Shown piece by piece: positions 1 through 64,000 of a stretch of DNA of 64,000 nucleotides. Location: NCBI RefSeq assembly GCF_000003815.2, contig NC_049996.1, positions 5,844,012 to 5,908,011 of the forward strand. The letters are read 5' to 3'. Below the pieces are notes generated by a model. That model was not told the origin of the DNA and did no database searches. It worked only from the letters and a program-made list of their open reading frames with translations. Position numbers and translations under genes: made by a program. This stretch comes from Branchiostoma floridae (lineage: Eukaryota; Chordata; Leptocardii; Amphioxiformes; Branchiostomatidae). The first letter of the stretch is position 1. Each line of letters starts with the position of its first letter.

Positions 1-2
1 CT

Positions 3-2605
3 CGTGCTTTGGTGAGCCAAGACATTGTAGAGCTGCTACAGCTCACCTCTATAGCAAAGGCACTTGAACTCAGCAACCTGCTTCAGTTCACGTGTGGCTG
101 TGAGTCACGGGCAGCACAATCTGTGATGCAAGAACTGAGCAATCTTAGTAAGAAGGAGTTTTCTCATTTACAACCAGATGACTTTCAGGGGTCCCACCTA
201 CCTGTAAAGCAAGAGATAGGAAGATCAGTTGAAACGTACAAGAAGTTCATTTTGGTCTGCCTAAATCTTCTGAATGAAAGAAAAGAGCTGGATGTACTAC
301 ATGCTGTCAGCAGAGCCCTGCCAGTTGTAATTATCGTCATGGACCACATCTGGCACAGTAAACAGAGTGATGCATTGAATTATTACTTGAAAAACATCCA
401 ATCATCACATCTTCCCGATAGAATGGTGCTAGAATCAAGAAGTGTGAAAGCTTTTCAGTGCCTGGAACAGCTTTTCACAACCCCCATTCCTGGCTTAAAG
501 TTAGACCTAAAACTTAGCAATGTTCTGACATTTTACTCAGCTGATGAAACAGCCAGACTGGTCTCAGTTCTGAAGAATGTGCCTTGTCTGAGGGCACTGG
601 AACTGTCATACTTAGAGGTAACGCCATCATCACTCCAGCCTCTTTTGTTTGGGTTCAGCCACGTGTCTCTGTTAGAGGAGCTAGATCTTATGCTACGACT
701 TTGTGATGCTGAGATGGAATTCCTGCCGGTTGTGCTGTCCAGTTTTCCACACCTGGCTGTACTTCGTGTTGGAGAGACAGCTGCTGGCATGGCTTCCCTG
801 GCTCCACACATGCGCCACCTGGTGAGACTGAGAGAACTGTGTATCCACAGAAGTGATATCAGTGACACTGATACAGAGTCTCTTGTTGCTGTCCTGCCCA
901 CCTTCACAGCGATGCAGGTGTTGGTGCTTGTTTGGACTGGTATAAGTCCCACAGGCATGTGCATACTAGCCCCTGCTCTGTGTCAGCTAACCAGACTTAT
1001 CAAACTGGACTTAAGTCATAATTATAAAATAGGAGACCCTGGGTTGGAATGTCTTTCAGCTATCCTCCACCACCTCACAGCCATGAAGGTGTTGGTTCTC
1101 ACATCGACAGGTATCAGTGACAAGGGAATATCATCTCTGATCAAGGCTTTGCCTCACCTGGAGGAACTACAGGTGTTAGATGTGAGTAGCAATGACATAG
1201 GAGACACTGGGATTGTCTCACTGGTGCAAACACTCTGCCAGCCAAGCACTTTGGACACAGAGCAAAATCCGCCTGGTGACAAGAGTCTGACCGCAGACCC
1301 CACACTACAGGTGCTGAAAATCGGGTGGAATAAGAGAGTAACAGGAGCCGGGCTGGGGAGGGTCACACAGCTCATCAGTGCACTGCCGGCACTGATCTTT
1401 CTGGACATATCTGGAGAGTCCTGCACTATTGGTCACACGTACACACCCGTACACCTGCCGGACACTGCAGCCATGGCGCTGGCTGAGGCTCTACCCAGAC
1501 TCCCTGCCCTGGAGGGGCTGGCTTTGATGCACATCTCCATGAAGCCTGCAGGGTTCCAGGCTGTGGTGCATGCTGCTGAGGAACACCCAACACTGGAGAG
1601 GTTACAGTGAGTTATATTGGTTTGGGCATACTGTACTCTAGAGTAGCTTAGAAATGTAAGGTGTAGCAAGATACTTTTTTTCAAGTAGCAGCTGAGTAAC
1701 AGTTACTGTAGTGTAATGTGGCTTGACTACAGTTCACATTTCAGAAAGTATTTGATAAAATTATAAGTGGTAAGATATGTGTCTTGTTTGTTTTATGACG
1801 ATTTCCATTAGGCCACAGTAAGTAAATTTTATGGATGACATCCTCTGCAGACTGCAAAAATAGTGCGATAGGGCAAAAAACAAGATGGCTACATTTTCAA
1901 AAATAGGTACCATAAAGTTGTGATGAATGTTGTAACAAGAATTAAAGGGACAAAACATGGTATCAGAGCCAACAAGACATTCATTCCTGTATTCAAGACA
2001 GGTACTGGTGTGGTTAAAGTGACACTAGTGTGGTAGACTGGCATCACCAACAAAGTTGGTAACCACACTCAAGGCTTCCATATTGGTGTCACTTTTACAA
2101 CTATCCAACATAATAAGTTTCATTTCTCCAACTACAGTCCTGGGTACCTCGCAGGTGCCACTCCTACAGGAGCAATTATTAGGCTACAACAGAAACATAT
2201 TTGCTTATTTTGCTACTTTATCGTCATGTTGACCATCCCTGCAGAAGAAAAAAATTCTTGTTTTTCTTCTGAAATCAGGTGAAAATTAATGTGCGCGCTG
2301 ATGTCATCCATAAAAATTACTTGCTGTGGCCTTAGTGTACGTTATCATGACACTACTCTTCCTGGAGTCATACATATATAATGAGATATAAGCGAAATAC
2401 ATGAAATGAAAAACAACTTAACAACTTGTCTTCTTAATATAGACCTGTTAGCTCTTTCACTCACACTTTCTGCAGATGTTATGATGACATGTTACAGTAG
2501 CTTTTGATTTATTCTTCTTTTTTTTTCATTTTCAGCTACTGTAATATTGGAGTCAATGTTCCTGAAGGGGCAGACACCACAGCCAGCTGCCTGAAGTTGA
2601 GCTGA
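3..2605 (+). CDS. Leucine-rich-repeat protein, 3' part (probably an NLR C-terminus)
   Basis: The reading frame is already open at base 3, so the 5' part lies outside the window. The first exon ends at 1606 (donor GTGAGT, phase 2). The last exon is 2536-2605, after a T-rich tract and CAG; it finishes the final repeat (YCNIGVNVPEG) and stops at TGA 2603-2605. About 170 residues of mostly helical sequence containing LLQFTCGCES are followed by ribonuclease-inhibitor-type LRRs, with a clear repeat around LEELQVLDVSSNDIGDTG. In NLRs a segment like LLQFTCG sits between the NACHT/winged-helix region and the LRRs. The likely role is therefore a cytosolic ligand-sensing tail of an NLR, but no NACHT is visible, so this is an inference. 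The terminal 70% is duplicated at 26531-28609. Confidence 0.7.
1808..2335. mobile_element. Non-autonomous DNA transposon in the LRR-gene intron
   Basis: The intron between the last two LRR exons holds a 528-bp block with imperfect inverted ends of about 33 bp. The left end begins TTAGGCCACAGTAAGTAAAT; the right end carries the complement, ending at TGTGGCCTTA. There is no long ORF, so it is MITE-like. The same element sits at the same place in the duplicated copy (about 27811-28336), so it predates the duplication. A half-copy motif (GATGTCATCCACGGCCACAG) occurs near 44939. Confidence 0.6.
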
Positions 2606-3084
2606 GTTCCCAACATGCTGAGCTGTCCTGCAAATGGTCTCAGCTGAGGTCAGCATATTGTATGTAAATACAGAGGTAATAGCCAGTACTGAAGTTGGGG
2701 ACATAGATAGAGAAGTTTATTTTGTTTCCATTCAAGATGGAAGGAGCTTCCAAATACAATATAAAATGTATTGTATCCATCCTAAAGCCACAGTGCATCA
2801 GCATGTGTAAAGTGTGGGGGCCACAGGTGAAACTGCAATGTAGCTTTTGGCAAAATCTTCTTAGAAGATTAACTGGACCATGGAAAACGTATTTCTATTT
2901 AATACGTAGGTAGCTAAGACAGAGATGTACATGATGAAGTGCAAAATATGCAAATTGGGACTTAATTTGCATATCTAATGAGTAGAATCTATATTTGTAG
3001 TGTTTTTCATTATAGGACTCAAATACATGTACATGAGTTTGTGGTAAGTGGAACAGCTACAGATATAATGCATATAAGTCCTTA

Positions 3085-5386
3085 ATTACCTCCATGAAAT
3101 GTCATGGAATGGAGGTTATATTTTCTGTTATGTGTCTCTGTCTGTGTAGAAGATTACTCAAGAACGGCTGGATGGATTGGTTTCATACTTGTTGTGTTGG
3201 TGGGGTGTGATAAAAGCTCGAATCGATGAGATTTTGGGCGCCGTATCTGTCGTTATAATCGATGTAATAATATCAGAAATCACCCCTATATTTGAGATAT
3301 ATTGGTACAGGCATCGTGCTTTATGTGTTTGTTAATGGGCTTAGCTGCAAGCAGATAGTGAGGTGACAGCTGTTTGGGGAACCCCCAGTAGTTTTATTTA
3401 TGTCTGCTTAGTACTGTTTGAAATATTTGTAACAGTTGGCACAGTAGTTTTATTTATGTCTGCTTAGGACTGTTTGAAATATTTGTAACAGTTGGCACAT
3501 TAGTGCTGCTGTTTGCCAAGCCCAACATTCTAGAACATCTGTTTTGGGAGGCGGACAATTTTGATTGTGATAATAAATTGCATGTATCATTGTATGTACT
3601 TGTGCGTTTGGGGACACAGTGTGTTATATTTCGTTTGTGTTGTTAGAGGTTTTGTGGTGCGCCTTGCGTAACGCGGGAGTTTCGTTAGTATGTAATTGGA
3701 TGTATGACATATCTAATATGTGGATGTGTTAGGTAATCCCTTATCTGAAAAGTTGTTGCGTATAGCAACTGGTTAGGGTAATGTAACAGTTAACTCCTTA
3801 AAGCAACTGTTTCCCGATGCTGGGCAACTGTTTCCCGATGCTGGACAATTTGAATATGATAAATAACTTTGTATTTAGCCACTTGTGCCTTTGGGGACCT
3901 GGTGTGTTATACTTCGTTTGCGCTGTTAGATTTTGTGCTCCGCGTGGCTTATGCTGATGTTGTGTTGGTAAGTACTTGCATTATTATATATCGGGCATCA
4001 ACTTGTCCCCGTATCCTACATGTAGGTATTGGTTGACGGATATTTCATGTCCTTTTGGTTGTGTTGATGATGTGTTTGTATCCTGTATTGTATTTCTTGT
4101 ATTTCATTATTGAATTTGTCATATGTCATATGACAAAGACAAAACATACAGTTGCGATTTTACCCAGTATGTAGAACATAATGCCTGTCTTGGAAAATGA
4201 GTGGTTACTGTCTGTGGTATTTGCACCTATATTTTGTTCCCGTTTGCGATATTGATATATGGTTTGGTGTGCCCGGTGTACACAGTCGCCCTACGATGCA
4301 CGTTGATTCCTTGGTTTTCTCGTCTGTGTACAAGATTACTCAAGAACGGCTGGATGGATTGGTTTTCATACTTGTTGTGTTGGTAGGGTGTGATGAAAGC
4401 TCAAATCGATGAGATTTTGGGCGCCGTATCTGTCGTTATAATTGATGTAATAATATCAGAAATCACCCCATATCTGCGATATATTGGAACAGTCATCGTG
4501 CTTTAAGTTTAAGTGTTTGTTAATGGGCTTAGCTCCAAGCAGATAGTGAGGTGATTTGTTTGACAGCTGTTTGGGGAACCCCGAGTTTTTTTAATATGAT
4601 AATTAGTTTTATTTATGTCTGCTTAGGATATCATGGAGATGTGAAACGTAAGTATAATTGTAAGAAGTTGAGGTACATTTAACGGTAATGCTTAACAGGT
4701 ATGGATGTCTCACATACTGTACTGCTGCTTTGAGTGACATGGTGATTAAAATGCCATTAGGTCCTCTCATCTTAGATGGGTTGGGTGTCAGAAGTTTTAT
4801 GGGCGATACAGATGTTCTGATTTCGTTACAATAAGGGACAGTTGTTAGTTGTCTCTTTCGTAGCCAATGGTACTTGTTTTTTAGCAGACGGGGTTGGCGC
4901 CAAGTATTGATCTTACAGTTGGTGTAGGGCTGTCAGAGGAAAGTGTGCATCTCGTTTTTGTACCATGTGAACAGCTGATGTTATGACATATTGGTGGAAA
5001 ATCAAATCACCATCTGACTAAAGTTGGCCACATCCCTTCTTCTTTCTGAGTTTCCCAACTTCCTCCCACCACACCGCTCTGTGGCACATAGTCGAACCTC
5101 AATAATGCTGACAACCTCAGACAGTTTAAATGCCAAAAAACATCAAGCTTAAGGAACACTACGCTACCATATGCCATTAACCTCTTAAACGCACATTACA
5201 CAATTAAGTGTCACATTTTAATAATTACTAATCAGATGGACATCCTCTGTGTCATTTAATAAATACACCACTACTTTCCCATAACATTTATAACCATTAC
5301 TCTCAAATACAACCGACTATAAACATACATACCATCCACAAAAAAGCAATAAATATTTCATGGAGGTATGAGGTCCCCGAACTCTA
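3085..5386. mobile_element. 2.3-kb insertion with short terminal inverted repeats
   Basis: Present in duplication copy A and absent from copy B. It begins TACCTCCATGAAAT at 3089 and near its right end carries the exact complement ATTTCATGGAGGTA. Inside is a direct repeat: 3140-3300 and 4320-4480 share the text around ATTACTCAAGAACGGCTGG, and a 68-bp stretch is duplicated at 3380-3500. No coding capacity was seen. The right boundary is uncertain by about 25 bp because the flanks have diverged. Confidence 0.6.
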
Positions 5387-6049
5387 GTTTCCATATTTTT
5401 AATCAATGAAAAGGTGCCATAATTCTTCTAAGTGGTAAAAGGTTTGACTTTTAAGATTGTGACAGATGTAAGTTGCTCAATGTTTTTTTTATTGCTCAAT
5501 GTTCAATAACATCAAAAGGATGTATATTCGATGTGAATGTTTACATGTATATTCATTGAATTCTTGTCACAGATTGTCATTAGATCTAAACTCCAGAAAG
5601 GAGTGCTGTTTTCAAATAGATAATGTTTCAATGAATAAATAATCAGCCGATATCTTTTCAGAATTGCACTTGTGGTGAATTACGCACTGTGTGTTTGTAA
5701 AAGAACAAGGCACTCACTAAACCCATACAGACCCTGTCCATGCATGTCCCAGCTTCCGCAAGGTTGGCGAAATGACGCACAAAGTTATTGAAGCATGTTA
5801 GGCCTTTTGAAAATGAACGTTTTGTATCGGTTCACTATTGGTTGAAATTCTTTTTCCGACAGTGCTCTTTGTTATATGCGGAAAAAAGACAGTCCATGTC
5901 TACAGGATGAAGGTGAATATTTGCGCTACAGAAATAGTCCAACAGCAGAGCTGAGGAAAATATTAGACGAATTGTGCAGATTTGGTGAACACAAAATCAA
6001 AGATATTACGTATGGGTTTGGTATTGACCGTCATACTTCTCCTTGATAT

Positions 6050-7121
6050 TAAATGCGACACACAGACACACTTGTTCATGGTACTGAATATCAGACACAA
6101 GCCCACCTTTTTGTTATACTAAACATCACATACACACACGCAGGGCCACAGGCACACCTGTCCTTGGTACTGAACATCACACACAGACGCACCTGTCCTT
6201 GGTACTGAACATCACACACAGACGCTTCTGTCCTTGGTACTGAACATCACACACAGACGCACCTGTCCTTGGTACTCAAATCACACACAGACGCACCTGT
6301 CCTTGGCACTGAACATCACACACAGACGCACCTGTCCATGGTACTGAACATTACATACAGACACACCTGTCCTTGGTACTGAACATCACACACAGACGCA
6401 CCTGTCCTTGGAACTGAACATCACACACAGGCGCACCTGTCCTTGGTACTGAACATCACACACAGACGCACCTGTCCTTGGAACTGAACATCACACACAG
6501 ACGCACCTGTCCTTGGTACTCAAATCACACACAGACACACCTGTCCTTGGTACTGAACATCACACACAGACGCACCTGTCCTTGGAACTGAACATCACAC
6601 ACAGAGGCACCTGTCAGTTGTTCATGGTACTGAATAGACGCACCTGTCCTTGGTACTGTTTTTGTTTCACTGAACATCGCGTACACATGCACACACACTG
6701 TCCATTGTACGGAATGTCACACACAAACACACCTGTTCATGGTACTGAATATCACACACAGATCCACCTTTTTGTTTCACTGAACATCGCGTACACACGC
6801 ACACACACTGTCCATGGTACTGAACGTCACACGCAGACACACTTGTTTATGGTACTGAATATCACACACAGATCCACCTTTTTGTTGTACTGAACATCAC
6901 ATCGCGTACACACGCACACACACTGTCCATGGTACTGAACGTCACACACAAACGCACCTGTCCTTGGTACTCAAATCACACACAGACGCACCTGTCCTTG
7001 GTACTGAACATCACACACAGACGCACCTGTTCATGGTACTGAATATCACACACAGACACACTTGTTCATGGTACTGTACATCACACACAGACCCAGCCTT
7101 TTGTTATACTGAACATCACAT

Positions 7122-7158
<37 letters not shown>

Positions 7159-7255
7159 CCATGATACTGACCATCACACACAGATGCACCTGTCCTTGGT
7201 GCTGAACGTCACAAATAGACACACTTGTTCATGGTACTGAATATCACACACAGAT
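6050..7255. repeat. Minisatellite, ~33-bp unit with CA-rich parts
   Basis: More than 30 degenerate units, typically CACACAGACGCACCTGTCC followed by TTGGTACTGAACAT. The unit length varies and some units fuse with CA runs, including a pure (CA)n tract near 7122-7155. Open frames across it only reflect the repeat. Confidence 0.9.
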
Positions 7256-7640
7256 CATTTAAGTCTTTAAACCCTTACATTATGATTTTTTTTCCTGGTG
7301 GTAGCTGAGGGGGATTCAGATGTAGCTTTATTTTGTAACATTTAAAAAGCGTCGCCTGGCAGTCCACAATGGCAGTGCACTTATTTACTATCAAAGATAT
7401 AATTGTTAAAGCTTGTGGAAAATTTACTTGGAATGTATTTCAGAGCATACAATTGCAGTGCTAGTATATATTGCCAGACGACGCTTTTAATTCATGATCT
7501 AAGATCCTTTTGCAGAAGATCATCTACTTCTGACAAAAATCGCTTGATGCCTGTTCTAGGTGCAGAACAAACACACAGACAGACACACCCAAACCTCCAT
7601 CACCATATAAATCTTTCTGTGCGCGAGGTTTAATTTAAAC

Positions 7641-7900
7641 TGGATAGACCTCTCACGTTTAGCTTATATGCGCTCCCTTACGTTATATGTTGCGTTTTTC
7701 TGTTTAATATACGGTATGTATAATCTATTTCGAACCGCGGTTTATGCAAAGAAGGGGAGACCTCTTCCATTTAGCTTATTTGTTGCCAAGACGTATATTC
7801 AATGTTGCGTATTTCTGTAAAACATACGACAAGATTAATCTTTGAATCCGCGCAGTTTAATCGCACAAGGGGAGACCTCCCCCGCTTAGCTTATTTATGT
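7641..7900. repeat. Three degenerate ~114-bp tandem units
   Basis: AGACCTCT..TTAGCTTAT recurs at about 7645, 7758 and 7873, each time followed by a TGTTGCGT.TTTCTGT segment. The rest of 7256-8389 shows nothing I can name. Confidence 0.55.
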
Positions 7901-8389
7901 CTCTATATATAAACAATATACACACACATACATACACGTACAGTAACCTACGAATCGCAGAAATAACAAACGCCCATTTTGTGCGTACGTTTTAATATAA
8001 AACGCTCGCTTTTTAACATTTTAGTGTCTTGCAAACATGTTCAAGAATGGTAAGCATGCACGTATGAAATCAGAAAAACCCTGCATGTGACATGTGTTCG
8101 TTGTTTTTAACACAGCTTTGTCAGCAACGTCTTGTATAGGATCCAAGCTGCCTGTTACTAACGATATCGTTGCTGTAATTGCAACAGTTATGAAATTATA
8201 CCCATATATATGAGTTATATTAATATGATAATGACACACATTGTCCGGTCATGCTGTTAACAATAACACACAATCTAATAGTAAATTCCTAATAAAGTGA
8301 CAGAGTAAATGAAACAGTAGCTAAAATGCAACAGCTGGATGTTTTCTGTTGGTCTTTGTCAGTAGGCCTAGCCGTTTGCAATAGCCATC

Positions 8390-8635
8390 GGCTAGTTAGG
8401 CATCCCAGGCTGTACATGTAGTTCCTTCCAAGCTGTTGGCTAGTTAGGCATCCCAGGCTGTACATGTAGTTCCTTCCAAGCTGTTGGCTAGTTAGGCATC
8501 CCAGGCTGTACATGTAGTTCCTTCCAAGCTGCTGGCTAGTTTGGCATCCCAGGCTGTACATGTAGTTCCTTCCAAGCTGTTGGCTAGTTAGGCATCCCAG
8601 GCTGTACATGCGTAGTTTCTTCCAAGCTGTACCAT
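8390..8635. repeat. Minisatellite, ~48-bp unit, five copies
   Basis: The unit begins GCTAGTTAGGCATCCCAGGC and continues TGTACATGTAGTTCCTTCCAA; copies are nearly identical. The open frame on the minus strand across it is a by-product. Confidence 0.9.
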
Positions 8636-8640
8636 TACCA

Positions 8641-9489
8641 AGAATGTAAGTAAAGCTGTCACAGTTTGGCTCCAGGGTTGTGTGGGTGTGTTTACACAAC
8701 GGATCGATACTTGAAGTGACAGAAGATATAAATGGAACAAGAGTCTATGTAATACGACGATTTTTTTTCTGAAGAAAACGCAAGGTATTCACAAGAAGGT
8801 CACTCTTTTTTGGGTCCTTATCTATGTTTGGGGTCAACCCCAGGACACACTGAAAACACCCGACGGCCACATGCTCTTCCTAGTTGGACGAATATAAAGA
8901 TAAATAAACATTAAAGGTACTCAAAGTCAGGAGCAGTAGAATTTTTTGTCAAGATCAAAAATATTCGGATTGACAAAACATTTAATATGTTATCCAATTC
9001 AGTTTATAACTAGAAAGGCCGACATTTGCTCATAAGCAAATACACCATATTTCAATCCATCTCTTTGACCTACTTAAAACATCATCCCACTGCAAAATTG
9101 GTTTAAAAAAAGTTGCCCCCATACTAGAATGGACTCCTCCATAACACCCTTATCTATGCATCATTAACCACTTTCCCATTCCTTGTGCTAAATCTACTCC
9201 CATACCAAATTTCAGATCAATCTGCTTTTTTTGTGGCAAATGTACCAAAAATATTCATTTTTGGTCAAAAACGGCAAAAATACCATCCTTAACAGCTTTA
9301 ACGTGTGATAGAGTCCTGTGGGCACCTTCACACCAAATTTCAGGTAATTTGGTTTTAGTACAAAGGCATAGGAGCCAAAACTATACATTGTTTGTCAAAA
9401 AAGGGGGGAAATTCTGCATAACTCCACAAAAAACAACACATTTCAATCCATGTATGGATGTACACTGTGTCTGTATTCTCTCTTTATAA
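8641..9489. other. Intergenic, dispersed-repeat remnants
   Basis: No gene seen. From about 9000 the text (AACTAGAAAGGCCGACATTTGC, then ACCAAATTTCAGG and CAAAAACGGCAAAAAT phrases) matches the family found again near 29610 and 31900-32420. The 3' UTR of the receptor gene must lie here, but I found no convincing AATAAA. Confidence 0.5.
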
Positions 9490-10413
9490 TTACTTGGTCA
9501 GATACATGGTCATGGGCACGGCCACGGCAACGCTGATGACGTACAGGACAAGGCACAGTCTGTCCAGGACCTTGGTCAGCAGGGTGTAATCGGACACCTC
9601 CGGCTCGTTCTTCACCGCCTTGGTCAGCTCCTCCACGCTGTGGATCAGGTTACTGAAGCCAGAGGTCATGGCGGCCTCCAGGCGGCTGGGCGGGCCGGAC
9701 GGCTGGCAGGGTGTCCCGGAGACATCAGCGGGGGTCTCTACGTTGGCCTCCGCCACGCCATCGGCAGGGGCCACGCGGTTGGTCCGCTTAGGCCAGGCCA
9801 GCTTCCCGCCGGTATGACCTGTCTCTCCATCGTCGCTCGCAGCCTCCTTCTCTGTAAGGTCTCCGAGAAGCAGGAACCTGTACATCAATACGAAGGAACT
9901 ATGGTGATTAGGATGTCTACATTCATTCACATACACAACTATTATGGATAAGTGCATGCTCTAGCGTAAAGGTCGCTTTATAGAGGATGTACTGAACAAA
10001 ATGTTGTCACCAGGGTTCCTCCACGACAAAATCAGTTGAGTCTGCCTGCTGTGGAGAAGAATATTCTTTTCTTGATTTCATGCTTGCTATTGCAGATGAA
10101 ATTTAAATAAAGCTGCCAATCGGATTCGGTTAAGCTTCGCGTCGTTCAGCGCAGCACCAAGTGTGAAAAGCTATTTATAACTTAAGCCAACAAGCATTGA
10201 CAACCATCAAAAATATGGAAACAAGTCGCGATGTAAAGGGCTTCGTACAGAGTTTGCTTTTTTAGTAGATGAGTACGTACCCTGCCATGTAGCGGAGGAA
10301 GAAAGTCTTCGCCATTGGAGACAGGCCCCCCTCCTTGTCGTGGAGGGTGATGATGTAGATGGTGAAGAACAGGAAAAGTCCCATCATCGCCATGTACACG
10401 ACGATCAGCGATG
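9490..10413 (-). CDS. Receptor exons 17-18: M3, cytoplasmic loop, M4
   Basis: Exon 10413-10281 encodes M3 (SLIVVYMAMMGLFLFFTIY). Exon 9877-9490 encodes an acidic, Pro/Gly-rich intracellular loop of about 100 residues and M4 (VLDRLCLVLYVISVAVAVPM), ending MYLTK and TAA. The loop length is ordinary for the family. Confidence 0.92.
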
Positions 10414-13400
10414 CTGTAACATCACCCGTGGTTAACAGTTACCGGTATGTTCCATGACATCAGATTAAAAAATATCAGAAAACGAGGTCCTTGAATCACG
10501 ACCTAATTGACATGTTCCTGGACTGCGTTTTTCTACCAGTTCTTTCGGGCCCTCAGAACGGCTGCTGAGGAGCTACCGAAATGTCGGCCAGGTGCAAGAA
10601 CCTACTGTTCCAGTTTCCAGAATACAAAATTAATCGAACTATTTTGTGCTCAAATAGCAATAGACAAAAATAAGGACAGCACAACTTTCCTCACCGAAAA
10701 ATGGTAGCGCCCCTTTCACAGGAAGTACATCCGTGACAAACACGAGAGACACGACCATGGAGAGCAGGATGGTCACTCCGAAGGAGATCCGGTCTCCCTT
10801 GTCTATGGGCATGACGAAGGTGATGGTCATCAGCACCGCCAAGATGACGCAGGGGGCAACAGTCGTGGCGATGTGGAACAGCGGGATCCTCTTAAGATGA
10901 ACAGCGAAGCACGCCGTCTTGTTGCCTTCTGTGAAGATCTTGTCCTTCCGCTTCCATTCGCCCTCCTGTTGAGTTGGAGACCAGACGTCACAGGTACTTT
11001 CCCCTCCGCATTCTGTATTTCACAAATCATTTTTATACATTATTTATGTTCTAAATTCCTATGCAATTTTCGCTACGGAATTTTTGGCAACCTTGCTGCT
11101 ACCTTCTAAATGCCCATACGTTACTGACTAGCTCATACCGCCTTTGTGAAAGCATCTTTGTGCATTTCAGGATTCCATTATAGCATGAAATAAGTCCTTT
11201 CATCGAATATTTGCAAAACCTTACCGATGGTGTGCCTGATCGCAGAGGACACAGAGAAACAGATGTGGCATTCCATGGTGTCGGCAGGGAAGAGGAACGG
11301 GTCTGCATCACAGATGGTGCTGGTCAGAGTCTCCACCCTCCATGTTACCGTACCGTCAATGGTGATCAGAAGCGGTACGTCCTTCGGCAGTCCCGGGTAC
11401 GAAGGATCAGCACTGTGGAAAATCAACAAAGTCTCATCATTTCTCAGTTTTCTGACAACCCTTGTTTCCACGCCTCGTTCTTGTACTGTCCAATCATGGT
11501 TGTGTTGCACTGAAGTAGAAAAGTTGCAATATTCTGGTAAAATAACATTCCTTGTATGTCTGGAAAAAAGTAATCTGCAATCTTAATCTTGTTAGTTAAA
11601 AAGACAAGACTTTCTGCGAAAATCTACATTGTTACGGCGCCAAAATACCCTTGTTTACCTGCTATCTACCAGAATGATAGAACTGCTCGCAGAATTGTCT
11701 TCAGGGTCGTCATAAATATTGGTCGTGTTCATATTGGACTAAGGTTTAATCAACAAAATCATTGTTTGCCTGTTAAGATTGCCATCTAAATTCATTAAAT
11801 TTCTGGAAATATGATAAAAAAAGATTTAGCAAGGTTCCATCTTATCCCATGATAAAAGTTTAAGAAGAGACTACTACATACTTCCTCTTCAGAGTAAGTG
11901 TAGGGATCCAAATGCTGCTGCCCGGGACGCTGATGGTCTCGATGTTCCTGTAGTACTCTGGCTCCCATTTCAGCCGGCTGTCCTGCCAGGTCTGAAAGAA
12001 AAGAAAATATATTATAACAATAGAAAGTTTATAACAATTCATAACAATAGAAACTAAACCTCTCCATGAAGAAATGGCAGAATTATATATTTTCTGAAAT
12101 TTACTTGGCTCAACTTACGAAGTCAATGACTACAGCAGCAATCAGCAGCTCTCGTTTTTCGTCCTGAAATAAAAGTCACAGCATTGATTAGTTGATTGTT
12201 TGTTTTTTATCCTTTTGTTGTCTAGTTGTGGTAAACAACACAGATTTTTAAGTGTGTTATATATAGATGCTTACACTTACCAGGTCGACGATCTGTTCCA
12301 CAGAGCCTTTGAAACTGATGACGGACAGGGATCGGTTCTCAGTCTTAGGTGCCTGGTTTGGGCTGTACACGACGAACAGATCCTCTTCCAGCTTCCCCCT
12401 GATATCCACTGAGGAAAGGAGAAGTATACGCCCATCGTTATTTAGAAGCCCAAAATACTAACGGAAGAAACTTTCAACTTATCGTACGACAATGATCGAT
12501 TTCTATACCCATATCTCGTCTTTAAAATACTACACTGTAGATAAAGTCTTTACCACTTCCCTACTTTTTCAAATTTGTATATTAGATTAATCAAATTGCT
12601 ATCCTATACTGCCAAAGTCTACAACAATCACCTGAACAGCTGGGCTTGTCATCAGGTTCCCAGATCCCTCCTTCAGTACACCTCATGTCGCTGTAAGACC
12701 CGTTCTCCAGGGAGTACCCCACGTCGCAGGTGTACGCCACCTTTTCTCCCACGTTGTAGAACCTTTTGACAGGAATTCTCTTTCCGTAGTTTGGAGGACC
12801 CAAGTCCCAGCAGCCGACAACGTCTGGGTTACACGTTAGAAAAGGCAATAAAAACTATCCATCAATAAACATACATACATACATGACAACATGACATTAT
12901 CGAGGTTTTAAAGGCCCTAGAACCAAGAAGATCGATTTAAGTGGCCTGGTTTAAGTGGCATGGTGCAGAGGATGTCTCCGAACTTGGCAATACAACTTAC
13001 TGCACGGAATGACGTCACACTCCTCCTGGCTGCCATCTTCCACCAGACAAAATGGCCGCTCGTGACCGGTAGGGTTGCGGCAGTAGTTGTTCTCCAGGTT
13101 AGCCCAGGGATACTCGGTCTTGTAGAAACCGGCCTGCGCAGTGGACCACTCCACACATTCTACCCCGGAAGCAGTTTTACTCCATGCACCGCGGTAGTTT
13201 ATGCCGCTGCCATGGTAGCAAACTGGGAAAGATAAAAATGACCATACATCAGTACTTTATCATATATTGTTCTACATAATGCATTACTGAATGTGTGGTA
13301 AAATCAAACTTTCTGATCTATGATGTGATTGTGCAGGAAATGGTGACATCTAAGCGACGTAACGATTTGAAGTGCTACTGTAAAAGGAGAGCAGTGAATA

Positions 13401-16400
13401 TAACCGTCCTCCTGACCTTCATTGTTCTTCGTCTCTGGTTCAGGGTTCCAACAGGCGTGCGGTGGTGACGGAAACAGGTCACAGGTAGGGAACCGGTTCT
13501 TCAACCGGTCATCAGCCATGTGGAGGACTTCCTCACACCAAGAGCGGCATGGTACCAGTTGCGTACTACAACAGTTACATGTAATAGAAAAAACGCAGAT
13601 TTAGAAACACCCTTCAAAGATCAAAAACGAAAGACAAATGAAGGCAATTTTTGAGCAAACATCTTTATCGCAATTTTGAGGATGAATGACCAAGTGAAAC
13701 GCAAAACTTTTACTCACATGCACGAGGTCTTGTTGTCTCCGTGTAGAGATGAAGAGCAGAAAGTGTTGTTGTCTTCGTAGAGAAGACATCGTGGGAAGAT
13801 GACCGCAGATGCGAATTCCCGGAACCCAGGATGTCGGTTCTCTGTGTTGCTGCTCGAACTGCTGAGAAAGTCCACGGCAGAGGAATTCAGTATCTCCTTG
13901 AACGTCGTCTGGCCCAGCTGATTCGGCAGCATCGCAAGTCTGCCGCCGAGGTTGAGATCCTCAGGAGTTGACAGGCAAACTGAAAAACATAACATTATCG
14001 AGATATTGCTTTGAAAATCAAACAAATGACATGACATAAATATTGACAGGGGGTACTGACGAATAGGAAATTTACCGAACATGCAGGAAACGCTAGGTGA
14101 GAGGAGAGCATTCTTAAAGCCTCTTTGTTCACAGTGGTAACAATATGATTTCTTTCCGAAATACAATTTTACGAGCAACTGCATATACATTTATCAAGAA
14201 CCATGATAACTTACCACAACTTCCCTCGTCACTCCCGTCTGTACAGTCTGTCAGCCCGTCACACCGCTTCCACGCCAGGATGCAGGCATTTCCATGTGCG
14301 CACTGGTGGTACCCTAGGGTACAGGGCCGTGCTGTGTGGGTCGAAGCTAATGTTGGTGTAGGCATCACTGCATGGCCAGGGCAGAAAAAAGAGCTTGTCT
14401 CTCTTTTTGGGTTACATATGGCATATATTTGAACATTCCAACATGAAATGCAGTGTAATTATAAACTGCCCACATTAATTATGCAAATTAGCCCATGATT
14501 TGCACGATTAGCATTCAATTATGTAAGGCAACTCTGAAGCTATCTACATTCCAAATATTATTAAGACCCACTCCCGAGTTATCCCCCTCTAAAGGGATGA
14601 TGCAATTAACTACAAGCAACTAATTCCTAACATGCCTAACATGCCTCACAAATTTTGGGAATTTTCGAAAACCGTCGCTATCTATACTATTAGGCTAGCC
14701 CCTGAGGCGCCGCCAAAAACAGTGACAAAAAAACTGCTATTTTTATTAATGGGGAAAAGCTGCATTTTTTGTGCTGTTACGAAGGTTCAGAGTTCTTCAG
14801 ACCAAGAGTTTCAAAGCTTCACTTTCAGCGCCATACACATGTCAGCTATACTGTATTCACTTTCTACATTTAGATTACATCACCAATCATTTGTCACCAC
14901 CCTACCTCGGCCAGTGGGAAGGAGTTTAGGATGACGTCACCAAACGTCTGCCAACTTCTGCGACCTGCCAACCTACCCTTCCCACTGGGAGAAGTAACGA
15001 TGACGTCATCTCTCAGAACGTCACACCTAACTCCGCATAGCCTCAAAAGCTACTCGGTAATGACCATGACCGCTGCTATGCTGCTAACTTCTGGCACTTA
15101 GCCCTGATCCTGAACATTACTCCTGTATCTCTGACAAATCATGAACTGTTTAGTTTGAAAAAAAACTTTCAGTTGCCCTGCTGTCAAACCTCAAACACAA
15201 ACCAAAACATCAAAGATCCACAGTGTCTAGAATTATCTTGTTCGCAACCGCACACACGCACACACTCGTCCCGACAGAAAGTACAAGGTGAACCGTTTTC
15301 GAACAAAACCATGGTATCTGCAACCGCTACTCAAATACCAAATATCATGAAATTCCATCTACAGCTGCTCAAATTATATTAATTGACCTACATATAGCGT
15401 CACAATACTATTTCTACTCAAAATATAACCTTCTCGGCGAAGGTAAAAAGTACTTATTACCCGTATCTAAATATAGTTGTTCATCACCCTCCGAGGAGTC
15501 AGTGGACATCCAGCACCCGTTACTGGGGCAGGCAAACCGATAGTAGCGCCCAGTGTAACCATTGTAGACGTTGATCTGGAAAGAATTAGAGTTGAACATA
15601 CATCAATAACTTCTCAATTACTATGAAAGTTGTTAAATGCATGTATGAGCAGACTTCATACAGTTGAAGCCAGTTAATTGCACAACGGATTACCGCAAAC
15701 TTCTGTTAATTGCATAGAATAAAAATATCCCCAACCGGAGCGGTCCAGCTGGATAATTTCGCATTGTTGCATCATCCGGATAATTGCGTGAAATACAATG
15801 GCCAATGGGATGTGCTATCAAACTTGTACTGTACTTGCATCGTAACTCACCCAGGCTAGACTGAGCCAATCGCCCCCAGAAGTAGTAAGCAGAATCCCAG
15901 AAGGATCACCAAAGTTGGCCCCCGAAAAGGTTCGGTTGTACTTTGCCCTTTGACGTTGATGTTATGTAGGAGAAAGTCGATCATTGATTAATAAGTAGAG
16001 GAGAAATTATGATTGAATGTATTGAGTTTATTGATATCCCCTTTAGCTCAGGCTGAGCTAATCTTCCAGGGCTAGTACAATAAAAAACATACATCATATA
16101 AAAATACATACAGATACAATAACATACACTCAAATACGGATCAGAATTACATGTACATACGAATACATACATTAAAATACGAGTGAGGTCAGAGGACACA
16201 TGTTATATACACTAAAAACCATTATGATCCGTAAAATTGGTCTACCATCCTCTTGAGACGGGAGGGGGGGGGGGTCTTTTGAGGCCATCACCAACTATGA
16301 TGTCGTATAACGCCAGAACGGCTTATGCAAGAGCCACCAAATTTGGTGAGTTTTCCTACAATATTGTTGGCAACAATTTCAAGAGGTTTGACAAACTTTC

Positions 16401-19132
16401 CTTTTTTTGTTGCCATGGCAACCGTTTGTCAAAAATCGCTAATTTCGGTTCTAACAATGTATTTTTCACGTTTATTTGCTACATTACTGCTATTTTCTTA
16501 CATAGATAAAATCTTATGTTATGTAGAATATCTTTCATGATTAGATATGCATAAATCATGCTAATTTGATGACGTCATCAGCCCAAATCCAAGATGGCGG
16601 ACCGTATGACCAGATCAAGAAAAACTAGCTTATTATCCCTTAGAATTTGTAACTTAGCAAAAATGTAACAGCTAAGGTAACAACTTCAATGTACTTACCC
16701 ACGTTCTGTGAGTCCGGTCACCGTCATCGACATACAGACGCCATCGCAAACGTCAGAGAGGATTTGCACTGTCAACGAATCCACAGTCCCAGCCCAACCT
16801 TCGTCACTCACTGCAATCGTCAGCCCGTGATTTACTGTTTGATGAAACATAATATAATTATATCATCACTTTTCCGATGGATATATAACCTGGGTGATAT
16901 AAACCACATTCCATTCATGCGCCTAACTACATAGTACAAATCGTTAGCTATGCTGTTAACCTTTTTAGTGTGAATTTCAGATTGGTCTAAAGAATGGTCT
17001 CAAATATCTGATACATATGATACATACTTGTGCTGTAAACCTTGCTATATTTAAGTTGTTACCTTAGCCAAGAAGGTTATACTTTGGGTAAGGTGTTTCT
17101 TGTCCCAGTATGTAGGTCAATATCGTATAACTTGAGCAGCTGTGGATGGAATGTCATGATATTTGGTATTTGAGTAGCGGTTGCGTATACCAAGGTTTTG
17201 TACGAAAACGGTGCACCTGGCACTTTCTGTCAAGACTGCAGCGGGGCGAGTGTGTGCGTATGTGTATTTGCGGACCAGATAACTATTGACGATGTGGATC
17301 GTTTTACACTATATTTGATTGTTATTTAGGAGTTTGGAAAATGAGGGTCAAGTTCGATATTGGGCGTCCTGGCGACAAGTTGCGGTACTGCAGCGGAGGG
17401 TCAAAGTTGGCGTTAAGAGTAAGGTGCGTTTGGGCCCCATAGAGGCTTTTGGGGGACTTCAGACGCCAATTTTGTTTGGCAAAGAGTAACCCAAGAAAGG
17501 GTTGAGAAATCGCAATGATTGTTGGTTTTTAATAACTCAATAACGAAATTACGGCGTTTAAAAAAACGACTGGAAACAACACTAAGGCTTGAGTAAACAA
17601 CAAGATAGACCAATGCAATTTTAAAAAGATGATGTAACAACAAATTTGGTAGCTGTAGATCAATCAAACTTGAAACAAAAGAGAGATATAAGCACTCTTA
17701 ACTTCTGAACACGGAAATTCTTCAAATAAAATGACGGGGGAATCATAGATAATGGCGGGGAAAATTCTTTAACTATCTTTTAGAGGTCTCAAACTGTCTG
17801 AAACATGTGAACAAAAGTTGGAAACAGACAGACGCACAAAATCCAACAAAATTCGTAAAGTTCAATAGTCGTTCCTTACCGGATGGTAGCTCAGCGTTGA
17901 TGCCCTGCAGAGTTGTACGTGCGGTGCTGGGCTGTAGAGTCGTGGTGCTGGGCTGTAGAGTCGCGGTCCTGGGCTGCACAGTCATGGTGCTGGGCTGCAC
18001 AGTCGTGGAGCAGGGCGGCAGAGTTGTACGTGCGGTGCTGGGCTGCACAGTCGTGGTGCTTGCCTGCACAGTTGCGGTGCTGGGCGGTAGAGTTGTACGT
18101 GCGGTGCTGGGCGGCACAGTCGTGGTGCTGGGCTGCACAGTCGTGGTGCTTGGCTGCACAGTCGCGGAGCTGGGCGGCAGAGTTGTGCGTGCGGTGCTGG
18201 GCTGCACAGTCGCGGACCTGGACTGCACAGTCGCGGTGCTGGGCTGCACAGTTGGGGTGCCGGGCTGCAAAGTCGCTGGGCTGGGCTGCACAGTCAAGGT
18301 GCTAGAGTGCATAGTCGTGGTGCTGGGCTGCAGAGCTGTACGTGCGGTGCTGGGCTGCACAGTCGTGGTGCTTGCCTGCACAGTCGCGGTACTGGGCTGC
18401 ACAGTCGTGGTGCTTGCCTGCACAGTCGTGGTGCTGGGCTGCACAGTCAAGGTGCTAGGGTGCATAGTCGTGGTGCTGGGCTGCAGAGCTGTACCTGCGG
18501 TGCTGGACTGCATGGTCGTGGTGCCGGGCTGCACAGTCACAGTTCGGGGATGCAAAGTCGCGGTGCTGGGCTGCACATTCGTGACGCTGGCCTGCACAGT
18601 CGAAGCTAACGTTGGTGTAGGCATCAGTTGCATGGTGAGGGCAGAAAAAAGAGCTGGTCAAAAAACTATGCGGGTTTCATTTGCCAGTTAACCGCCCTTG
18701 AAGCCGGCCGAACAACATTCCACTGACCGTCTGGCACCCTTGCTGACTGTTGTATTTAACACTGCAGCTAGGTGTCGCTGCTGCAATACGGTTAATGCCC
18801 TTAATCATGATTCGTCTCAATTATTCATGACCGGTATATATAGGTATATGCACTTATACACAACATTTGAAATATATATAATCTGTGATAATTTTAGAGT
18901 ATACATGTCCTTTTGCATACTAAAAGAAGTCATTGCCTTCAAATACTTTATTCAGTAGGAATAGATTTCGAATCGATTTCATTTTTCTCCTGATTTATCT
19001 ATTCAATTGATTATCTATCTAATTTATGTTTCTTTCCTTATTTGTTAAGTATGCGATTCTGTATACCACCGTTTTACTTTGTTTGAATTAGCCTTCGGGC
19101 TTGGTCTTGCGACAAAGTTATTATTACTATAG

Positions 19133-19176
<44 letters not shown>

Positions 19177-22100
19177 GCATTACATGCATGGAAAACGTAC
19201 ACAAAGCCTCCTGTAACGGAGAAGCTCAAATGAAAAATACATAAACAACGGGGAAGAATTTGGAAAAATTGGTCATGAAATTCCAGCTATCATAGAGATA
19301 GCAAGTATGCAGGCACATCGCTGAGGAACCACCACCGCATCTCATCTGTAAATGCAGAAATGTTCGCGGTGGATTAATGTTCGCGGTTTTCGCGGTGGCC
19401 ACTTCACCGCGAAGTTAAAACCACCGCGAACATTTTTCTATTATGGTATTAGACTGCAGTCTATGGTGGTACCGCGAAATTAAAACCGCGAAAAGTCCCT
19501 TTCCCGCTACCGCGAAATTAAATCCCCGCGAACTTAAATGCATTTACAGTAAGTCCAGTATTAAGGTGTTATGGAAGTGACGCTTGAGAAGATATAGAAC
19601 ATGAAAGAGATGGACATGCATTTTCCTTATTACAGAACCATAACAAATTTGATTAATGGAGAAAAGCTGCATTTTTGTGCTGTTACGAAGGTTCAGAGTT
19701 CTTCAGACCAAGAGTTTCAAATCTTCACTTTCAGCGCCATACAAATGTCAGCTGTATTCAAGTATATACTGTATTTAATTTCTGCAATTAGATTACATCA
19801 CTAAACTTTTGTCACTTGCCACCCTACCGGCCGAAGATACGAAAACAGAAACGCACCGGAAAGGCGTCGCCTTTATGCGATGCGAACTAAAAAGTCCCAA
19901 AGGGATATTGTACAGACATTCTCTTGTTAGTAACGCGCGTCTGAGTCCTAACACCTCTATGGAGAACAATAAGTGTACAGGGATATTAATGGCCATATTG
20001 AGTAATGAAATTTAAAAATTTGATGATGCCCAGTGTGGTTACTAACTGTTGCATGACGTGGCCAATTATATTTTACGCTTATCATTTGTAAGATGGTATG
20101 TATTGCTCAGAACATGAAAGATGTCGGCATGTATTTTCTTTAATACAAAACCATAACAATTAGAGCATTGGAGAAAGACTGCATTTTTGTGATATTATAA
20201 AGTTTCAGAGTTCTTCAGACCAAGAGCTTTAAAGCTTCACTTTCAGCGCCATACACATGTCAGCTATACTGTATTCACTTTCTACATTTAGATTACATCA
20301 CCAATCATTTGTCACCACCCTACCTCGGCCAGTGGGAAGGAGTTTAGGATGACGTCACCAAACGTCTGCCAACTTCTGCGACCTGCCAACCTACCCTTCC
20401 CACTGGGAGAAGTAACGATGACGTCATCTCTCAGAACGTCACACCTAACTCCGCATAGCCTCAAAAGCTACTCGGTAATGACCATGACCGCTGCTATGCT
20501 GCTAACTTCTGGCGCTTGGCCCTGATCCTGAACATTACTCCTGCATCTCTGTCAAATCATGATACTCAACTGTAGTTTTCCAAATAAAATCCTTCAGTTG
20601 CCCTGCTGTCAAGCCTCAAACACAACAATTATGGTAATAAAATGTCATGGTGACGGTTTGTAGGTTGCCAGAAACGAGAAAACTACCAAACTGATTCCGG
20701 AAACCAGGCTAACCAAATTCAAATATAGTTAAATCTCTACAACTGGATAAAAACGGATATCTACTTCCGGATGTTTCGAGTGACATCCATCCCTTTTCTT
20801 CAGCGTCACTAGAATGAACTAACAGAACAATTCAATGTAAGTACAGCTAACTAGAAAAACCGATTGAACCACTACCTCGTAAGGATCATATGCAAAAGTC
20901 ACTCAAATGTAAATCATGTTAGCATAGTTCCCTATGGTCAGACAACACCATAGGAAAAAGTCATTGTCTTTTGTGATGCAAGGCGGGATACTCTTTCGCC
21001 ATCTACCACCACAATAAGCTACATGATGAAGGACATACCTTTAACCTGGACACAACAGACATCCTTGACCGTGAGCCACGGTGGTTAACGAACGAGGAGT
21101 CAGGGAGGCCATCTACTAGTATATGGCAATATATTTGTTTCAAAAATACGGGAGCTATACTGTACGTGACGTTTTATCTAAATTCACGTTACATGGGACG
21201 TAAAATACGTGACGTCCAACGTATTACAGAAACGTCACACTTGCGTGCAGCATACGTGACGTCCTCTTATCAATAACTTAGTTAACGATTTATTAATTGG
21301 TAGGACGTGACCAATCTCTTTGTAGAACGTACGTGACGTGTTTTAACAGATCCGTGTTTTCAAGTCACGTGTGAAGCAAAGTACGTGACGTGTTTTAAAG
21401 GGTTTAGCTACCGTTGTGCGACCTACTTAACGGTCGCACTACTTAATTCAAATCAATGTTACCCTTTAGCAACCATTTACTTTGAACCTTCCTTGTATCC
21501 ATGTTCCTATAGCTTATAAAACAAGACGATTTTTCCTTTACCTCCGTAGAAGTCCAGCTCTGTGAGCCATGGCTGCCAGCCCGAGTGAGTCTCAGTAATT
21601 AGGAACCTCCAATACCGAGCTGTACCCTGGAACCCGCCGAACTCCTGCCGCTGGTCCGTCCCTCCCTGCACGGTAGTAACGGTCACGACGTCCTCCCAGC
21701 TGTACGGACTGCCAACCTGCGACTTTTGCAGCGTGAAGACTGCAGTGTCATGGGCGGTGTCTCCAATGTTGTTAACAGCGACGCGAGTGATAGTATGTGG
21801 CGCTGTGAGGTCAAGTACAATGTACCAGTTGTTGTAGTTCTGACCCATACCCCCAGGGTTCCAGTAGGTCCCAGTGTCTCCATCCAAGGCTTTTGCGGCA
21901 TCATACGTCACTCCGTTGTTGACCCACGGTGTGCCGGCGGAGTCCACAACCCATGACGGATCCCGTTCCAGCCACACACCTGGACAAGTATAACGTATGT
22001 CATAATTTCTCTGTCAATATTTCGTCTTAAAAAAAAGGTACATTAACTAAACGGAGATATGTCTTATATTGAATATGGAGCCTAATACACATCCTGCTTT

Positions 22101-22327
22101 CATTCTCAGACATGAAAATTCTTTAAATAGAATGGCGGGTGAAATTATGAAGAGGTCTCCCACTGTCTGAATTATGTCACCAAAACACACATGCACAAAA
22201 ATCAAACGAACCCTGACACATTTATTAAGTACTGAAAACGTTTCTTACCGGACGGCGGTTCAGAAGAGTCGACTAGACAAATGGCAAACGCAACGGCAAC
22301 AGCCAAGCCTGGACCAAACCTGGTCAT
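9490..22327 (-). CDS. Chimeric Cys-loop ligand-gated ion channel with seven extracellular modules
   Basis: Eighteen coding exons join in one frame: 22327-22249, 21979-21542, 18605-17880, 16834-16699, 15947-15851, 15575-15461, 14346-14215, 13979-13718, 13565-13417, 13222-13001, 12823-12632, 12408-12281, 12163-12119, 11991-11882, 11412-11225, 11012-10695, 10413-10281 and 9877-9490. All have GT donors and AG acceptors, and phases agree at each junction. The product is 1,285 residues: signal peptide (1-19), F5/8C (27-172), Thr/Pro-rich (173-414), PLAT (415-530), LDLa (531-574), Frizzled-type CRD (575-711), kringle (712-785), sushi (786-849), ligand-binding domain (850-1050) and M1-M4. It should sit in the plasma membrane as a pentamer. 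Family knowledge predicts a neurotransmitter-type channel; the ligand is unknown and the ectodomains suggest matrix, lipid or glycan contacts. The start is ATG 22327, before a hydrophobic leader. Ordinary nicotinic-type subunits are about 450-500 residues, so about 850 residues are added. Confidence 0.88.
10695..12408 (-). CDS. Receptor exons 12-16: Cys-loop ligand-binding domain, M1 and M2
   Basis: Exons 12408-12281, 12163-12119, 11991-11882, 11412-11225 and 11012-10695. DEKRELL...VIDFTWQD corresponds to the nicotinic-type loop region, and IWIPTLTL replaces the usual W.PD..L motif. The Cys-loop is intact, C978-x13-C992 (CDADPFLFPADTMEC). M1 (about 1050-1074) carries the conserved APC. M2 runs from DRISFGVTILLSMVVSL and keeps Leu at 9'. 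Position -1' is Asp and 20' is Asp, the charge pattern of cation-selective members; there is no PAR anion motif. Confidence 0.93.
12632..12823 (-). CDS. Receptor exon 11: sushi (CCP) module
   Basis: 64 residues, phase 1-1, four cysteines, with the typical YTCDVGYSLENGS and CTEGGIWEPDDKPSC segments. It lies directly before the channel's ligand-binding domain. Confidence 0.9.
13001..13222 (-). CDS. Receptor exon 10: kringle module
   Basis: 74 residues, phase 1-1, six cysteines in kringle order: CYHGSGINYRGAWSKTASG, then C..W, NNYCRNPTG and RPFCLVEDG. Kringles bind proteins through lysine or related sites. The combination kringle-CRD also occurs in ROR-type receptor kinases, but here it is joined to an ion channel. 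Confidence 0.93.
13417..13979 (-). CDS. Receptor exons 8-9: Frizzled-type cysteine-rich domain
   Basis: Exons 13979-13718 (phase 1-2) and 13565-13417 (phase 2-1). The features are LAMLPNQLGQTTFKEIL, matching the LPN..GH.T segment of Fz CRDs, and LVPCRSWCEEVLHMADDRL, matching PC...C..V, followed by a CDLFP segment. I count eight cysteines rather than the usual ten, so one disulphide may be missing. Fz CRDs bind Wnts or lipids; the ligand here is unknown. Confidence 0.8.
14215..14346 (-). CDS. Receptor exon 7: LDL-receptor class A module
   Basis: 44 residues, phase 1-1, six cysteines in LDLa spacing, with the calcium-site signature CDGLTDCTDGSDEGSCG. An alternative acceptor at 14367 would add seven residues without changing frame. 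Confidence 0.9.
14632..15195. repeat. Intronic repeat, copy upstream of the LDLa exon
   Basis: Partner of 20133-20600; contains the paired TGACGTCA sites at about 14931 and 15001. The intron also carries, near 15170-15370, an inverted copy of a repeat found at 17100-17280. Confidence 0.8.
15461..16834 (-). CDS. Receptor exons 4-6: PLAT/LH2 domain
   Basis: Three exons, 16834-16699, 15947-15851 and 15575-15461 (phases 1-2, 2-0, 0-1). Key stretches: HGLTIAVSDEGWAGTVDSL (first strands, with the G-T-D/V motif), NFGDPSGILLTTSGGDWL (the LG.P..I.L..D...W core) and INVYNGYTGRYYRFACPSN followed by GCW (the YYF.C..W end). PLAT folds bind lipid or protein partners at membranes. The first and last boundaries are phase 1, so the set could have shuffled in as a unit. 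None of the exons is long enough to stand out as an ORF. Confidence 0.75.
16019..16160. other. AT-rich intron segment
   Basis: A run of CATACA-type phrases; no function seen. The large introns 16.9-17.8 and 18.7-19.3 kb likewise hold only dispersed repeats, except for the items listed separately. Confidence 0.3.
16409..16422. promoter_or_regulatory. Perfect palindromic X-box-like site in a receptor intron
   Basis: GTTGCCATGGCAAC fits the consensus for RFX transcription factors exactly. It lies between PLAT exons 4 and 5. Confidence 0.4.
17880..18605 (-). CDS. Receptor exon 3: Thr/Ser/Pro-rich mucin-like module
   Basis: About 242 residues built of 8-residue units such as TVQPSTAT and TVQASTTT, broken every few units by ARTTLPPS. 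It is phase 1-1, with a donor at CCATCCG/GTAAGG. It should be an O-glycosylated stalk. The acceptor could also lie at 18653 with the frame unchanged. The DNA is a 24-bp coding minisatellite, so allele length is likely to vary. Open frames on the plus strand over it are shadows. Confidence 0.75.
19138..19172. repeat. (TA)n microsatellite
   Basis: About 17 TA dinucleotides in receptor intron 2. Confidence 0.95.
19346..19551. mobile_element. MITE, 'GCGGT' family, copy 1
   Basis: About 206 bp, ending in CTGTAAATGCAG at the left and ATGCATTTACAGTA at the right. The body is a long imperfect palindrome rich in TTCGCGGTG/CACCGCGAA. The same family is at 48125, 51738 and 55783. Confidence 0.8.
19826..20096. 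repeat. Intron-2 copy of the receptor's 5' flank
   Basis: Matches 22357-22625 base for base over most of its length, including CGGCCGAAGATACGAAAACA and AAGTGTACAGGGATATTAAT. Same orientation as the upstream copy, so it could act as an internal promoter. Confidence 0.85.
20133..20600. repeat. Intronic repeat shared with 14632-15195
   Basis: Highly similar to 14700-15195, and partly to 19620-19805. Common text includes AGAGTTCTTCAGACCAAGAG and two TGACGTCA palindromes (CRE-like). The copies lie in the introns upstream of the LDLa exon and of the mucin exon. Confidence 0.85.
21163..21391. promoter_or_regulatory. Five TACGTGACGT sites in receptor intron 2
   Basis: The identical 10-mer TACGTGACGT occurs at 21163, 21206, 21253, 21330 and 21382, amid further ACGTCAC and CACGTG fragments. 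It joins an E-box/bHLH core (ACGTG) to a CRE-like half (TGACGT). A binding cluster is inferred, not shown. Confidence 0.4.
21542..21979 (-). CDS. Receptor exon 2: F5/8 type C (discoidin-like) module
   Basis: 146 residues, phase 1-1. The fold signature is DGDTGTYWNPGG, then NNWYIVLDL, and near the end ARYWRFLITETHSGWQPWL followed by LDFYG. This family binds glycans or phospholipids on cell surfaces. The usual terminal cysteine pair is not seen, so it is nearer the cysteine-free, fucolectin-like variants. Confidence 0.85.
22249..22327 (-). CDS. Receptor exon 1: start codon and signal peptide
   Basis: ATG at 22327-22325, then MTRFGPGLAVAVAFAICLVD, a typical short basic/hydrophobic leader. It ends in phase 1 before GTAAGA. 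Frames opening further upstream use GTG only, so this ATG is preferred. Confidence 0.8.
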
Positions 22328-22625
22328 GTTCTTGCCTGTTATACCGACCCAAACGTCGCGGCCGAAGATACGAAAACAGAAACGCACCGGAAAGGCGTCG
22401 CCTTTATGCGATGTGAACTAAAAAGTCCCAAAGGGACATCATACAGACATCTCTTGTTAGTAACGTGCGTCTGGGTCCTAACACCTCTATGGAGAACAAT
22501 AAGTGTACAGGGATATTAATGGCCATATTGAGTAATGAAATTTAAAATTTTGATGATGCCCAGTCTGATTACCAACTGTTGCATGACGTGGCCAATTATA
22601 TTACACGCCTATCATTTGTACGATG
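22328..22625 (-). promoter_or_regulatory. 5' flank and probable promoter of the receptor gene
   Basis: This GC-richer stretch lies directly upstream of the start codon. It carries a CGCATAAAGG element and a GCGTTTCTGTTTTCG tract. A copy with about 90% identity lies inside intron 2 at 19826-20096. No TSS can be fixed from sequence alone. Confidence 0.45.
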
Positions 22626-22659
22626 ACATGTATTGCTCTTTTTGGAAAAGAACAAAAAA

Positions 22660-22865
22660 AGGTGCTGTCGTGTGGAGTAACTAAAGGATGTTTGGCCCCA
22701 AACCCAGAGGTCCTGAGTTCTAATCCTGTCATGCTAGTAATATTGGGAAAGGCACCTTATATGACGTTCTTACTTGCCTCTCTACAGGTGTAAAATGGGC
22801 ACCTGACTTCGGGTAGGTGAGAGATTGGCTTCCAGTACCGTGCCTTAGTCAAGGTGGATAACAAC
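22660..22865. mobile_element. SINE-like, tRNA-related sequence
   Basis: CCCAGAGGTCCTGAGTTCTA followed by ATCC resembles a B-box region. The same phrase, as CCCAGAGGTCCTCGGTTTGA, recurs at 56589. The downstream part (GCACCTTATATGACGTTC...) looks like a SINE body. Decayed. Confidence 0.45.
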
Positions 22866-23129
22866 TTTGGGACCAACTTTATATTACGTGAAAATACCGT
22901 ATATTATGAGAATAAGGTGAAACAAATATCCCTATTTTTTAAGGAAGAGGTTTCAATGTGCTTCCTTCTAAGACCACATGTACAGAAACACCTAGCTGAT
23001 ATTGGTGGTATATGTAATTGTCCATATCAACCTTAATGATGACAAGTGGAAAATTGATGTCCCTCATTAACCGTCGAAAGCGTAAAGAGATGCCTGAGTG
23101 TTGTAAAAACATCAACACGTGGAAAAGAC

Positions 23130-23245
23130 TGGTGTTCACAAACACACACAGACACACACACACACACATCCTGGTGTTAACACACACACACACAAACACA
23201 CTATAAACACATCCTGGTGTTCACAAACACTCACACAAACACAAG

Positions 23246-23287
<42 letters not shown>

Positions 23288-23335
23288 CAAACATACAGAA
23301 ACACACACACATGCACAAACACACATACTCAAAGT
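23130..23335. repeat. (CA)n microsatellite
   Basis: CA-rich tract interrupted by two ATCCTGGTGTT.AC phrases and a pure run near 23250-23284. Open frames here are artefacts. Confidence 0.95.
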
Positions 23336-23587
23336 ATATGAATTTTATAAAAGAGTAAAGTTCATATACTTTGATCATTCAAATTTCAGAAATGTCATCA
23401 AGACTGAAAGTACATGTTGTAGAAAATGGACATTGCTTGAAGTATTCGCCAGAAAAGTTCCCCTGAGAGTACAGAGATAGAACCACACCCGGCTAACTCC
23501 TGTGGTTAGTGATTCATCACTGCTCAAATTTTACCATTTACGAACATTCTTAAACATCCAATTGATGAACCTGACGGTGACTACTAT

Positions 23588-23785
23588 GTTGCTATGGCAA
23601 CGCTGTTGTGACGCGCATGTAGGAGTCTTCATGAATTATAGAAACAACGCAGTCATTAACTGAATTGGTCTCACCGTCCGCAACGTTGGTTCCCTTTTTC
23701 TGTATCAAAATGTCGGTGCCTATTGTTGAAAGGGCGTTGCTATGGTTACTATGGTAACGTTGCCGTGGTAACGTTACTCTGGTTA
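23588..23785. promoter_or_regulatory. Cluster of X-box-like motifs upstream of the receptor gene
   Basis: GTTGCTATGGCAAC at 23588, GTTGCTATGGTTAC at 23736 and GTTGCCGTGGTAAC at 23759, with further half sites. It lies about 1.3 kb upstream of the receptor ATG, in two related blocks each followed by TTGTGACGC. Confidence 0.4.
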
Positions 23786-23839
23786 CGCTATTGTGACGCA
23801 CGTGACAATACTTCCATAGGCTATATTGGTTTTACCGCC

Positions 23840-25050
23840 CGGTAATTGGGCTCCCCATGTCTGTAATAAAATTCGGAGCTCACTGAACGGGAAGCTGATG
23901 AAAGGTGATTGCTGACGGATCTTCCGTTGTTCAAAGGACCCACCCAAATGACTGTACACTAATTACACATGACAGGTTTCATTATGACCAATTTATCACA
24001 CCATCATCATCATATCGTTCCGTGCCAGTGACGAAGATTTGACAGCTCATGATTCTCATAGATATAGAGCGATTTATGTACGTTTTGTGTGTTTTGTTCT
24101 CTTTCAAATCTTAAAGTCGTTTGCCATTCATCTTGAGGACGATAAAATGCCTTTCTTCATGGAAATTGATATTGATAAGTCACACGGCTGTGGAAAATTT
24201 CGTCCATACCAATGTCAGAAAGTTTACGAATCAGCAGAACACCAAACCAAAGCAGGAAAAACCAAATTCGAAGGCAACGGAAAGCAGAAGATTATAACCA
24301 AGCGGACACGCTAGAAGTGAGACGAGTTCCACTTGGTATGGAGTGAAGCTTTTCAAAGGTGGGCATTTAGTTTAATTTTGTTGAATGATCATGACTTGCA
24401 CGAAAGAACACATTCCTTTTTTATGAGCACATGTAAATGCTTTTCTTACTGCTGGTGTTCTATCGTAGTGAACATGTAGACAGCCTATTGTTAAAAGTCA
24501 CAAAATACACCCAGGACATCCCAGTTTAGGTATGTAGCAAACGCATCGAGGGGGGGTTCTAGCAACACATGACTAAACTGTTAATGGCGTTCAAATATCT
24601 TGAAGGCTACAGTAAGAAAAACTAACACCATGATAACAGCCTTATGTACTGCTTAAGGTAGAAAACAATTAATACATGTATCAGAATGGCTTTTTTAAAA
24701 TACATTCTTGCAATTGAAATACACTTTGCGTACGAGTTAAAGATATATGTACTGTTCAAAGTCACTCAACAAATGAAAATGATGAAATATTACGTTATTA
24801 TACACACGTTAATCAAATTTACTCTACACATAAGCAAATCCGTCATTTAATACAGACATCGGAGTTTGTGTTCGATTTAAGAAGTCGAACCTCATACCTA
24901 CCAGACTTTGTCCTTTACAAGATACTGAGGAACAACTTCGGTCAGTTTGGCTTCTCACTCCTGGCAACGGAGAGATACTTTGGTATCACTAAGCAGATCG
25001 TGCGTACAATCCACGTGGTCTGTCAAGCTGCCACCTACTGACACCAAGCT
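23840..25050. other. Intergenic, nothing recognised
   Basis: No credible exon, RNA gene or repeat seen apart from short AT-rich text. Confidence 0.4.
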
Positions 25051-25053
25051 AAC

Positions 25054-25142
25054 AGGATCGTCCTGTCAACAGTGCAAAGTTTTCTACTGTTGACAGGACG
25101 ATCCTGTCAACAGTGTAACGTTTTCTACTGTTGACAGGACGA
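25054..25142. repeat. Two overlapping perfect hairpins
   Basis: GGATCGTCCTGTCAACAGT and its exact complement flank a 12-base loop (25054-25103). The right arm serves again as the left arm of a second hairpin ending at 25142. Each stem is about 19 bp. Confidence 0.85.
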
Positions 25143-25489
25143 AGTTTTCTTAACAAGACTGGCAACAAAAATATTATTGCCATGACGACGATTGAGGGGA
25201 ACAACAATACAGCTCAGATCAGAAATAGACTGGAACTTCCCTGTCGCACTATCCCTGGCACAATATACGAGCCCACCTGTAACATAAAACTACAGCCAGC
25301 AGAAATGTACTATCCCTGGTACAGCACAATAGTCTGCCAGTAACCCAAACCTACAGCTGAGCACTACAGTGTGTACTGGAGATTAAAAAATAAGGAAGAA
25401 CCAACTGTTTCCGGCACTTCTGTCCTTGAATGACTTTCTTGCACCTAACCCACATGGCTGTCCTACTTCGTAATATTCCAGTCCTTGGA

Positions 25490-25645
25490 TAGTATAATAA
25501 AGGGTTAATGCCCCGGCCCGAGGTGTATATGGTGAGATAATCCCTGGTCAGGTGCGATAACCACCGAATAAACCGCCGAGTGAGCGTAGCGCAGCTCATA
25601 CACCGAGGATAAGGCGAGGCATTAAAGTTATTATCATATAGCCTA
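25490..25645. mobile_element. Small MITE-like inverted repeat
   Basis: Ends TATAATAAAGGGTTAATGCC and, inverted, GGCATTAAAGTTATTATCAT; about 150 bp, no ORF. Confidence 0.45.
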
Positions 25646-25954
25646 CCCAAACTTGCAAATTCCTGTATGACGCATAGATCCCTTGGTACTATACGTGTGA
25701 ATTCCTTTGTCGAATTTCTGAAAGTTCACATTTGGTACATACATATGTAAGGAGATTACAGATTGCATTTTGAAACCAAAATTTCCACAGAAAATATTCG
25801 AAACATTGCAGGCTTTTTAGAAAAACAAAACTCATTATCAATGTTAACAGAAGGAGCCATTCCCCCTTGCAGTCTGCTCCGGCATGTGTTTTGCTCCTTT
25901 TTATTGGCCAATGCCTGCATATACCTTTCTTTCGTTCCTTTTGATTGGTCAAAA

Positions 25955-26045
25955 TGAATTAACACCCGCACCGGTGTTAATTCAAAATGAATTAACACCA
26001 GCACCGGTGTTAATTCAAAATGAATTAACACCACTGGTGTTAATT
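25955..26045. repeat. Three tandem palindromes
   Basis: TGAATTAACACC and GGTGTTAATTCA, separated by 0-6 bases, recur three times. Each unit is itself an inverted repeat. Confidence 0.85.
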
Positions 26046-26530
26046 TGCACCTGCCTGGCCGGAATCGAAGTGTTACGGCGTCATAACCAACGTGGAACGG
26101 GGCCTTCTGATTGGTCCGCGGCGCCTGGCTATATGATAATAGGCCTTGAACAATTATATTTGGCTCTGAATATGATAACCATTTGGATGCCATCGTTCAA
26201 GATCATGACCTCTATATGAAGTATTTCCTGTCTGCCTGTGGCGTATGGCTTGAACAAGCTCTAGAAAAGAAAATGTATCCTTCATAACATAACATAACAT
26301 AACAACCAAGACAACGTGATCCATTGTGCAGAGTTTCCCTATCTAGTTTCAAAGGACAAATTCCTCCAGGGAGCAAGTGTGACCTACATTCCACCATTGC
26401 ATACCAGAGATACATCTGGAACAGATTTGGGGGGGGGGGCTTGCATACCCAGCATACTGCATTCCTGTGGAAAAATTCCTGTGCAATTCCTAGAATTTTT
26501 GCAGACTGAATGCAATATATACCACTTGAC

Positions 26531-28609
26531 GGGCTGATGAAACAGCCAGACTGGTCTCAGTTCTGAAGAATGTGCCTTGTCTGAGGGCACTGGAACTGTC
26601 ATACTTAGAGGTAACGCCATCATCACTCCAACCTCTTTTGTTTGGGTTCAGTCACGTGTCTCTGTTAGAGGAGCTAGATCTTATGCTACGACTTTGTGAT
26701 GCTGAGATGGAATTCCTGCCGGTTGTGCTGTCCAGTGTTCCACACCTGGCTGTACTCCGTGTTGGAGAGACAGCTGCTGGCATTGCTTCCCTGGCTCCAC
26801 ACATGCGCCACCTGGTGAGACTGAGAGAACTGTGTATCAGCAGAAGTGATATCAGTGACACTGATGCAAAGTCTCTTGCTGCTTCCCTGCCTACCTTCAC
26901 AGCCATGCAGGTGTTGGTCCTTGTTTGGACTGGTATAAGTCCCACAGGCATGTGCATACTAGTCCCTGCTCTGTGTCAGCTAACCAGACTTATCAAACTG
27001 GACTTAAGTTATAATAAAATAGGAGACCCCGGGTTGGAATGTCTGTCAGCTATCCTCCACCACCTCACAGCCATGAAGGTGTTGGTTCTCACATCAACAG
27101 GTATCAGTGACAGGGGAATATCATCCCTGATCAAAGCTTTGCCTCATCTGGAGGAGCTACAGGTGTTGGATGTGAGTAGCAATGACATAGGAGACACAGG
27201 GATTGTCTCACTGGTGCAAACACTCTGCCATCCAAGCACTTTGGACACAGAGCAAAATCCGCCTGGTGACAAGAGTCTGACCGCAGGCCCTCACTATAAC
27301 CCCACACTACAGGTGCTGAACATTGGGTGGAATAAGAGAGTAACAGGAGCTGGGCTGGGGAGGGTCGCACAGCTCATCAGTGCACTGCAGGCACTGACAG
27401 TGCTGGACATGTCTGGAGAGTCCCGCACTATTGGTTACTCGTACACACCTGTACACCTGCCGGACACTGCAGCCATGTCCCTGGCTGAGGCCCTACCCAG
27501 ACTCCCTGCCCTGGAGGGGCTGGCTTTGATGCACATCTCCATGAAGCCTGCAGGGTTCCAGGCTGTGGTGCATGCTGCTGAGGAACACCCAACACTGGAG
27601 AGGTTACAGTGAGTTATATTGGTTTGGGCATACTGTACTCCAGGGTAGCTTAAACATGTAAGGTGAAGCAAGATACTTTTTTCAGGTAGCAGCTGAGTAA
27701 CAGTTACTGTAGTGTAATGTGGCTTGACTACAGTTCACATTTCAGAAAGTATTTGATAAAATTATAAGTGGAAAGATATGTGTCTTGTTTGTTTTATGAC
27801 GATTTTCATTAGGCCACAGTAAGTAAATTTTATGGATGATATCCTCTGCAGACTGCAAAAATAGTGCGATAGGGCAAAAAACAAGATGGCTACATTTTCA
27901 AAAATAGGTACCATAAAGTTGTGATGAATGTTGTTAACAAGAATTAAAGGGACAAAACATGGTATCAGAGCCAACAAGGCATTCATTCCTGTATTCAAGA
28001 CAGGTACTGGTGTGGTAAAAGTGACACTAGTGTGGTAGACTGGCATCACCAACAAAGTTGGTAACCACACTCAAGGCTTCCATATTGGTGTCACTTTTAC
28101 AACTATCCAATATAATAAGTTTCATTTCTTCAACTCCTTGGTACCTCGCAGCTGCCACTCCAACAGGAACAATTATTAGGCTACAACTAAATACAACATA
28201 TTTGCTTATTTTGCTACTTTATTGTCATGTTGACCATCCCTACAGAAGAAAATATTTCTTGTTTTCTTTCTTAAATCAGGCAAAAAATAATGTGCACGCT
28301 GATGTCATCCCTAAAATTTACTTGCTGTGGCCTTAGTGTACATTATCATGACAATACTCTTCCTGGGGTCATACATATTGTATAATAAGATATATATGAA
28401 ATACATGAAATGAAATTCAACTTAACAACTTGTCTTCTTAACATAGAATTGTTAGTTCTTTCACTCACACTTTCTGCAGATGTTATGATGACATGTTACA
28501 GTAGCTTTTGATTTATTCTTCTTTTTTTTTCATTTTCAGCTACTGTAATCTTGGAGTCAATGTTCCTGAAGGGGCAGACACCACAGCCAGCTGCTTGAAG
28601 TTGAGCTGA
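26531..28609 (+). pseudogene. Duplicated LRR gene end lacking its 5' part
   Basis: Exon-like 26533-27608 and last exon 28540-28609 (ends TGA) match 536-1606 and 2536-2605. Homology starts abruptly at about 26531, and an in-frame TGA lies at 26527-26529, so the N-terminal part is missing and no good ATG or acceptor replaces it. About 358 LRR codons have stayed open, with a handful of substitutions and a 4-residue length difference. This means the duplication is recent or the piece is still used as an exon of something. Probably a truncated copy. Confidence 0.65.
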
Positions 28610-29440
28610 GTTCCCAACATGCTGACCAGTCCTGCACATGGTCTCAGCTGAGGTCAGCATATTGTATGTGATACTGTATGTAAATACTGAGGTCATAGCC
28701 AGTATTGAAGCTGGGGACATAGATAGGGAAGTTTATTTTGTTTCCATTCAAGATGGTAAGAGCTTCCAAATACAACATAAAATGTATCGATTCTAAAGCC
28801 ACAGTGCATCAGCATGTGTAAAGTGTGGGGGCCACAGGTGAAACTGCGATGGAGCTTTTGTCAAAATCTTCCAAGAAGATTAATTGGACTTGGAACGACG
28901 TATTTCCATTTATGTAGGTAGACAGAGATGTACAATGTATATGAAGTGCAAAATATGCAAATAGGGACTGACTTTGGATATCTAATGAGTAGAGTCTATA
29001 CTTGTTTTTCATCATACGACTCAAATACATGTACATGTGTAGTTTGTGGTAAGTGGAACATCAACAAACATAATGCATATAAGTCCTTAATTTGCGTATT
29101 TTAATCAATGAAAAGGTGCCATAGTTCTTCCAAGTGGTAAATGGTTTGACTATTAATATTGTGACAGGTGTACGTTGCTCAATGTTTTTTTTTAATTGTT
29201 CAATGTTCAATAACATCAAAAGGATGTATATTTGGTGTGAATGCTAACATGCGTGTTCATTGAATTCTTGTCACGGATACTAAGATCTAAACTCCAGAAA
29301 GGAGTGTTGTTTTCCAATAGATAAATCTGATGAATAAATAATCAGCCGACCTCTTTTCAGAATTGCATTTGTGGTGAATTACGCACTGTGTGTTTGTAAA
29401 ACAAGGCACTCACTAAACCCATACAGACCCTATCCATGCA
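26531..29440 (+). repeat. Segmental duplication, copy B
   Basis: Partner of 536-5742 without the 3085-5386 insertion. It includes the intronic transposon (27811-28336). Confidence 0.85.
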
Positions 29441-30600
29441 TTCCCTATCAATATTCATATGTCCTATTCATACACTTCCTTGACCTGGCCTCTCCCTACT
29501 TCTCTACAAAGCCGCATCACCATGGTCTCCCATTGATACCAGGAAGTTTTCACCAGACAGCTGACACTGTGTCATCGAAAAATTCTATGAGAGAAATGCT
29601 ACTCAGGAACTAGAAAGGCCGACATTTGCTTAAGAGCAAATACAGCATATTTCAGCCATACCCCTTCCCACGCAACATTGGACTGTTCCAAATCACCCCT
29701 GCGCAAAAATGGAACATCCTCTTAACAGTACATTATCCCCCAAAGTGGACTGGTATTGTGAAATGATTCCAGGTAAAAACAGAGCTTGCTTCTATTTTTC
29801 AGAAAATGACAATAATCACACCTTCCATTCAGAAAATTTTCATCATGACTGAAAATTGTTGAATGACTTCATGTAATGTCATTAACAATTTTCAGTACGA
29901 TAACTAGGTGTAAGTTTAATTTTCGTCTGTCTGGTCAGTCTATTCATACCCTGGCGCTGAGAGTGTTTTATTGGGCTGAAACTCTGGCAGTTTAAAGTTA
30001 CTTACAATTTAAATGTTCAAAGTTTATGTCAAACAACAACAGCACTAGGAAATGTGGCCACCATAAACAGGTGGTCACTATAGAGAAAGTGCTGATCTAT
30101 TGACTAGGAGCCATACGTTACACATGATTTCAGTACACTGATCATTAATCATATAAACATTGCACAGGTAAGCCAATTGTTTAGATGTACAATTAAGTTC
30201 AAATAATTCTGAAGAGAAATATTGATGAGAAAATAATCATTCTCGCCACTGTCTAACTTATAATTACGTATCAAAACTAAACGCAGATTTTCTAACTAAC
30301 GCACCTTTCGCCGACTTCATCAAAGGACCGCCGGCTATCAATCAAACACGGCTGTTGATTAGACTTAGAGTTTCAAACAGTCATGTGCTGTGTGCCAGTT
30401 GACAGCGAACTTCATGCTACGTGATGTTTTACATTGCTTGGACCTTCTTTCCTACAGCGGTGCTTCTACAAAAGACTGTAACACTGAGTCCCACATGTTT
30501 CATAGAATAGAATTTGACGCAGAACAGCGTTTTTTGCTGGGTATTTTTCTTGAAACATGTCCGTGGGAATATCAGCGAGGCGGCGACGTAGGGATATCAG
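29441..30600. other. Intergenic, little recognisable
   Basis: A phrase AACTAGAAAGGCCGACATTTG at 29610 is shared with 9010; otherwise nothing supported. Confidence 0.4.
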
Positions 30601-30601
30601 A

Positions 30602-31720
30602 CCGTCAACAAAAGTCGCACGGCGGCTAACGGCGCAGCGAAGATACTAGCGCTATAAATAAGCGCTTCAACTAAGGATGGCAACCCGTACAATATTTTTG
30701 TATACTGTTGAGCTAAGTAAAGTTTGTTGTTTATGAGGTTTTAGTTGTCTTTGAAGCTTTGACCCGAAATATTTTAAAGTCAAACTGCTGAAGAGAAGTA
30801 AGTGACTGCTACGATTATCGTAGATATGGCCCTAAAAAACTGATAAAAGAAGCCTTCTCAATAGTCTTAAATGCAAGAGCTTCCGGGGGGGCTTCGCCCA
30901 CCTGGGTCCCCCCCACAGTGGCCCTGCCCCTGGACCCCGCCTGGGACATTCGGCGGCCCCCGGACCCCTGTCCGACGCTTTGAAAAAATCCTGGCGAGAA
31001 GTCTGTGCGGCCTGAGTCTTCAAGTTAACGTATTGTGTGGTCCCGCTTATGAATATTAATTAGCCTTCGCTTTCCTCTTCGCTGATTGGCTGAACCGTTA
31101 ATTGAATTAATTCTTCCTGTCGGCTAGACGCAGGTGCAGATGTCGGCTCTGTGGGGTGAACGTCCGAAAGGTCATGGCATGGAGAACGAAAGAAAACCAA
31201 TTTCCCCTAAAAAAAGTGCTGTAATTAAGCCTTTTACAGTACTTTATGCCAAAAATTTTACTTGGATCATTTTACCAACTATCTTATGCCTATCTATACC
31301 AAATGTTACTCATACCAGGGTACAGGGGTGCAAACTATACCGTTATAAGACCGTCAACAACAGTCGCACGGAGCTAACAGCGCAGCGAAAATACCATCGC
31401 TAGCGTTTCAACTTCGGATAACAAGTTATAAGTACTGTTGAACTCAGTAACGTTAAAGTTTGTTTTTAGTTGCCTTTGACGGTTTGACCTGAAATAGTGT
31501 TACGCTAAACTCCTGAAGAGAAGTTAAGTGACTGCTGCGATTATCATAGATATGCCCCTAAGAACTGATACAATATAAAGCCTTCTGAATAGTCTAAAAT
31601 GCGAGAGCCTTAGGTGGGCTTCGCTCCCCCTGGCGGGAACACTGCTATATACGGGATCATGAGGCCCCACTTATGAATATTAATTAGCCTTTGGCCTCCT
31701 CTTCGCTGACTGGCTAGGTC
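30602..31720 (+). repeat. Diverged direct repeat, two copies
   Basis: 30602-31090 and 31350-31700 share CCGTCAACAA.AGTCGCACGG, GAAGAGAAGT(T)AAGTGACTGC and GAATATTAATTAGCCTT in the same order. The first copy carries a GC-rich block (30880-30975) that makes spurious ORFs. Confidence 0.7.
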
Positions 31721-31899
31721 TTTGATTCAATTAACTCTCCGGCTGACGCGCACAGGTGTGGCTCTGTGCGGGGTCACGGAAGGTCACGTCAGGAGGCCAA
31801 AAGAAAACAAATTTCCCCTCAGAAAAGTGCCAAAATTAATCATTTTAAAGTTGTTTATGTCAAAAATTTTACTTGAATCTTGTTACCAAGTATCTAATG

Positions 31900-32430
31900 C
31901 CTATCTATACCAAATTTCAGGTCATTTAATTGTAATACCAGGGTACAGGAGCCAAAAGTGTCCTTTTTTGGTCAAAAATTGGTCAAAAAATCGCAAAAAT
32001 AAGCATTTTGTTGTACTGTACACCAAAAGTGTTATTGAATTTATATGGGGGCATTATCAAGGCACATCTCTGTCAAATTTCAGCTCATTTGGTTGTAATA
32101 CCAGGGTACAGGGGCCAAAAGTGTCCTTTTTTGGTCAAAAATTGGTCAAAAAATCGCAAAAATAAGCATTTTGTTGTACTGTACACCAAAAGTGTTATCG
32201 AATTTATATGGGGGCATTATCAAGGCACATCTCTGTCAAATTTCAGCTCATTTGGTTGTAATACCAGGGTACAGGGGCCAAAGTATACAGTTTTGGTCTA
32301 AAATTGACCAAAAAATCTCAATAAAATCATTTTAGAGGCAGATATGAAAAAACTGAGAAAACAGCATCAAGGTATTGGCCCATTCTACCACTGTGCCAAA
32401 TTTCAGGTCATTCGGTTCAGGAACGGCGGA
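31900..32430. repeat. Tandem ~163-bp repeat
   Basis: TGTAATACCAGGGTACAGG recurs at 31931, 32094 and 32257 with nearly identical sequence between. A (GAAA)n run follows at 32456. Confidence 0.8.
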
Positions 32431-32826
32431 GATGAGTCACTTTGAAGATTTGACAGGAGAAAGAAAGAAAGAAAGAAGAAGAAACATGACGAATACAATA
32501 TATTTCACCATACTATGTATGGCTGAATATAAAAATAATAACTTGAATGTTCATCTGTGTGGTAGAAGTCAGTCTGTTTAGCTGTAACTTCCAACACAAG
32601 AATTGGAATTACGGAATGGACAATCCACTGCTTCTGTGATGTCATGTTATGTAGATAGCACACATGGGCTGGTGGCCAAGTGTCTAGGTGGATATGTAAT
32701 TTATGTACGAGGGGTGATCAATAAGTTCTCGGCCTCACCCAGAAATAATAAGCGCAACTCAGATTTCAAAGCATAGATGTCAAGTATAAAGTCTTTTATG
32801 AATGTGTAAAAAATTCAAATTATTCT

Positions 32827-34470
32827 CTTCGCCAAGAAGAGTATGTTATTGCTGACTTGGGTCTGTTTGTAGGTCAACAGCAACTAACTCCAGAAATTGT
32901 GGATAGAACTTTGTGATTTTTGGTAGGTGTGTAGCAGTTGTCAAAAGGAATCCCAAGTTAGAAACCTGGCGTTTTCCTACGGTACTGCAGCAAGCTTGGT
33001 ATGTTTTGGGGGTTTGTTTTGGGCAGCATAAGTCAAAATGCAGCTAGGCGATTTTCACGATACTTGGTAGGTGTGTAGCGGTTTTGGGGAGGAAGGTCAA
33101 GTGCGAAAATGGTTTACCTAGCTCTTACCTACGGTGCTGTAGCGGGATTTGTATGTAAGTGCGTTTGTCTGTATGCAAGATAACTCGAGAACCCTTGAAT
33201 GGATCCTGATGATATTTGGTAGGTGGGTGGGTGTCAGGAAAACGAAGGTCAAGTTTGATAATGGGCCCTCTAGTGGCTGCCTAAGGTACTGCAGCAAAAC
33301 TTTTAAATTATAAACTTCGTGTTCTGGACAGGCTGTGGTCATGATTTTTGAGTGGTAGATAGCCCTTGGGACAGAGAGTAAGTGCTGTGAGTTTGGACCC
33401 CCTAGCGGCTTTTTGGGAACTGCAGGCACCGATTTCCTTTCAAACTTTGGACGAGAAAAACTCAAGAACGTGTTGACGGATCATCAGGATTTTTGGTATG
33501 TAGATAGAATGAGTGATGACATACACAATGTAATACTTATTATGCAAATCAGCAGATAATTTGCATGATTAATGAGTAACGTTCATAAATCCATTCCAAC
33601 AGCATATAACTCAAGAATCTGTCCATGGATTTTCATGATATTTGGCATTTGAGTAGCGTTTGCAGAAAGGAAGGTTGTGTTCGAAAATAGTTGGCATATC
33701 ATTTTCTGTTGGGACGGTAGCGGGCCGAGTGTGTGCGTCCGTTTGTTTAAATGCATAACTCGAGAAGCCTTGAAAGGATCATGATAATATTTGGTAGGTG
33801 GGTAGGGGTCAGAACAACGAAGGTCGAGTATGATAGTGGGCCCCCTAGCGGCTTCCTAAGGTACTGCAGCAAAACTTCAATTTTTTACATCTTGTGTTCT
33901 GAACATGCTGTGGTCGTGATTTTTGAGTGGTAGATAGCCTAAGTGACGACTTACATAATGTAATGCTAATTATTTAAATCAACAGCTAATTTGCATAATT
34001 AATAAGGAAAGTACAGAAATCCACTGAATTCCATGATAGGACTTTCAAACTTGTTTGCATTGTTTTTGGCTGAAAGGTACTTTAGATAATAATCTACATG
34101 GAAAGATGCATTTAGTTGTAATCAGTGGCAAATAGAAATAAACTGTTTTCTATATATATATCTCATTTTAACCTATATCAGATTCTATAGACACAGCTGT
34201 TACACAGATGTATTACTGGAGGAGCTTGTGAGCTGGACGCTGTTACACTGGGGACAAAACCTCTGGAAGGAATGAAATTCTGATTGACCAGGCATTAAGT
34301 ACCAGGTCATCTGTGATCACAGACTTGTTTTGGGGAGCATTTCTGGCTTTGTGAGGATCACAGTTCATGCTACTATTTAGTAATACATGAATAAGACCTT
34401 AAACTTAAAGTCTTAAATAAAGGCATGATTATTTGGCGAAGAGATGTGTTTGTCGAACTCTAGTTACACT
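32827..34470. mobile_element. Repeat-element patch with inverted ends and internal direct repeat
   Basis: CTCTTCGCCAA at the left and TTGGCGAAGAG near 34434 are inverted. Internally 33168-33364 and 33748-33937 are diverged direct copies (AACTCGAGAA, GATATTTGGTAGGTGGGT). Related sequence lies at 17050-17450 and in the 3085-5386 insertion. It is non-coding as far as seen. 34471-35100 and 32480-32826 show nothing. Confidence 0.5.
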
Positions 34471-35111
34471 ATGTAGACTAACAGCTAAAAACAGCTGACC
34501 TGGCAACTTCAATAGTTAATCGTGGAATTTAGTATCAATGGCGATAGGTAATATTTAGAGGCTAATATGTAACAATGTCCTAGACATGATAGGCATAATG
34601 AACAAATATTAGTAAAATATAAATTTTAATTATCTATTAAATCTAATTTGATGTGGCCTGGGTGTACAGGCTATATTTGTAATGTTCATAGATCTATTAA
34701 GCACCAATTATGATAGATAATGTATAACATTGAACAATATTCTTCCTTATACACATGTACATAAGAGGCATAATACTAGTAAACAAATTCAAGATACGCT
34801 TCTGCACTAAATATTTGAACGTGTTATCAAAAATAGATCATATACCAGTACTTTTATGTTTTCATTCCAGCCAAGTGATGAACACTTGCAAACTACATGA
34901 ATAAATTCTTTATCATAAATTTTCTTCAACATCCTAACTTCATTATGAAATTGTACAATAGACAACATCATCTAGTGCCCTTGACATGATGCAACCCTGT
35001 CTATTGACACAATGTTAGTCCCATCCGATTGTCAATCATTTACTTCATATTACATTTACAACAAGAGTTGCCAGTGATGCCTTAGAAGTATTAGAGGTAT
35101 TCCGTTGTACC

Positions 35112-36826
35112 TCAGCTCTTCAGTATATTGACACAACCATGTCTAAACAGACCCTTAGGCATGGTTCCCACCTGCTTAAGTGATTCGTCTTGGCGATCAA
35201 GCCACAAAACTTTATTTGTTCCACTTCCGTTGTTGCTACCCCTATAGATGTAAATTTCACCACCAAAGACAGTCATACCACATCTCGGTACAGCACCAGT
35301 GTTGGCTACAACAGTCCACAAGTCCTCCTGAGGCCTGTAACACAGCACTTTTGAGGGAAGCCCAGCAACATAGATGCTACCATTGAGAGCTGAAGCAGCA
35401 ATAGCAATGGCCTTTTCAGGCATGTGGCTTACTGAATACCACTGGGAGTCTCCTGGGCCGATCTGGTACACTGTAGATGTTGAGTTGTAGTCAGCATCAA
35501 ATCCACCTATCATGTACATACTTCCATTAAACCCTGCAGCTGCATGCTGGTACCTTGGCTCTGGGAGTGGAACACCTACAGTCCACTTGTTCAGGGTTCG
35601 GTCATAGACTTCTCCAGCTGCTGTTCCACGAAGTGAGAAGCTGCCTTTGCCACCAACAGCATAGACTTTAACTTGCACCACTGCCAGCTTGTGATAGATC
35701 CTTGCAGTGTTGATTGGAGCAAGATTAGACCAGCAGTCAAGTCTTGCCTGATACAGCCAAACGTCCTTGCACCGAAGCTCACCAATTCCCACGGACACCA
35801 TGATGTCACTTGTGCCCAAAACAGCCACAGCAAATCCAAAGTCATTACTCCTCTTCATTGTGGTCATAGAACCCCAGGTTGTGTTTGACGGTGTAGAAGA
35901 ATGAGTCATCATGATGTCATTGCTGTAAATCGGAGGGTTTCCTTGTGCAAATCTCTCTGTCCCTCCAATGACCACCACTGCCTCCCTCAGACCACTGGCA
36001 CGGCGGGGGCGGGTACGGGGTGACTGGACCTCCCCTGGGTAGGCCTGATACTTCAGAGCTTCTGAAACGATATCAGGGCAGCACTTGCACAATATCTTGT
36101 CAGACTGTACCTTCTGTATGAAGTACAACTTGTCCATCCAGGGGAACCTAACCAGCTCCACCAGCTCTCTCATCTCCTTTTCCCTCTTCCTTGGGGCGTG
36201 CCTGATCCACTTCATCACTGACGCGTACACAATTTCTTCAGGAGCGTTAAGGTCATCTGATGAAATGATTGTGATGAGGAGTTCCTTTGTCAAATCAAGG
36301 AAATCTGGTGTTTGGCTAGCAGCTGAAAACTCTTTCATGACGTAAGACAATGCTGTGCTCTCCAGATGGTGGTCCATCAGCATGTTCCCTACGTTCAGTC
36401 TCTCCAGACAATTTGTGACGCATAGAGTGTCACACAGGAACTTTGTGCAGGCATCTCTGACCGGTTGAAACTGGAAGAAGCTGGCACCTTCCAACAGGTC
36501 TACAGCGTTGTCTTCTGTGATGGTAACCTTTGACGATCTTTGACCGTGTAGGCGTTGTCTACAAGAAGCTGCACAATGCTGTCACTGGCCTCGTGAATGG
36601 TTACCTTATGCTCCTTGTTCTCACGATATCCATTGCAGAACATTGAGCGAAAATACCCACTGCAAGCAGCGAGTACATTTCTGTGGCATGGGATCTCTTT
36701 CTCGGAGACACAAAGGACGACGTCTACCAGCAGGTTCTCCGACCGCAGTTCCTACAAACCCCGCAAGAGGGCGGTTGAGTGTGTGTCATGGCAAACGTCA
36801 GGTGACGCCTTTGGCCTCGTATCCAT
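35112..36826 (-). pseudogene. BTB-BACK-Kelch (KLHL-type) gene with nonsense codon and frameshift
   Basis: Intronless, read right to left from ATG at 36826. The BTB part is clear (LLVDVVLCVSEKEIPCHRNV and SGYFRSMFCNGY), then BACK (FLDLTKELLITIISSDDLN) and Kelch repeats (AVVVIGGTERF, VYAVGGKGSF, MYMIGGFDADYNSTS), ending HGCVNILKS. Full-length family members act as substrate adaptors of Cullin-3 ubiquitin ligases. Two defects are visible: TAG at 36754-36752, where related genes have a coding residue before ELRSENLL, and a frame change near 36530, where a GTCAAAG phrase is doubled. BACK-Kelch alone stays open for over 460 codons. Either this is a young pseudogene or the sequence has errors. Confidence 0.7.
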
Positions 36827-36864
36827 ATTTCGGCAATACAAAATAGTATCAATCGGAAAAAGGA

Positions 36865-37116
36865 GCACGTCACCGGAACGTACTGCGCCTGCGCGAACCC
36901 TGGTGTTTTGGGGCTTGGTTTGGTCAACGTTGCATTGAAATCCCGCTTGTTGCACAGTATATGTTAGAGACATGGTTTCATGTAAAACGTACACGGGATT
37001 TTACCCTTATATACGCACGTACTTTCTTAAATGCGGCCCTTTAGTAAACCGGGGGTTTAGAATGGTTTAGCATGTCTATACTTTTCGCGCCGGCGCAGTA
37101 CGTTCCGGTGACGTGC
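36865..37116. mobile_element. Small hairpin element at the Kelch gene's 5' end
   Basis: 33-bp arms, 36865-36897 and 37084-37116, with one mismatch (GCACGTCACCGGAACGTACT is the outer part of each arm), and a spacer of about 186 bp. It probably overlaps the promoter of the Kelch gene. Confidence 0.6.
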
Positions 37117-37846
37117 TGGAAAAAGGTAGCAAGGTGATCAGGTGGCAAACGTCACCCCTTCATGTAGTTTGAAAACTAAAAAACACTGAGGGACTGAATT
37201 GCTAAAATCTGCATTTGATGACTGGTATCTGCCTAAAAGCCCTATATAGTACTAAATCATTTTTTACAAAATGAACATAGTTTAGATCATAACTCTTTTC
37301 CATCATGATCACAATTTTAGTGAGGTCACTGAAAACCCCAATGTTAACTTCTTTTCTCATGTACATCGAATGACTGTCGGACCACATAAAATCTAATTTC
37401 TTGCTTCTCGGATTGGAAAACACGTCAGACATTATTATGCAAATCGACCGACGGACTGCTGGATGGAATGTGTGACTGAGGTAAAGGCGTTGTGTCTATC
37501 AACGACGAGTGGTGTAACGAATGGAAAAATACAAAATTTTCGATACAGCATAGGTGCCCATTTCCCTGCGGACATAGAAACTTAAAACAAGAGTATATCA
37601 AGTGACGTATTTTCTTATAAGTTATAGCACCAGGTGTTGGATATGCATGGTCTCTCAAAAATTCAATTTACACAGAAAACCGGTAACGTTACCATTTACT
37701 GTTCTTCTCAGTTTCAAGTACAGTAGTCTAATAATCACTGGTATCAACAGCAGTTTATGCTTACCTGGCACTGTAGCAGTTCTTACTTCTGTTTCCAGGG
37801 AATGGAGGGAACTGGAAACTGCTGTACGTAACATCTATTATCATAA
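37117..37846. other. Intergenic, nothing recognised
   Basis: No supported gene or repeat; short ORFs only. Confidence 0.35.
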
Positions 37847-38723
37847 TACCGGCACGTTTACGACGATTTCTCTAGCCATACTGATTTGACAAATTGTCAA
37901 CGCATCATTTTCTCCAGTTCCATGTTGCTGTTATAGCTTACACCTGCCACTTCTTCAGTGTAACTTTTCTGCCACTCTTGTCCTGCTAAAAGCGTAATAT
38001 CGTAATTGTAACACGCCGGAATTACACGGCGAACGGGCGCGTGGTTGGGAGGGGGTACAAAATACCGGCCGGAAGAAACACGGCACAATTAACTATCGCT
38101 ATGTACCTTTATACATCCTCCATGTTCCTTCCTTTTCAGTTAGTAAATGCATAAAACATAAACCTGCATGAGCCTGCATACAAAATGTCGTCAGAAAACG
38201 GACGTATACTGTCAAGAATTTTCATTTAACTTTTGTCCGTCACAACCGCTATGACGTAACACTTAACTGTTAGCGTAGATATAAAAATTGCGGGAAAATG
38301 GCTGCGTACGTTCAATTTTGCCCATTCAGTCGTAGATCCGGGCTATTATGCAACGGTTCTTCACACTTTTACATGAGTTGTAGGTCACCAACAGAAATTC
38401 AAGATTGCTGTTGAATCATGTTCGTCTTGTGCCGTGAGCATGTGTAATTATGATCTACAAATCTGGCAATGAATGTGACGGTGTGTTCGTCCCACGACGA
38501 GCTGCCTGTCCCGAAAAAGATACTGAAAACTTTTCGCCTTGTTGTCTTCGAATGCATTGTAATCGATGCTTTGTAAATGATGTATTGGACACCCAGATGT
38601 CTGAAGTGTGCATACCTCAGAAATAACTATTGTTGCATGTGTAGATCTCTTTAAATTCCATTATTTTTGATCGGCCGGTATAAGTCTTACGGCCGGTATT
38701 ATGCCAATGCATGTTAGATATTT
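37847..38723 (+). repeat. Segmental duplication, copy 1 (partner 45489-46362)
   Basis: Nearly identical to 45489-46362 in the same orientation, from ATAATACCGGCACGTTTACG to ATTATGCCAATGCATGTTA. A 24-bp piece near 38060 is absent from the partner. Non-coding as seen. Confidence 0.9.
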
Positions 38724-38867
38724 CTGGTTACGGTGCGAGTCCGTGAGAAGACGCGGGTAAAGTTACGGTCTCACGTTGTAAAAGAATTGAATGAAAATGG
38801 TCTGGGGAGACGAACAAAGGTGTGTCCAACACAGGTGAAAATAATTACTGGTCTGTGATTGGTCAAG

Positions 38868-39131
38868 CAATCAGTCATCCCTCAGGCATCATTGGTCCTG
38901 GTCGTGTGCTGTAATCAATTTCATTATTTCAGATAGCCAACCGAAGAAGTGCATTCTTTTGACCAATGACACCACGGGGTATTTTTAGACTAGACAGTGT
39001 CGCGTCACTCGTCTGCGAGCTGTCTGAGTTGACGGGCTTATAATATAAACCTCGCAGCTTACCAGTACAGAACAACATCACGGCCGCGCGGTGACGGAGT
39101 CCTTTGTCCTTTCAGCATCCTACCTTTTAAC
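38868..39131 (+). promoter_or_regulatory. Promoter-like block with CCAAT boxes, TATA and a first exon
   Basis: GATTGGTC at 38873, CATTGGTCC at 38889 and GACCAATGAC near 38960 are CCAAT boxes. TTATAATATAAACC at 39040 is a TATA-like box about 30 bp before a possible start. A donor (AACAG/GTTAGT) ends a candidate leader exon at 39131. The product is unknown; the next candidate exon is 39344-39413. Confidence 0.4.
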
Positions 39132-39343
39132 AGGTTAGTTTGGTCGTTCTTCACAGAGTGTCTTTATGTGTGTTTATACGCGTGCGTTTTGTATAACTTA
39201 TTATCAGTACAATGTTAGTTCAAAAATCGATAGCTGCGCTTACATGCAATGCATACCTGTGCCTTATATATTGCCTTAATCGTTTCTTGACGTTAATCTG
39301 TCTTGCAATTGAACTAATTGTTATTTCACTTCTTTTCTTCCAG

Positions 39344-39600
39344 GATCTTATTGGTGCCATCAAGTCCGGATTAACTGCAGCTGCAATGTTCCTGGTGGGA
39401 CTTATCCTGGTGAGAGGTTGTCCGATGCCATCTCCACGGCTAGCTGTACGGTGACGTCCAGAAAGATCCTTCCCTGTGTAAAAGCCCCGCCAGAGGACCT
39501 GAAACTAAGATAAGTTCTTGTGTGTCTTATGGGGTGTAAAATGGAAACATGTCGCAGAATTGGGCTGGGACTAACTTCTCGTCGGCATGATAAGAAGGAA
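39344..39600 (+). repeat. Low-copy unit A, exon-like start
   Basis: TTCTTCCAG precedes GATCTTATTGGTGCCATCAA; one frame reads DLIGAIKSGLTAAAMFLVGL up to CTG/GTGAGA. Related copies begin at 40325 and 43330, all followed by GTGACGTCCAGAAAGATC. Coding status unproven. Confidence 0.4.
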
Positions 39601-39639
39601 ATGATTTGTGCGGCCTTTTGTGCCTTATAAACTACAACA

Positions 39640-40290
39640 AAGCAAGAAGCCTTCACGGCTTCAGGAAGGGTCTGTCCTGCGAGAGCCAGCTGGTGCTAAC
39701 CCTCCAAGACCTGGCCAAGAACATGGACCAGAACAAACAGGTCGATGCCGCGGTGCTTGACTTTAGCAAAGCATTCGATACCGTGCCTCACGAACGTCTA
39801 CTGAGCAAACTCGAGCACTATGGTATTTCTGGCCTCCTTCAGTCTTGGCTTAGGGCTTTCCTTACGGAGAGAACCCAGAGGGTTGTCTTTGGCGGTGAAA
39901 CATCTAAAGCCGTCAAGGTCACCTCTATCTGGAGTTCCGCAGGGTATTGTGTTAGGCCCTCTACTCTTCCTGCTCTATATCAACGACCTACCCGATTCCG
40001 TAGACATGTTCGACTATTTGCTGACGATTGCTTTATTTATCGAACTATCAGCAAGCCTTCTGACGCTCAAGGTCTGCAGTCTGACCTCGATGCGTTAACA
40101 GAATGGCAAATGCAGCATGGCTTATGTCGTTCAACCCCTCTAAATGCCACATCCTCCACATTACCCGTAAGAAGCACCCCATCTTAACTCAGTACTCCCT
40201 CTGCGGAGAAGCCCTCACCGGTGTTAAGTCCCACCCCTATCTTGGAGTACAACTGTCCGATGAATTGCGGTGGGACACCCATATCAACTA
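39640..40290 (+). mobile_element. Broken non-LTR retrotransposon reverse-transcriptase fragment
   Basis: Recognisable RT blocks: DAAVLDFSKAFDTVPHERLL, then SGVPQGIVLGPLLF in another frame, then RLFADDCF with the catalytic FADD motif, then YLGVQLSDELRWDTHI. At least three frame changes and missing ends make it dead. It resembles the jockey/CR1-like RTs of animals. It lies between two copies of the surrounding low-copy unit. Confidence 0.88.
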
Positions 40291-40324
40291 ATAATAACTA
40301 ATTTCGCTTTGTTGCTTCCATGGC

Positions 40325-40925
40325 CAGGACCTTATTGGTGCCATCAAGGTGACGTCCAGAAAGATCGGTGCTCGAGTTTACGCCCTGCCAAGGGACCTGA
40401 AACTAAGTTAAGTACTTACGTGTCTTCTCCGTTGAAAACATATCGCAGGGATGGGCTGAGACTAACTTTTCATCGACATGATAGGAAGTAAATTATTAGT
40501 TGTGATGATTCGTTAACTGAACTCTTAGTTGGAGGTAAGGTACTTTAGTGTGCTCTGTTGACATTCCGAGCGATGTTGTCGGGAGGGGTTTACATTAGGA
40601 CATTTTGTAAATGGAGGCTCCTTTGCATTCAGGGCTTCAGTCCGTTTCTGTGGTGTACAGGCCTGGTGTGTGGCTGGTTTGGTTTCTGTGATTGTGTCGA
40701 TGGCCGGGATGGCATTCGGTCAATTATTTCAAATTCTGTTCTTTACAAAACTGGGTTTTCCCTGGTTCACCATCTGTCGTCATTTCTGTTTTATGTCATG
40801 GTCAGTGGTTGTCGGGGACCTAGACCATTACATAATCTGCCTCGTGTTGTTTTCTTGGGTCCCGAACCAAGAGAACGGCACAGGCCAGAAAGGAAGACAG
40901 GTGGCTGAAGAGCCTATCTAATATT
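40325..40925 (+). repeat. Low-copy unit B (partner 43332-43850)
   Basis: 40590-40910 and 43505-43825 are close copies (GGGCATTTTGTAAATGGAGG, AGACCATTACATAATCTGCC). Open frames of about 80 codons exist, but the two copies favour different frames, which argues against coding. 40926-41340 shows nothing. Confidence 0.7.
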
Positions 40926-41344
40926 ACTAGTTTAGTCGTTTAGAAAAAAAACTCTGCGTCGACATAGTCACAGAAACTGAATCAGCTATGCATTGGGCTT
41001 GTATATCACAGAAGCAGACTGAAGCAATGAGAGCAGAAGTGGCCATTGCTTTCGAAAATTAAAGCAAAACAAAGGCAGCATTATGCCATAAGCAGCATTA
41101 CTTAGGATCTTATCAAAGCACGAACAACACCCTGCCACCAAACAAGAGATAATGATTCCTCTCGCTATTTCTATGTTAAAACTAGAGCTGAAATTACAAT
41201 GACAAAACAAATGAACTTCCTGCCATTCCAATGCACGTAGCTGAGCTTTCTTTTAGGTATAGTGTTAGATATAGTCTTATATTTCTGAGTTAGGTTTAAT
41301 TTCTGTCTCGTCTTTTCTCCCGAGGATCATCACACCGTAAGAAG

Positions 41345-42505
41345 AAATGTCTGGACGCGGAAAGGGAGGCGAGGACTGGCGAAGGAAGGTGCCGAACGTG
41401 AGCGAATGGGCTTCGCAGTCTTCTATGACAAGGTGTCGTACTGTATTGTATTGTATTGTGTGAAAGCACACATGTTTTAACTATAGGACAACAGTCTTTG
41501 TCAATGAATAAATGTTTCATTCCATTTGTGTTGGCAGACTAGTTTAAGTTTACATTTTCAATTTCAGTTTACGTATACCTGGGCTGTTTGTCAGGTGTCA
41601 CTGTATAGTACCTAGTAGTATTTGGGGTGTCGAGTTTCTAGGTACTTGCCCTGAGCCTTTTGGGTTTGTGGCAGCGGTGGTATGGCAGCTTATGCATATG
41701 TCTTTTTATCAAATTTGCTAGAAGTGTCTGGGCTTGGTAAGCGAGGAAAGAAAGACACAGGGAAATGGAGGTTTCAAAGTGTCACCGTTACTGCAAGTGC
41801 TTTCGTGACGACGTCCGGTGCATCACCAGCCAGGGCACGTCTGATTCGACATAGACAAGGTATTGTGCTGTATTGTGTACAGTTCCTATTTGCCATTGGG
41901 CAAGCGTTGAACCATTTGTGTTTGTTACAGCGGTATTGACGTAGCGAGCAGCTGATGCATGTCTCTTTCTTTTACTGATATCACAGCGATGTCTGAACGT
42001 TACGGGTACCGTCACCGATGGCGCTTCACAACATCCGGGAAGACGGTGGTCCTGGCGGAAGGCGTCTTGGTGTCTCCCCTCGTAGCTGGATTTCAGAAGC
42101 TTCTTGAGATGAAATTCCATAACTGGATGTACGTATGTAAACCAGCTCTGCAAACCAGATATTTGAGAAGGTATTGTAATGTGCTGTGTGAAATCAAAAT
42201 GTCGGCTTATAGCATTTGCCATATTAGTAGCATTGTATATTGTTTAGGCAGTCTGTATTGACTGACGTAGTAGCAATTGAATTAGCATTCAAGATGCCTT
42301 AATTATACATCGCTTTCCCATTTGTCACTGGACAGGCATTGAGTGGTGTTGAGACAAATGATGCATGTCATTTTCTTCTACCTATTTGTTAGAAATGTCT
42401 GGACGCCATAAGGAAGGCAAGGTCAAGCGTCACCGTCACTGACATGACAATATCGTGCTTCGTGACAACACCACGTGCATCACCAAGGAGGTGGACAGTC
42501 GTTTC
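41345..42505 (+). pseudogene. Tandem array of decayed histone H4 5' ends
   Basis: Four pieces, at 41348, 41727, 41989 and 42393, resemble the start of an H4 gene. The first reads ATGTCTGGACGCGGAAAGGG (MSGRGKGG). The second and fourth keep GTCACCGT, CGTGAC and GCATCACCA at H4 spacing. Each is preceded by TGATGCATGTC-type text, and the first three are followed by GGTATTGT-type text, so the repeat unit is about 250-400 bp. All have stops or frame breaks and none reaches the H4 C-terminus. Confidence 0.65.
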
Positions 42506-42509
42506 CCAT

Positions 42510-43330
42510 ATAATAAGTTGTTTGTGTTGAACAATATTGTCTGAATGCAGTAGCATAGCAATATTTGTTATTTTTTTAACATTACACTGAACCAAGGAGA
42601 TTCAATCAAACCTCCTTGATTAAACCTGTGTTTGAGAATTTTTAAAGTTTATTGCAAATTCTTGCCCTTGGGCTAATTGCAGGTAACATAAAAGATTCAA
42701 ACAGTGTAAAAAAACAATATCACAAGTGTCTGCTCTAGTCTAAAGCTAGTCTGATGTCCTTGTAACTTGGCGAATGTAAGCTTGGTTTCAATGGTTGATG
42801 AACAATGTTCAGGTGAACAGTACTTAATAGAGTTTTCTTTTTCTTTTCAAAATTAGGACTGGTTGAACAGTTTAGCTGTGAGTCAGATGATGCGTGCATA
42901 CGTTCCGGCCCGGCCCTGCTTCTGAAACTGTATTGGAGGGAGGAAGCAGACCATGAGACTGTTGATAGGTGAGTGCATCCTCTACAACTCGTTCCAACCT
43001 GACCCTGCCTGCATTCTTTTTTAAAATTCAGGCCACTGTCACTGTTATTGAACCATCTCTACCAACGTTGACCTGGTTAAGATCAGTTAGCAATAATTTG
43101 ACCATTTATTCCTGTTACACTTTAGCGCCACAGACATTACAATAGTCTATTAGCTTCCTCATAATTTGTCACCATTTCTACTCATTGCAAAACATAAGGC
43201 TTCCTTGTGCCTTTTCAAAAATATTTTGATTATAAAGCTAGTAGCAAAACGATGGAAGTCTAGCCAGTCATTATTGATTGTAATTCACTTTCTTGCAGTC
43301 ACAATAGGTTGGGAAGGAGACATCTCACAG
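42510..43330. other. Intergenic, nothing recognised
   Basis: A short phrase TTGCCCTTGGGCTAATTGCA at 42663 resembles 47330; otherwise no support for a feature. Confidence 0.35.
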
Positions 43331-43331
43331 C

Positions 43332-43850
43332 ATCTTCCAGGACCGCATTGATGCCATGAATTCCTGATCAACTGCAGCTGCAATGTTCATGGTGGAAATC
43401 CTGGTGAGAGATTGTCCGACGCCATCTCAACATGTACAGTGACGTCCAGAAAGATCGGTGCTCGTGTGTGCGCCCTGCGATCTGAGTGATGTAGCCAGTA
43501 GGGCGTTAGGGCATTTTGTAAATGGAGGCTCCTTTTGCCCTCATAGCTAAAGCCGTTTCTGTGGTGTACAAGCTTGGCGTGTGGCTGATTTTATTTCGTG
43601 TGACTGTGTCGATGGCCGGAATTGTATTCGTTCAGTTACTGTTAATTCTGTTCTTTATAAACAGGGTCTTCCCTGGTTCACCATCTGTTGTAATTTCTGT
43701 TTTATGTCATGGTCAGTGGTTGTCGGGGACCTAGACCATTACATAATCTGCCTCGTGTTGTTTTCTTGGGTCCCGAAACAAGAGAACGGCACAGGCCAGA
43801 AAGGAAGGCAGGTGGTTGAAAAGCCTTCTTTTATTTTAGTATTTTAGTCC
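43332..43850 (+). repeat. Low-copy unit C (partner of 40325-40925)
   Basis: Begins with a degenerate form of the 39344 exon-like text (GCAGCTGCAATGTTCATGG), then GTGACGTCCAGAAAGATCGG and the block shared with 40590-40910. 43851-45488 holds no supported gene. Confidence 0.65.
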
Positions 43851-45488
43851 TTTTAGAAATGCTAGAGTATCGTGGTTCGCAGTCACAGAAACCGAATCAA
43901 TACAAACAGAATGCAAAGTGTACACAAATGTACAATTGTTCAGTTATCATGTATATCACGATAGTAGATACTTGTACATATAGTTACGCCTACTTACGTT
44001 ATGTGTTAGGTATAGTTTTCCCATATTTTTGAGTGAAGATCTCGTCTTTTTTTGTAAAGAGGCTTGGAGATGTAGTGCTGTTTAGGCGCCTTTTGTTAGC
44101 AGCCTCTGTTTTTGAGTGTATTTGTTTGATGCCCTTCCAGTACAGGGGTGGCTGACACTGGATTGTTTTGTGTGTTTCACTTATTTTCATTGTCGCAGAA
44201 AAGTGGTCTACATGTTAGAATTTAGTAAATGTCAACATTGTCCGTTTATTGTGTAGAGGTTGTAGCCCTTTAAATCAGTTGTTTGGAAATTTCCCTAGTA
44301 ACTGAGGCTAAGGCTGGCGCTGACACTAACACAAGACAAACACATACACACATACATACACACTAACAGACTATCCCCACCAAACACACACATTTTTGAC
44401 GGACACTAATAATCAGCTCAAATGCCTTAGCCTTAGACTGAAAAAAATCTATGATTCTTTAAGTACAAAGGCTCCACGCTACCTCTATACCATGTACTGA
44501 CAATGTCAATATTTACTGATTTTTAGCTTTCTTTTATCCACTATGTCCTAGAGTGAGGGTAACTCTTAACCTAAATGGGTTAGATGTGAAGTTCATTTTT
44601 GATGCTAGAGTATCTTCATTTGTTATGAGGTTTATATATTATACACTTTGCATTTCTCTATTTTGCTAATAAACAAATATGTTGAAATCGGATGATTGTG
44701 TAGTGCATGTGTTTGTTTTACAGTAGAATTAAAACAAAATAGCTTGGGTCTCTCTTCTCACACCGTCAACCAGGCCTTACCTCCCAGAACCATCAACTTC
44801 ATGTGAAATGGTTGCCCCCATGGTTAATACATTAATCTACTGCATATATTTAATCATTTTGCATGCAGCTGCTTTGTACAATATACTGTACTATATTTTT
44901 CTTTAATTGGAAGCGGCCGAAAATTGATGTGCGCGCGGATGTCATCCACGGCCACAGTATAATCAAATCAACATGGCCTAGCGTGAGGCAAAATTACATC
45001 ATCCACATCTGTGCATTTATAGTAGAATGTAAGGTTTGCAACATAGTAAAGAGGATTTCTTTATACTCAAATAAAAAAGAATGGCTCTTTCGACAGTTTT
45101 ACAATGTTGTCCCACAACAAGCAAAGTTGGGTTCTTTGGCTTTGATTTGAAGGAAGTCAATGAAGGAGCGCTTGCTGTCCCCGTATGAGAGAGGAAGAAG
45201 GTTTTCTGTATTTTCTCTCACCTTTTGGGATCTGCATTAAAAAAAAGAAAAGTAGAAGTTACTACGACTGTCCTTCATAAAACGCACGAAACATTTTGTG
45301 GACATAAGGATATAATGCAATTGCATAAGTTAAAGTTACTTAGCAGCTGAACGGAAGTCAGTTTCTAATGCATGCCAGTCGGTAATTGCTGTCGTTACAT
45401 GTACAAAGTTGATCGGCAAGATTTAATTTGTTTTCAAAGTCATCTGGAAATCAGTGCTGATGTCATCAACAGAATGTAACATCTAGTA

Positions 45489-46362
45489 TCATAATACCGG
45501 CACGTTTACGACGATTTCTCTAGCCATACTGATTTGACAAATTGTCAACGCATCATTTTCTCCAGTTCCATGTTGCTGTTATAGGTTACCCCTGCCACTT
45601 CTTCAGTGTAACTTTTCTGCCACTCTTGTCCTGCTAAAAGCGTAATATCGTAATTGTAACACGCCGGAATTACACGGCGAACGGGCGCGTGGTTGGGAGG
45701 GGGTACAAAATTAACTATCGCTATGTACCTTTATACATCCTCCATGTTCCTTCCTTTTCTGTTAGTAAATGCATAAAACATAAACCTGCATGAGCCTGCA
45801 TACAAAATGTCGTCAGAAAACGGACGTATACTGTCAAGAATTTTCATTTAACTTTTGTCCGTCACAACCGCTATGACGTAACACTTTACTGTTAGCGTAG
45901 ATATAAAAATGGCGGGAAAATGGCTGCGTACGTTCAATTTTGCCCATTCAGTCGTAGATCCGGGCTATTATGATCTATTATGCAACGGTTCTTCACACTT
46001 TTACATGAGTTGTACATGTAGGTCACCAACAGAAATTCAAGATTGCTGTTGAATCATGTTCGTCTTGTGCCGTGAGCATGTGTAATTATGATCTACAAAT
46101 CTGGCAATGAATGTGACGGTACGGTGTGTTCGTCCCACGACGAGCTGCCTGTCCCGAAAAAGATACTGAAAACTTTTCGCCTTGTTGTCTTCGAATGCAT
46201 ATTTGTAATCGATGCTTTGTAAATGATGCATTGGACACCCAGATGTCTGAAGTGTGCATGCCTCAGAAATAACTATTGTTGCATGTGTAGATCTCTTTAA
46301 ATTCCATTATTTTTGATCGGCCGATATAAGTCTTACGGCCGGTATTATGCCAATGCATGTTA
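45489..46362 (+). repeat. Segmental duplication, copy 2
   Basis: Partner of 37847-38723, with small insertions (GATCTATTAT near 45971, TACATG near 46013). Confidence 0.9.
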
Positions 46363-46504
46363 CATTCCGCGCACCTGGGTCTGCTCAGTCGGAATACGCA
46401 AGTGACACAAAAAGCGCGGGAAATTTCTCAGAAGGTCAAAGGTTATCATGGAAGAAACCACATGTTGGGAATGGCACTCAGAAGATTTACTGCAATATTC
46501 TGTC

Positions 46505-46541
46505 TATATCATACAAGATTTGACTTGACTTGACTTGACTA
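46505..46541. repeat. Short (GACTT)n run
   Basis: Four TGACT-type units; the rest of 46363-48124 shows no gene, apart from a G-rich patch at 47170-47210. Confidence 0.6.
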
Positions 46542-48124
46542 GATGGTTTTATATTGCGCAACAATTGTATCTAAAAATGTATGGCAATGTACGGACGACA
46601 AAGGTTACATTCTAATAATACACATATCACAACAATTTCCGTTAGTACAATTAACAATGTTACTATTATAACATGTTGTAACGTTACATGTTGGGCCCCT
46701 AGCAGGCTAATGACGATGTTTACGACATATTGCTGTTTTGCGGTAATACGGGATAACGACATGTTGCTGTATTGCGGCAGTCAAAGATTACATGACGTCA
46801 CTTCCGTCATGCACGAAGCTCTGAGGAATAAAAACACCTGACAAGACTCCTTGATGAAGGTGAGACAAACCAAGTCGTCTGGTCATCTTTAAGATTTCTA
46901 AAGTTCCTTAAGACATACCGTATAACGTGATCGTGGCTCTCAAACGCTGTTTGTAAGGCGTTAAAGTTAGCCATGTAACGTTAAAGACACAGCTTAGAAA
47001 ATTATTTTTCAGCGCTGCATAACGTAGACGGAAATTAAAATTATGCCTTTGTTGGGAGATTTAGCATTTCGATGAGAAGCTCTCACCACTTTTAGAGCAT
47101 TGTATAATGGTTAATTCTATCTGGTTCTTGCTGCTTTCTGCTTTATAGTTTGTAGGGAAGGTAGCTCTAGGGGATGGACTGGGGTGGGGAGGGGGGCGAA
47201 TGGGGTGGGGATTTATTATGTCACCAATCATGACCAAAACACACAAAAAAAACACGGTCCAAATTCTTATTACAAGCAACCGTCATAAGCATTATTCAAT
47301 GAACATAGTTGAGTTTATTTGCAAGTTCATGCCCATAGGCTAATTGCAAGTACATAACCGTTAGTAAAAACAAGATAGGGGATATGCATGTGATCACAGT
47401 GAGAAATATTTTTGTAAGAGACTACTATTTGAATACTAGTCAAAGTGTTGACTATGTCGTTAGGTAGGTTGCATTTGACTTATGTTTTGGAAGCAGAGGA
47501 AGACAAAGAGCCACACTTTTTCTAAAATTTGTGGGTTTTGTGATTTTAAGAGGAAAGTGGCTTTCTGTTCCTCCGTAAATGTAGGGAAGCTGGGGAATAT
47601 AACTGTGATTTCTTTGAACAATGTGGTTCTTTCGGTGTAGTTCATCATCATCATATCGTTCTGTGCCAGTACTGCAGCCAGGCCACGGCCTTCGGTGTAG
47701 TTAAAAGAACACTTGGAAAATGAAATATGTGTCATCTTCCACTGCTTTAGATGCACAGTATTTGCAAATTCTTTTGCACACTGGTTCGAACATAGACGTT
47801 TGTACAAAATATAGACACTTCAAAATGTACACCCTTACAACAGTTACAAGTCAGATATATTTCCAGTACTTGATTCCTGCTGCCAGGTAGTCAGTTAGCT
47901 TTCCACTCCTGATGCCATTATAGTAAATATAGCCGATTTGCTTATAAACAGGATAGCAAACATTGGGAAAACTTGCAACTGTATATATTTTGTTGATTAT
48001 GCACTGTCTACTTCTCAAAACAATTGGGGGGTGGGTCACTGTGTTGGGTTCCAAACTAGCTGTGTGTTTATTCATAAATGGCTGCCGCCTGCCACCTTCA
48101 GGTCTCAAAACTGCAATAAACTGT

Positions 48125-48336
48125 TACTGTAAATGCATTTAAGTTCACAGGGATTTAATTTCGCGGTAGCGGGAAAAGGGACTTTTTGCGGTGGTTTAAA
48201 GTTCGCAGTAGCACCATGCACTGTAGTCCCTTAATGCCATGAAAAAATGTTCGCGGTGGTTTTAAATTCGCGGTGAAGCAGTCACCGCGAAAACCTCGAA
48301 CATTAAACCACCGCGAAAGTTTCTGCATTTACAGTA
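48125..48336. mobile_element. MITE, 'GCGGT' family, copy 2 (inverted)
   Basis: Opposite orientation to the copy at 19346; begins TACTGTAAATGCATTTAAGT and ends TGCATTTACAGTA. 48337-48950 holds nothing recognised. Confidence 0.8.
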
Positions 48337-48952
48337 ACTGGTATTGTATGCCCACATGACTATGTTCTTGCTGACAGCTGTGTAAGTCCACTGTTCTCCC
48401 CAATACAACAGGAACAGTACTATTGTAAGGTATTCCCTGAAACATGAGGCAGGGCAGCTGTTACCTGTGCATACCTGTTATCTGGACATTTTGAGACGAT
48501 GTATGATGTATATGACTATGAGGGAGCTTGTGGCCAGGGTCAAACCTGTGCACATAAAAGAACCCTACTCACTTATCAAAAAGTAGGGGTGACCTGGTGT
48601 GTTTGACTGAAATGTGAGCTGTTGTGAAGCTGCATCGCACAACCACTAGCTACTTTAAAATGCATCAAACTTTATCTCAATTGAAGATGATTGCTTTAGG
48701 GCTAGACAAGTCTATTGGTCCAATTGCCTAGGGGTTGTGAAAATGACCGTCTGTCAAGTGAATATCCTAGTTAAAACATTCTAACATCCTTTGTTTTCTT
48801 CGCTGAAAAATAAAATGTCTTTCAAATTTCGGGCCAGTTCAAAGTTAAGTTCAGACCTCGGCCATGGACATTTTTCAAACTTGCCCAACCCTGTGGTTTA
48901 CATTACTTTAGCAGCACCTGGTGCAGCCATAATATGATACAAAGGGACTACA

Positions 48953-49298
48953 GGGCTCGAAATGCTTTTTTCTGCATACATGCACTGGTGCTGGTAACAT
49001 TGACAATTACCTGCACTAGACAAATTTTACCTGCACCACTCTGAATTTAGGAAGAATGGATCATCCTCAAATTATTCAGGAACCATTGCTATTTTTTTCC
49101 TTTATACTATATAGTTGGTACCAGTCCATGCAGCTAATAACATTCCATATACACCTACATTATAGGTCATTTATGTATAAAACCCAGTACATGGACCAGT
49201 GCAGGTAAGGTGCAGGTAGGCATCAGAAATACCTGCACAGCTCCAAATGTATCTGTGCTAACCTGCATATGCAGGTGGTACAGTATTTCGAGCCCTTC
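48953..49298. mobile_element. hAT-like MITE with 8-bp target duplication
   Basis: Starts near GGGCTCGAAAT and ends ATTTCGAGCCCT, flanked on both sides by GGACTACA. The body carries repeated TACCTGCAC/GTGCAGGTA phrases. A relative in opposite orientation lies at 53752-54282. Confidence 0.65.
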
Positions 49299-49371
49299 AG
49301 GACTACAATGTCATATTCATAGTGGGATTTGGCAGGGTGTAATTGAATGGTTTGTTTTCCTGTTTATTCCA

Positions 49372-49511
49372 GGTAGCAGTACCTGTTTGCGGACCACATG
49401 GCGATAGGGCTGTTTAGTTTCTCCCCTGGGGACCCTCGCAGACTGGTGTTCGGGGTGCTGTTGTTACTGCTGGTGGATGCTATATGGGTCGGATCATCAG
49501 AGCTCACCAAG
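49372..49511 (+). CDS. SLC35F5: SLC35F5 first coding exon
   Basis: ATG at 49398 then [20 protein letters not shown] and a hydrophobic first helix; ends GAGCTCACCAAG/GTATGC in phase 0. The acceptor at 49371 shows that a leader exon lies upstream, unseen. Confidence 0.9.
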
Positions 49512-52500
49512 GTATGCTCATATCTTTATTTCATCAAAGATGCCCAAAGAAAAAGAAAAGCATTTCCTAATTTATTTTCTTTGTACAGAGGTTCATTTGT
49601 GAGTGTGACTAATCAATGTTGTAATGAAATGTGTAATGTACATGTACCGTCGCATTTAGAATAAATTGAAAAAAAAATGAAATGTCGCAAGAATTATTAG
49701 TACTATAGTAGTGTCTGTACATGACATACAGCACTCACCAACAATTGCAACCTTTGGTCAGTTCTCCGACCCTTCTCTGAAATGACCTGAAGCCAAAGTC
49801 ATGTAACCTTAATAGGAGTGTGACGTTAGTAATAGTTAAACACTAGAGGTGAGTAGAACAGTTTTTACCCCAAGCTCGCTTCCGGGATTCAAACCCGCGA
49901 CCTATTGCACTGAACCCGGGCATCCAAACACGCAAACACAGACATGCAAACCATTCGGCCAAAAGGCTTAAGCCGTTTGGCATCTTCAGTTTAGCAGTCC
50001 TTGAACACTGTTACAGTATGTCAAAGTGCCTGGCAATAGGAATCAGAATCTTTAATTTGAATAATTTTTGCAATTGCACAAATAAAGTATCATGTTTTAT
50101 GCATGATTTCCCTCTCAGTACATCTACCAGAATGCTGGGTTTGACAAGCCTTACTTCAGCACCTATGCCAAGACTTCCATGTTTATCCTGTACCTCGGAG
50201 GCTTCCTGTTCTGGAGACCATGGAGGGAACAGTGCTGCAGCCATGTCAGGAAAACTGACAGTACCAACACACATAATGGGACAGTGGTATGTACAGTACC
50301 AACACACACAATGGGACAGTGGTATGTACAGTACCAACACACATAATGGGACAGTGGTATGTACAGTACCAACACACATAATGGGACAGTGGTATGTACA
50401 GTACCAACACACATAACGGGACAGTGGTATGTACAGTACCAACTCACATAATGGGACAGTGGTATGTACAGTACCAACACACATAACGGGACAGTGGTAT
50501 GTACAGTACCAGCACACATAATGGGACAGTGGTATGTACAGTACCAACACATAATGGGACAGTGGTACACATGTATGTACAGTACCAGCAAACATAATGG
50601 GACAGTGGTATGTAGAGTACCAGCACACATAATGGGACAGTGGTATGTATAGTACGAACACACATAATGGGACAGTGGTATGTACAGCAGTTAGAAAGGT
50701 TGACGGTACTAGTAGCAAACTGTCTTTTCAATGGTGAATTGCTATATCATTTAAAAGATTTAAAAAACAGAGTATGTAGTTTTCTTAGTACAGTAGAACT
50801 ATAAGCTACTTAATTGCACACCCCATTTGCCAGCATATTCCGTGCAATTATCCGGCTGGTGCAATAATGCGAAGTTAGCCAGCTGGACTGAACTGGTTTG
50901 GGATTTGGGGATTCTGTGCAATTAACAGAAGTATGCAGTAATCCATTGTGCAATGAAGTGGCTTCTACTGTATTCAAGTGTTCTGTGGTCAAAATTGTCA
51001 ATCTGGATCTGTAGGTTTGTTTCAATGTGATATACTATTTTCATTTCGGTTTTATTCATAGATACTGTTAACATGTTTGATAAATGAATTTACTTCTTGG
51101 ATAAATGGTTTACAAAATGATTGACAGAAGAGGAGAATATTGATGTCATTATTGTTTTGTTCCAGGTTGTAGATGCAGACAACAATGAAACCAGCTCTGA
51201 TCAGGACCCAGACCTACCAGAAGATGGGCAGGACTCAAAATTGGTAAGAGTGTGTGTCTTAAGTTTGTGATCCCAAAACTACAATCTAGGAGCTATGGAT
51301 TGTTTAACATTACAAAATACAGTCCAATAGAGCCTCGGGATTTTCTGTCACCATGGTAACAGACAGTCCTAAGTCTGACAATGATTGGCCAATGTCAGTG
51401 CATAAATCGACATACTTAGAGGTGTTGGCTATCTCCATTTAAGTGCTAGGGGCCTGACCAGTGGATGGTCTGCTAGAAGCATGATTTAGTCAGGCTATCT
51501 ACAAAAAATGTACTTAAGAAATGCCAGCAGTTCTACTGTTTAAAAATGTGCTATGAAATATTAAAGACATTGTCTGACATTAAACATACCTTCGCTTTAT
51601 TGTAAGTTGCATTTCAAAAGATGGGATTTGTCATTTCAGGGGGTTTCAAATTCTGAAACTTGTGCTCAAGCGCGCTTTCGTCTTGTGTCTTTGGCACTCT
51701 AGAATTTACATACATCCTGCCACCTTTGTCCAAAAATTACTGTAAATGTAGAAACTTTCGCAGTGGTTTAATGTTCGCGGTTTTCACTGTGGCCGCCTCG
51801 CCACGAGTTGAAAACCACCGCGAACATTTTTCCATGGCAGTAAGAGACTACAGTGCATGGTGCTACTGGGAACTTAAAACCACCGCAAAAATTCCTTTTT
51901 TCCGCTACCGCGAAATTAAATCCCTGCGAACTTAAATGCATTTACAGTACTTAATATTGATTTGAGTTGATATGATTTGATAATATGTTCCAATAGCTCA
52001 ATGTATTCTTCTGCACCTAAAGTTGTAAACATCTGGATATATCTGGTGTTTCAGAGTGAACCCCTGTACGTCCCCATCAAACTGAGTGACAGTGAGAGAA
52101 GCAGTGTGGCGAGTGATCTGGACAAACTGGAGTCAGTGGAAACAAGTACGACCATGTTTTATCACAATGGGGAGAATGTGTGCTTGAAGAGATGCAAAAT
52201 ATCACCTACTGGTAAACTAGGAATGTGTACGAAATAGATACTCTTTTTGCCCAACCATTGCTTTATTTGCATCAACCTCTCAGTGATTATCTGTCACCTT
52301 CCTCAGGGTAATAATGACTGGTTCACATTGTACTGCAGGATAGGTGTCGCTGCTCACAGTTCAGATGTGTTCACAAACGTAAAGTTTTTATATATACGTA
52401 CACTGACTGCTTTATGCAAATTTTTGCAATAAGGTAGTCACTGCACATATGTAAATACACTTATGTGTAAGTCTATTCCGTTACAGGCACTGCTAAATTG

Positions 52501-55500
52501 ATATTCTAGTATTTCAGATGTGCACATTTCTGATGTAAACTTATTGTCTGAGTTTGAAGTTTGAAGTATTAAGATAAGAAAAACTGCGTAGTAAAGATTG
52601 TAGAGTTTTTAGAATCCATGTCAGACTTTGATGTGTGACCAGTACATTGTTAGTGTACTGTAAATGTTGAAATTTTTGCAGTGGTTTAGTGTTCCCGACC
52701 CACCAACTGCAAGTGGAAGAACAGGACTACTATAGGCCATTGCACCTGTACTGTTGTCATTACAAAGTGACTATTATAATTTTGCAGTTTTGATATTGGC
52801 ATTTGTCTGTTGTTGACCACATTTGGCACTTTTTTGTAATGCCCTGAAACTTGTACACGACTTTGTCCCTCCCAGGTCCGGCTCTTCTGAAAAAGAAAGG
52901 CAAGGTCAGATTCAGTAACCTGCTGGAAGTAAGACACATGTCAGGTAAGTCATATAATTATTCAAGCTGGCTTGTTGGTAAGATGGCTTATTCTCTGATC
53001 GGCTGGTTAGTGGCGACACCCTCAATGGAATCAAGGGCATGCCAGTTAAGCAGAGGTAGAATCTGTTTTGGAGATTGTGTTCAGAATATTGTCAAAGACT
53101 CGCAACAATCATTCATAAACTTGAATGTAAGTTCATCTGTGAAGGTAGTCAACATTATGTTACAAGTTTAAGACCTTATATCCGTACACAAAATAAAGCG
53201 CTTACCAACAAGCTTTCGATCAGTCCTCTGATCCTTATCAAGTTGAAATGACTTTAAGTCTAAGACACACATCCAAACAGGATTACTTTCTCAGGGGAGT
53301 GAAAGAGGCCATTTACATCACAGCCCACCAACCTTTCCTCAACTGAGACGGGGGCCGATACCGACTGTCAAGCACCTTTGACCCTTTGCTGACGTCACAC
53401 TTCCATTTCGGATGTGTGACTTAGGCTTTGGGTCATTTCAACTTGATAAGGATCAGAGAACTGATCGAAAGCTTGTTGGTAAGCGCTTTATTTTGTGCAT
53501 GGATGTATGGTCTCAAAATTGTAACATAATCATTCATAAATACGTTATGTTCTGCATGTCCACAGGCACTGAAGCCGAGGCAGCTAACCTGGCCAGGATG
53601 TCCTACACAGCCTCCCTCAGACTGGAGGAGTCCCACAGTAGAAGTGCTAACAAACTGCACCCCAAACAAGTGGCTAAGATAGCCCTGCTGTTCTGTATAC
53701 CGGTGAGACGGCAGTTATGTTGTGCTTTGGTTTAGTTAGTGGGCTACAGGGGTCAGGGCCTGAAGTACATGTACCACCTGCATATACAGGTTAGTGCAGG
53801 TAAAATTGGAGCTGTGCAGGTATTTCTGGTGTCTACCTGCGCCTAACCTGCACTGGTCCATGTACTGGGTATATGCAGGTTAGTGCAGGTAAAATTGGAG
53901 CTGTGCAGGTATTTCTAGTGTCTACCTGCGCCTAACCTGCACTGGTCCATGTACTGGGTATATGCAGGTTAGTGCAGGTAAAATTGGAGCTGTGCAGGTA
54001 TTTCTAGTGTCTACCTGCACCTAACCTGCACTGGTCCATGTACTGGGATTTATTCATAAATGTCCTATGATGTAGGTGCATGTGGATAATTTGTTTTTAG
54101 CTGCATTGACTGTTACCACCTTAAGTATAAAGTATAAAAGAAAAAAAGTAGCAATGGTTCCTGAACTTTGGTATGGTCCATACTTCCTAAATTCAAAGCA
54201 GTGCAGGTAAAATTTGTCTAATCTTCAATGTTACCTGCACCAGTGAAGGTATGCAGAAAAAGTACTCCAAGCCCTGATTGTAGTTTTTAGATGATGTAAT
54301 ATAAATTGAACATTTTGTTCTCTGTTAATCATGCATATCTGTTCTTCATTTTCTACATTAATGGTTGTTATAAGATGCAGATATTCTGTCCTTTGGAAGA
54401 GTCTGGCTGTGTGTACCAGCTAGGATACAATAACAATGTTGTATCTTTCTACAGTGGTTCCTTGGGAATCTGTCATATCAGGAGGCCCTGGATGAGACCC
54501 AGGCTGCTGTAGTCAACATCTTGTCATCTACCTCAGGTACAGTACCGGGGAGTACATTCATGGTCTCATGTCTGTTCTAGATACAGGCTACATGTAGGTA
54601 TGCTGATGATGTAGGTACATGTATGCAAGTTACAGATACAAAGTAGACATGTTTGTTCCAGATACATAAAAAGTACAATTGTATACATGTCTGTTCCAGA
54701 TACAGAGTAGATGTGCATGTCTGTTCTAGATACAAACTAGGTATGCATGTTTCTTCCAGATACAGGGTAGACATGTTTGTTCTAAAGACAGAGTAGACAT
54801 GTTTGTTCTAAAGACAGAGTAGACATGTCTGTTCTAAAGACAGTAGACATGTCTGTTCTAAAGACAGTAGACATGTCTGTTCTAGATACAGAGTAGGTAT
54901 GCATATCTGTTTTAGATACTAGAGTACACATGTCTGTTTTAAAGACAGTAGATAAGTCTGTTCTAAAGACAGAGTAGACATGTCTGTTCTAAAGACAGTA
55001 GACATGTCTGTTCTAAAGACAGTAGACATGTCCGTTCTAGATACAGAGTAGGTATGCATATCTGTTTTAGATACTAGAGTAGACATGTCTGTTTTAAAGA
55101 CAGTAGATAAGTCTGTTTTAAAGACAGAGTAGACATGTCTGTTCTAAAGACAGTAGATATGTCTGTTCTAAAGACAGAGTAGACTTGTCTGTTCTAGATA
55201 CAGAGTAGGTATGCATGTCTGTTTTAGATATAGAGTAGGTATGAATGTCTGTTCTATGCCAAAAAGTAGTTACTGAAGCAACTGGATATGGTTTTGGAAA
55301 CGGTCAAAAACGGCCCGTTTCCAAAACCATATCCAGTTGCTTGAGTAACTACTTTTTGGCGTATCTTATTACCTGGATGTCTAACCTACATCAACGAATG
55401 TCTGTTCTATATACAGAGAAGACATATCCGTTCCAGATATACAGTAGAGTAGGTACTACCTTTGTTCCATGACCATATTTGAGCAAACCTTTCCTCTGTT

Positions 55501-58500
55501 TGCAGGCCTGTTTACCTTGATCCTGGCAGCTCTGTTTCCCAGCTCCTACGGAGACAAGTTCACAGCGTCTAAGTTGGTAGCAGTTCTCTTAAGGTATGCA
55601 CTGCCTGTCACTCAAACAAGTAGTCTTTTTTTTTTCTTCTCGTGAGGCCACAGAAATCTGACTTCACAGATGGCACCTATGGTGCATTGCTCTTGGCCTG
55701 GTGCTGCTTAGTATCTCTCATCCATTACTTTGTTTGTGAGGACCAATGAGATGGCTGCTTCTGTTGCCAGGTTACAAACAAAACTGTAAATGCAGAAACT
55801 TTCACGGTGGTTTAATGTTCGAGGATTTTGCGGTGGCCATTTCACTGCGAACTTAAAACCACCGTGAAGATTTTTCCATGGCAGTAAGAGACTACAGTGC
55901 ATGGTGCTGTCGCAAACTTAAAACCACCACGAAAAGGCCTTTTTCACACTACCGCAAAATTAAATCCCTGCGAACTTAAATGCATTCACACTAGTCGAAA
56001 ACTGCCAAGTGGCAGGCTATTAGTAAAGTAGTTTAATGTGAATGGTGGGGAACACAGGCCAAGCACATAGATTGCATGTTTTCCCCCTAATTGCAGAGTT
56101 TTAGCACATCTCTCATAGTCTGTATAGACTGACTGACAGAGAGAGAGACCACTTTGAAAAGTTTATTTCGATGGCCAAAATGCAAATTGGAGGTGGAGTT
56201 TGACACTTTCAATGGGACTACACTTGTGCTAATGGAGAGATTGCTATTGGAATGGACAGACCCTGATAAAGATGAAAGTTGTGGAGTAGACCTAATAACA
56301 CCAACAACACTAAGAGTAAGCTCTCTAAAGCTAAGGGCACAATCCCCTGTACGCGCAATTTGTCAGTACATTTTTTTTTTGGAGGCCACGTCCGCCACGT
56401 ATTTCTGAAAACGTTCAGCCAGATGGCACACAAAGTTTTGCCTGCACGTAAAGCTTGTATGGCGGGTTGTGCCCTTAGCTTAAGAGGTTATAATCAAAAC
56501 AAAACCTGTGAGGAATTTGTTTTACATTGTGAGGCCTTAGTCTATGGTATCGCTTTGGCGTAACAGTAAGGGTGTTTTGGCTTAGGACCCAGAGGTCCTC
56601 GGTTTGAAATCCCTGACATGCCACCATGTAAACATAAAACCACCATGAACATTTCTGCATTTACAGTACCTTAAGCTTCAGTTGAAAAGCCAATGACTCA
56701 GTCGCAGTGAAGGTGGATTCTGTATGCTGACCTTTCTTATGTCATACGTGGGCTGCGATAACGTTGAAAAAGCTGTATCACACAAGCTTTGAGGTCGTAT
56801 CACGCAGGCTTCCATTGAATAATTCGAACGTACCCTGCCCACGCCAAGTTCGGCGCAGTCAAAAATTTGAATACCCGATTCGGACGTTGAAACGTTGTTG
56901 TAACACTTTTTTCAAGGGCACCAAATTTGTTTAACTTTTGGTGCATTTCGCATCAAAAGATGGGTTTTCTCAGTTGGGTATGACATAAATAAAATATAAC
57001 ACAGTGTATTCCGCATTACCCTCGGTCCCAGCCTTTGGCCAGTGTACGATCGTACCCGCGGTTGGGCTTATACCTCGGGTTATACGGAATACACCGTGTT
57101 GTATTCTATATATACCATTTGTACATGTTGTAAACATGTTTTCTCCACAGTATTGGAGGGATAGTGTTGGTGTCCATGTCTCACACAAACCACATGTTTT
57201 CTCTGCAGTATTGGAGGGATAGTGTTGGTGTCTCACACAAACCACATGTTTTCTCTGCAGTATTGGAGGGATAGTGTTGGTGTCCATGTCTCACACAAAC
57301 CACATGTTTTCTCTGCAGTATTGGAGGGATAGTGTTGGTGTCCATGTCTCACACAAACCACATGTTTTCTCCACAGTATTGGAGGGATAGTGTTGGTGTC
57401 CATGTCTCACACAAACCATGTGTTTTCTCTGCAGTATTGGAGGGATAGTGTTGGTGTCCATGTCTCACACAAACCACATGTTTTCTCTGCAGTATTGGAG
57501 GGATAGTGTTGGTGTCCATGTCTCACACAAACCATGTGTTTTCTCTGCAGTATTGGAGGGATAGTGTTGGTGTCCATGTCTCACACAAACCACGTGTTTT
57601 CTCTGCAGTATTGGAGGGATAGTGTTGGTGTCCATGTCTCACACAAACCACATGTTTTCTCTGCAGTATTGGAGGGATAGTGTTGGTGTCCATGTCTCAC
57701 ACAAACCACATGTTTTCTCTGCAGTATGGAGGGATAGTGTTGGTGTCCATGTCTCACACAAAGCACATGTTTTATCTGCAGTATTGGAGGGATAGTGTTG
57801 GTGTCTCACACAAACCACATGTTTTATCTGCAGTATTGGAGGGATAGTGTTGGTGTCCATGTCTCACACAAAGCACATGTTTTCTCTGCAGTATAGGAGG
57901 GATAGTGTTGGTGTCCATGTCTCACACAAAGCACATGTTTTCTCTGTAGTATTGGAGGGATAGTGTTGGTGTCTATTGGAGGGATAGTGTTGGTGTCCAT
58001 GTCTCACACAAACCACATGTTTTCTCTGTAGTATTGGAGGGATAGTGTTGGTGTCTCACACAAACCACATGTTTTCTCTGCAGTATTGGAGGGATAGTGT
58101 TGGTGTCTCACACAAACCACATGTTTTCTCTGCAGTATTGGAGGGATAGTGTTGGTGTCTCACACAAACCACATGTTTTCTCTGCAGTATTGGAGGGATA
58201 GTGTTGGTGTCTCACACAAACCACATGTTTTCTCTGCAGTATTGGAGGGATAGTGTTGGTGTCCATGTCTCACACAAACCACATGTTTTCTCTGCAGTAT
58301 TGGAGGGATAGTGTTGGTGTCCATGTCTCACACAAACCACATGTTTTCTCCACAGTATTGGAGGGATAGTGTTGGTGTCTCACACAAACCACATGTTTTC
58401 TCTGCAGTATTGGAGGGATAGTGTTGGTGTCTCACACAAACCACATGTTTTCTCTGCAGTATTGGTGGGATAGTGTTGGTGTCTCACACAAACCACATGT

Positions 58501-61500
58501 TTTCTCTGCAGTATTGGAGGGATAGTGTTGGTGTCCATGTCTCACACAAACCAGCAGGACCAGCTACAGCTGGGCGCACTCTGGGCTCTGTGTGGGGCGG
58601 CTCTGTATGCAGTCTACCTGGTCATGCTGAAGAAGAAAGTAGATAATGAAGAAAGGCTGGATATTCCCATGTTTTTTGGTAAACTGACACTCACTCTGTA
58701 CAATCATGACATTGGTAGTTAAATCCTCCACCTAACTCCTTCAGCTTTGCCCCCAGACTTGCCCCAGTGGTTCCTCTTTGCCCCCCATGTAATTGTCCCC
58801 CACCCTTCTGCTTTGCCCCCAATGGCCGCTATCAACCTGAATTTCACGTAGTCGACATGAAAATTGTTTAGAAAGTAACAATTACACTTGCGCCATGGAA
58901 CATGAAGAAACATGAAATATCCTATGCTCCACAGCACATTCTGAGCCACCTTTTTGCCAAGTGGCATTTCACAACTCCTTCCCAGTCTGAACTGAAAAGG
59001 CACATGCTGTCAGCAGCGCTAGTTTGTGGCACAACATATATCCAGCCACCTGGAATGACAGTGCAAAGCTGAATTACAGCGGGTGCCAAGGGGAAGTTCA
59101 GGGGCAAAGCTGAAGGAGTTTGGTTGGGGCTGATGTCACCAATGGCACTAAAATACAATAAACCATCATAAGTATTATTCAATGAACATAGACCTTTGTG
59201 CAAAATATACACCCTTCTGATGTTATTCTACATCAAATCTTGCAAAATTTATCATTCCTCTAGTTCTTAATTCCTGTCGCTAGGTAATCAGTTTAATTTC
59301 TACTCATGACATCATAGCAAAACACAGCAGCTGGTGAGAAACCTGGCATGACCACTTGATAAACATTAATCTTTGAGAAATAGAAAAGCAGTGATTATAA
59401 AAACTTGGAAGTGTATGTAATGCTAGTTCACCTTTATCCATAGGGTAACCTTTTATACGTTCTTTTAAGAATAATGTATAGTGTATTATATGGTGGCTTT
59501 AAACTGCAATATCATAAAAATAGCACAGTTTGAAACTACTGTCCATCCATTTAATATCTCTGTATACCCTGTTTAGCAACACAACGGATATAGGTTAAAG
59601 GTGGATAAAGGTGAACTAACGTTACATGCAGAATCTAGAATGACTTTTACTAACTTAAAGTTAAACACAGATGAACTTTCCAACTAAAATGTTCTTCTTG
59701 TTCTGCAGGTTTTGTAGGCATGTTCAACATGGTCCTGCTGTGGCCAGGCCTCCTGGTCCTGCACCATCTCAAGCTGGAGTCATTTGTGTGGCCGACTCCA
59801 CAGCAATGGATGTACTTAGCACTCAATGGGCTGATTGGAACAGTTCTGTCAGAATTCCTCTGGTTGTGGTAAGTAGACTGGAACAAGTCTTGTGATGTCA
59901 TGCAGAAAACATGCAAAATGGTTCAATTCAAAATGGTTCCATTCTCTCCCGCCCAAGGGAATGTTGGTTACTTTTGTATCAGCAGTTAGTTTTGCATGTC
60001 TATCCATCAATCCATCCATCAGTCCCATAGCTGATCAGCCATAGGAGCAGTATGACTCTGAACTGAGTGTTTTCACCCCTCGCTGTCCTCTGCCAGTCTG
60101 TTTCTTTCTTCTGTCATGCAGTTCCTTTCATGACTGCTAGGAGGCGCTGGTAGACTGTTTAATGCAAGCAAATACTAGTACAGTACATGTAGTGCTTTGT
60201 GTTGTACCTTTCTGTATATTACAGTTTAACTAGTCCAATAATTCATCATATGTCCATTATTTTCTGTGATAGGCATTGTACTATATTATTTATGTATATA
60301 TATATATATATTATATCATAATTACATTATATTATTAGATAAATGTTGGAATTGCCCTTTTGTAATACAGTAACATAACAACAGAGGTACGGCTGTGATC
60401 AGCTAAAGTCAAGTCTACCGACATTTTTATGTGTCAATGCTGTATGTTGGAAACAGATTTATGAAGGGTAGACATCCAGATAAACAATATTTGCAGACAA
60501 TTCAATACGCGACAATCCAATCTCGTTGGGAGGTCTCGCGAGACTGTAATCTGGCCGCGCGCGTGCGTGATTTGACAGTCGGACGGTAACAGCCTTCAGC
60601 AGCCCAGCGGCTAACAATGGCTTCTCCCAGCATCGACTCGATCGAGTCAACTTCAGAGATTCGTTGTGCTTTTATTTGGCAACATCCGCCGGTAAATCGG
60701 CATGCCATGAGCAGATAATATTGTTGTGAACCTATGGACTCGATATCGTGCTGTAAATTTGCAAATTTCTGGTCATTTTTCACAATTTTTGACGGGCGGT
60801 TTATGCTTGCTTGTCGTGAGAAAAACGTGCATATAGGCGCGTCGCCTTACTTGTAGTTACTCGGATAAGTTTGGCTCAAGCCGTAAAAATATCCCACAAA
60901 AGCTTAGAAGTACCATCATTGGATCCTTGTAGATCCAAACTCGTAAGACTTTCGGCGATTTTGACCGTAAATTAGTCGATGGCAACATATCGGCCTTTGG
61001 GAGTTTACGCGTACGTGAGTTGGGGAGGGGGGCGTGTTTCCGTGTTCGTTTTGATCAAAACGGGGTCACTTTTCCGACTATGTCTATGATTTCAGTTTTC
61101 GCCGGATGAAACTCCACAAAAACGTGAACATATCGATTTAGGGTCCTTCTGGGTAGAAATCTAGCATGGTTTTGGCGGCTTTGTGGCCGACTTTTTTGGT
61201 TAACGTAATATGTAATGAGTGGGTGTGTCTGCAAATGTATAACGTTTGGCATTTGCTGTTCTTTTTCAGATCAACGCGTCGCGATCGAAATTCACATCAG
61301 CAGGGAAATACTGCAAATCATATGGATGCAATAGCCGTATTTCATGTTTTATAAAAGATGTCTTAACATATGTTCTTACTCGATCTCGTAGAGCTTTGCA
61401 ACTCATGCTTTTGAGAAATGATAATTACATGTATATATCATTAGTGTTTTTTCCAAATGATAGACAAGTTCTCACAGCATTTACAGTATTGACGAAAATA

Positions 61501-63449
61501 AGCATCCGATAAGTAATACTTTTGGGAAATGGTAATGTTTCATACACATAATCATTCAAATGTACATTGTATTAAAATGTGAACTTTCAACATCTCTGAC
61601 TGTTTTTGTGTGGCATAATTTTTGCAACAAATCAGACATCGTCCTACTCAGACCTAAGACAGGTAAGCCGTAAGGTGTTCACTTCCCTGTGCTATACATA
61701 GTAGTCCACTGTATTCTGGCGATGCAGTGGTCTGGACACTCTGCATCAACAATCAGTCTTTCTTCATACATACCATAGAGTTTCTTACCTCCTTTGGCTC
61801 TTTGAGTGAACAGCTCCGGTAGTATGGCTGTTTTGTGAAAGTGGTCAAGCTTTGGGATATTCTTCTTCTGCCATTCTGAGTCTACTTTAATTCGTTCGCA
61901 GAATAAATTATCCCTGCCAAAGTAGACAACGAAGTCCGCCCAATTTAAGTTACAGCAATAGACATTCCCTTGCACTTGGTGGTGGTACCTGTGTGACGTC
62001 TTGAGTGCTGCACTGCTGTCTACCTTTGTTCTTTGGACTGCCTATTTTAGCGTGAGTCCTTTCTTTGAATGGGGACACAATGAATACACGAATGCGTTAT
62101 TGGAAATACATGCACACAGATGTACACATTTCCCGTTAAAAAGTATAAAAAACGCACATTTCTAATTTCATGTTCATGGTGAAATTATCCCTTCCGAGCT
62201 GTCTTTTTAAAAGACAATCCCAGTGCTTAAGTAACGTGTTATCATCAAGTACATTTGGGGGGATCTTGAAAAATATGATGCATGTTGGCACTTTCTCTTC
62301 ATTGACACACTTGGACTGACGGCTATTGCATCCATATGATTTGCAGTATTTCCCTGCTGATGTGAATTTCGATCGCGACGCGTTGATCTGAAAAAGAACA
62401 GCAAATGCCAAACGTTATACATTTGCAGACACACCCACTCATTACATATTACGTTAACCAAAAAAGTCGGCCACAAAGCCGCCGGAACTATGCTAGATTT
62501 CTACCCAGAAGGACCCTACATCGATATGTTCACGTTTTTGTGGAGTTTCATCTGGCGAAAACTGAAATCATAGTCGGAAAATTGACTCCGCCTTGATCAA
62601 AACGAACGCATATACGCGGAAACACGCCCCCCTCCCCAACTCACGTACGCGTAAACTCCCAAAGTCGATATGTTGCCATCGACTAATTTACGGTCAAAAT
62701 CGCCGAAAGTCTTACGAGTTTGGATCTACAAGGATCCAATGATGGTACTTCTAAGCTTTTGTGGGATATTTTTACGGCTTGAGCCAAACTTATTCGAGTA
62801 ACTACAAGTAAGGCGACGCGCCTATATGCACGTTTTTCTCACGACAAGCAAGCATAAACCGCCCGTCAAAAATTGTGAAAATGACCAGAAATTTGCAAAT
62901 TTACAGCACGATATCGAGTCCATAGGTTCACAACAATATTATCTGCTCATGGCATGCCGATTTACCGGCGGATGTTGCCAAATAAAAGCACAATGAATCT
63001 CTGAAGTTGACTCGATCGAGGCGATGCTGGGAGAAGCCATTGTTAGCCGCTGGGCTGCTGAAGGCTGTTACCGTCCGACTGTCAAATCACGCGCGCGCGC
63101 GGCCAGATTATAGTCTCGCGAGACCTCCCAACGAGATTGGATTTTCGCGTATTTCTACAACTGGGTAAGATTCAGAGATAACTTCCAGATGTTTCAAGTG
63201 ACATCCATCACTCATCTTCAGTATCACTGAATGTCTTCATTTTAAAGGGTTAAATAAGCAAGTCTTGCTGAAGAAGAGTGATAGATGTCCCACGAAATCA
63301 GTTGTAGAGATGGAGTTGTCTTGAAATGTCCAAACCTGTTTCCTGTTCTTTGTTCCAGGGGCTGTTTTCTCACATCGTCACTGATAGCAACCTTGTCTCT
63401 CAGCCTTACCATTCCTCTCACTGTCCTGGTGGACATATTCCTCAAAAAG
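49398..63449 (+). CDS. SLC35F5: Solute carrier family 35 member F5-like transporter (3' end outside)
   Basis: Eleven coding exons in frame with GT/AG sites: 49398-49511, 50119-50286, 51166-51243, 52055-52145, 52876-52944, 53566-53702, 54455-54536, 55506-55593, 58512-58678, 59709-59868 and 63359-63449, giving 415 residues so far. An untranslated part of exon 1 starts at 49372 after TTTATTCCAG, so a further 5' exon is upstream. Diagnostic stretches: [86 protein letters not shown] and [16 protein letters not shown]. These match vertebrate SLC35F5 in order and exon layout. It is a ten-helix EamA/DMT-type membrane protein; its substrate is not established. The last helices and C-tail lie beyond 64000. 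Confidence 0.95.
49855..49980 (-). mobile_element. tRNA-derived SINE head
   Basis: On the minus strand, TGGCCGAATGGT (A-box) and GGTCGCGGGTTTGAATCCC (B-box) stand about 60 bp apart, like a Leu/Ser tRNA, but there is no paired acceptor stem. It lies in SLC35F5 intron 1. Confidence 0.6.
50261..50690. repeat. Minisatellite built from the exon-2/donor junction of SLC35F5
   Basis: About 12 copies of a 35-bp unit: AGTACCAACACACATAATGG, GACAGTG, then GTATGTAC. The first copy is the true exon end, with the donor at 50287. Every later copy keeps the GTATGT donor and a preceding TACAG acceptor-like dinucleotide. 35 is not a multiple of 3. Confidence 0.9.
51738..51949. mobile_element. MITE, 'GCGGT' family, copy 3
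   Basis: In SLC35F5 intron 3; same ends as the copy at 19346. Fragments of the family also lie at 52660-52695 and 56625-56668. Confidence 0.8.
53187..53497. mobile_element. MITE with ~90-bp inverted arms
   Basis: 53187-53274 and 53408-53497 are inverted copies with few mismatches (CACAAAATAAAGCGCTTACC at each outer end). In SLC35F5 intron 5, just before exon 6. Confidence 0.85.
53752..54282. mobile_element. Relative of the 48953 element with internal tandem repeat
   Basis: Three copies of a ~92-bp unit (TATGCAGGTTAGTGCAGGTA to CTGGTCCATGTACTGGG) at 53782-54052, then text that is the inverse of 48960-49100. Confidence 0.7.
54575..55255. repeat. Minisatellite, 21-33-bp units
   Basis: More than 20 units of GACATGTCTGTTCTAAAGAC with AGAGTA or AGTA spacers, in SLC35F5 intron 7; a few units continue at 55395-55450 after the hairpin. 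Confidence 0.9.
55257..55362. mobile_element. Near-perfect 47-bp-arm hairpin inside the minisatellite
   Basis: Outer ends TGCCAAAAAGTAGTTACT and, inverted, AGTAACTACTTTTTGGCG; loop about 11 bases. It interrupts the repeat array, so it inserted or formed later. Confidence 0.85.
55783..55993. mobile_element. MITE, 'GCGGT' family, copy 4
   Basis: In SLC35F5 intron 8; more diverged than the other copies. Confidence 0.75.
56999..57102. repeat. Short inverted repeat
   Basis: AACACAGTGTATTCCGCATT and, inverted, ATACGGAATACACCGTGTT, about 24-bp imperfect arms, just before the acceptor minisatellite. Confidence 0.6.
57128..58560. repeat. Minisatellite built from the exon-9 acceptor of SLC35F5
   Basis: About 25 copies of a 52- or 58-bp unit: TTTTCTCTGCAG, then TATTGGAGGGATAGTGTTGG, then TGTC(CATGTC)TCACACAAACC. 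The last copy runs into the true exon 9 (58512). All units keep the polypyrimidine tract and AG; a few read CCACAG or TGTAG. The first 14 or so codons of the exon are therefore repeated across 1.4 kb of intron. Confidence 0.95.
58730..59124. mobile_element. MITE-like element in SLC35F5 intron 9
   Basis: CTAACTCCTTCAGCTTTGCC at the left and the inverse GGCAAAGCTGAAGGAGTTTG at 59103-59122. No ORF of note. Confidence 0.55.
60105..60205. repeat. Direct repeat with 63497-63590
   Basis: TTCTGTCATG.AGTTC.TTTC then ACTGCTAGGAGGCGCTGGTA occurs after exon 10 and again after exon 11, on either side of the long inverted-repeat element. A (CTTT)n run precedes the second copy. Confidence 0.75.
60290..60316. 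repeat. (TA)n microsatellite
   Basis: Short TA run in SLC35F5 intron 10. Confidence 0.8.
60505..63153. mobile_element. 2.65-kb element with 834-bp inverted arms (THAP/YqaJ type)
   Basis: Left arm 60505-61338, right arm 62319-63153, inverted and nearly identical; spacer 61339-62318. Outer ends ATACGCGA.AATCC. Each arm holds a CpG-rich outer part with TCTCGCGAGA, an ATG exon and the start of the next exon. Only the minus-strand copy continues into coding sequence in the spacer. It sits in SLC35F5 intron 10. No target-site duplication could be fixed. Confidence 0.85.
61679..63040 (-). pseudogene. Element-encoded gene: THAP-like and YqaJ-exonuclease-like pieces
   Basis: Exon 1 is 63040-62966 ([13 protein letters not shown]...HPP, donor GTAAAT, phase 0). 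Exon 2 starts at 62387 after TTTTTCAG and encodes [12 protein letters not shown] ... IIFFKIP ... [11 protein letters not shown] up to about 62154. This has the C-x4-C start and FxxIP of a THAP zinc-finger DNA-binding domain, but the final C-x2-H is not complete. The frame 62041-61679 carries [30 protein letters not shown] and [10 protein letters not shown], the C-terminal half of a YqaJ/lambda-exonuclease-like nuclease. The catalytic N-terminal half is missing between them, so the copy is probably internally deleted. Confidence 0.6.
63153..63310. mobile_element. Small MITE abutting the long inverted-repeat element
   Basis: TTTCTACAACTGG and, inverted, TCAGTTGTAGAGA; the internal text (AACTTCCAGATGTTTC, GTGACATCCATC) recurs near 20750. 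63450-64000 otherwise holds intron 11 with a (CTTT)n run and nothing more. Confidence 0.55.
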
Positions 63450-64000
63450 GTAAGGTTCATTATGTTTTCTGATAACTTTCATCTCCCTCTTTCTTTCTTT
63501 CTTTCTTTCTTCTGTCATGTAGTTCTTTTCATAACTGCTAGGAGGCGCTGGTAGACTGTTAAACGCAAGCAAATACTAGAAGTACATGTAGTGCTTCTTC
63601 CTTCTCTTGAATCTCTTGCTCATTTAGCAAACTTAGCTTCTTCGATAACAGTTTTCACTCCCTATAGAACTTTGTCTTAGTTAAAACTCCTTTTTCATTG
63701 GTATGTGAAAGTGACTGACAAAGGTCTTTTTTTTTTGCAAGGCCTCTGGGGTGAGCCTAATGGTATAGCATTGTGTGCAAGTAGTCTAACAAAAGGCAAG
63801 AGAGGGAAACATCCTGCATTTTCTGGAAAATGTTGTCTTTCTAGTTTACGTCAGGGTTCTATAGTAGCTGTCAGTGTTTTGTTTGTCCTTCTGATTGGCC
63901 CATGCTCCTATGCAGATTCCAACCCGCATTCCTACAGTTTGACTCTGCTTCAACTCTGCAAAGGAGAATTGACAGGGCCGTGTCCTTGTATTGTAAGCCA

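Follow-up and report, generated by a model that had tools for sequence, protein, structure and literature searches.

The locus considered here, on the minus strand of a 64,000-nucleotide stretch of Branchiostoma floridae DNA (the window), raises the question of whether a series of extracellular adhesion modules and a complete Cys-loop ion channel are encoded by one gene and, if so, what such a channel would respond to. Cys-loop receptors are the textbook channels for small transmitters.

Gene model and module content

Eighteen exons, all on the minus strand and running from 22327 to 9490, join into one open frame of 1292 amino acids with a single terminal stop, and 17 of 17 introns have GT-AG ends, which bears out the claim of the first-pass annotation that the exons join without a frame break. 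Every module-to-module border is phase 1, and the module units up to the ligand-binding domain (LBD) are symmetric 1-1, such that they could be skipped without a frame shift. Scans of the window for tRNAs and Rfam families found none.

Exon 1 (22249..22327) carries the start codon and a putative signal peptide (MTRFGPGLAVAVAFAICLVDSS...) and ends in phase 1; it is the sole candidate in a strict first-exon scan of 22800-12409, and an 85% identical exon is present in a C12 paralogue. Exon 2 (21542..21979) encodes an F5/8 type C (discoidin-like) head (PF00754 1.6e-10, PF22633 2.3e-11), copies of which, at 90-92%, lie upstream of three other C16 family members. Exon 3 (17880..18605) is an open frame for a mucin-like spacer, about 242 residues of Ser/Thr/Pro-rich repeats; a repeat exon of the C12 paralogue has a like 3' end, and in the closest paralogue a TTTVHPN-repeat exon resembles exon 3 in frame and 3' end as read by eye. 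A PLAT-like domain is spread over exons 4 (16699..16834), 5 (15851..15947) and 6 (15461..15575), the last two of which recur in C8 and C7 copies. There follow an LDL receptor class A domain (LDLa; exon 7, 14215..14367), a Frizzled-like cysteine-rich domain (CRD) in two parts (exon 8, 13718..13979; exon 9, 13417..13565, with a PCRSWCEEV motif), a kringle (exon 10, 13001..13222) and a sushi domain (exon 11, 12632..12823).

The modules were scanned against Pfam as separate pieces and then within the whole protein, using Pfam's own cut-offs. As pieces, F5/8C (1.6e-10), kringle (PF00051, 8.8e-17), LDLa (PF00057, 2.3e-8), sushi (PF00084, 7.6e-8), Neur_chan_LBD (PF02931, 1.4e-28) and Neur_chan_memb (PF02932, 3.9e-17) exceed the cut-offs, and all six pass again in the joined protein, a search that the first-pass annotation had proposed. 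Its statement that each domain can be read directly from the DNA is borne out by Pfam for these six; the PLAT-like and Frizzled-like modules return no Pfam or PDB sequence-search match from their own sequence in the window, even at E 10.

Paralogues lend these two modules weak support, below Pfam cut-offs. The single paralogous CRD scanned matches PF01392 (Fz) at E 5.4e-4 and 20.9 bits (cut-off 32.1), and eight cysteines are invariant in the four CRD rows, a Frizzled CRD having ten; a four-row CRD profile found nothing relevant in the PDB. By hmmsearch, FZD8 scores lower against the family CRD profile (4.2 bits) than the best shuffles (up to 8.5 bits), though hhalign gives p 0.005. Of the two paralogous PLAT-like copies scanned, the one in C8 gives a sub-threshold match to PF01477 (E 0.015, 16.5 bits, cut-off 23) and the one in C7 no Pfam match. 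A kinship of the CRD-kringle pair with ROR/MuSK finds no support, since in the PDB comparison the kringle scores best with plasminogen kringles (62-63 bits for single-kringle chains) and lower with ROR2 (43 bits).

A conserved cation-type pore beneath a degenerate agonist site

The channel occupies exons 12 to 18. Exon 12 (12281..12408) begins the LBD and is entered in phase 1; exons 13 (12119..12163, 45 bp) and 14 (11882..11991, 110 bp) continue it in open frame; exon 15 (11225..11412) carries the Cys-loop and FPAD, as read from the Pfam LBD match, the alpha4 alignment and the paralogue rows. Exon 16 (10695..11012) holds the end of the LBD with a shortened loop C, M1, the pore helix M2 and the start of M3, exon 17 (10281..10413) M3, and exon 18 (9490..9877) the cytoplasmic loop, M4 and the stop codon, the last two assigned by open frame and Pfam match. 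A 110-bp exon is also present in one classical nAChR-type locus of the same genome, L057, in which a simple scan did not find a 45-bp exon. The 45 bp of exon 13 is what we take to be the size of the short exon of nAChR genes; a literature text search for nAChR exon sizes of 45/110 bp found no paper.

The LBD and transmembrane part best matches an alpha4 chain (E 5e-34) and then 5-HT3A (E 2e-31), and the PF02932 match spans profile positions 1-226 of 233, taking in four transmembrane segments including the pore-lining M2. The Cys-loop in the window reads C-DADPFLFPADTME-C, with 13 residues between the cysteines. At the FPxD motif, 22 of the 23 other LB4 rows have FPAD and the last one has FPSD. 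M2 is nearly invariant, with Asp at -1', Arg at 0', Thr at 6' and Leu at 9' in 39/39 rows; by its almost invariant -1' Asp and 9' Leu, the pore of the family is predicted to be of the cation type.

The agonist site presents a different picture. The aromatic box is conventionally numbered as Tyr in loop A, Trp in B, Tyr in C and Trp in D. In the alignment with alpha4, Tyr is replaced by Lys, one Trp by Ser and another by Val, and loop C is mostly missing; the paralogue rows look the same at loop A (16 rows), loop B (23) and loop C (24), and loop D was read in the window only. The vicinal cysteines of alpha subunits are also absent, as the shortened loop C has a single Cys. With neither aromatic box nor vicinal cysteines, the small-molecule agonist pocket is degenerate. 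The earlier description of a complete Cys-loop channel is upheld for both Pfam domains and the pore.

The same order recurs across the genome

A genome search shows that the gene is no singleton. The pore exon (exon 16) is matched at ≥70% identity at 42 dispersed places, including the window, with no stop inside any match, which places the window gene in a family with about 42 close members. On the same strand upstream, and again counting the window, sushi is present at 42/42 places, kringle at 41/42, CRD part 2 at 41/42, CRD part 1 at 40/42 and LDLa at 26/42, the LDLa exon not being seen at the other 16; at C16:2345468 the sushi exon stands alone. These counts use an upstream limit of 28 kb, chosen in knowledge of C11, where sushi lies at 25 kb, and of C3, at 23 kb; a tighter limit of 12 kb gives sushi at 40/42 and kringle at 39/42. 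By sequence, sushi lies upstream of the LBD in 12/12 fetched close paralogues, and CRD-kringle-sushi precedes the LBD in 4/4 distant ones. By contrast, kringle occurs at 0/40 other Cys-loop places that served as controls (taken from the first 43 rows of the Cys-loop list, with three rows beside listed ones skipped; several of the places may belong to a single gene as separate exons), and one fetched nAChR-type locus contains no arm module.

The module map drew on 63 of 135 channel places and on 65 kringle, 22 F5/8C and 19 lectin places; weaker kringles did not enter it (the control used 104), nor did most F5/8C and lectin rows far from channels. In the order test, the three kinds of head count as interchangeable, and a place with a single module, such as C16:2345468, passes trivially.

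The junction itself is also conserved, the sushi donor being phase 1 in 12/12 paralogues and the LBD acceptor phase 1 in the 9/9 whose fetched piece shows it. The 223-bp intron between sushi and LBD contains no AATAAA or ATTAAA, and even with relaxed thresholds the 7 kb upstream of the LBD yielded no signal-peptide-like first exon. A separate start just ahead of the LBD, which the first-pass annotation had given as an example of what would undo its reading, was looked for in the sequence without success. That a single gene unites adhesion modules with a complete Cys-loop channel is strongly supported by the recurrence of the order at dozens of dispersed places, by the phase kept at the junction and by an intron free of boundary signs, and we regard the predicted single-gene architecture as well supported. 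The family follows a common plan: the inner arm, made of LDLa, Frizzled-like CRD, kringle and sushi, is shared, as is the channel, and the outer heads differ.

Exchangeable outer heads

The window has an F5/8C and a PLAT-like head, and 17 other places have a C-type lectin, the most frequent head where one is assigned; at 17/42 places no head is assigned. There are ten assignments of F5/8C, of which C16:2729716 and C17:2077978, both >21 kb away, are doubtful. All three lectin heads scanned match Pfam Lectin_C (1.4e-16, 4e-19 and 2.7e-20), and the calcium/sugar motifs E/QP[ND] and W[NH]D are both present in 14/17 lectin heads, with one of them in a single head and neither in two. Wnt-like or protease-like ligands, as first suggested, find no direct support.

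A tree of the channel was built from one exon (106 columns) of 39 of the 42 close copies, omitting C256:10719, C221:480268 (fetched as L075, its match split in two) and C17:2077978; 15 rows have no head label. The starred branches force at least two changes of head label, with bootstrap support not settled. Values of dN/dS, taken descriptively, are mostly <1 in the modules and the pore; the exceptions are 0.92-1.29 for the C-terminal exon (three of six comparisons), 1.55 for the signal peptide (over 27 codons) and 2.15 for LDLa (a single comparison). Few parts of the family are as conserved as the M1-M3 exon.

Proposed function and alternatives

We think it reasonably probable that the locus is a genuine single gene among about 42 nAChR-derived pentameric cation channels whose heads, by binding glycans or surfaces multivalently, gate or position the channel. 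Such a gene could have arisen when symmetric phase-1 module exons were put into the intron between signal peptide and LBD of an nAChR-type gene, an intron that is presumably phase 1, with the outermost exon later exchanged. Five arms per pentamer would then hold the heads far from the membrane, where they would bind glycans, phospholipid or another surface multivalently, in place of a transmitter in the old pocket. Binding would pull on or cluster the receptor, and the resulting force or rearrangement, relayed by the sushi domain, to which the beginning of the LBD is directly fused, would open the cation pore. Members of the family could sense contact, in a chemosensory or an immune role, through distinct heads for distinct targets. 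The bolder proposal, that lectin and discoidin heads, exon-swapped onto a shared arm, gate the pentameric cation channels directly, turning glycan or surface recognition into current in a single molecule for contact chemosensation or electrical microbe detection, is one that we advance tentatively. Gating by the heads is what we infer; the heads might just as well serve to anchor the channel or to cluster it.

Anchoring is indeed the alternative that fares best, though we consider it unlikely: the modules would tether or cluster the channel at a cilium, synapse or matrix, and gating would come from a partner subunit or another ligand. Subunits lacking an agonist site can act as silent partners in heteromers, and the degenerate pocket here resembles that of such non-binding partners; in addition, MuSK/LRP4 and nematode LEV-9/LEV-10 anchor acetylcholine receptors as separate proteins, and known receptor-clustering proteins contain modules of the kringle, CRD, LDLa and sushi types. 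However, the differing kinds of head, and the sugar motifs in most lectin heads, suit varied targets better than a fixed anchor, and anchoring alone does not explain about 42 copies. It is improbable that decoy or soluble isoforms dominate, with the channel a minor product. Read-through of the sushi exon would add 13 residues before a stop, and the symmetric modules permit skipping, so that arms could be freed by either route, but the conservation of the M1-M3 exon is unexpected of a dispensable channel. Least credible of all, and rejected here, is that a channel gene was joined on paper to an adhesion gene lying upstream of it, since, even though phase-1 borders make false joins frame-compatible and such joins are documented in lancelet annotation (PMC4967905), sushi and kringle lie upstream at 42/42 and 41/42 places against 0/40 controls with kringle, and the junction has a conserved phase, an intron without polyadenylation-type hexamers and no first exon nearby.

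Under the reading of a head-bearing receptor, the Cys-loop class would have come, in about forty genes, to serve for the reception of macromolecules or of surfaces, with the pore kept and the transmitter pocket dropped. The sequences suggest a little-noticed channel family whose targets are large molecules or surfaces and not neurotransmitters. The family would also link lancelet exon shuffling, whose new architectures were disputed as annotation errors, to a strongly internally replicated case, and would allow the gating of a pentameric channel by a glycan to be tested directly.

Comparison with known systems

The first-pass annotation knew of no described member with such an ectodomain. PMC4967905 mentions in passing a lancelet-specific Neur_chan_memb architecture, that of the protein 269420_PRF0, reported for an ortholog pair of B. 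belcheri and B. floridae and apparently unique to Branchiostoma; its main text gives no domain list for this architecture and warns of annotation error. Compared by that description, 269420_PRF0 may be a member of the family.

The gene shares with nAChR and 5-HT3 receptors the LBD and transmembrane domains, the 13-residue Cys-loop, FPxD, the acidic -1' and Leu 9' positions and the 110-bp exon, and differs in lacking the aromatic box and vicinal cysteines, in a loop C shorter by about 9-10 residues and in the added multi-module ectodomain of about 850 residues. Cephalopod chemotactile receptors, an expanded nAChR-derived family that serves contact sensing, are similar in their expansion and altered transmitter site, and differ in that, to our knowledge, they have no added extracellular modules. 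In polycystin-1/polycystin, C-type lectin and LDLa belong to a large ectodomain that, together with PLAT, is associated with a cation channel; the channel fold there is unrelated, PLAT is intracellular and the modules are arranged otherwise. MuSK/ROR, LRP4 and LEV-9/LEV-10 have the same types of module (Frizzled CRD with kringle, LDLa, sushi), and some are tied to acetylcholine receptor clustering, but they act in trans as separate proteins, whereas here the modules and the channel would be parts of one polypeptide.

Domain architecture of the modular channel gene

Splice reading of the minus strand from 22327 to 9490 gives 18 exons, separated by GT-AG introns, that form a single open frame of 1292 residues, bearing out the unbroken join proposed in the first-pass annotation. 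Every border between modules lies in phase 1. Exon 5 (15947–15851, minus strand) completes the PLAT-like domain and has proper splice sites; it is needed because exons 4 and 6 are out of frame without it. The proposal of a complete Cys-loop channel was confirmed, as Pfam reports Neur_chan_LBD and Neur_chan_memb over their own cut-offs. For the seven extracellular modules claimed with it, the Pfam result is mixed: F5/8C, LDLa, kringle, and sushi exceed their own cut-offs, and PLAT and the Frizzled-type CRD go undetected from the window's own sequence. Among paralogous copies, Pfam Fz picks up a CRD from contig C17 (E 5.4e-4) and Pfam PLAT picks up the PLAT-like domain from C8 (E 0.015), both below cut-off; a C7 copy of the PLAT-like domain returns no Pfam match. 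Judged by eye, the CRD does not keep both partners for two of the disulfide pairs that mark the Frizzled fold. The names Fz and PLAT are probable for these two modules. The start region of the mucin exon (18660–18605) appears by eye to be a near copy of the surroundings of the LDLa exon acceptor (14400–14340) with the AG lost, and the two exons may therefore share an origin.

Sequence evidence places the sushi module and the channel in one gene

Lancelet annotations are known to contain falsely joined genes, one case being shown in PMC4967905, and we therefore tested the joint between sushi and the ligand-binding domain (LBD). The intron here is 223 bp long, and neither AATAAA nor ATTAAA occurs within it or across 14746–11751 on the gene's strand. 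A missing AATAAA is by itself weak evidence, since the true 3' end of the gene, which has an ATTAAA ~500 bp beyond the stop, also lacks AATAAA within 2 kb. We also scanned for phase-1 first exons resembling a signal peptide exon, using one strict and two relaxed thresholds. The strict scan recovers the real exon 1 and no candidate from there to the LBD; the relaxed scans return 3 and 7 candidates, none of them in the 7 kb that precede the LBD, where an independent start would have spoken for two transcripts.

Exon 16, which spans the end of the LBD through the M2 pore to the start of M3, was used to search the assembly (513 Mb, 431 contigs) and gave 135 matches. Forty-two of these, window included, have at least 70% identity and no internal stop, and are spread over 17 contigs; the two on small contigs (C221 and C256) may be second haplotypes. 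Separate searches for PLAT/LDLa/CRD, F5/8C, lectin, and kringle/sushi were overlaid on these close places, accepting matches upstream on the same strand within 28 kb. Sushi is present at all 42, kringle at 41, CRD part 2 at 41, CRD part 1 at 40, LDLa at 26, a query-like C-type lectin at 16, F5/8C at 10 (two doubtful), and the PLAT-like domain at two, the window and C8. With heads (the outermost modules) counted as interchangeable, the module order of the window is uncontradicted at 41/42 places, the exception being C8 with two consecutive module sets. That copy (L059, G000:C8:9508309-9535186) carries a PLAT-like domain and a full LDLa-CRD-kringle-sushi arm, followed by a lectin and another complete set ahead of one channel, and may represent two genes or a doubled arm. 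Kringle lies upstream at 20 of 21 distant channel places in a selected sample, and at 0 of 40 other Cys-loop places under the same 28 kb limit.

DNA fetched from individual loci agrees with this picture. A sushi exon precedes the LBD in 12/12 close paralogues, 10 of which also have a kringle within the piece, and CRD, kringle, and sushi precede it in 4/4 distant paralogues (53–63% identity in exon 16, 34–61% in the modules); the one classical nAChR-type control locus contains no modules in 6.5 kb. The sushi donor is in phase 1 in all 12 close paralogues, as is the LBD acceptor in all nine whose piece shows it. As the arrangement repeats over many contigs, the joint is no local annotation accident, and a gene-joining artefact is rejected on the sushi at all 42 places, the kringle-free controls, and the conserved phase. 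At the sequence level, the recurrent order and junction phase thus uphold the first-pass reading of one gene with sushi joined to the LBD.

The first LBD exon has a GC donor (gcaagt) in four paralogues, L044, L050, L051, and L052; the donor is GT in the window gene and in the remaining copies read. A more distant tier of channel genes (48–69% exon 16 identity) occurs on C2, C11, C13, C18, C230, and other contigs, and includes L053, L054, L055, and L056. At G000:C5:4743570-4749059, Lectin-LDLa-CRD-kringle-sushi follow one another in the usual sequence, and none of the listed channel exon matches lies close by; candidate readings are a channel that is lost, divergent, or unassembled, or a soluble arm gene.

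Our literature search, which took in PMC4795631, PMC4967905, PMC6071037, PMC4284660, PMC6354393, and PMC6526094, returned no description of this modular channel family among the matches listed. PMC4795631 states that evidence linking the channel to other domains comes from genomes only. PMC4967905 remarks on an ortholog pair with Neur_chan_memb whose architecture is apparently Branchiostoma-unique; this protein could be a family member already listed there.

Related channels carry different heads

In the closest paralogue of the window gene, which lies on C12, the signal peptide exon is 85% identical and a C-type lectin exon takes the position of F5/8C; a mucin-like exon whose 3' end is similar and the common arm follow. 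Across the 42 close places, 17 heads are labeled lectin (C12 included), 8 are firm F5/8C (window included), and 17 have no label; Pfam finds Lectin_C in 3/3 heads scanned. The 17 lectin heads read comprise 11 with EPN and WND, two with EPD and WND, one with QPD and WHD, one with EPN and no WND, and two with neither. EPN is associated with mannose-type and QPD with galactose-type binding. On an exon 16 tree built from 39 close copies and 4 distant ones, four changes of head label are required, at least two of them forced by well-supported branches, and the F5/8C-headed window gene groups with the lectin-headed C12 gene with support 92/87. The labels are clustered far beyond shuffles, indicating that head swaps were few.

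A stretch of C7 (G000:C7:11034500-11193700; L058, L060) contains PLAT-like and F5/8C exons with no channel match nearby, and is a possible source of the window gene's head. By eye, an upstream exon in this stretch looks like a fucolectin-type domain; its Pfam scan gives no match. The 5' flank of exon 1 (22359–22638) has a 94% copy at 19828–20108, within intron 2 and upstream of the mucin exon, which could act as a second promoter for a channel that lacks the F5/8C head. In the C12 paralogue, too, the sequence ahead of the signal peptide exon looks similar to this flank.

Other features of the window

Two copies of the region of a leucine-rich-repeat gene, at 540–3087 and 26533–29092 and 92% identical, flank the channel gene. 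The window also holds a BACK-Kelch open frame (35112–36581, minus strand, 489 aa stop to stop) with a partial BTB just under cut-off, a reverse transcriptase fragment (39594–40187, RVT_1 7e-11) with an overlapping second open frame (39805–40098), and two tandem-repeat arrays seen by self-comparison (57134–58553 and 6040–7256).

Pore, pocket, and proposed function

M2 is nearly invariant, with Asp -1', Arg 0', Thr 6', and Leu 9' in 39/39 rows, from which cation selectivity is predicted. Compared with nAChR alpha4, the window gene has other residues at the aromatic-box positions of loops A, B, and D, and its loop C is ~9–10 residues shorter; loops A, B, and C are alike in the paralogues read (16, 23, and 24 rows, respectively). 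The classical pocket is thus degenerate, and the pore is retained. By a counting method, dN/dS from LDLa to TM is 0.08–0.73 in six comparisons, except for LDLa at 2.15 in one (40 codons); it is 0.36–1.29 for the C-terminal exon and 1.55 on 27 codons for the signal peptide. These values are consistent with functional genes that are less constrained at their ends.

The architecture, the family, the differing heads on related channels, pore conservation, and pocket loss are established from DNA. We propose that the heads would bind multivalent targets and that, as sushi is fused directly to the LBD start, the signal would pass through the arm to the pore. The main rival is that the modules anchor the channel. 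With symmetric module units, any one could be skipped without a frame shift, and read-through at sushi is predicted to yield a soluble arm; isoforms of either kind are possible.

Among solved structures, the channel is closest to nAChR alpha4 and alpha7, followed by 5-HT3A, and the window gene has in common with the control nAChR-type locus a 110-bp LBD exon.
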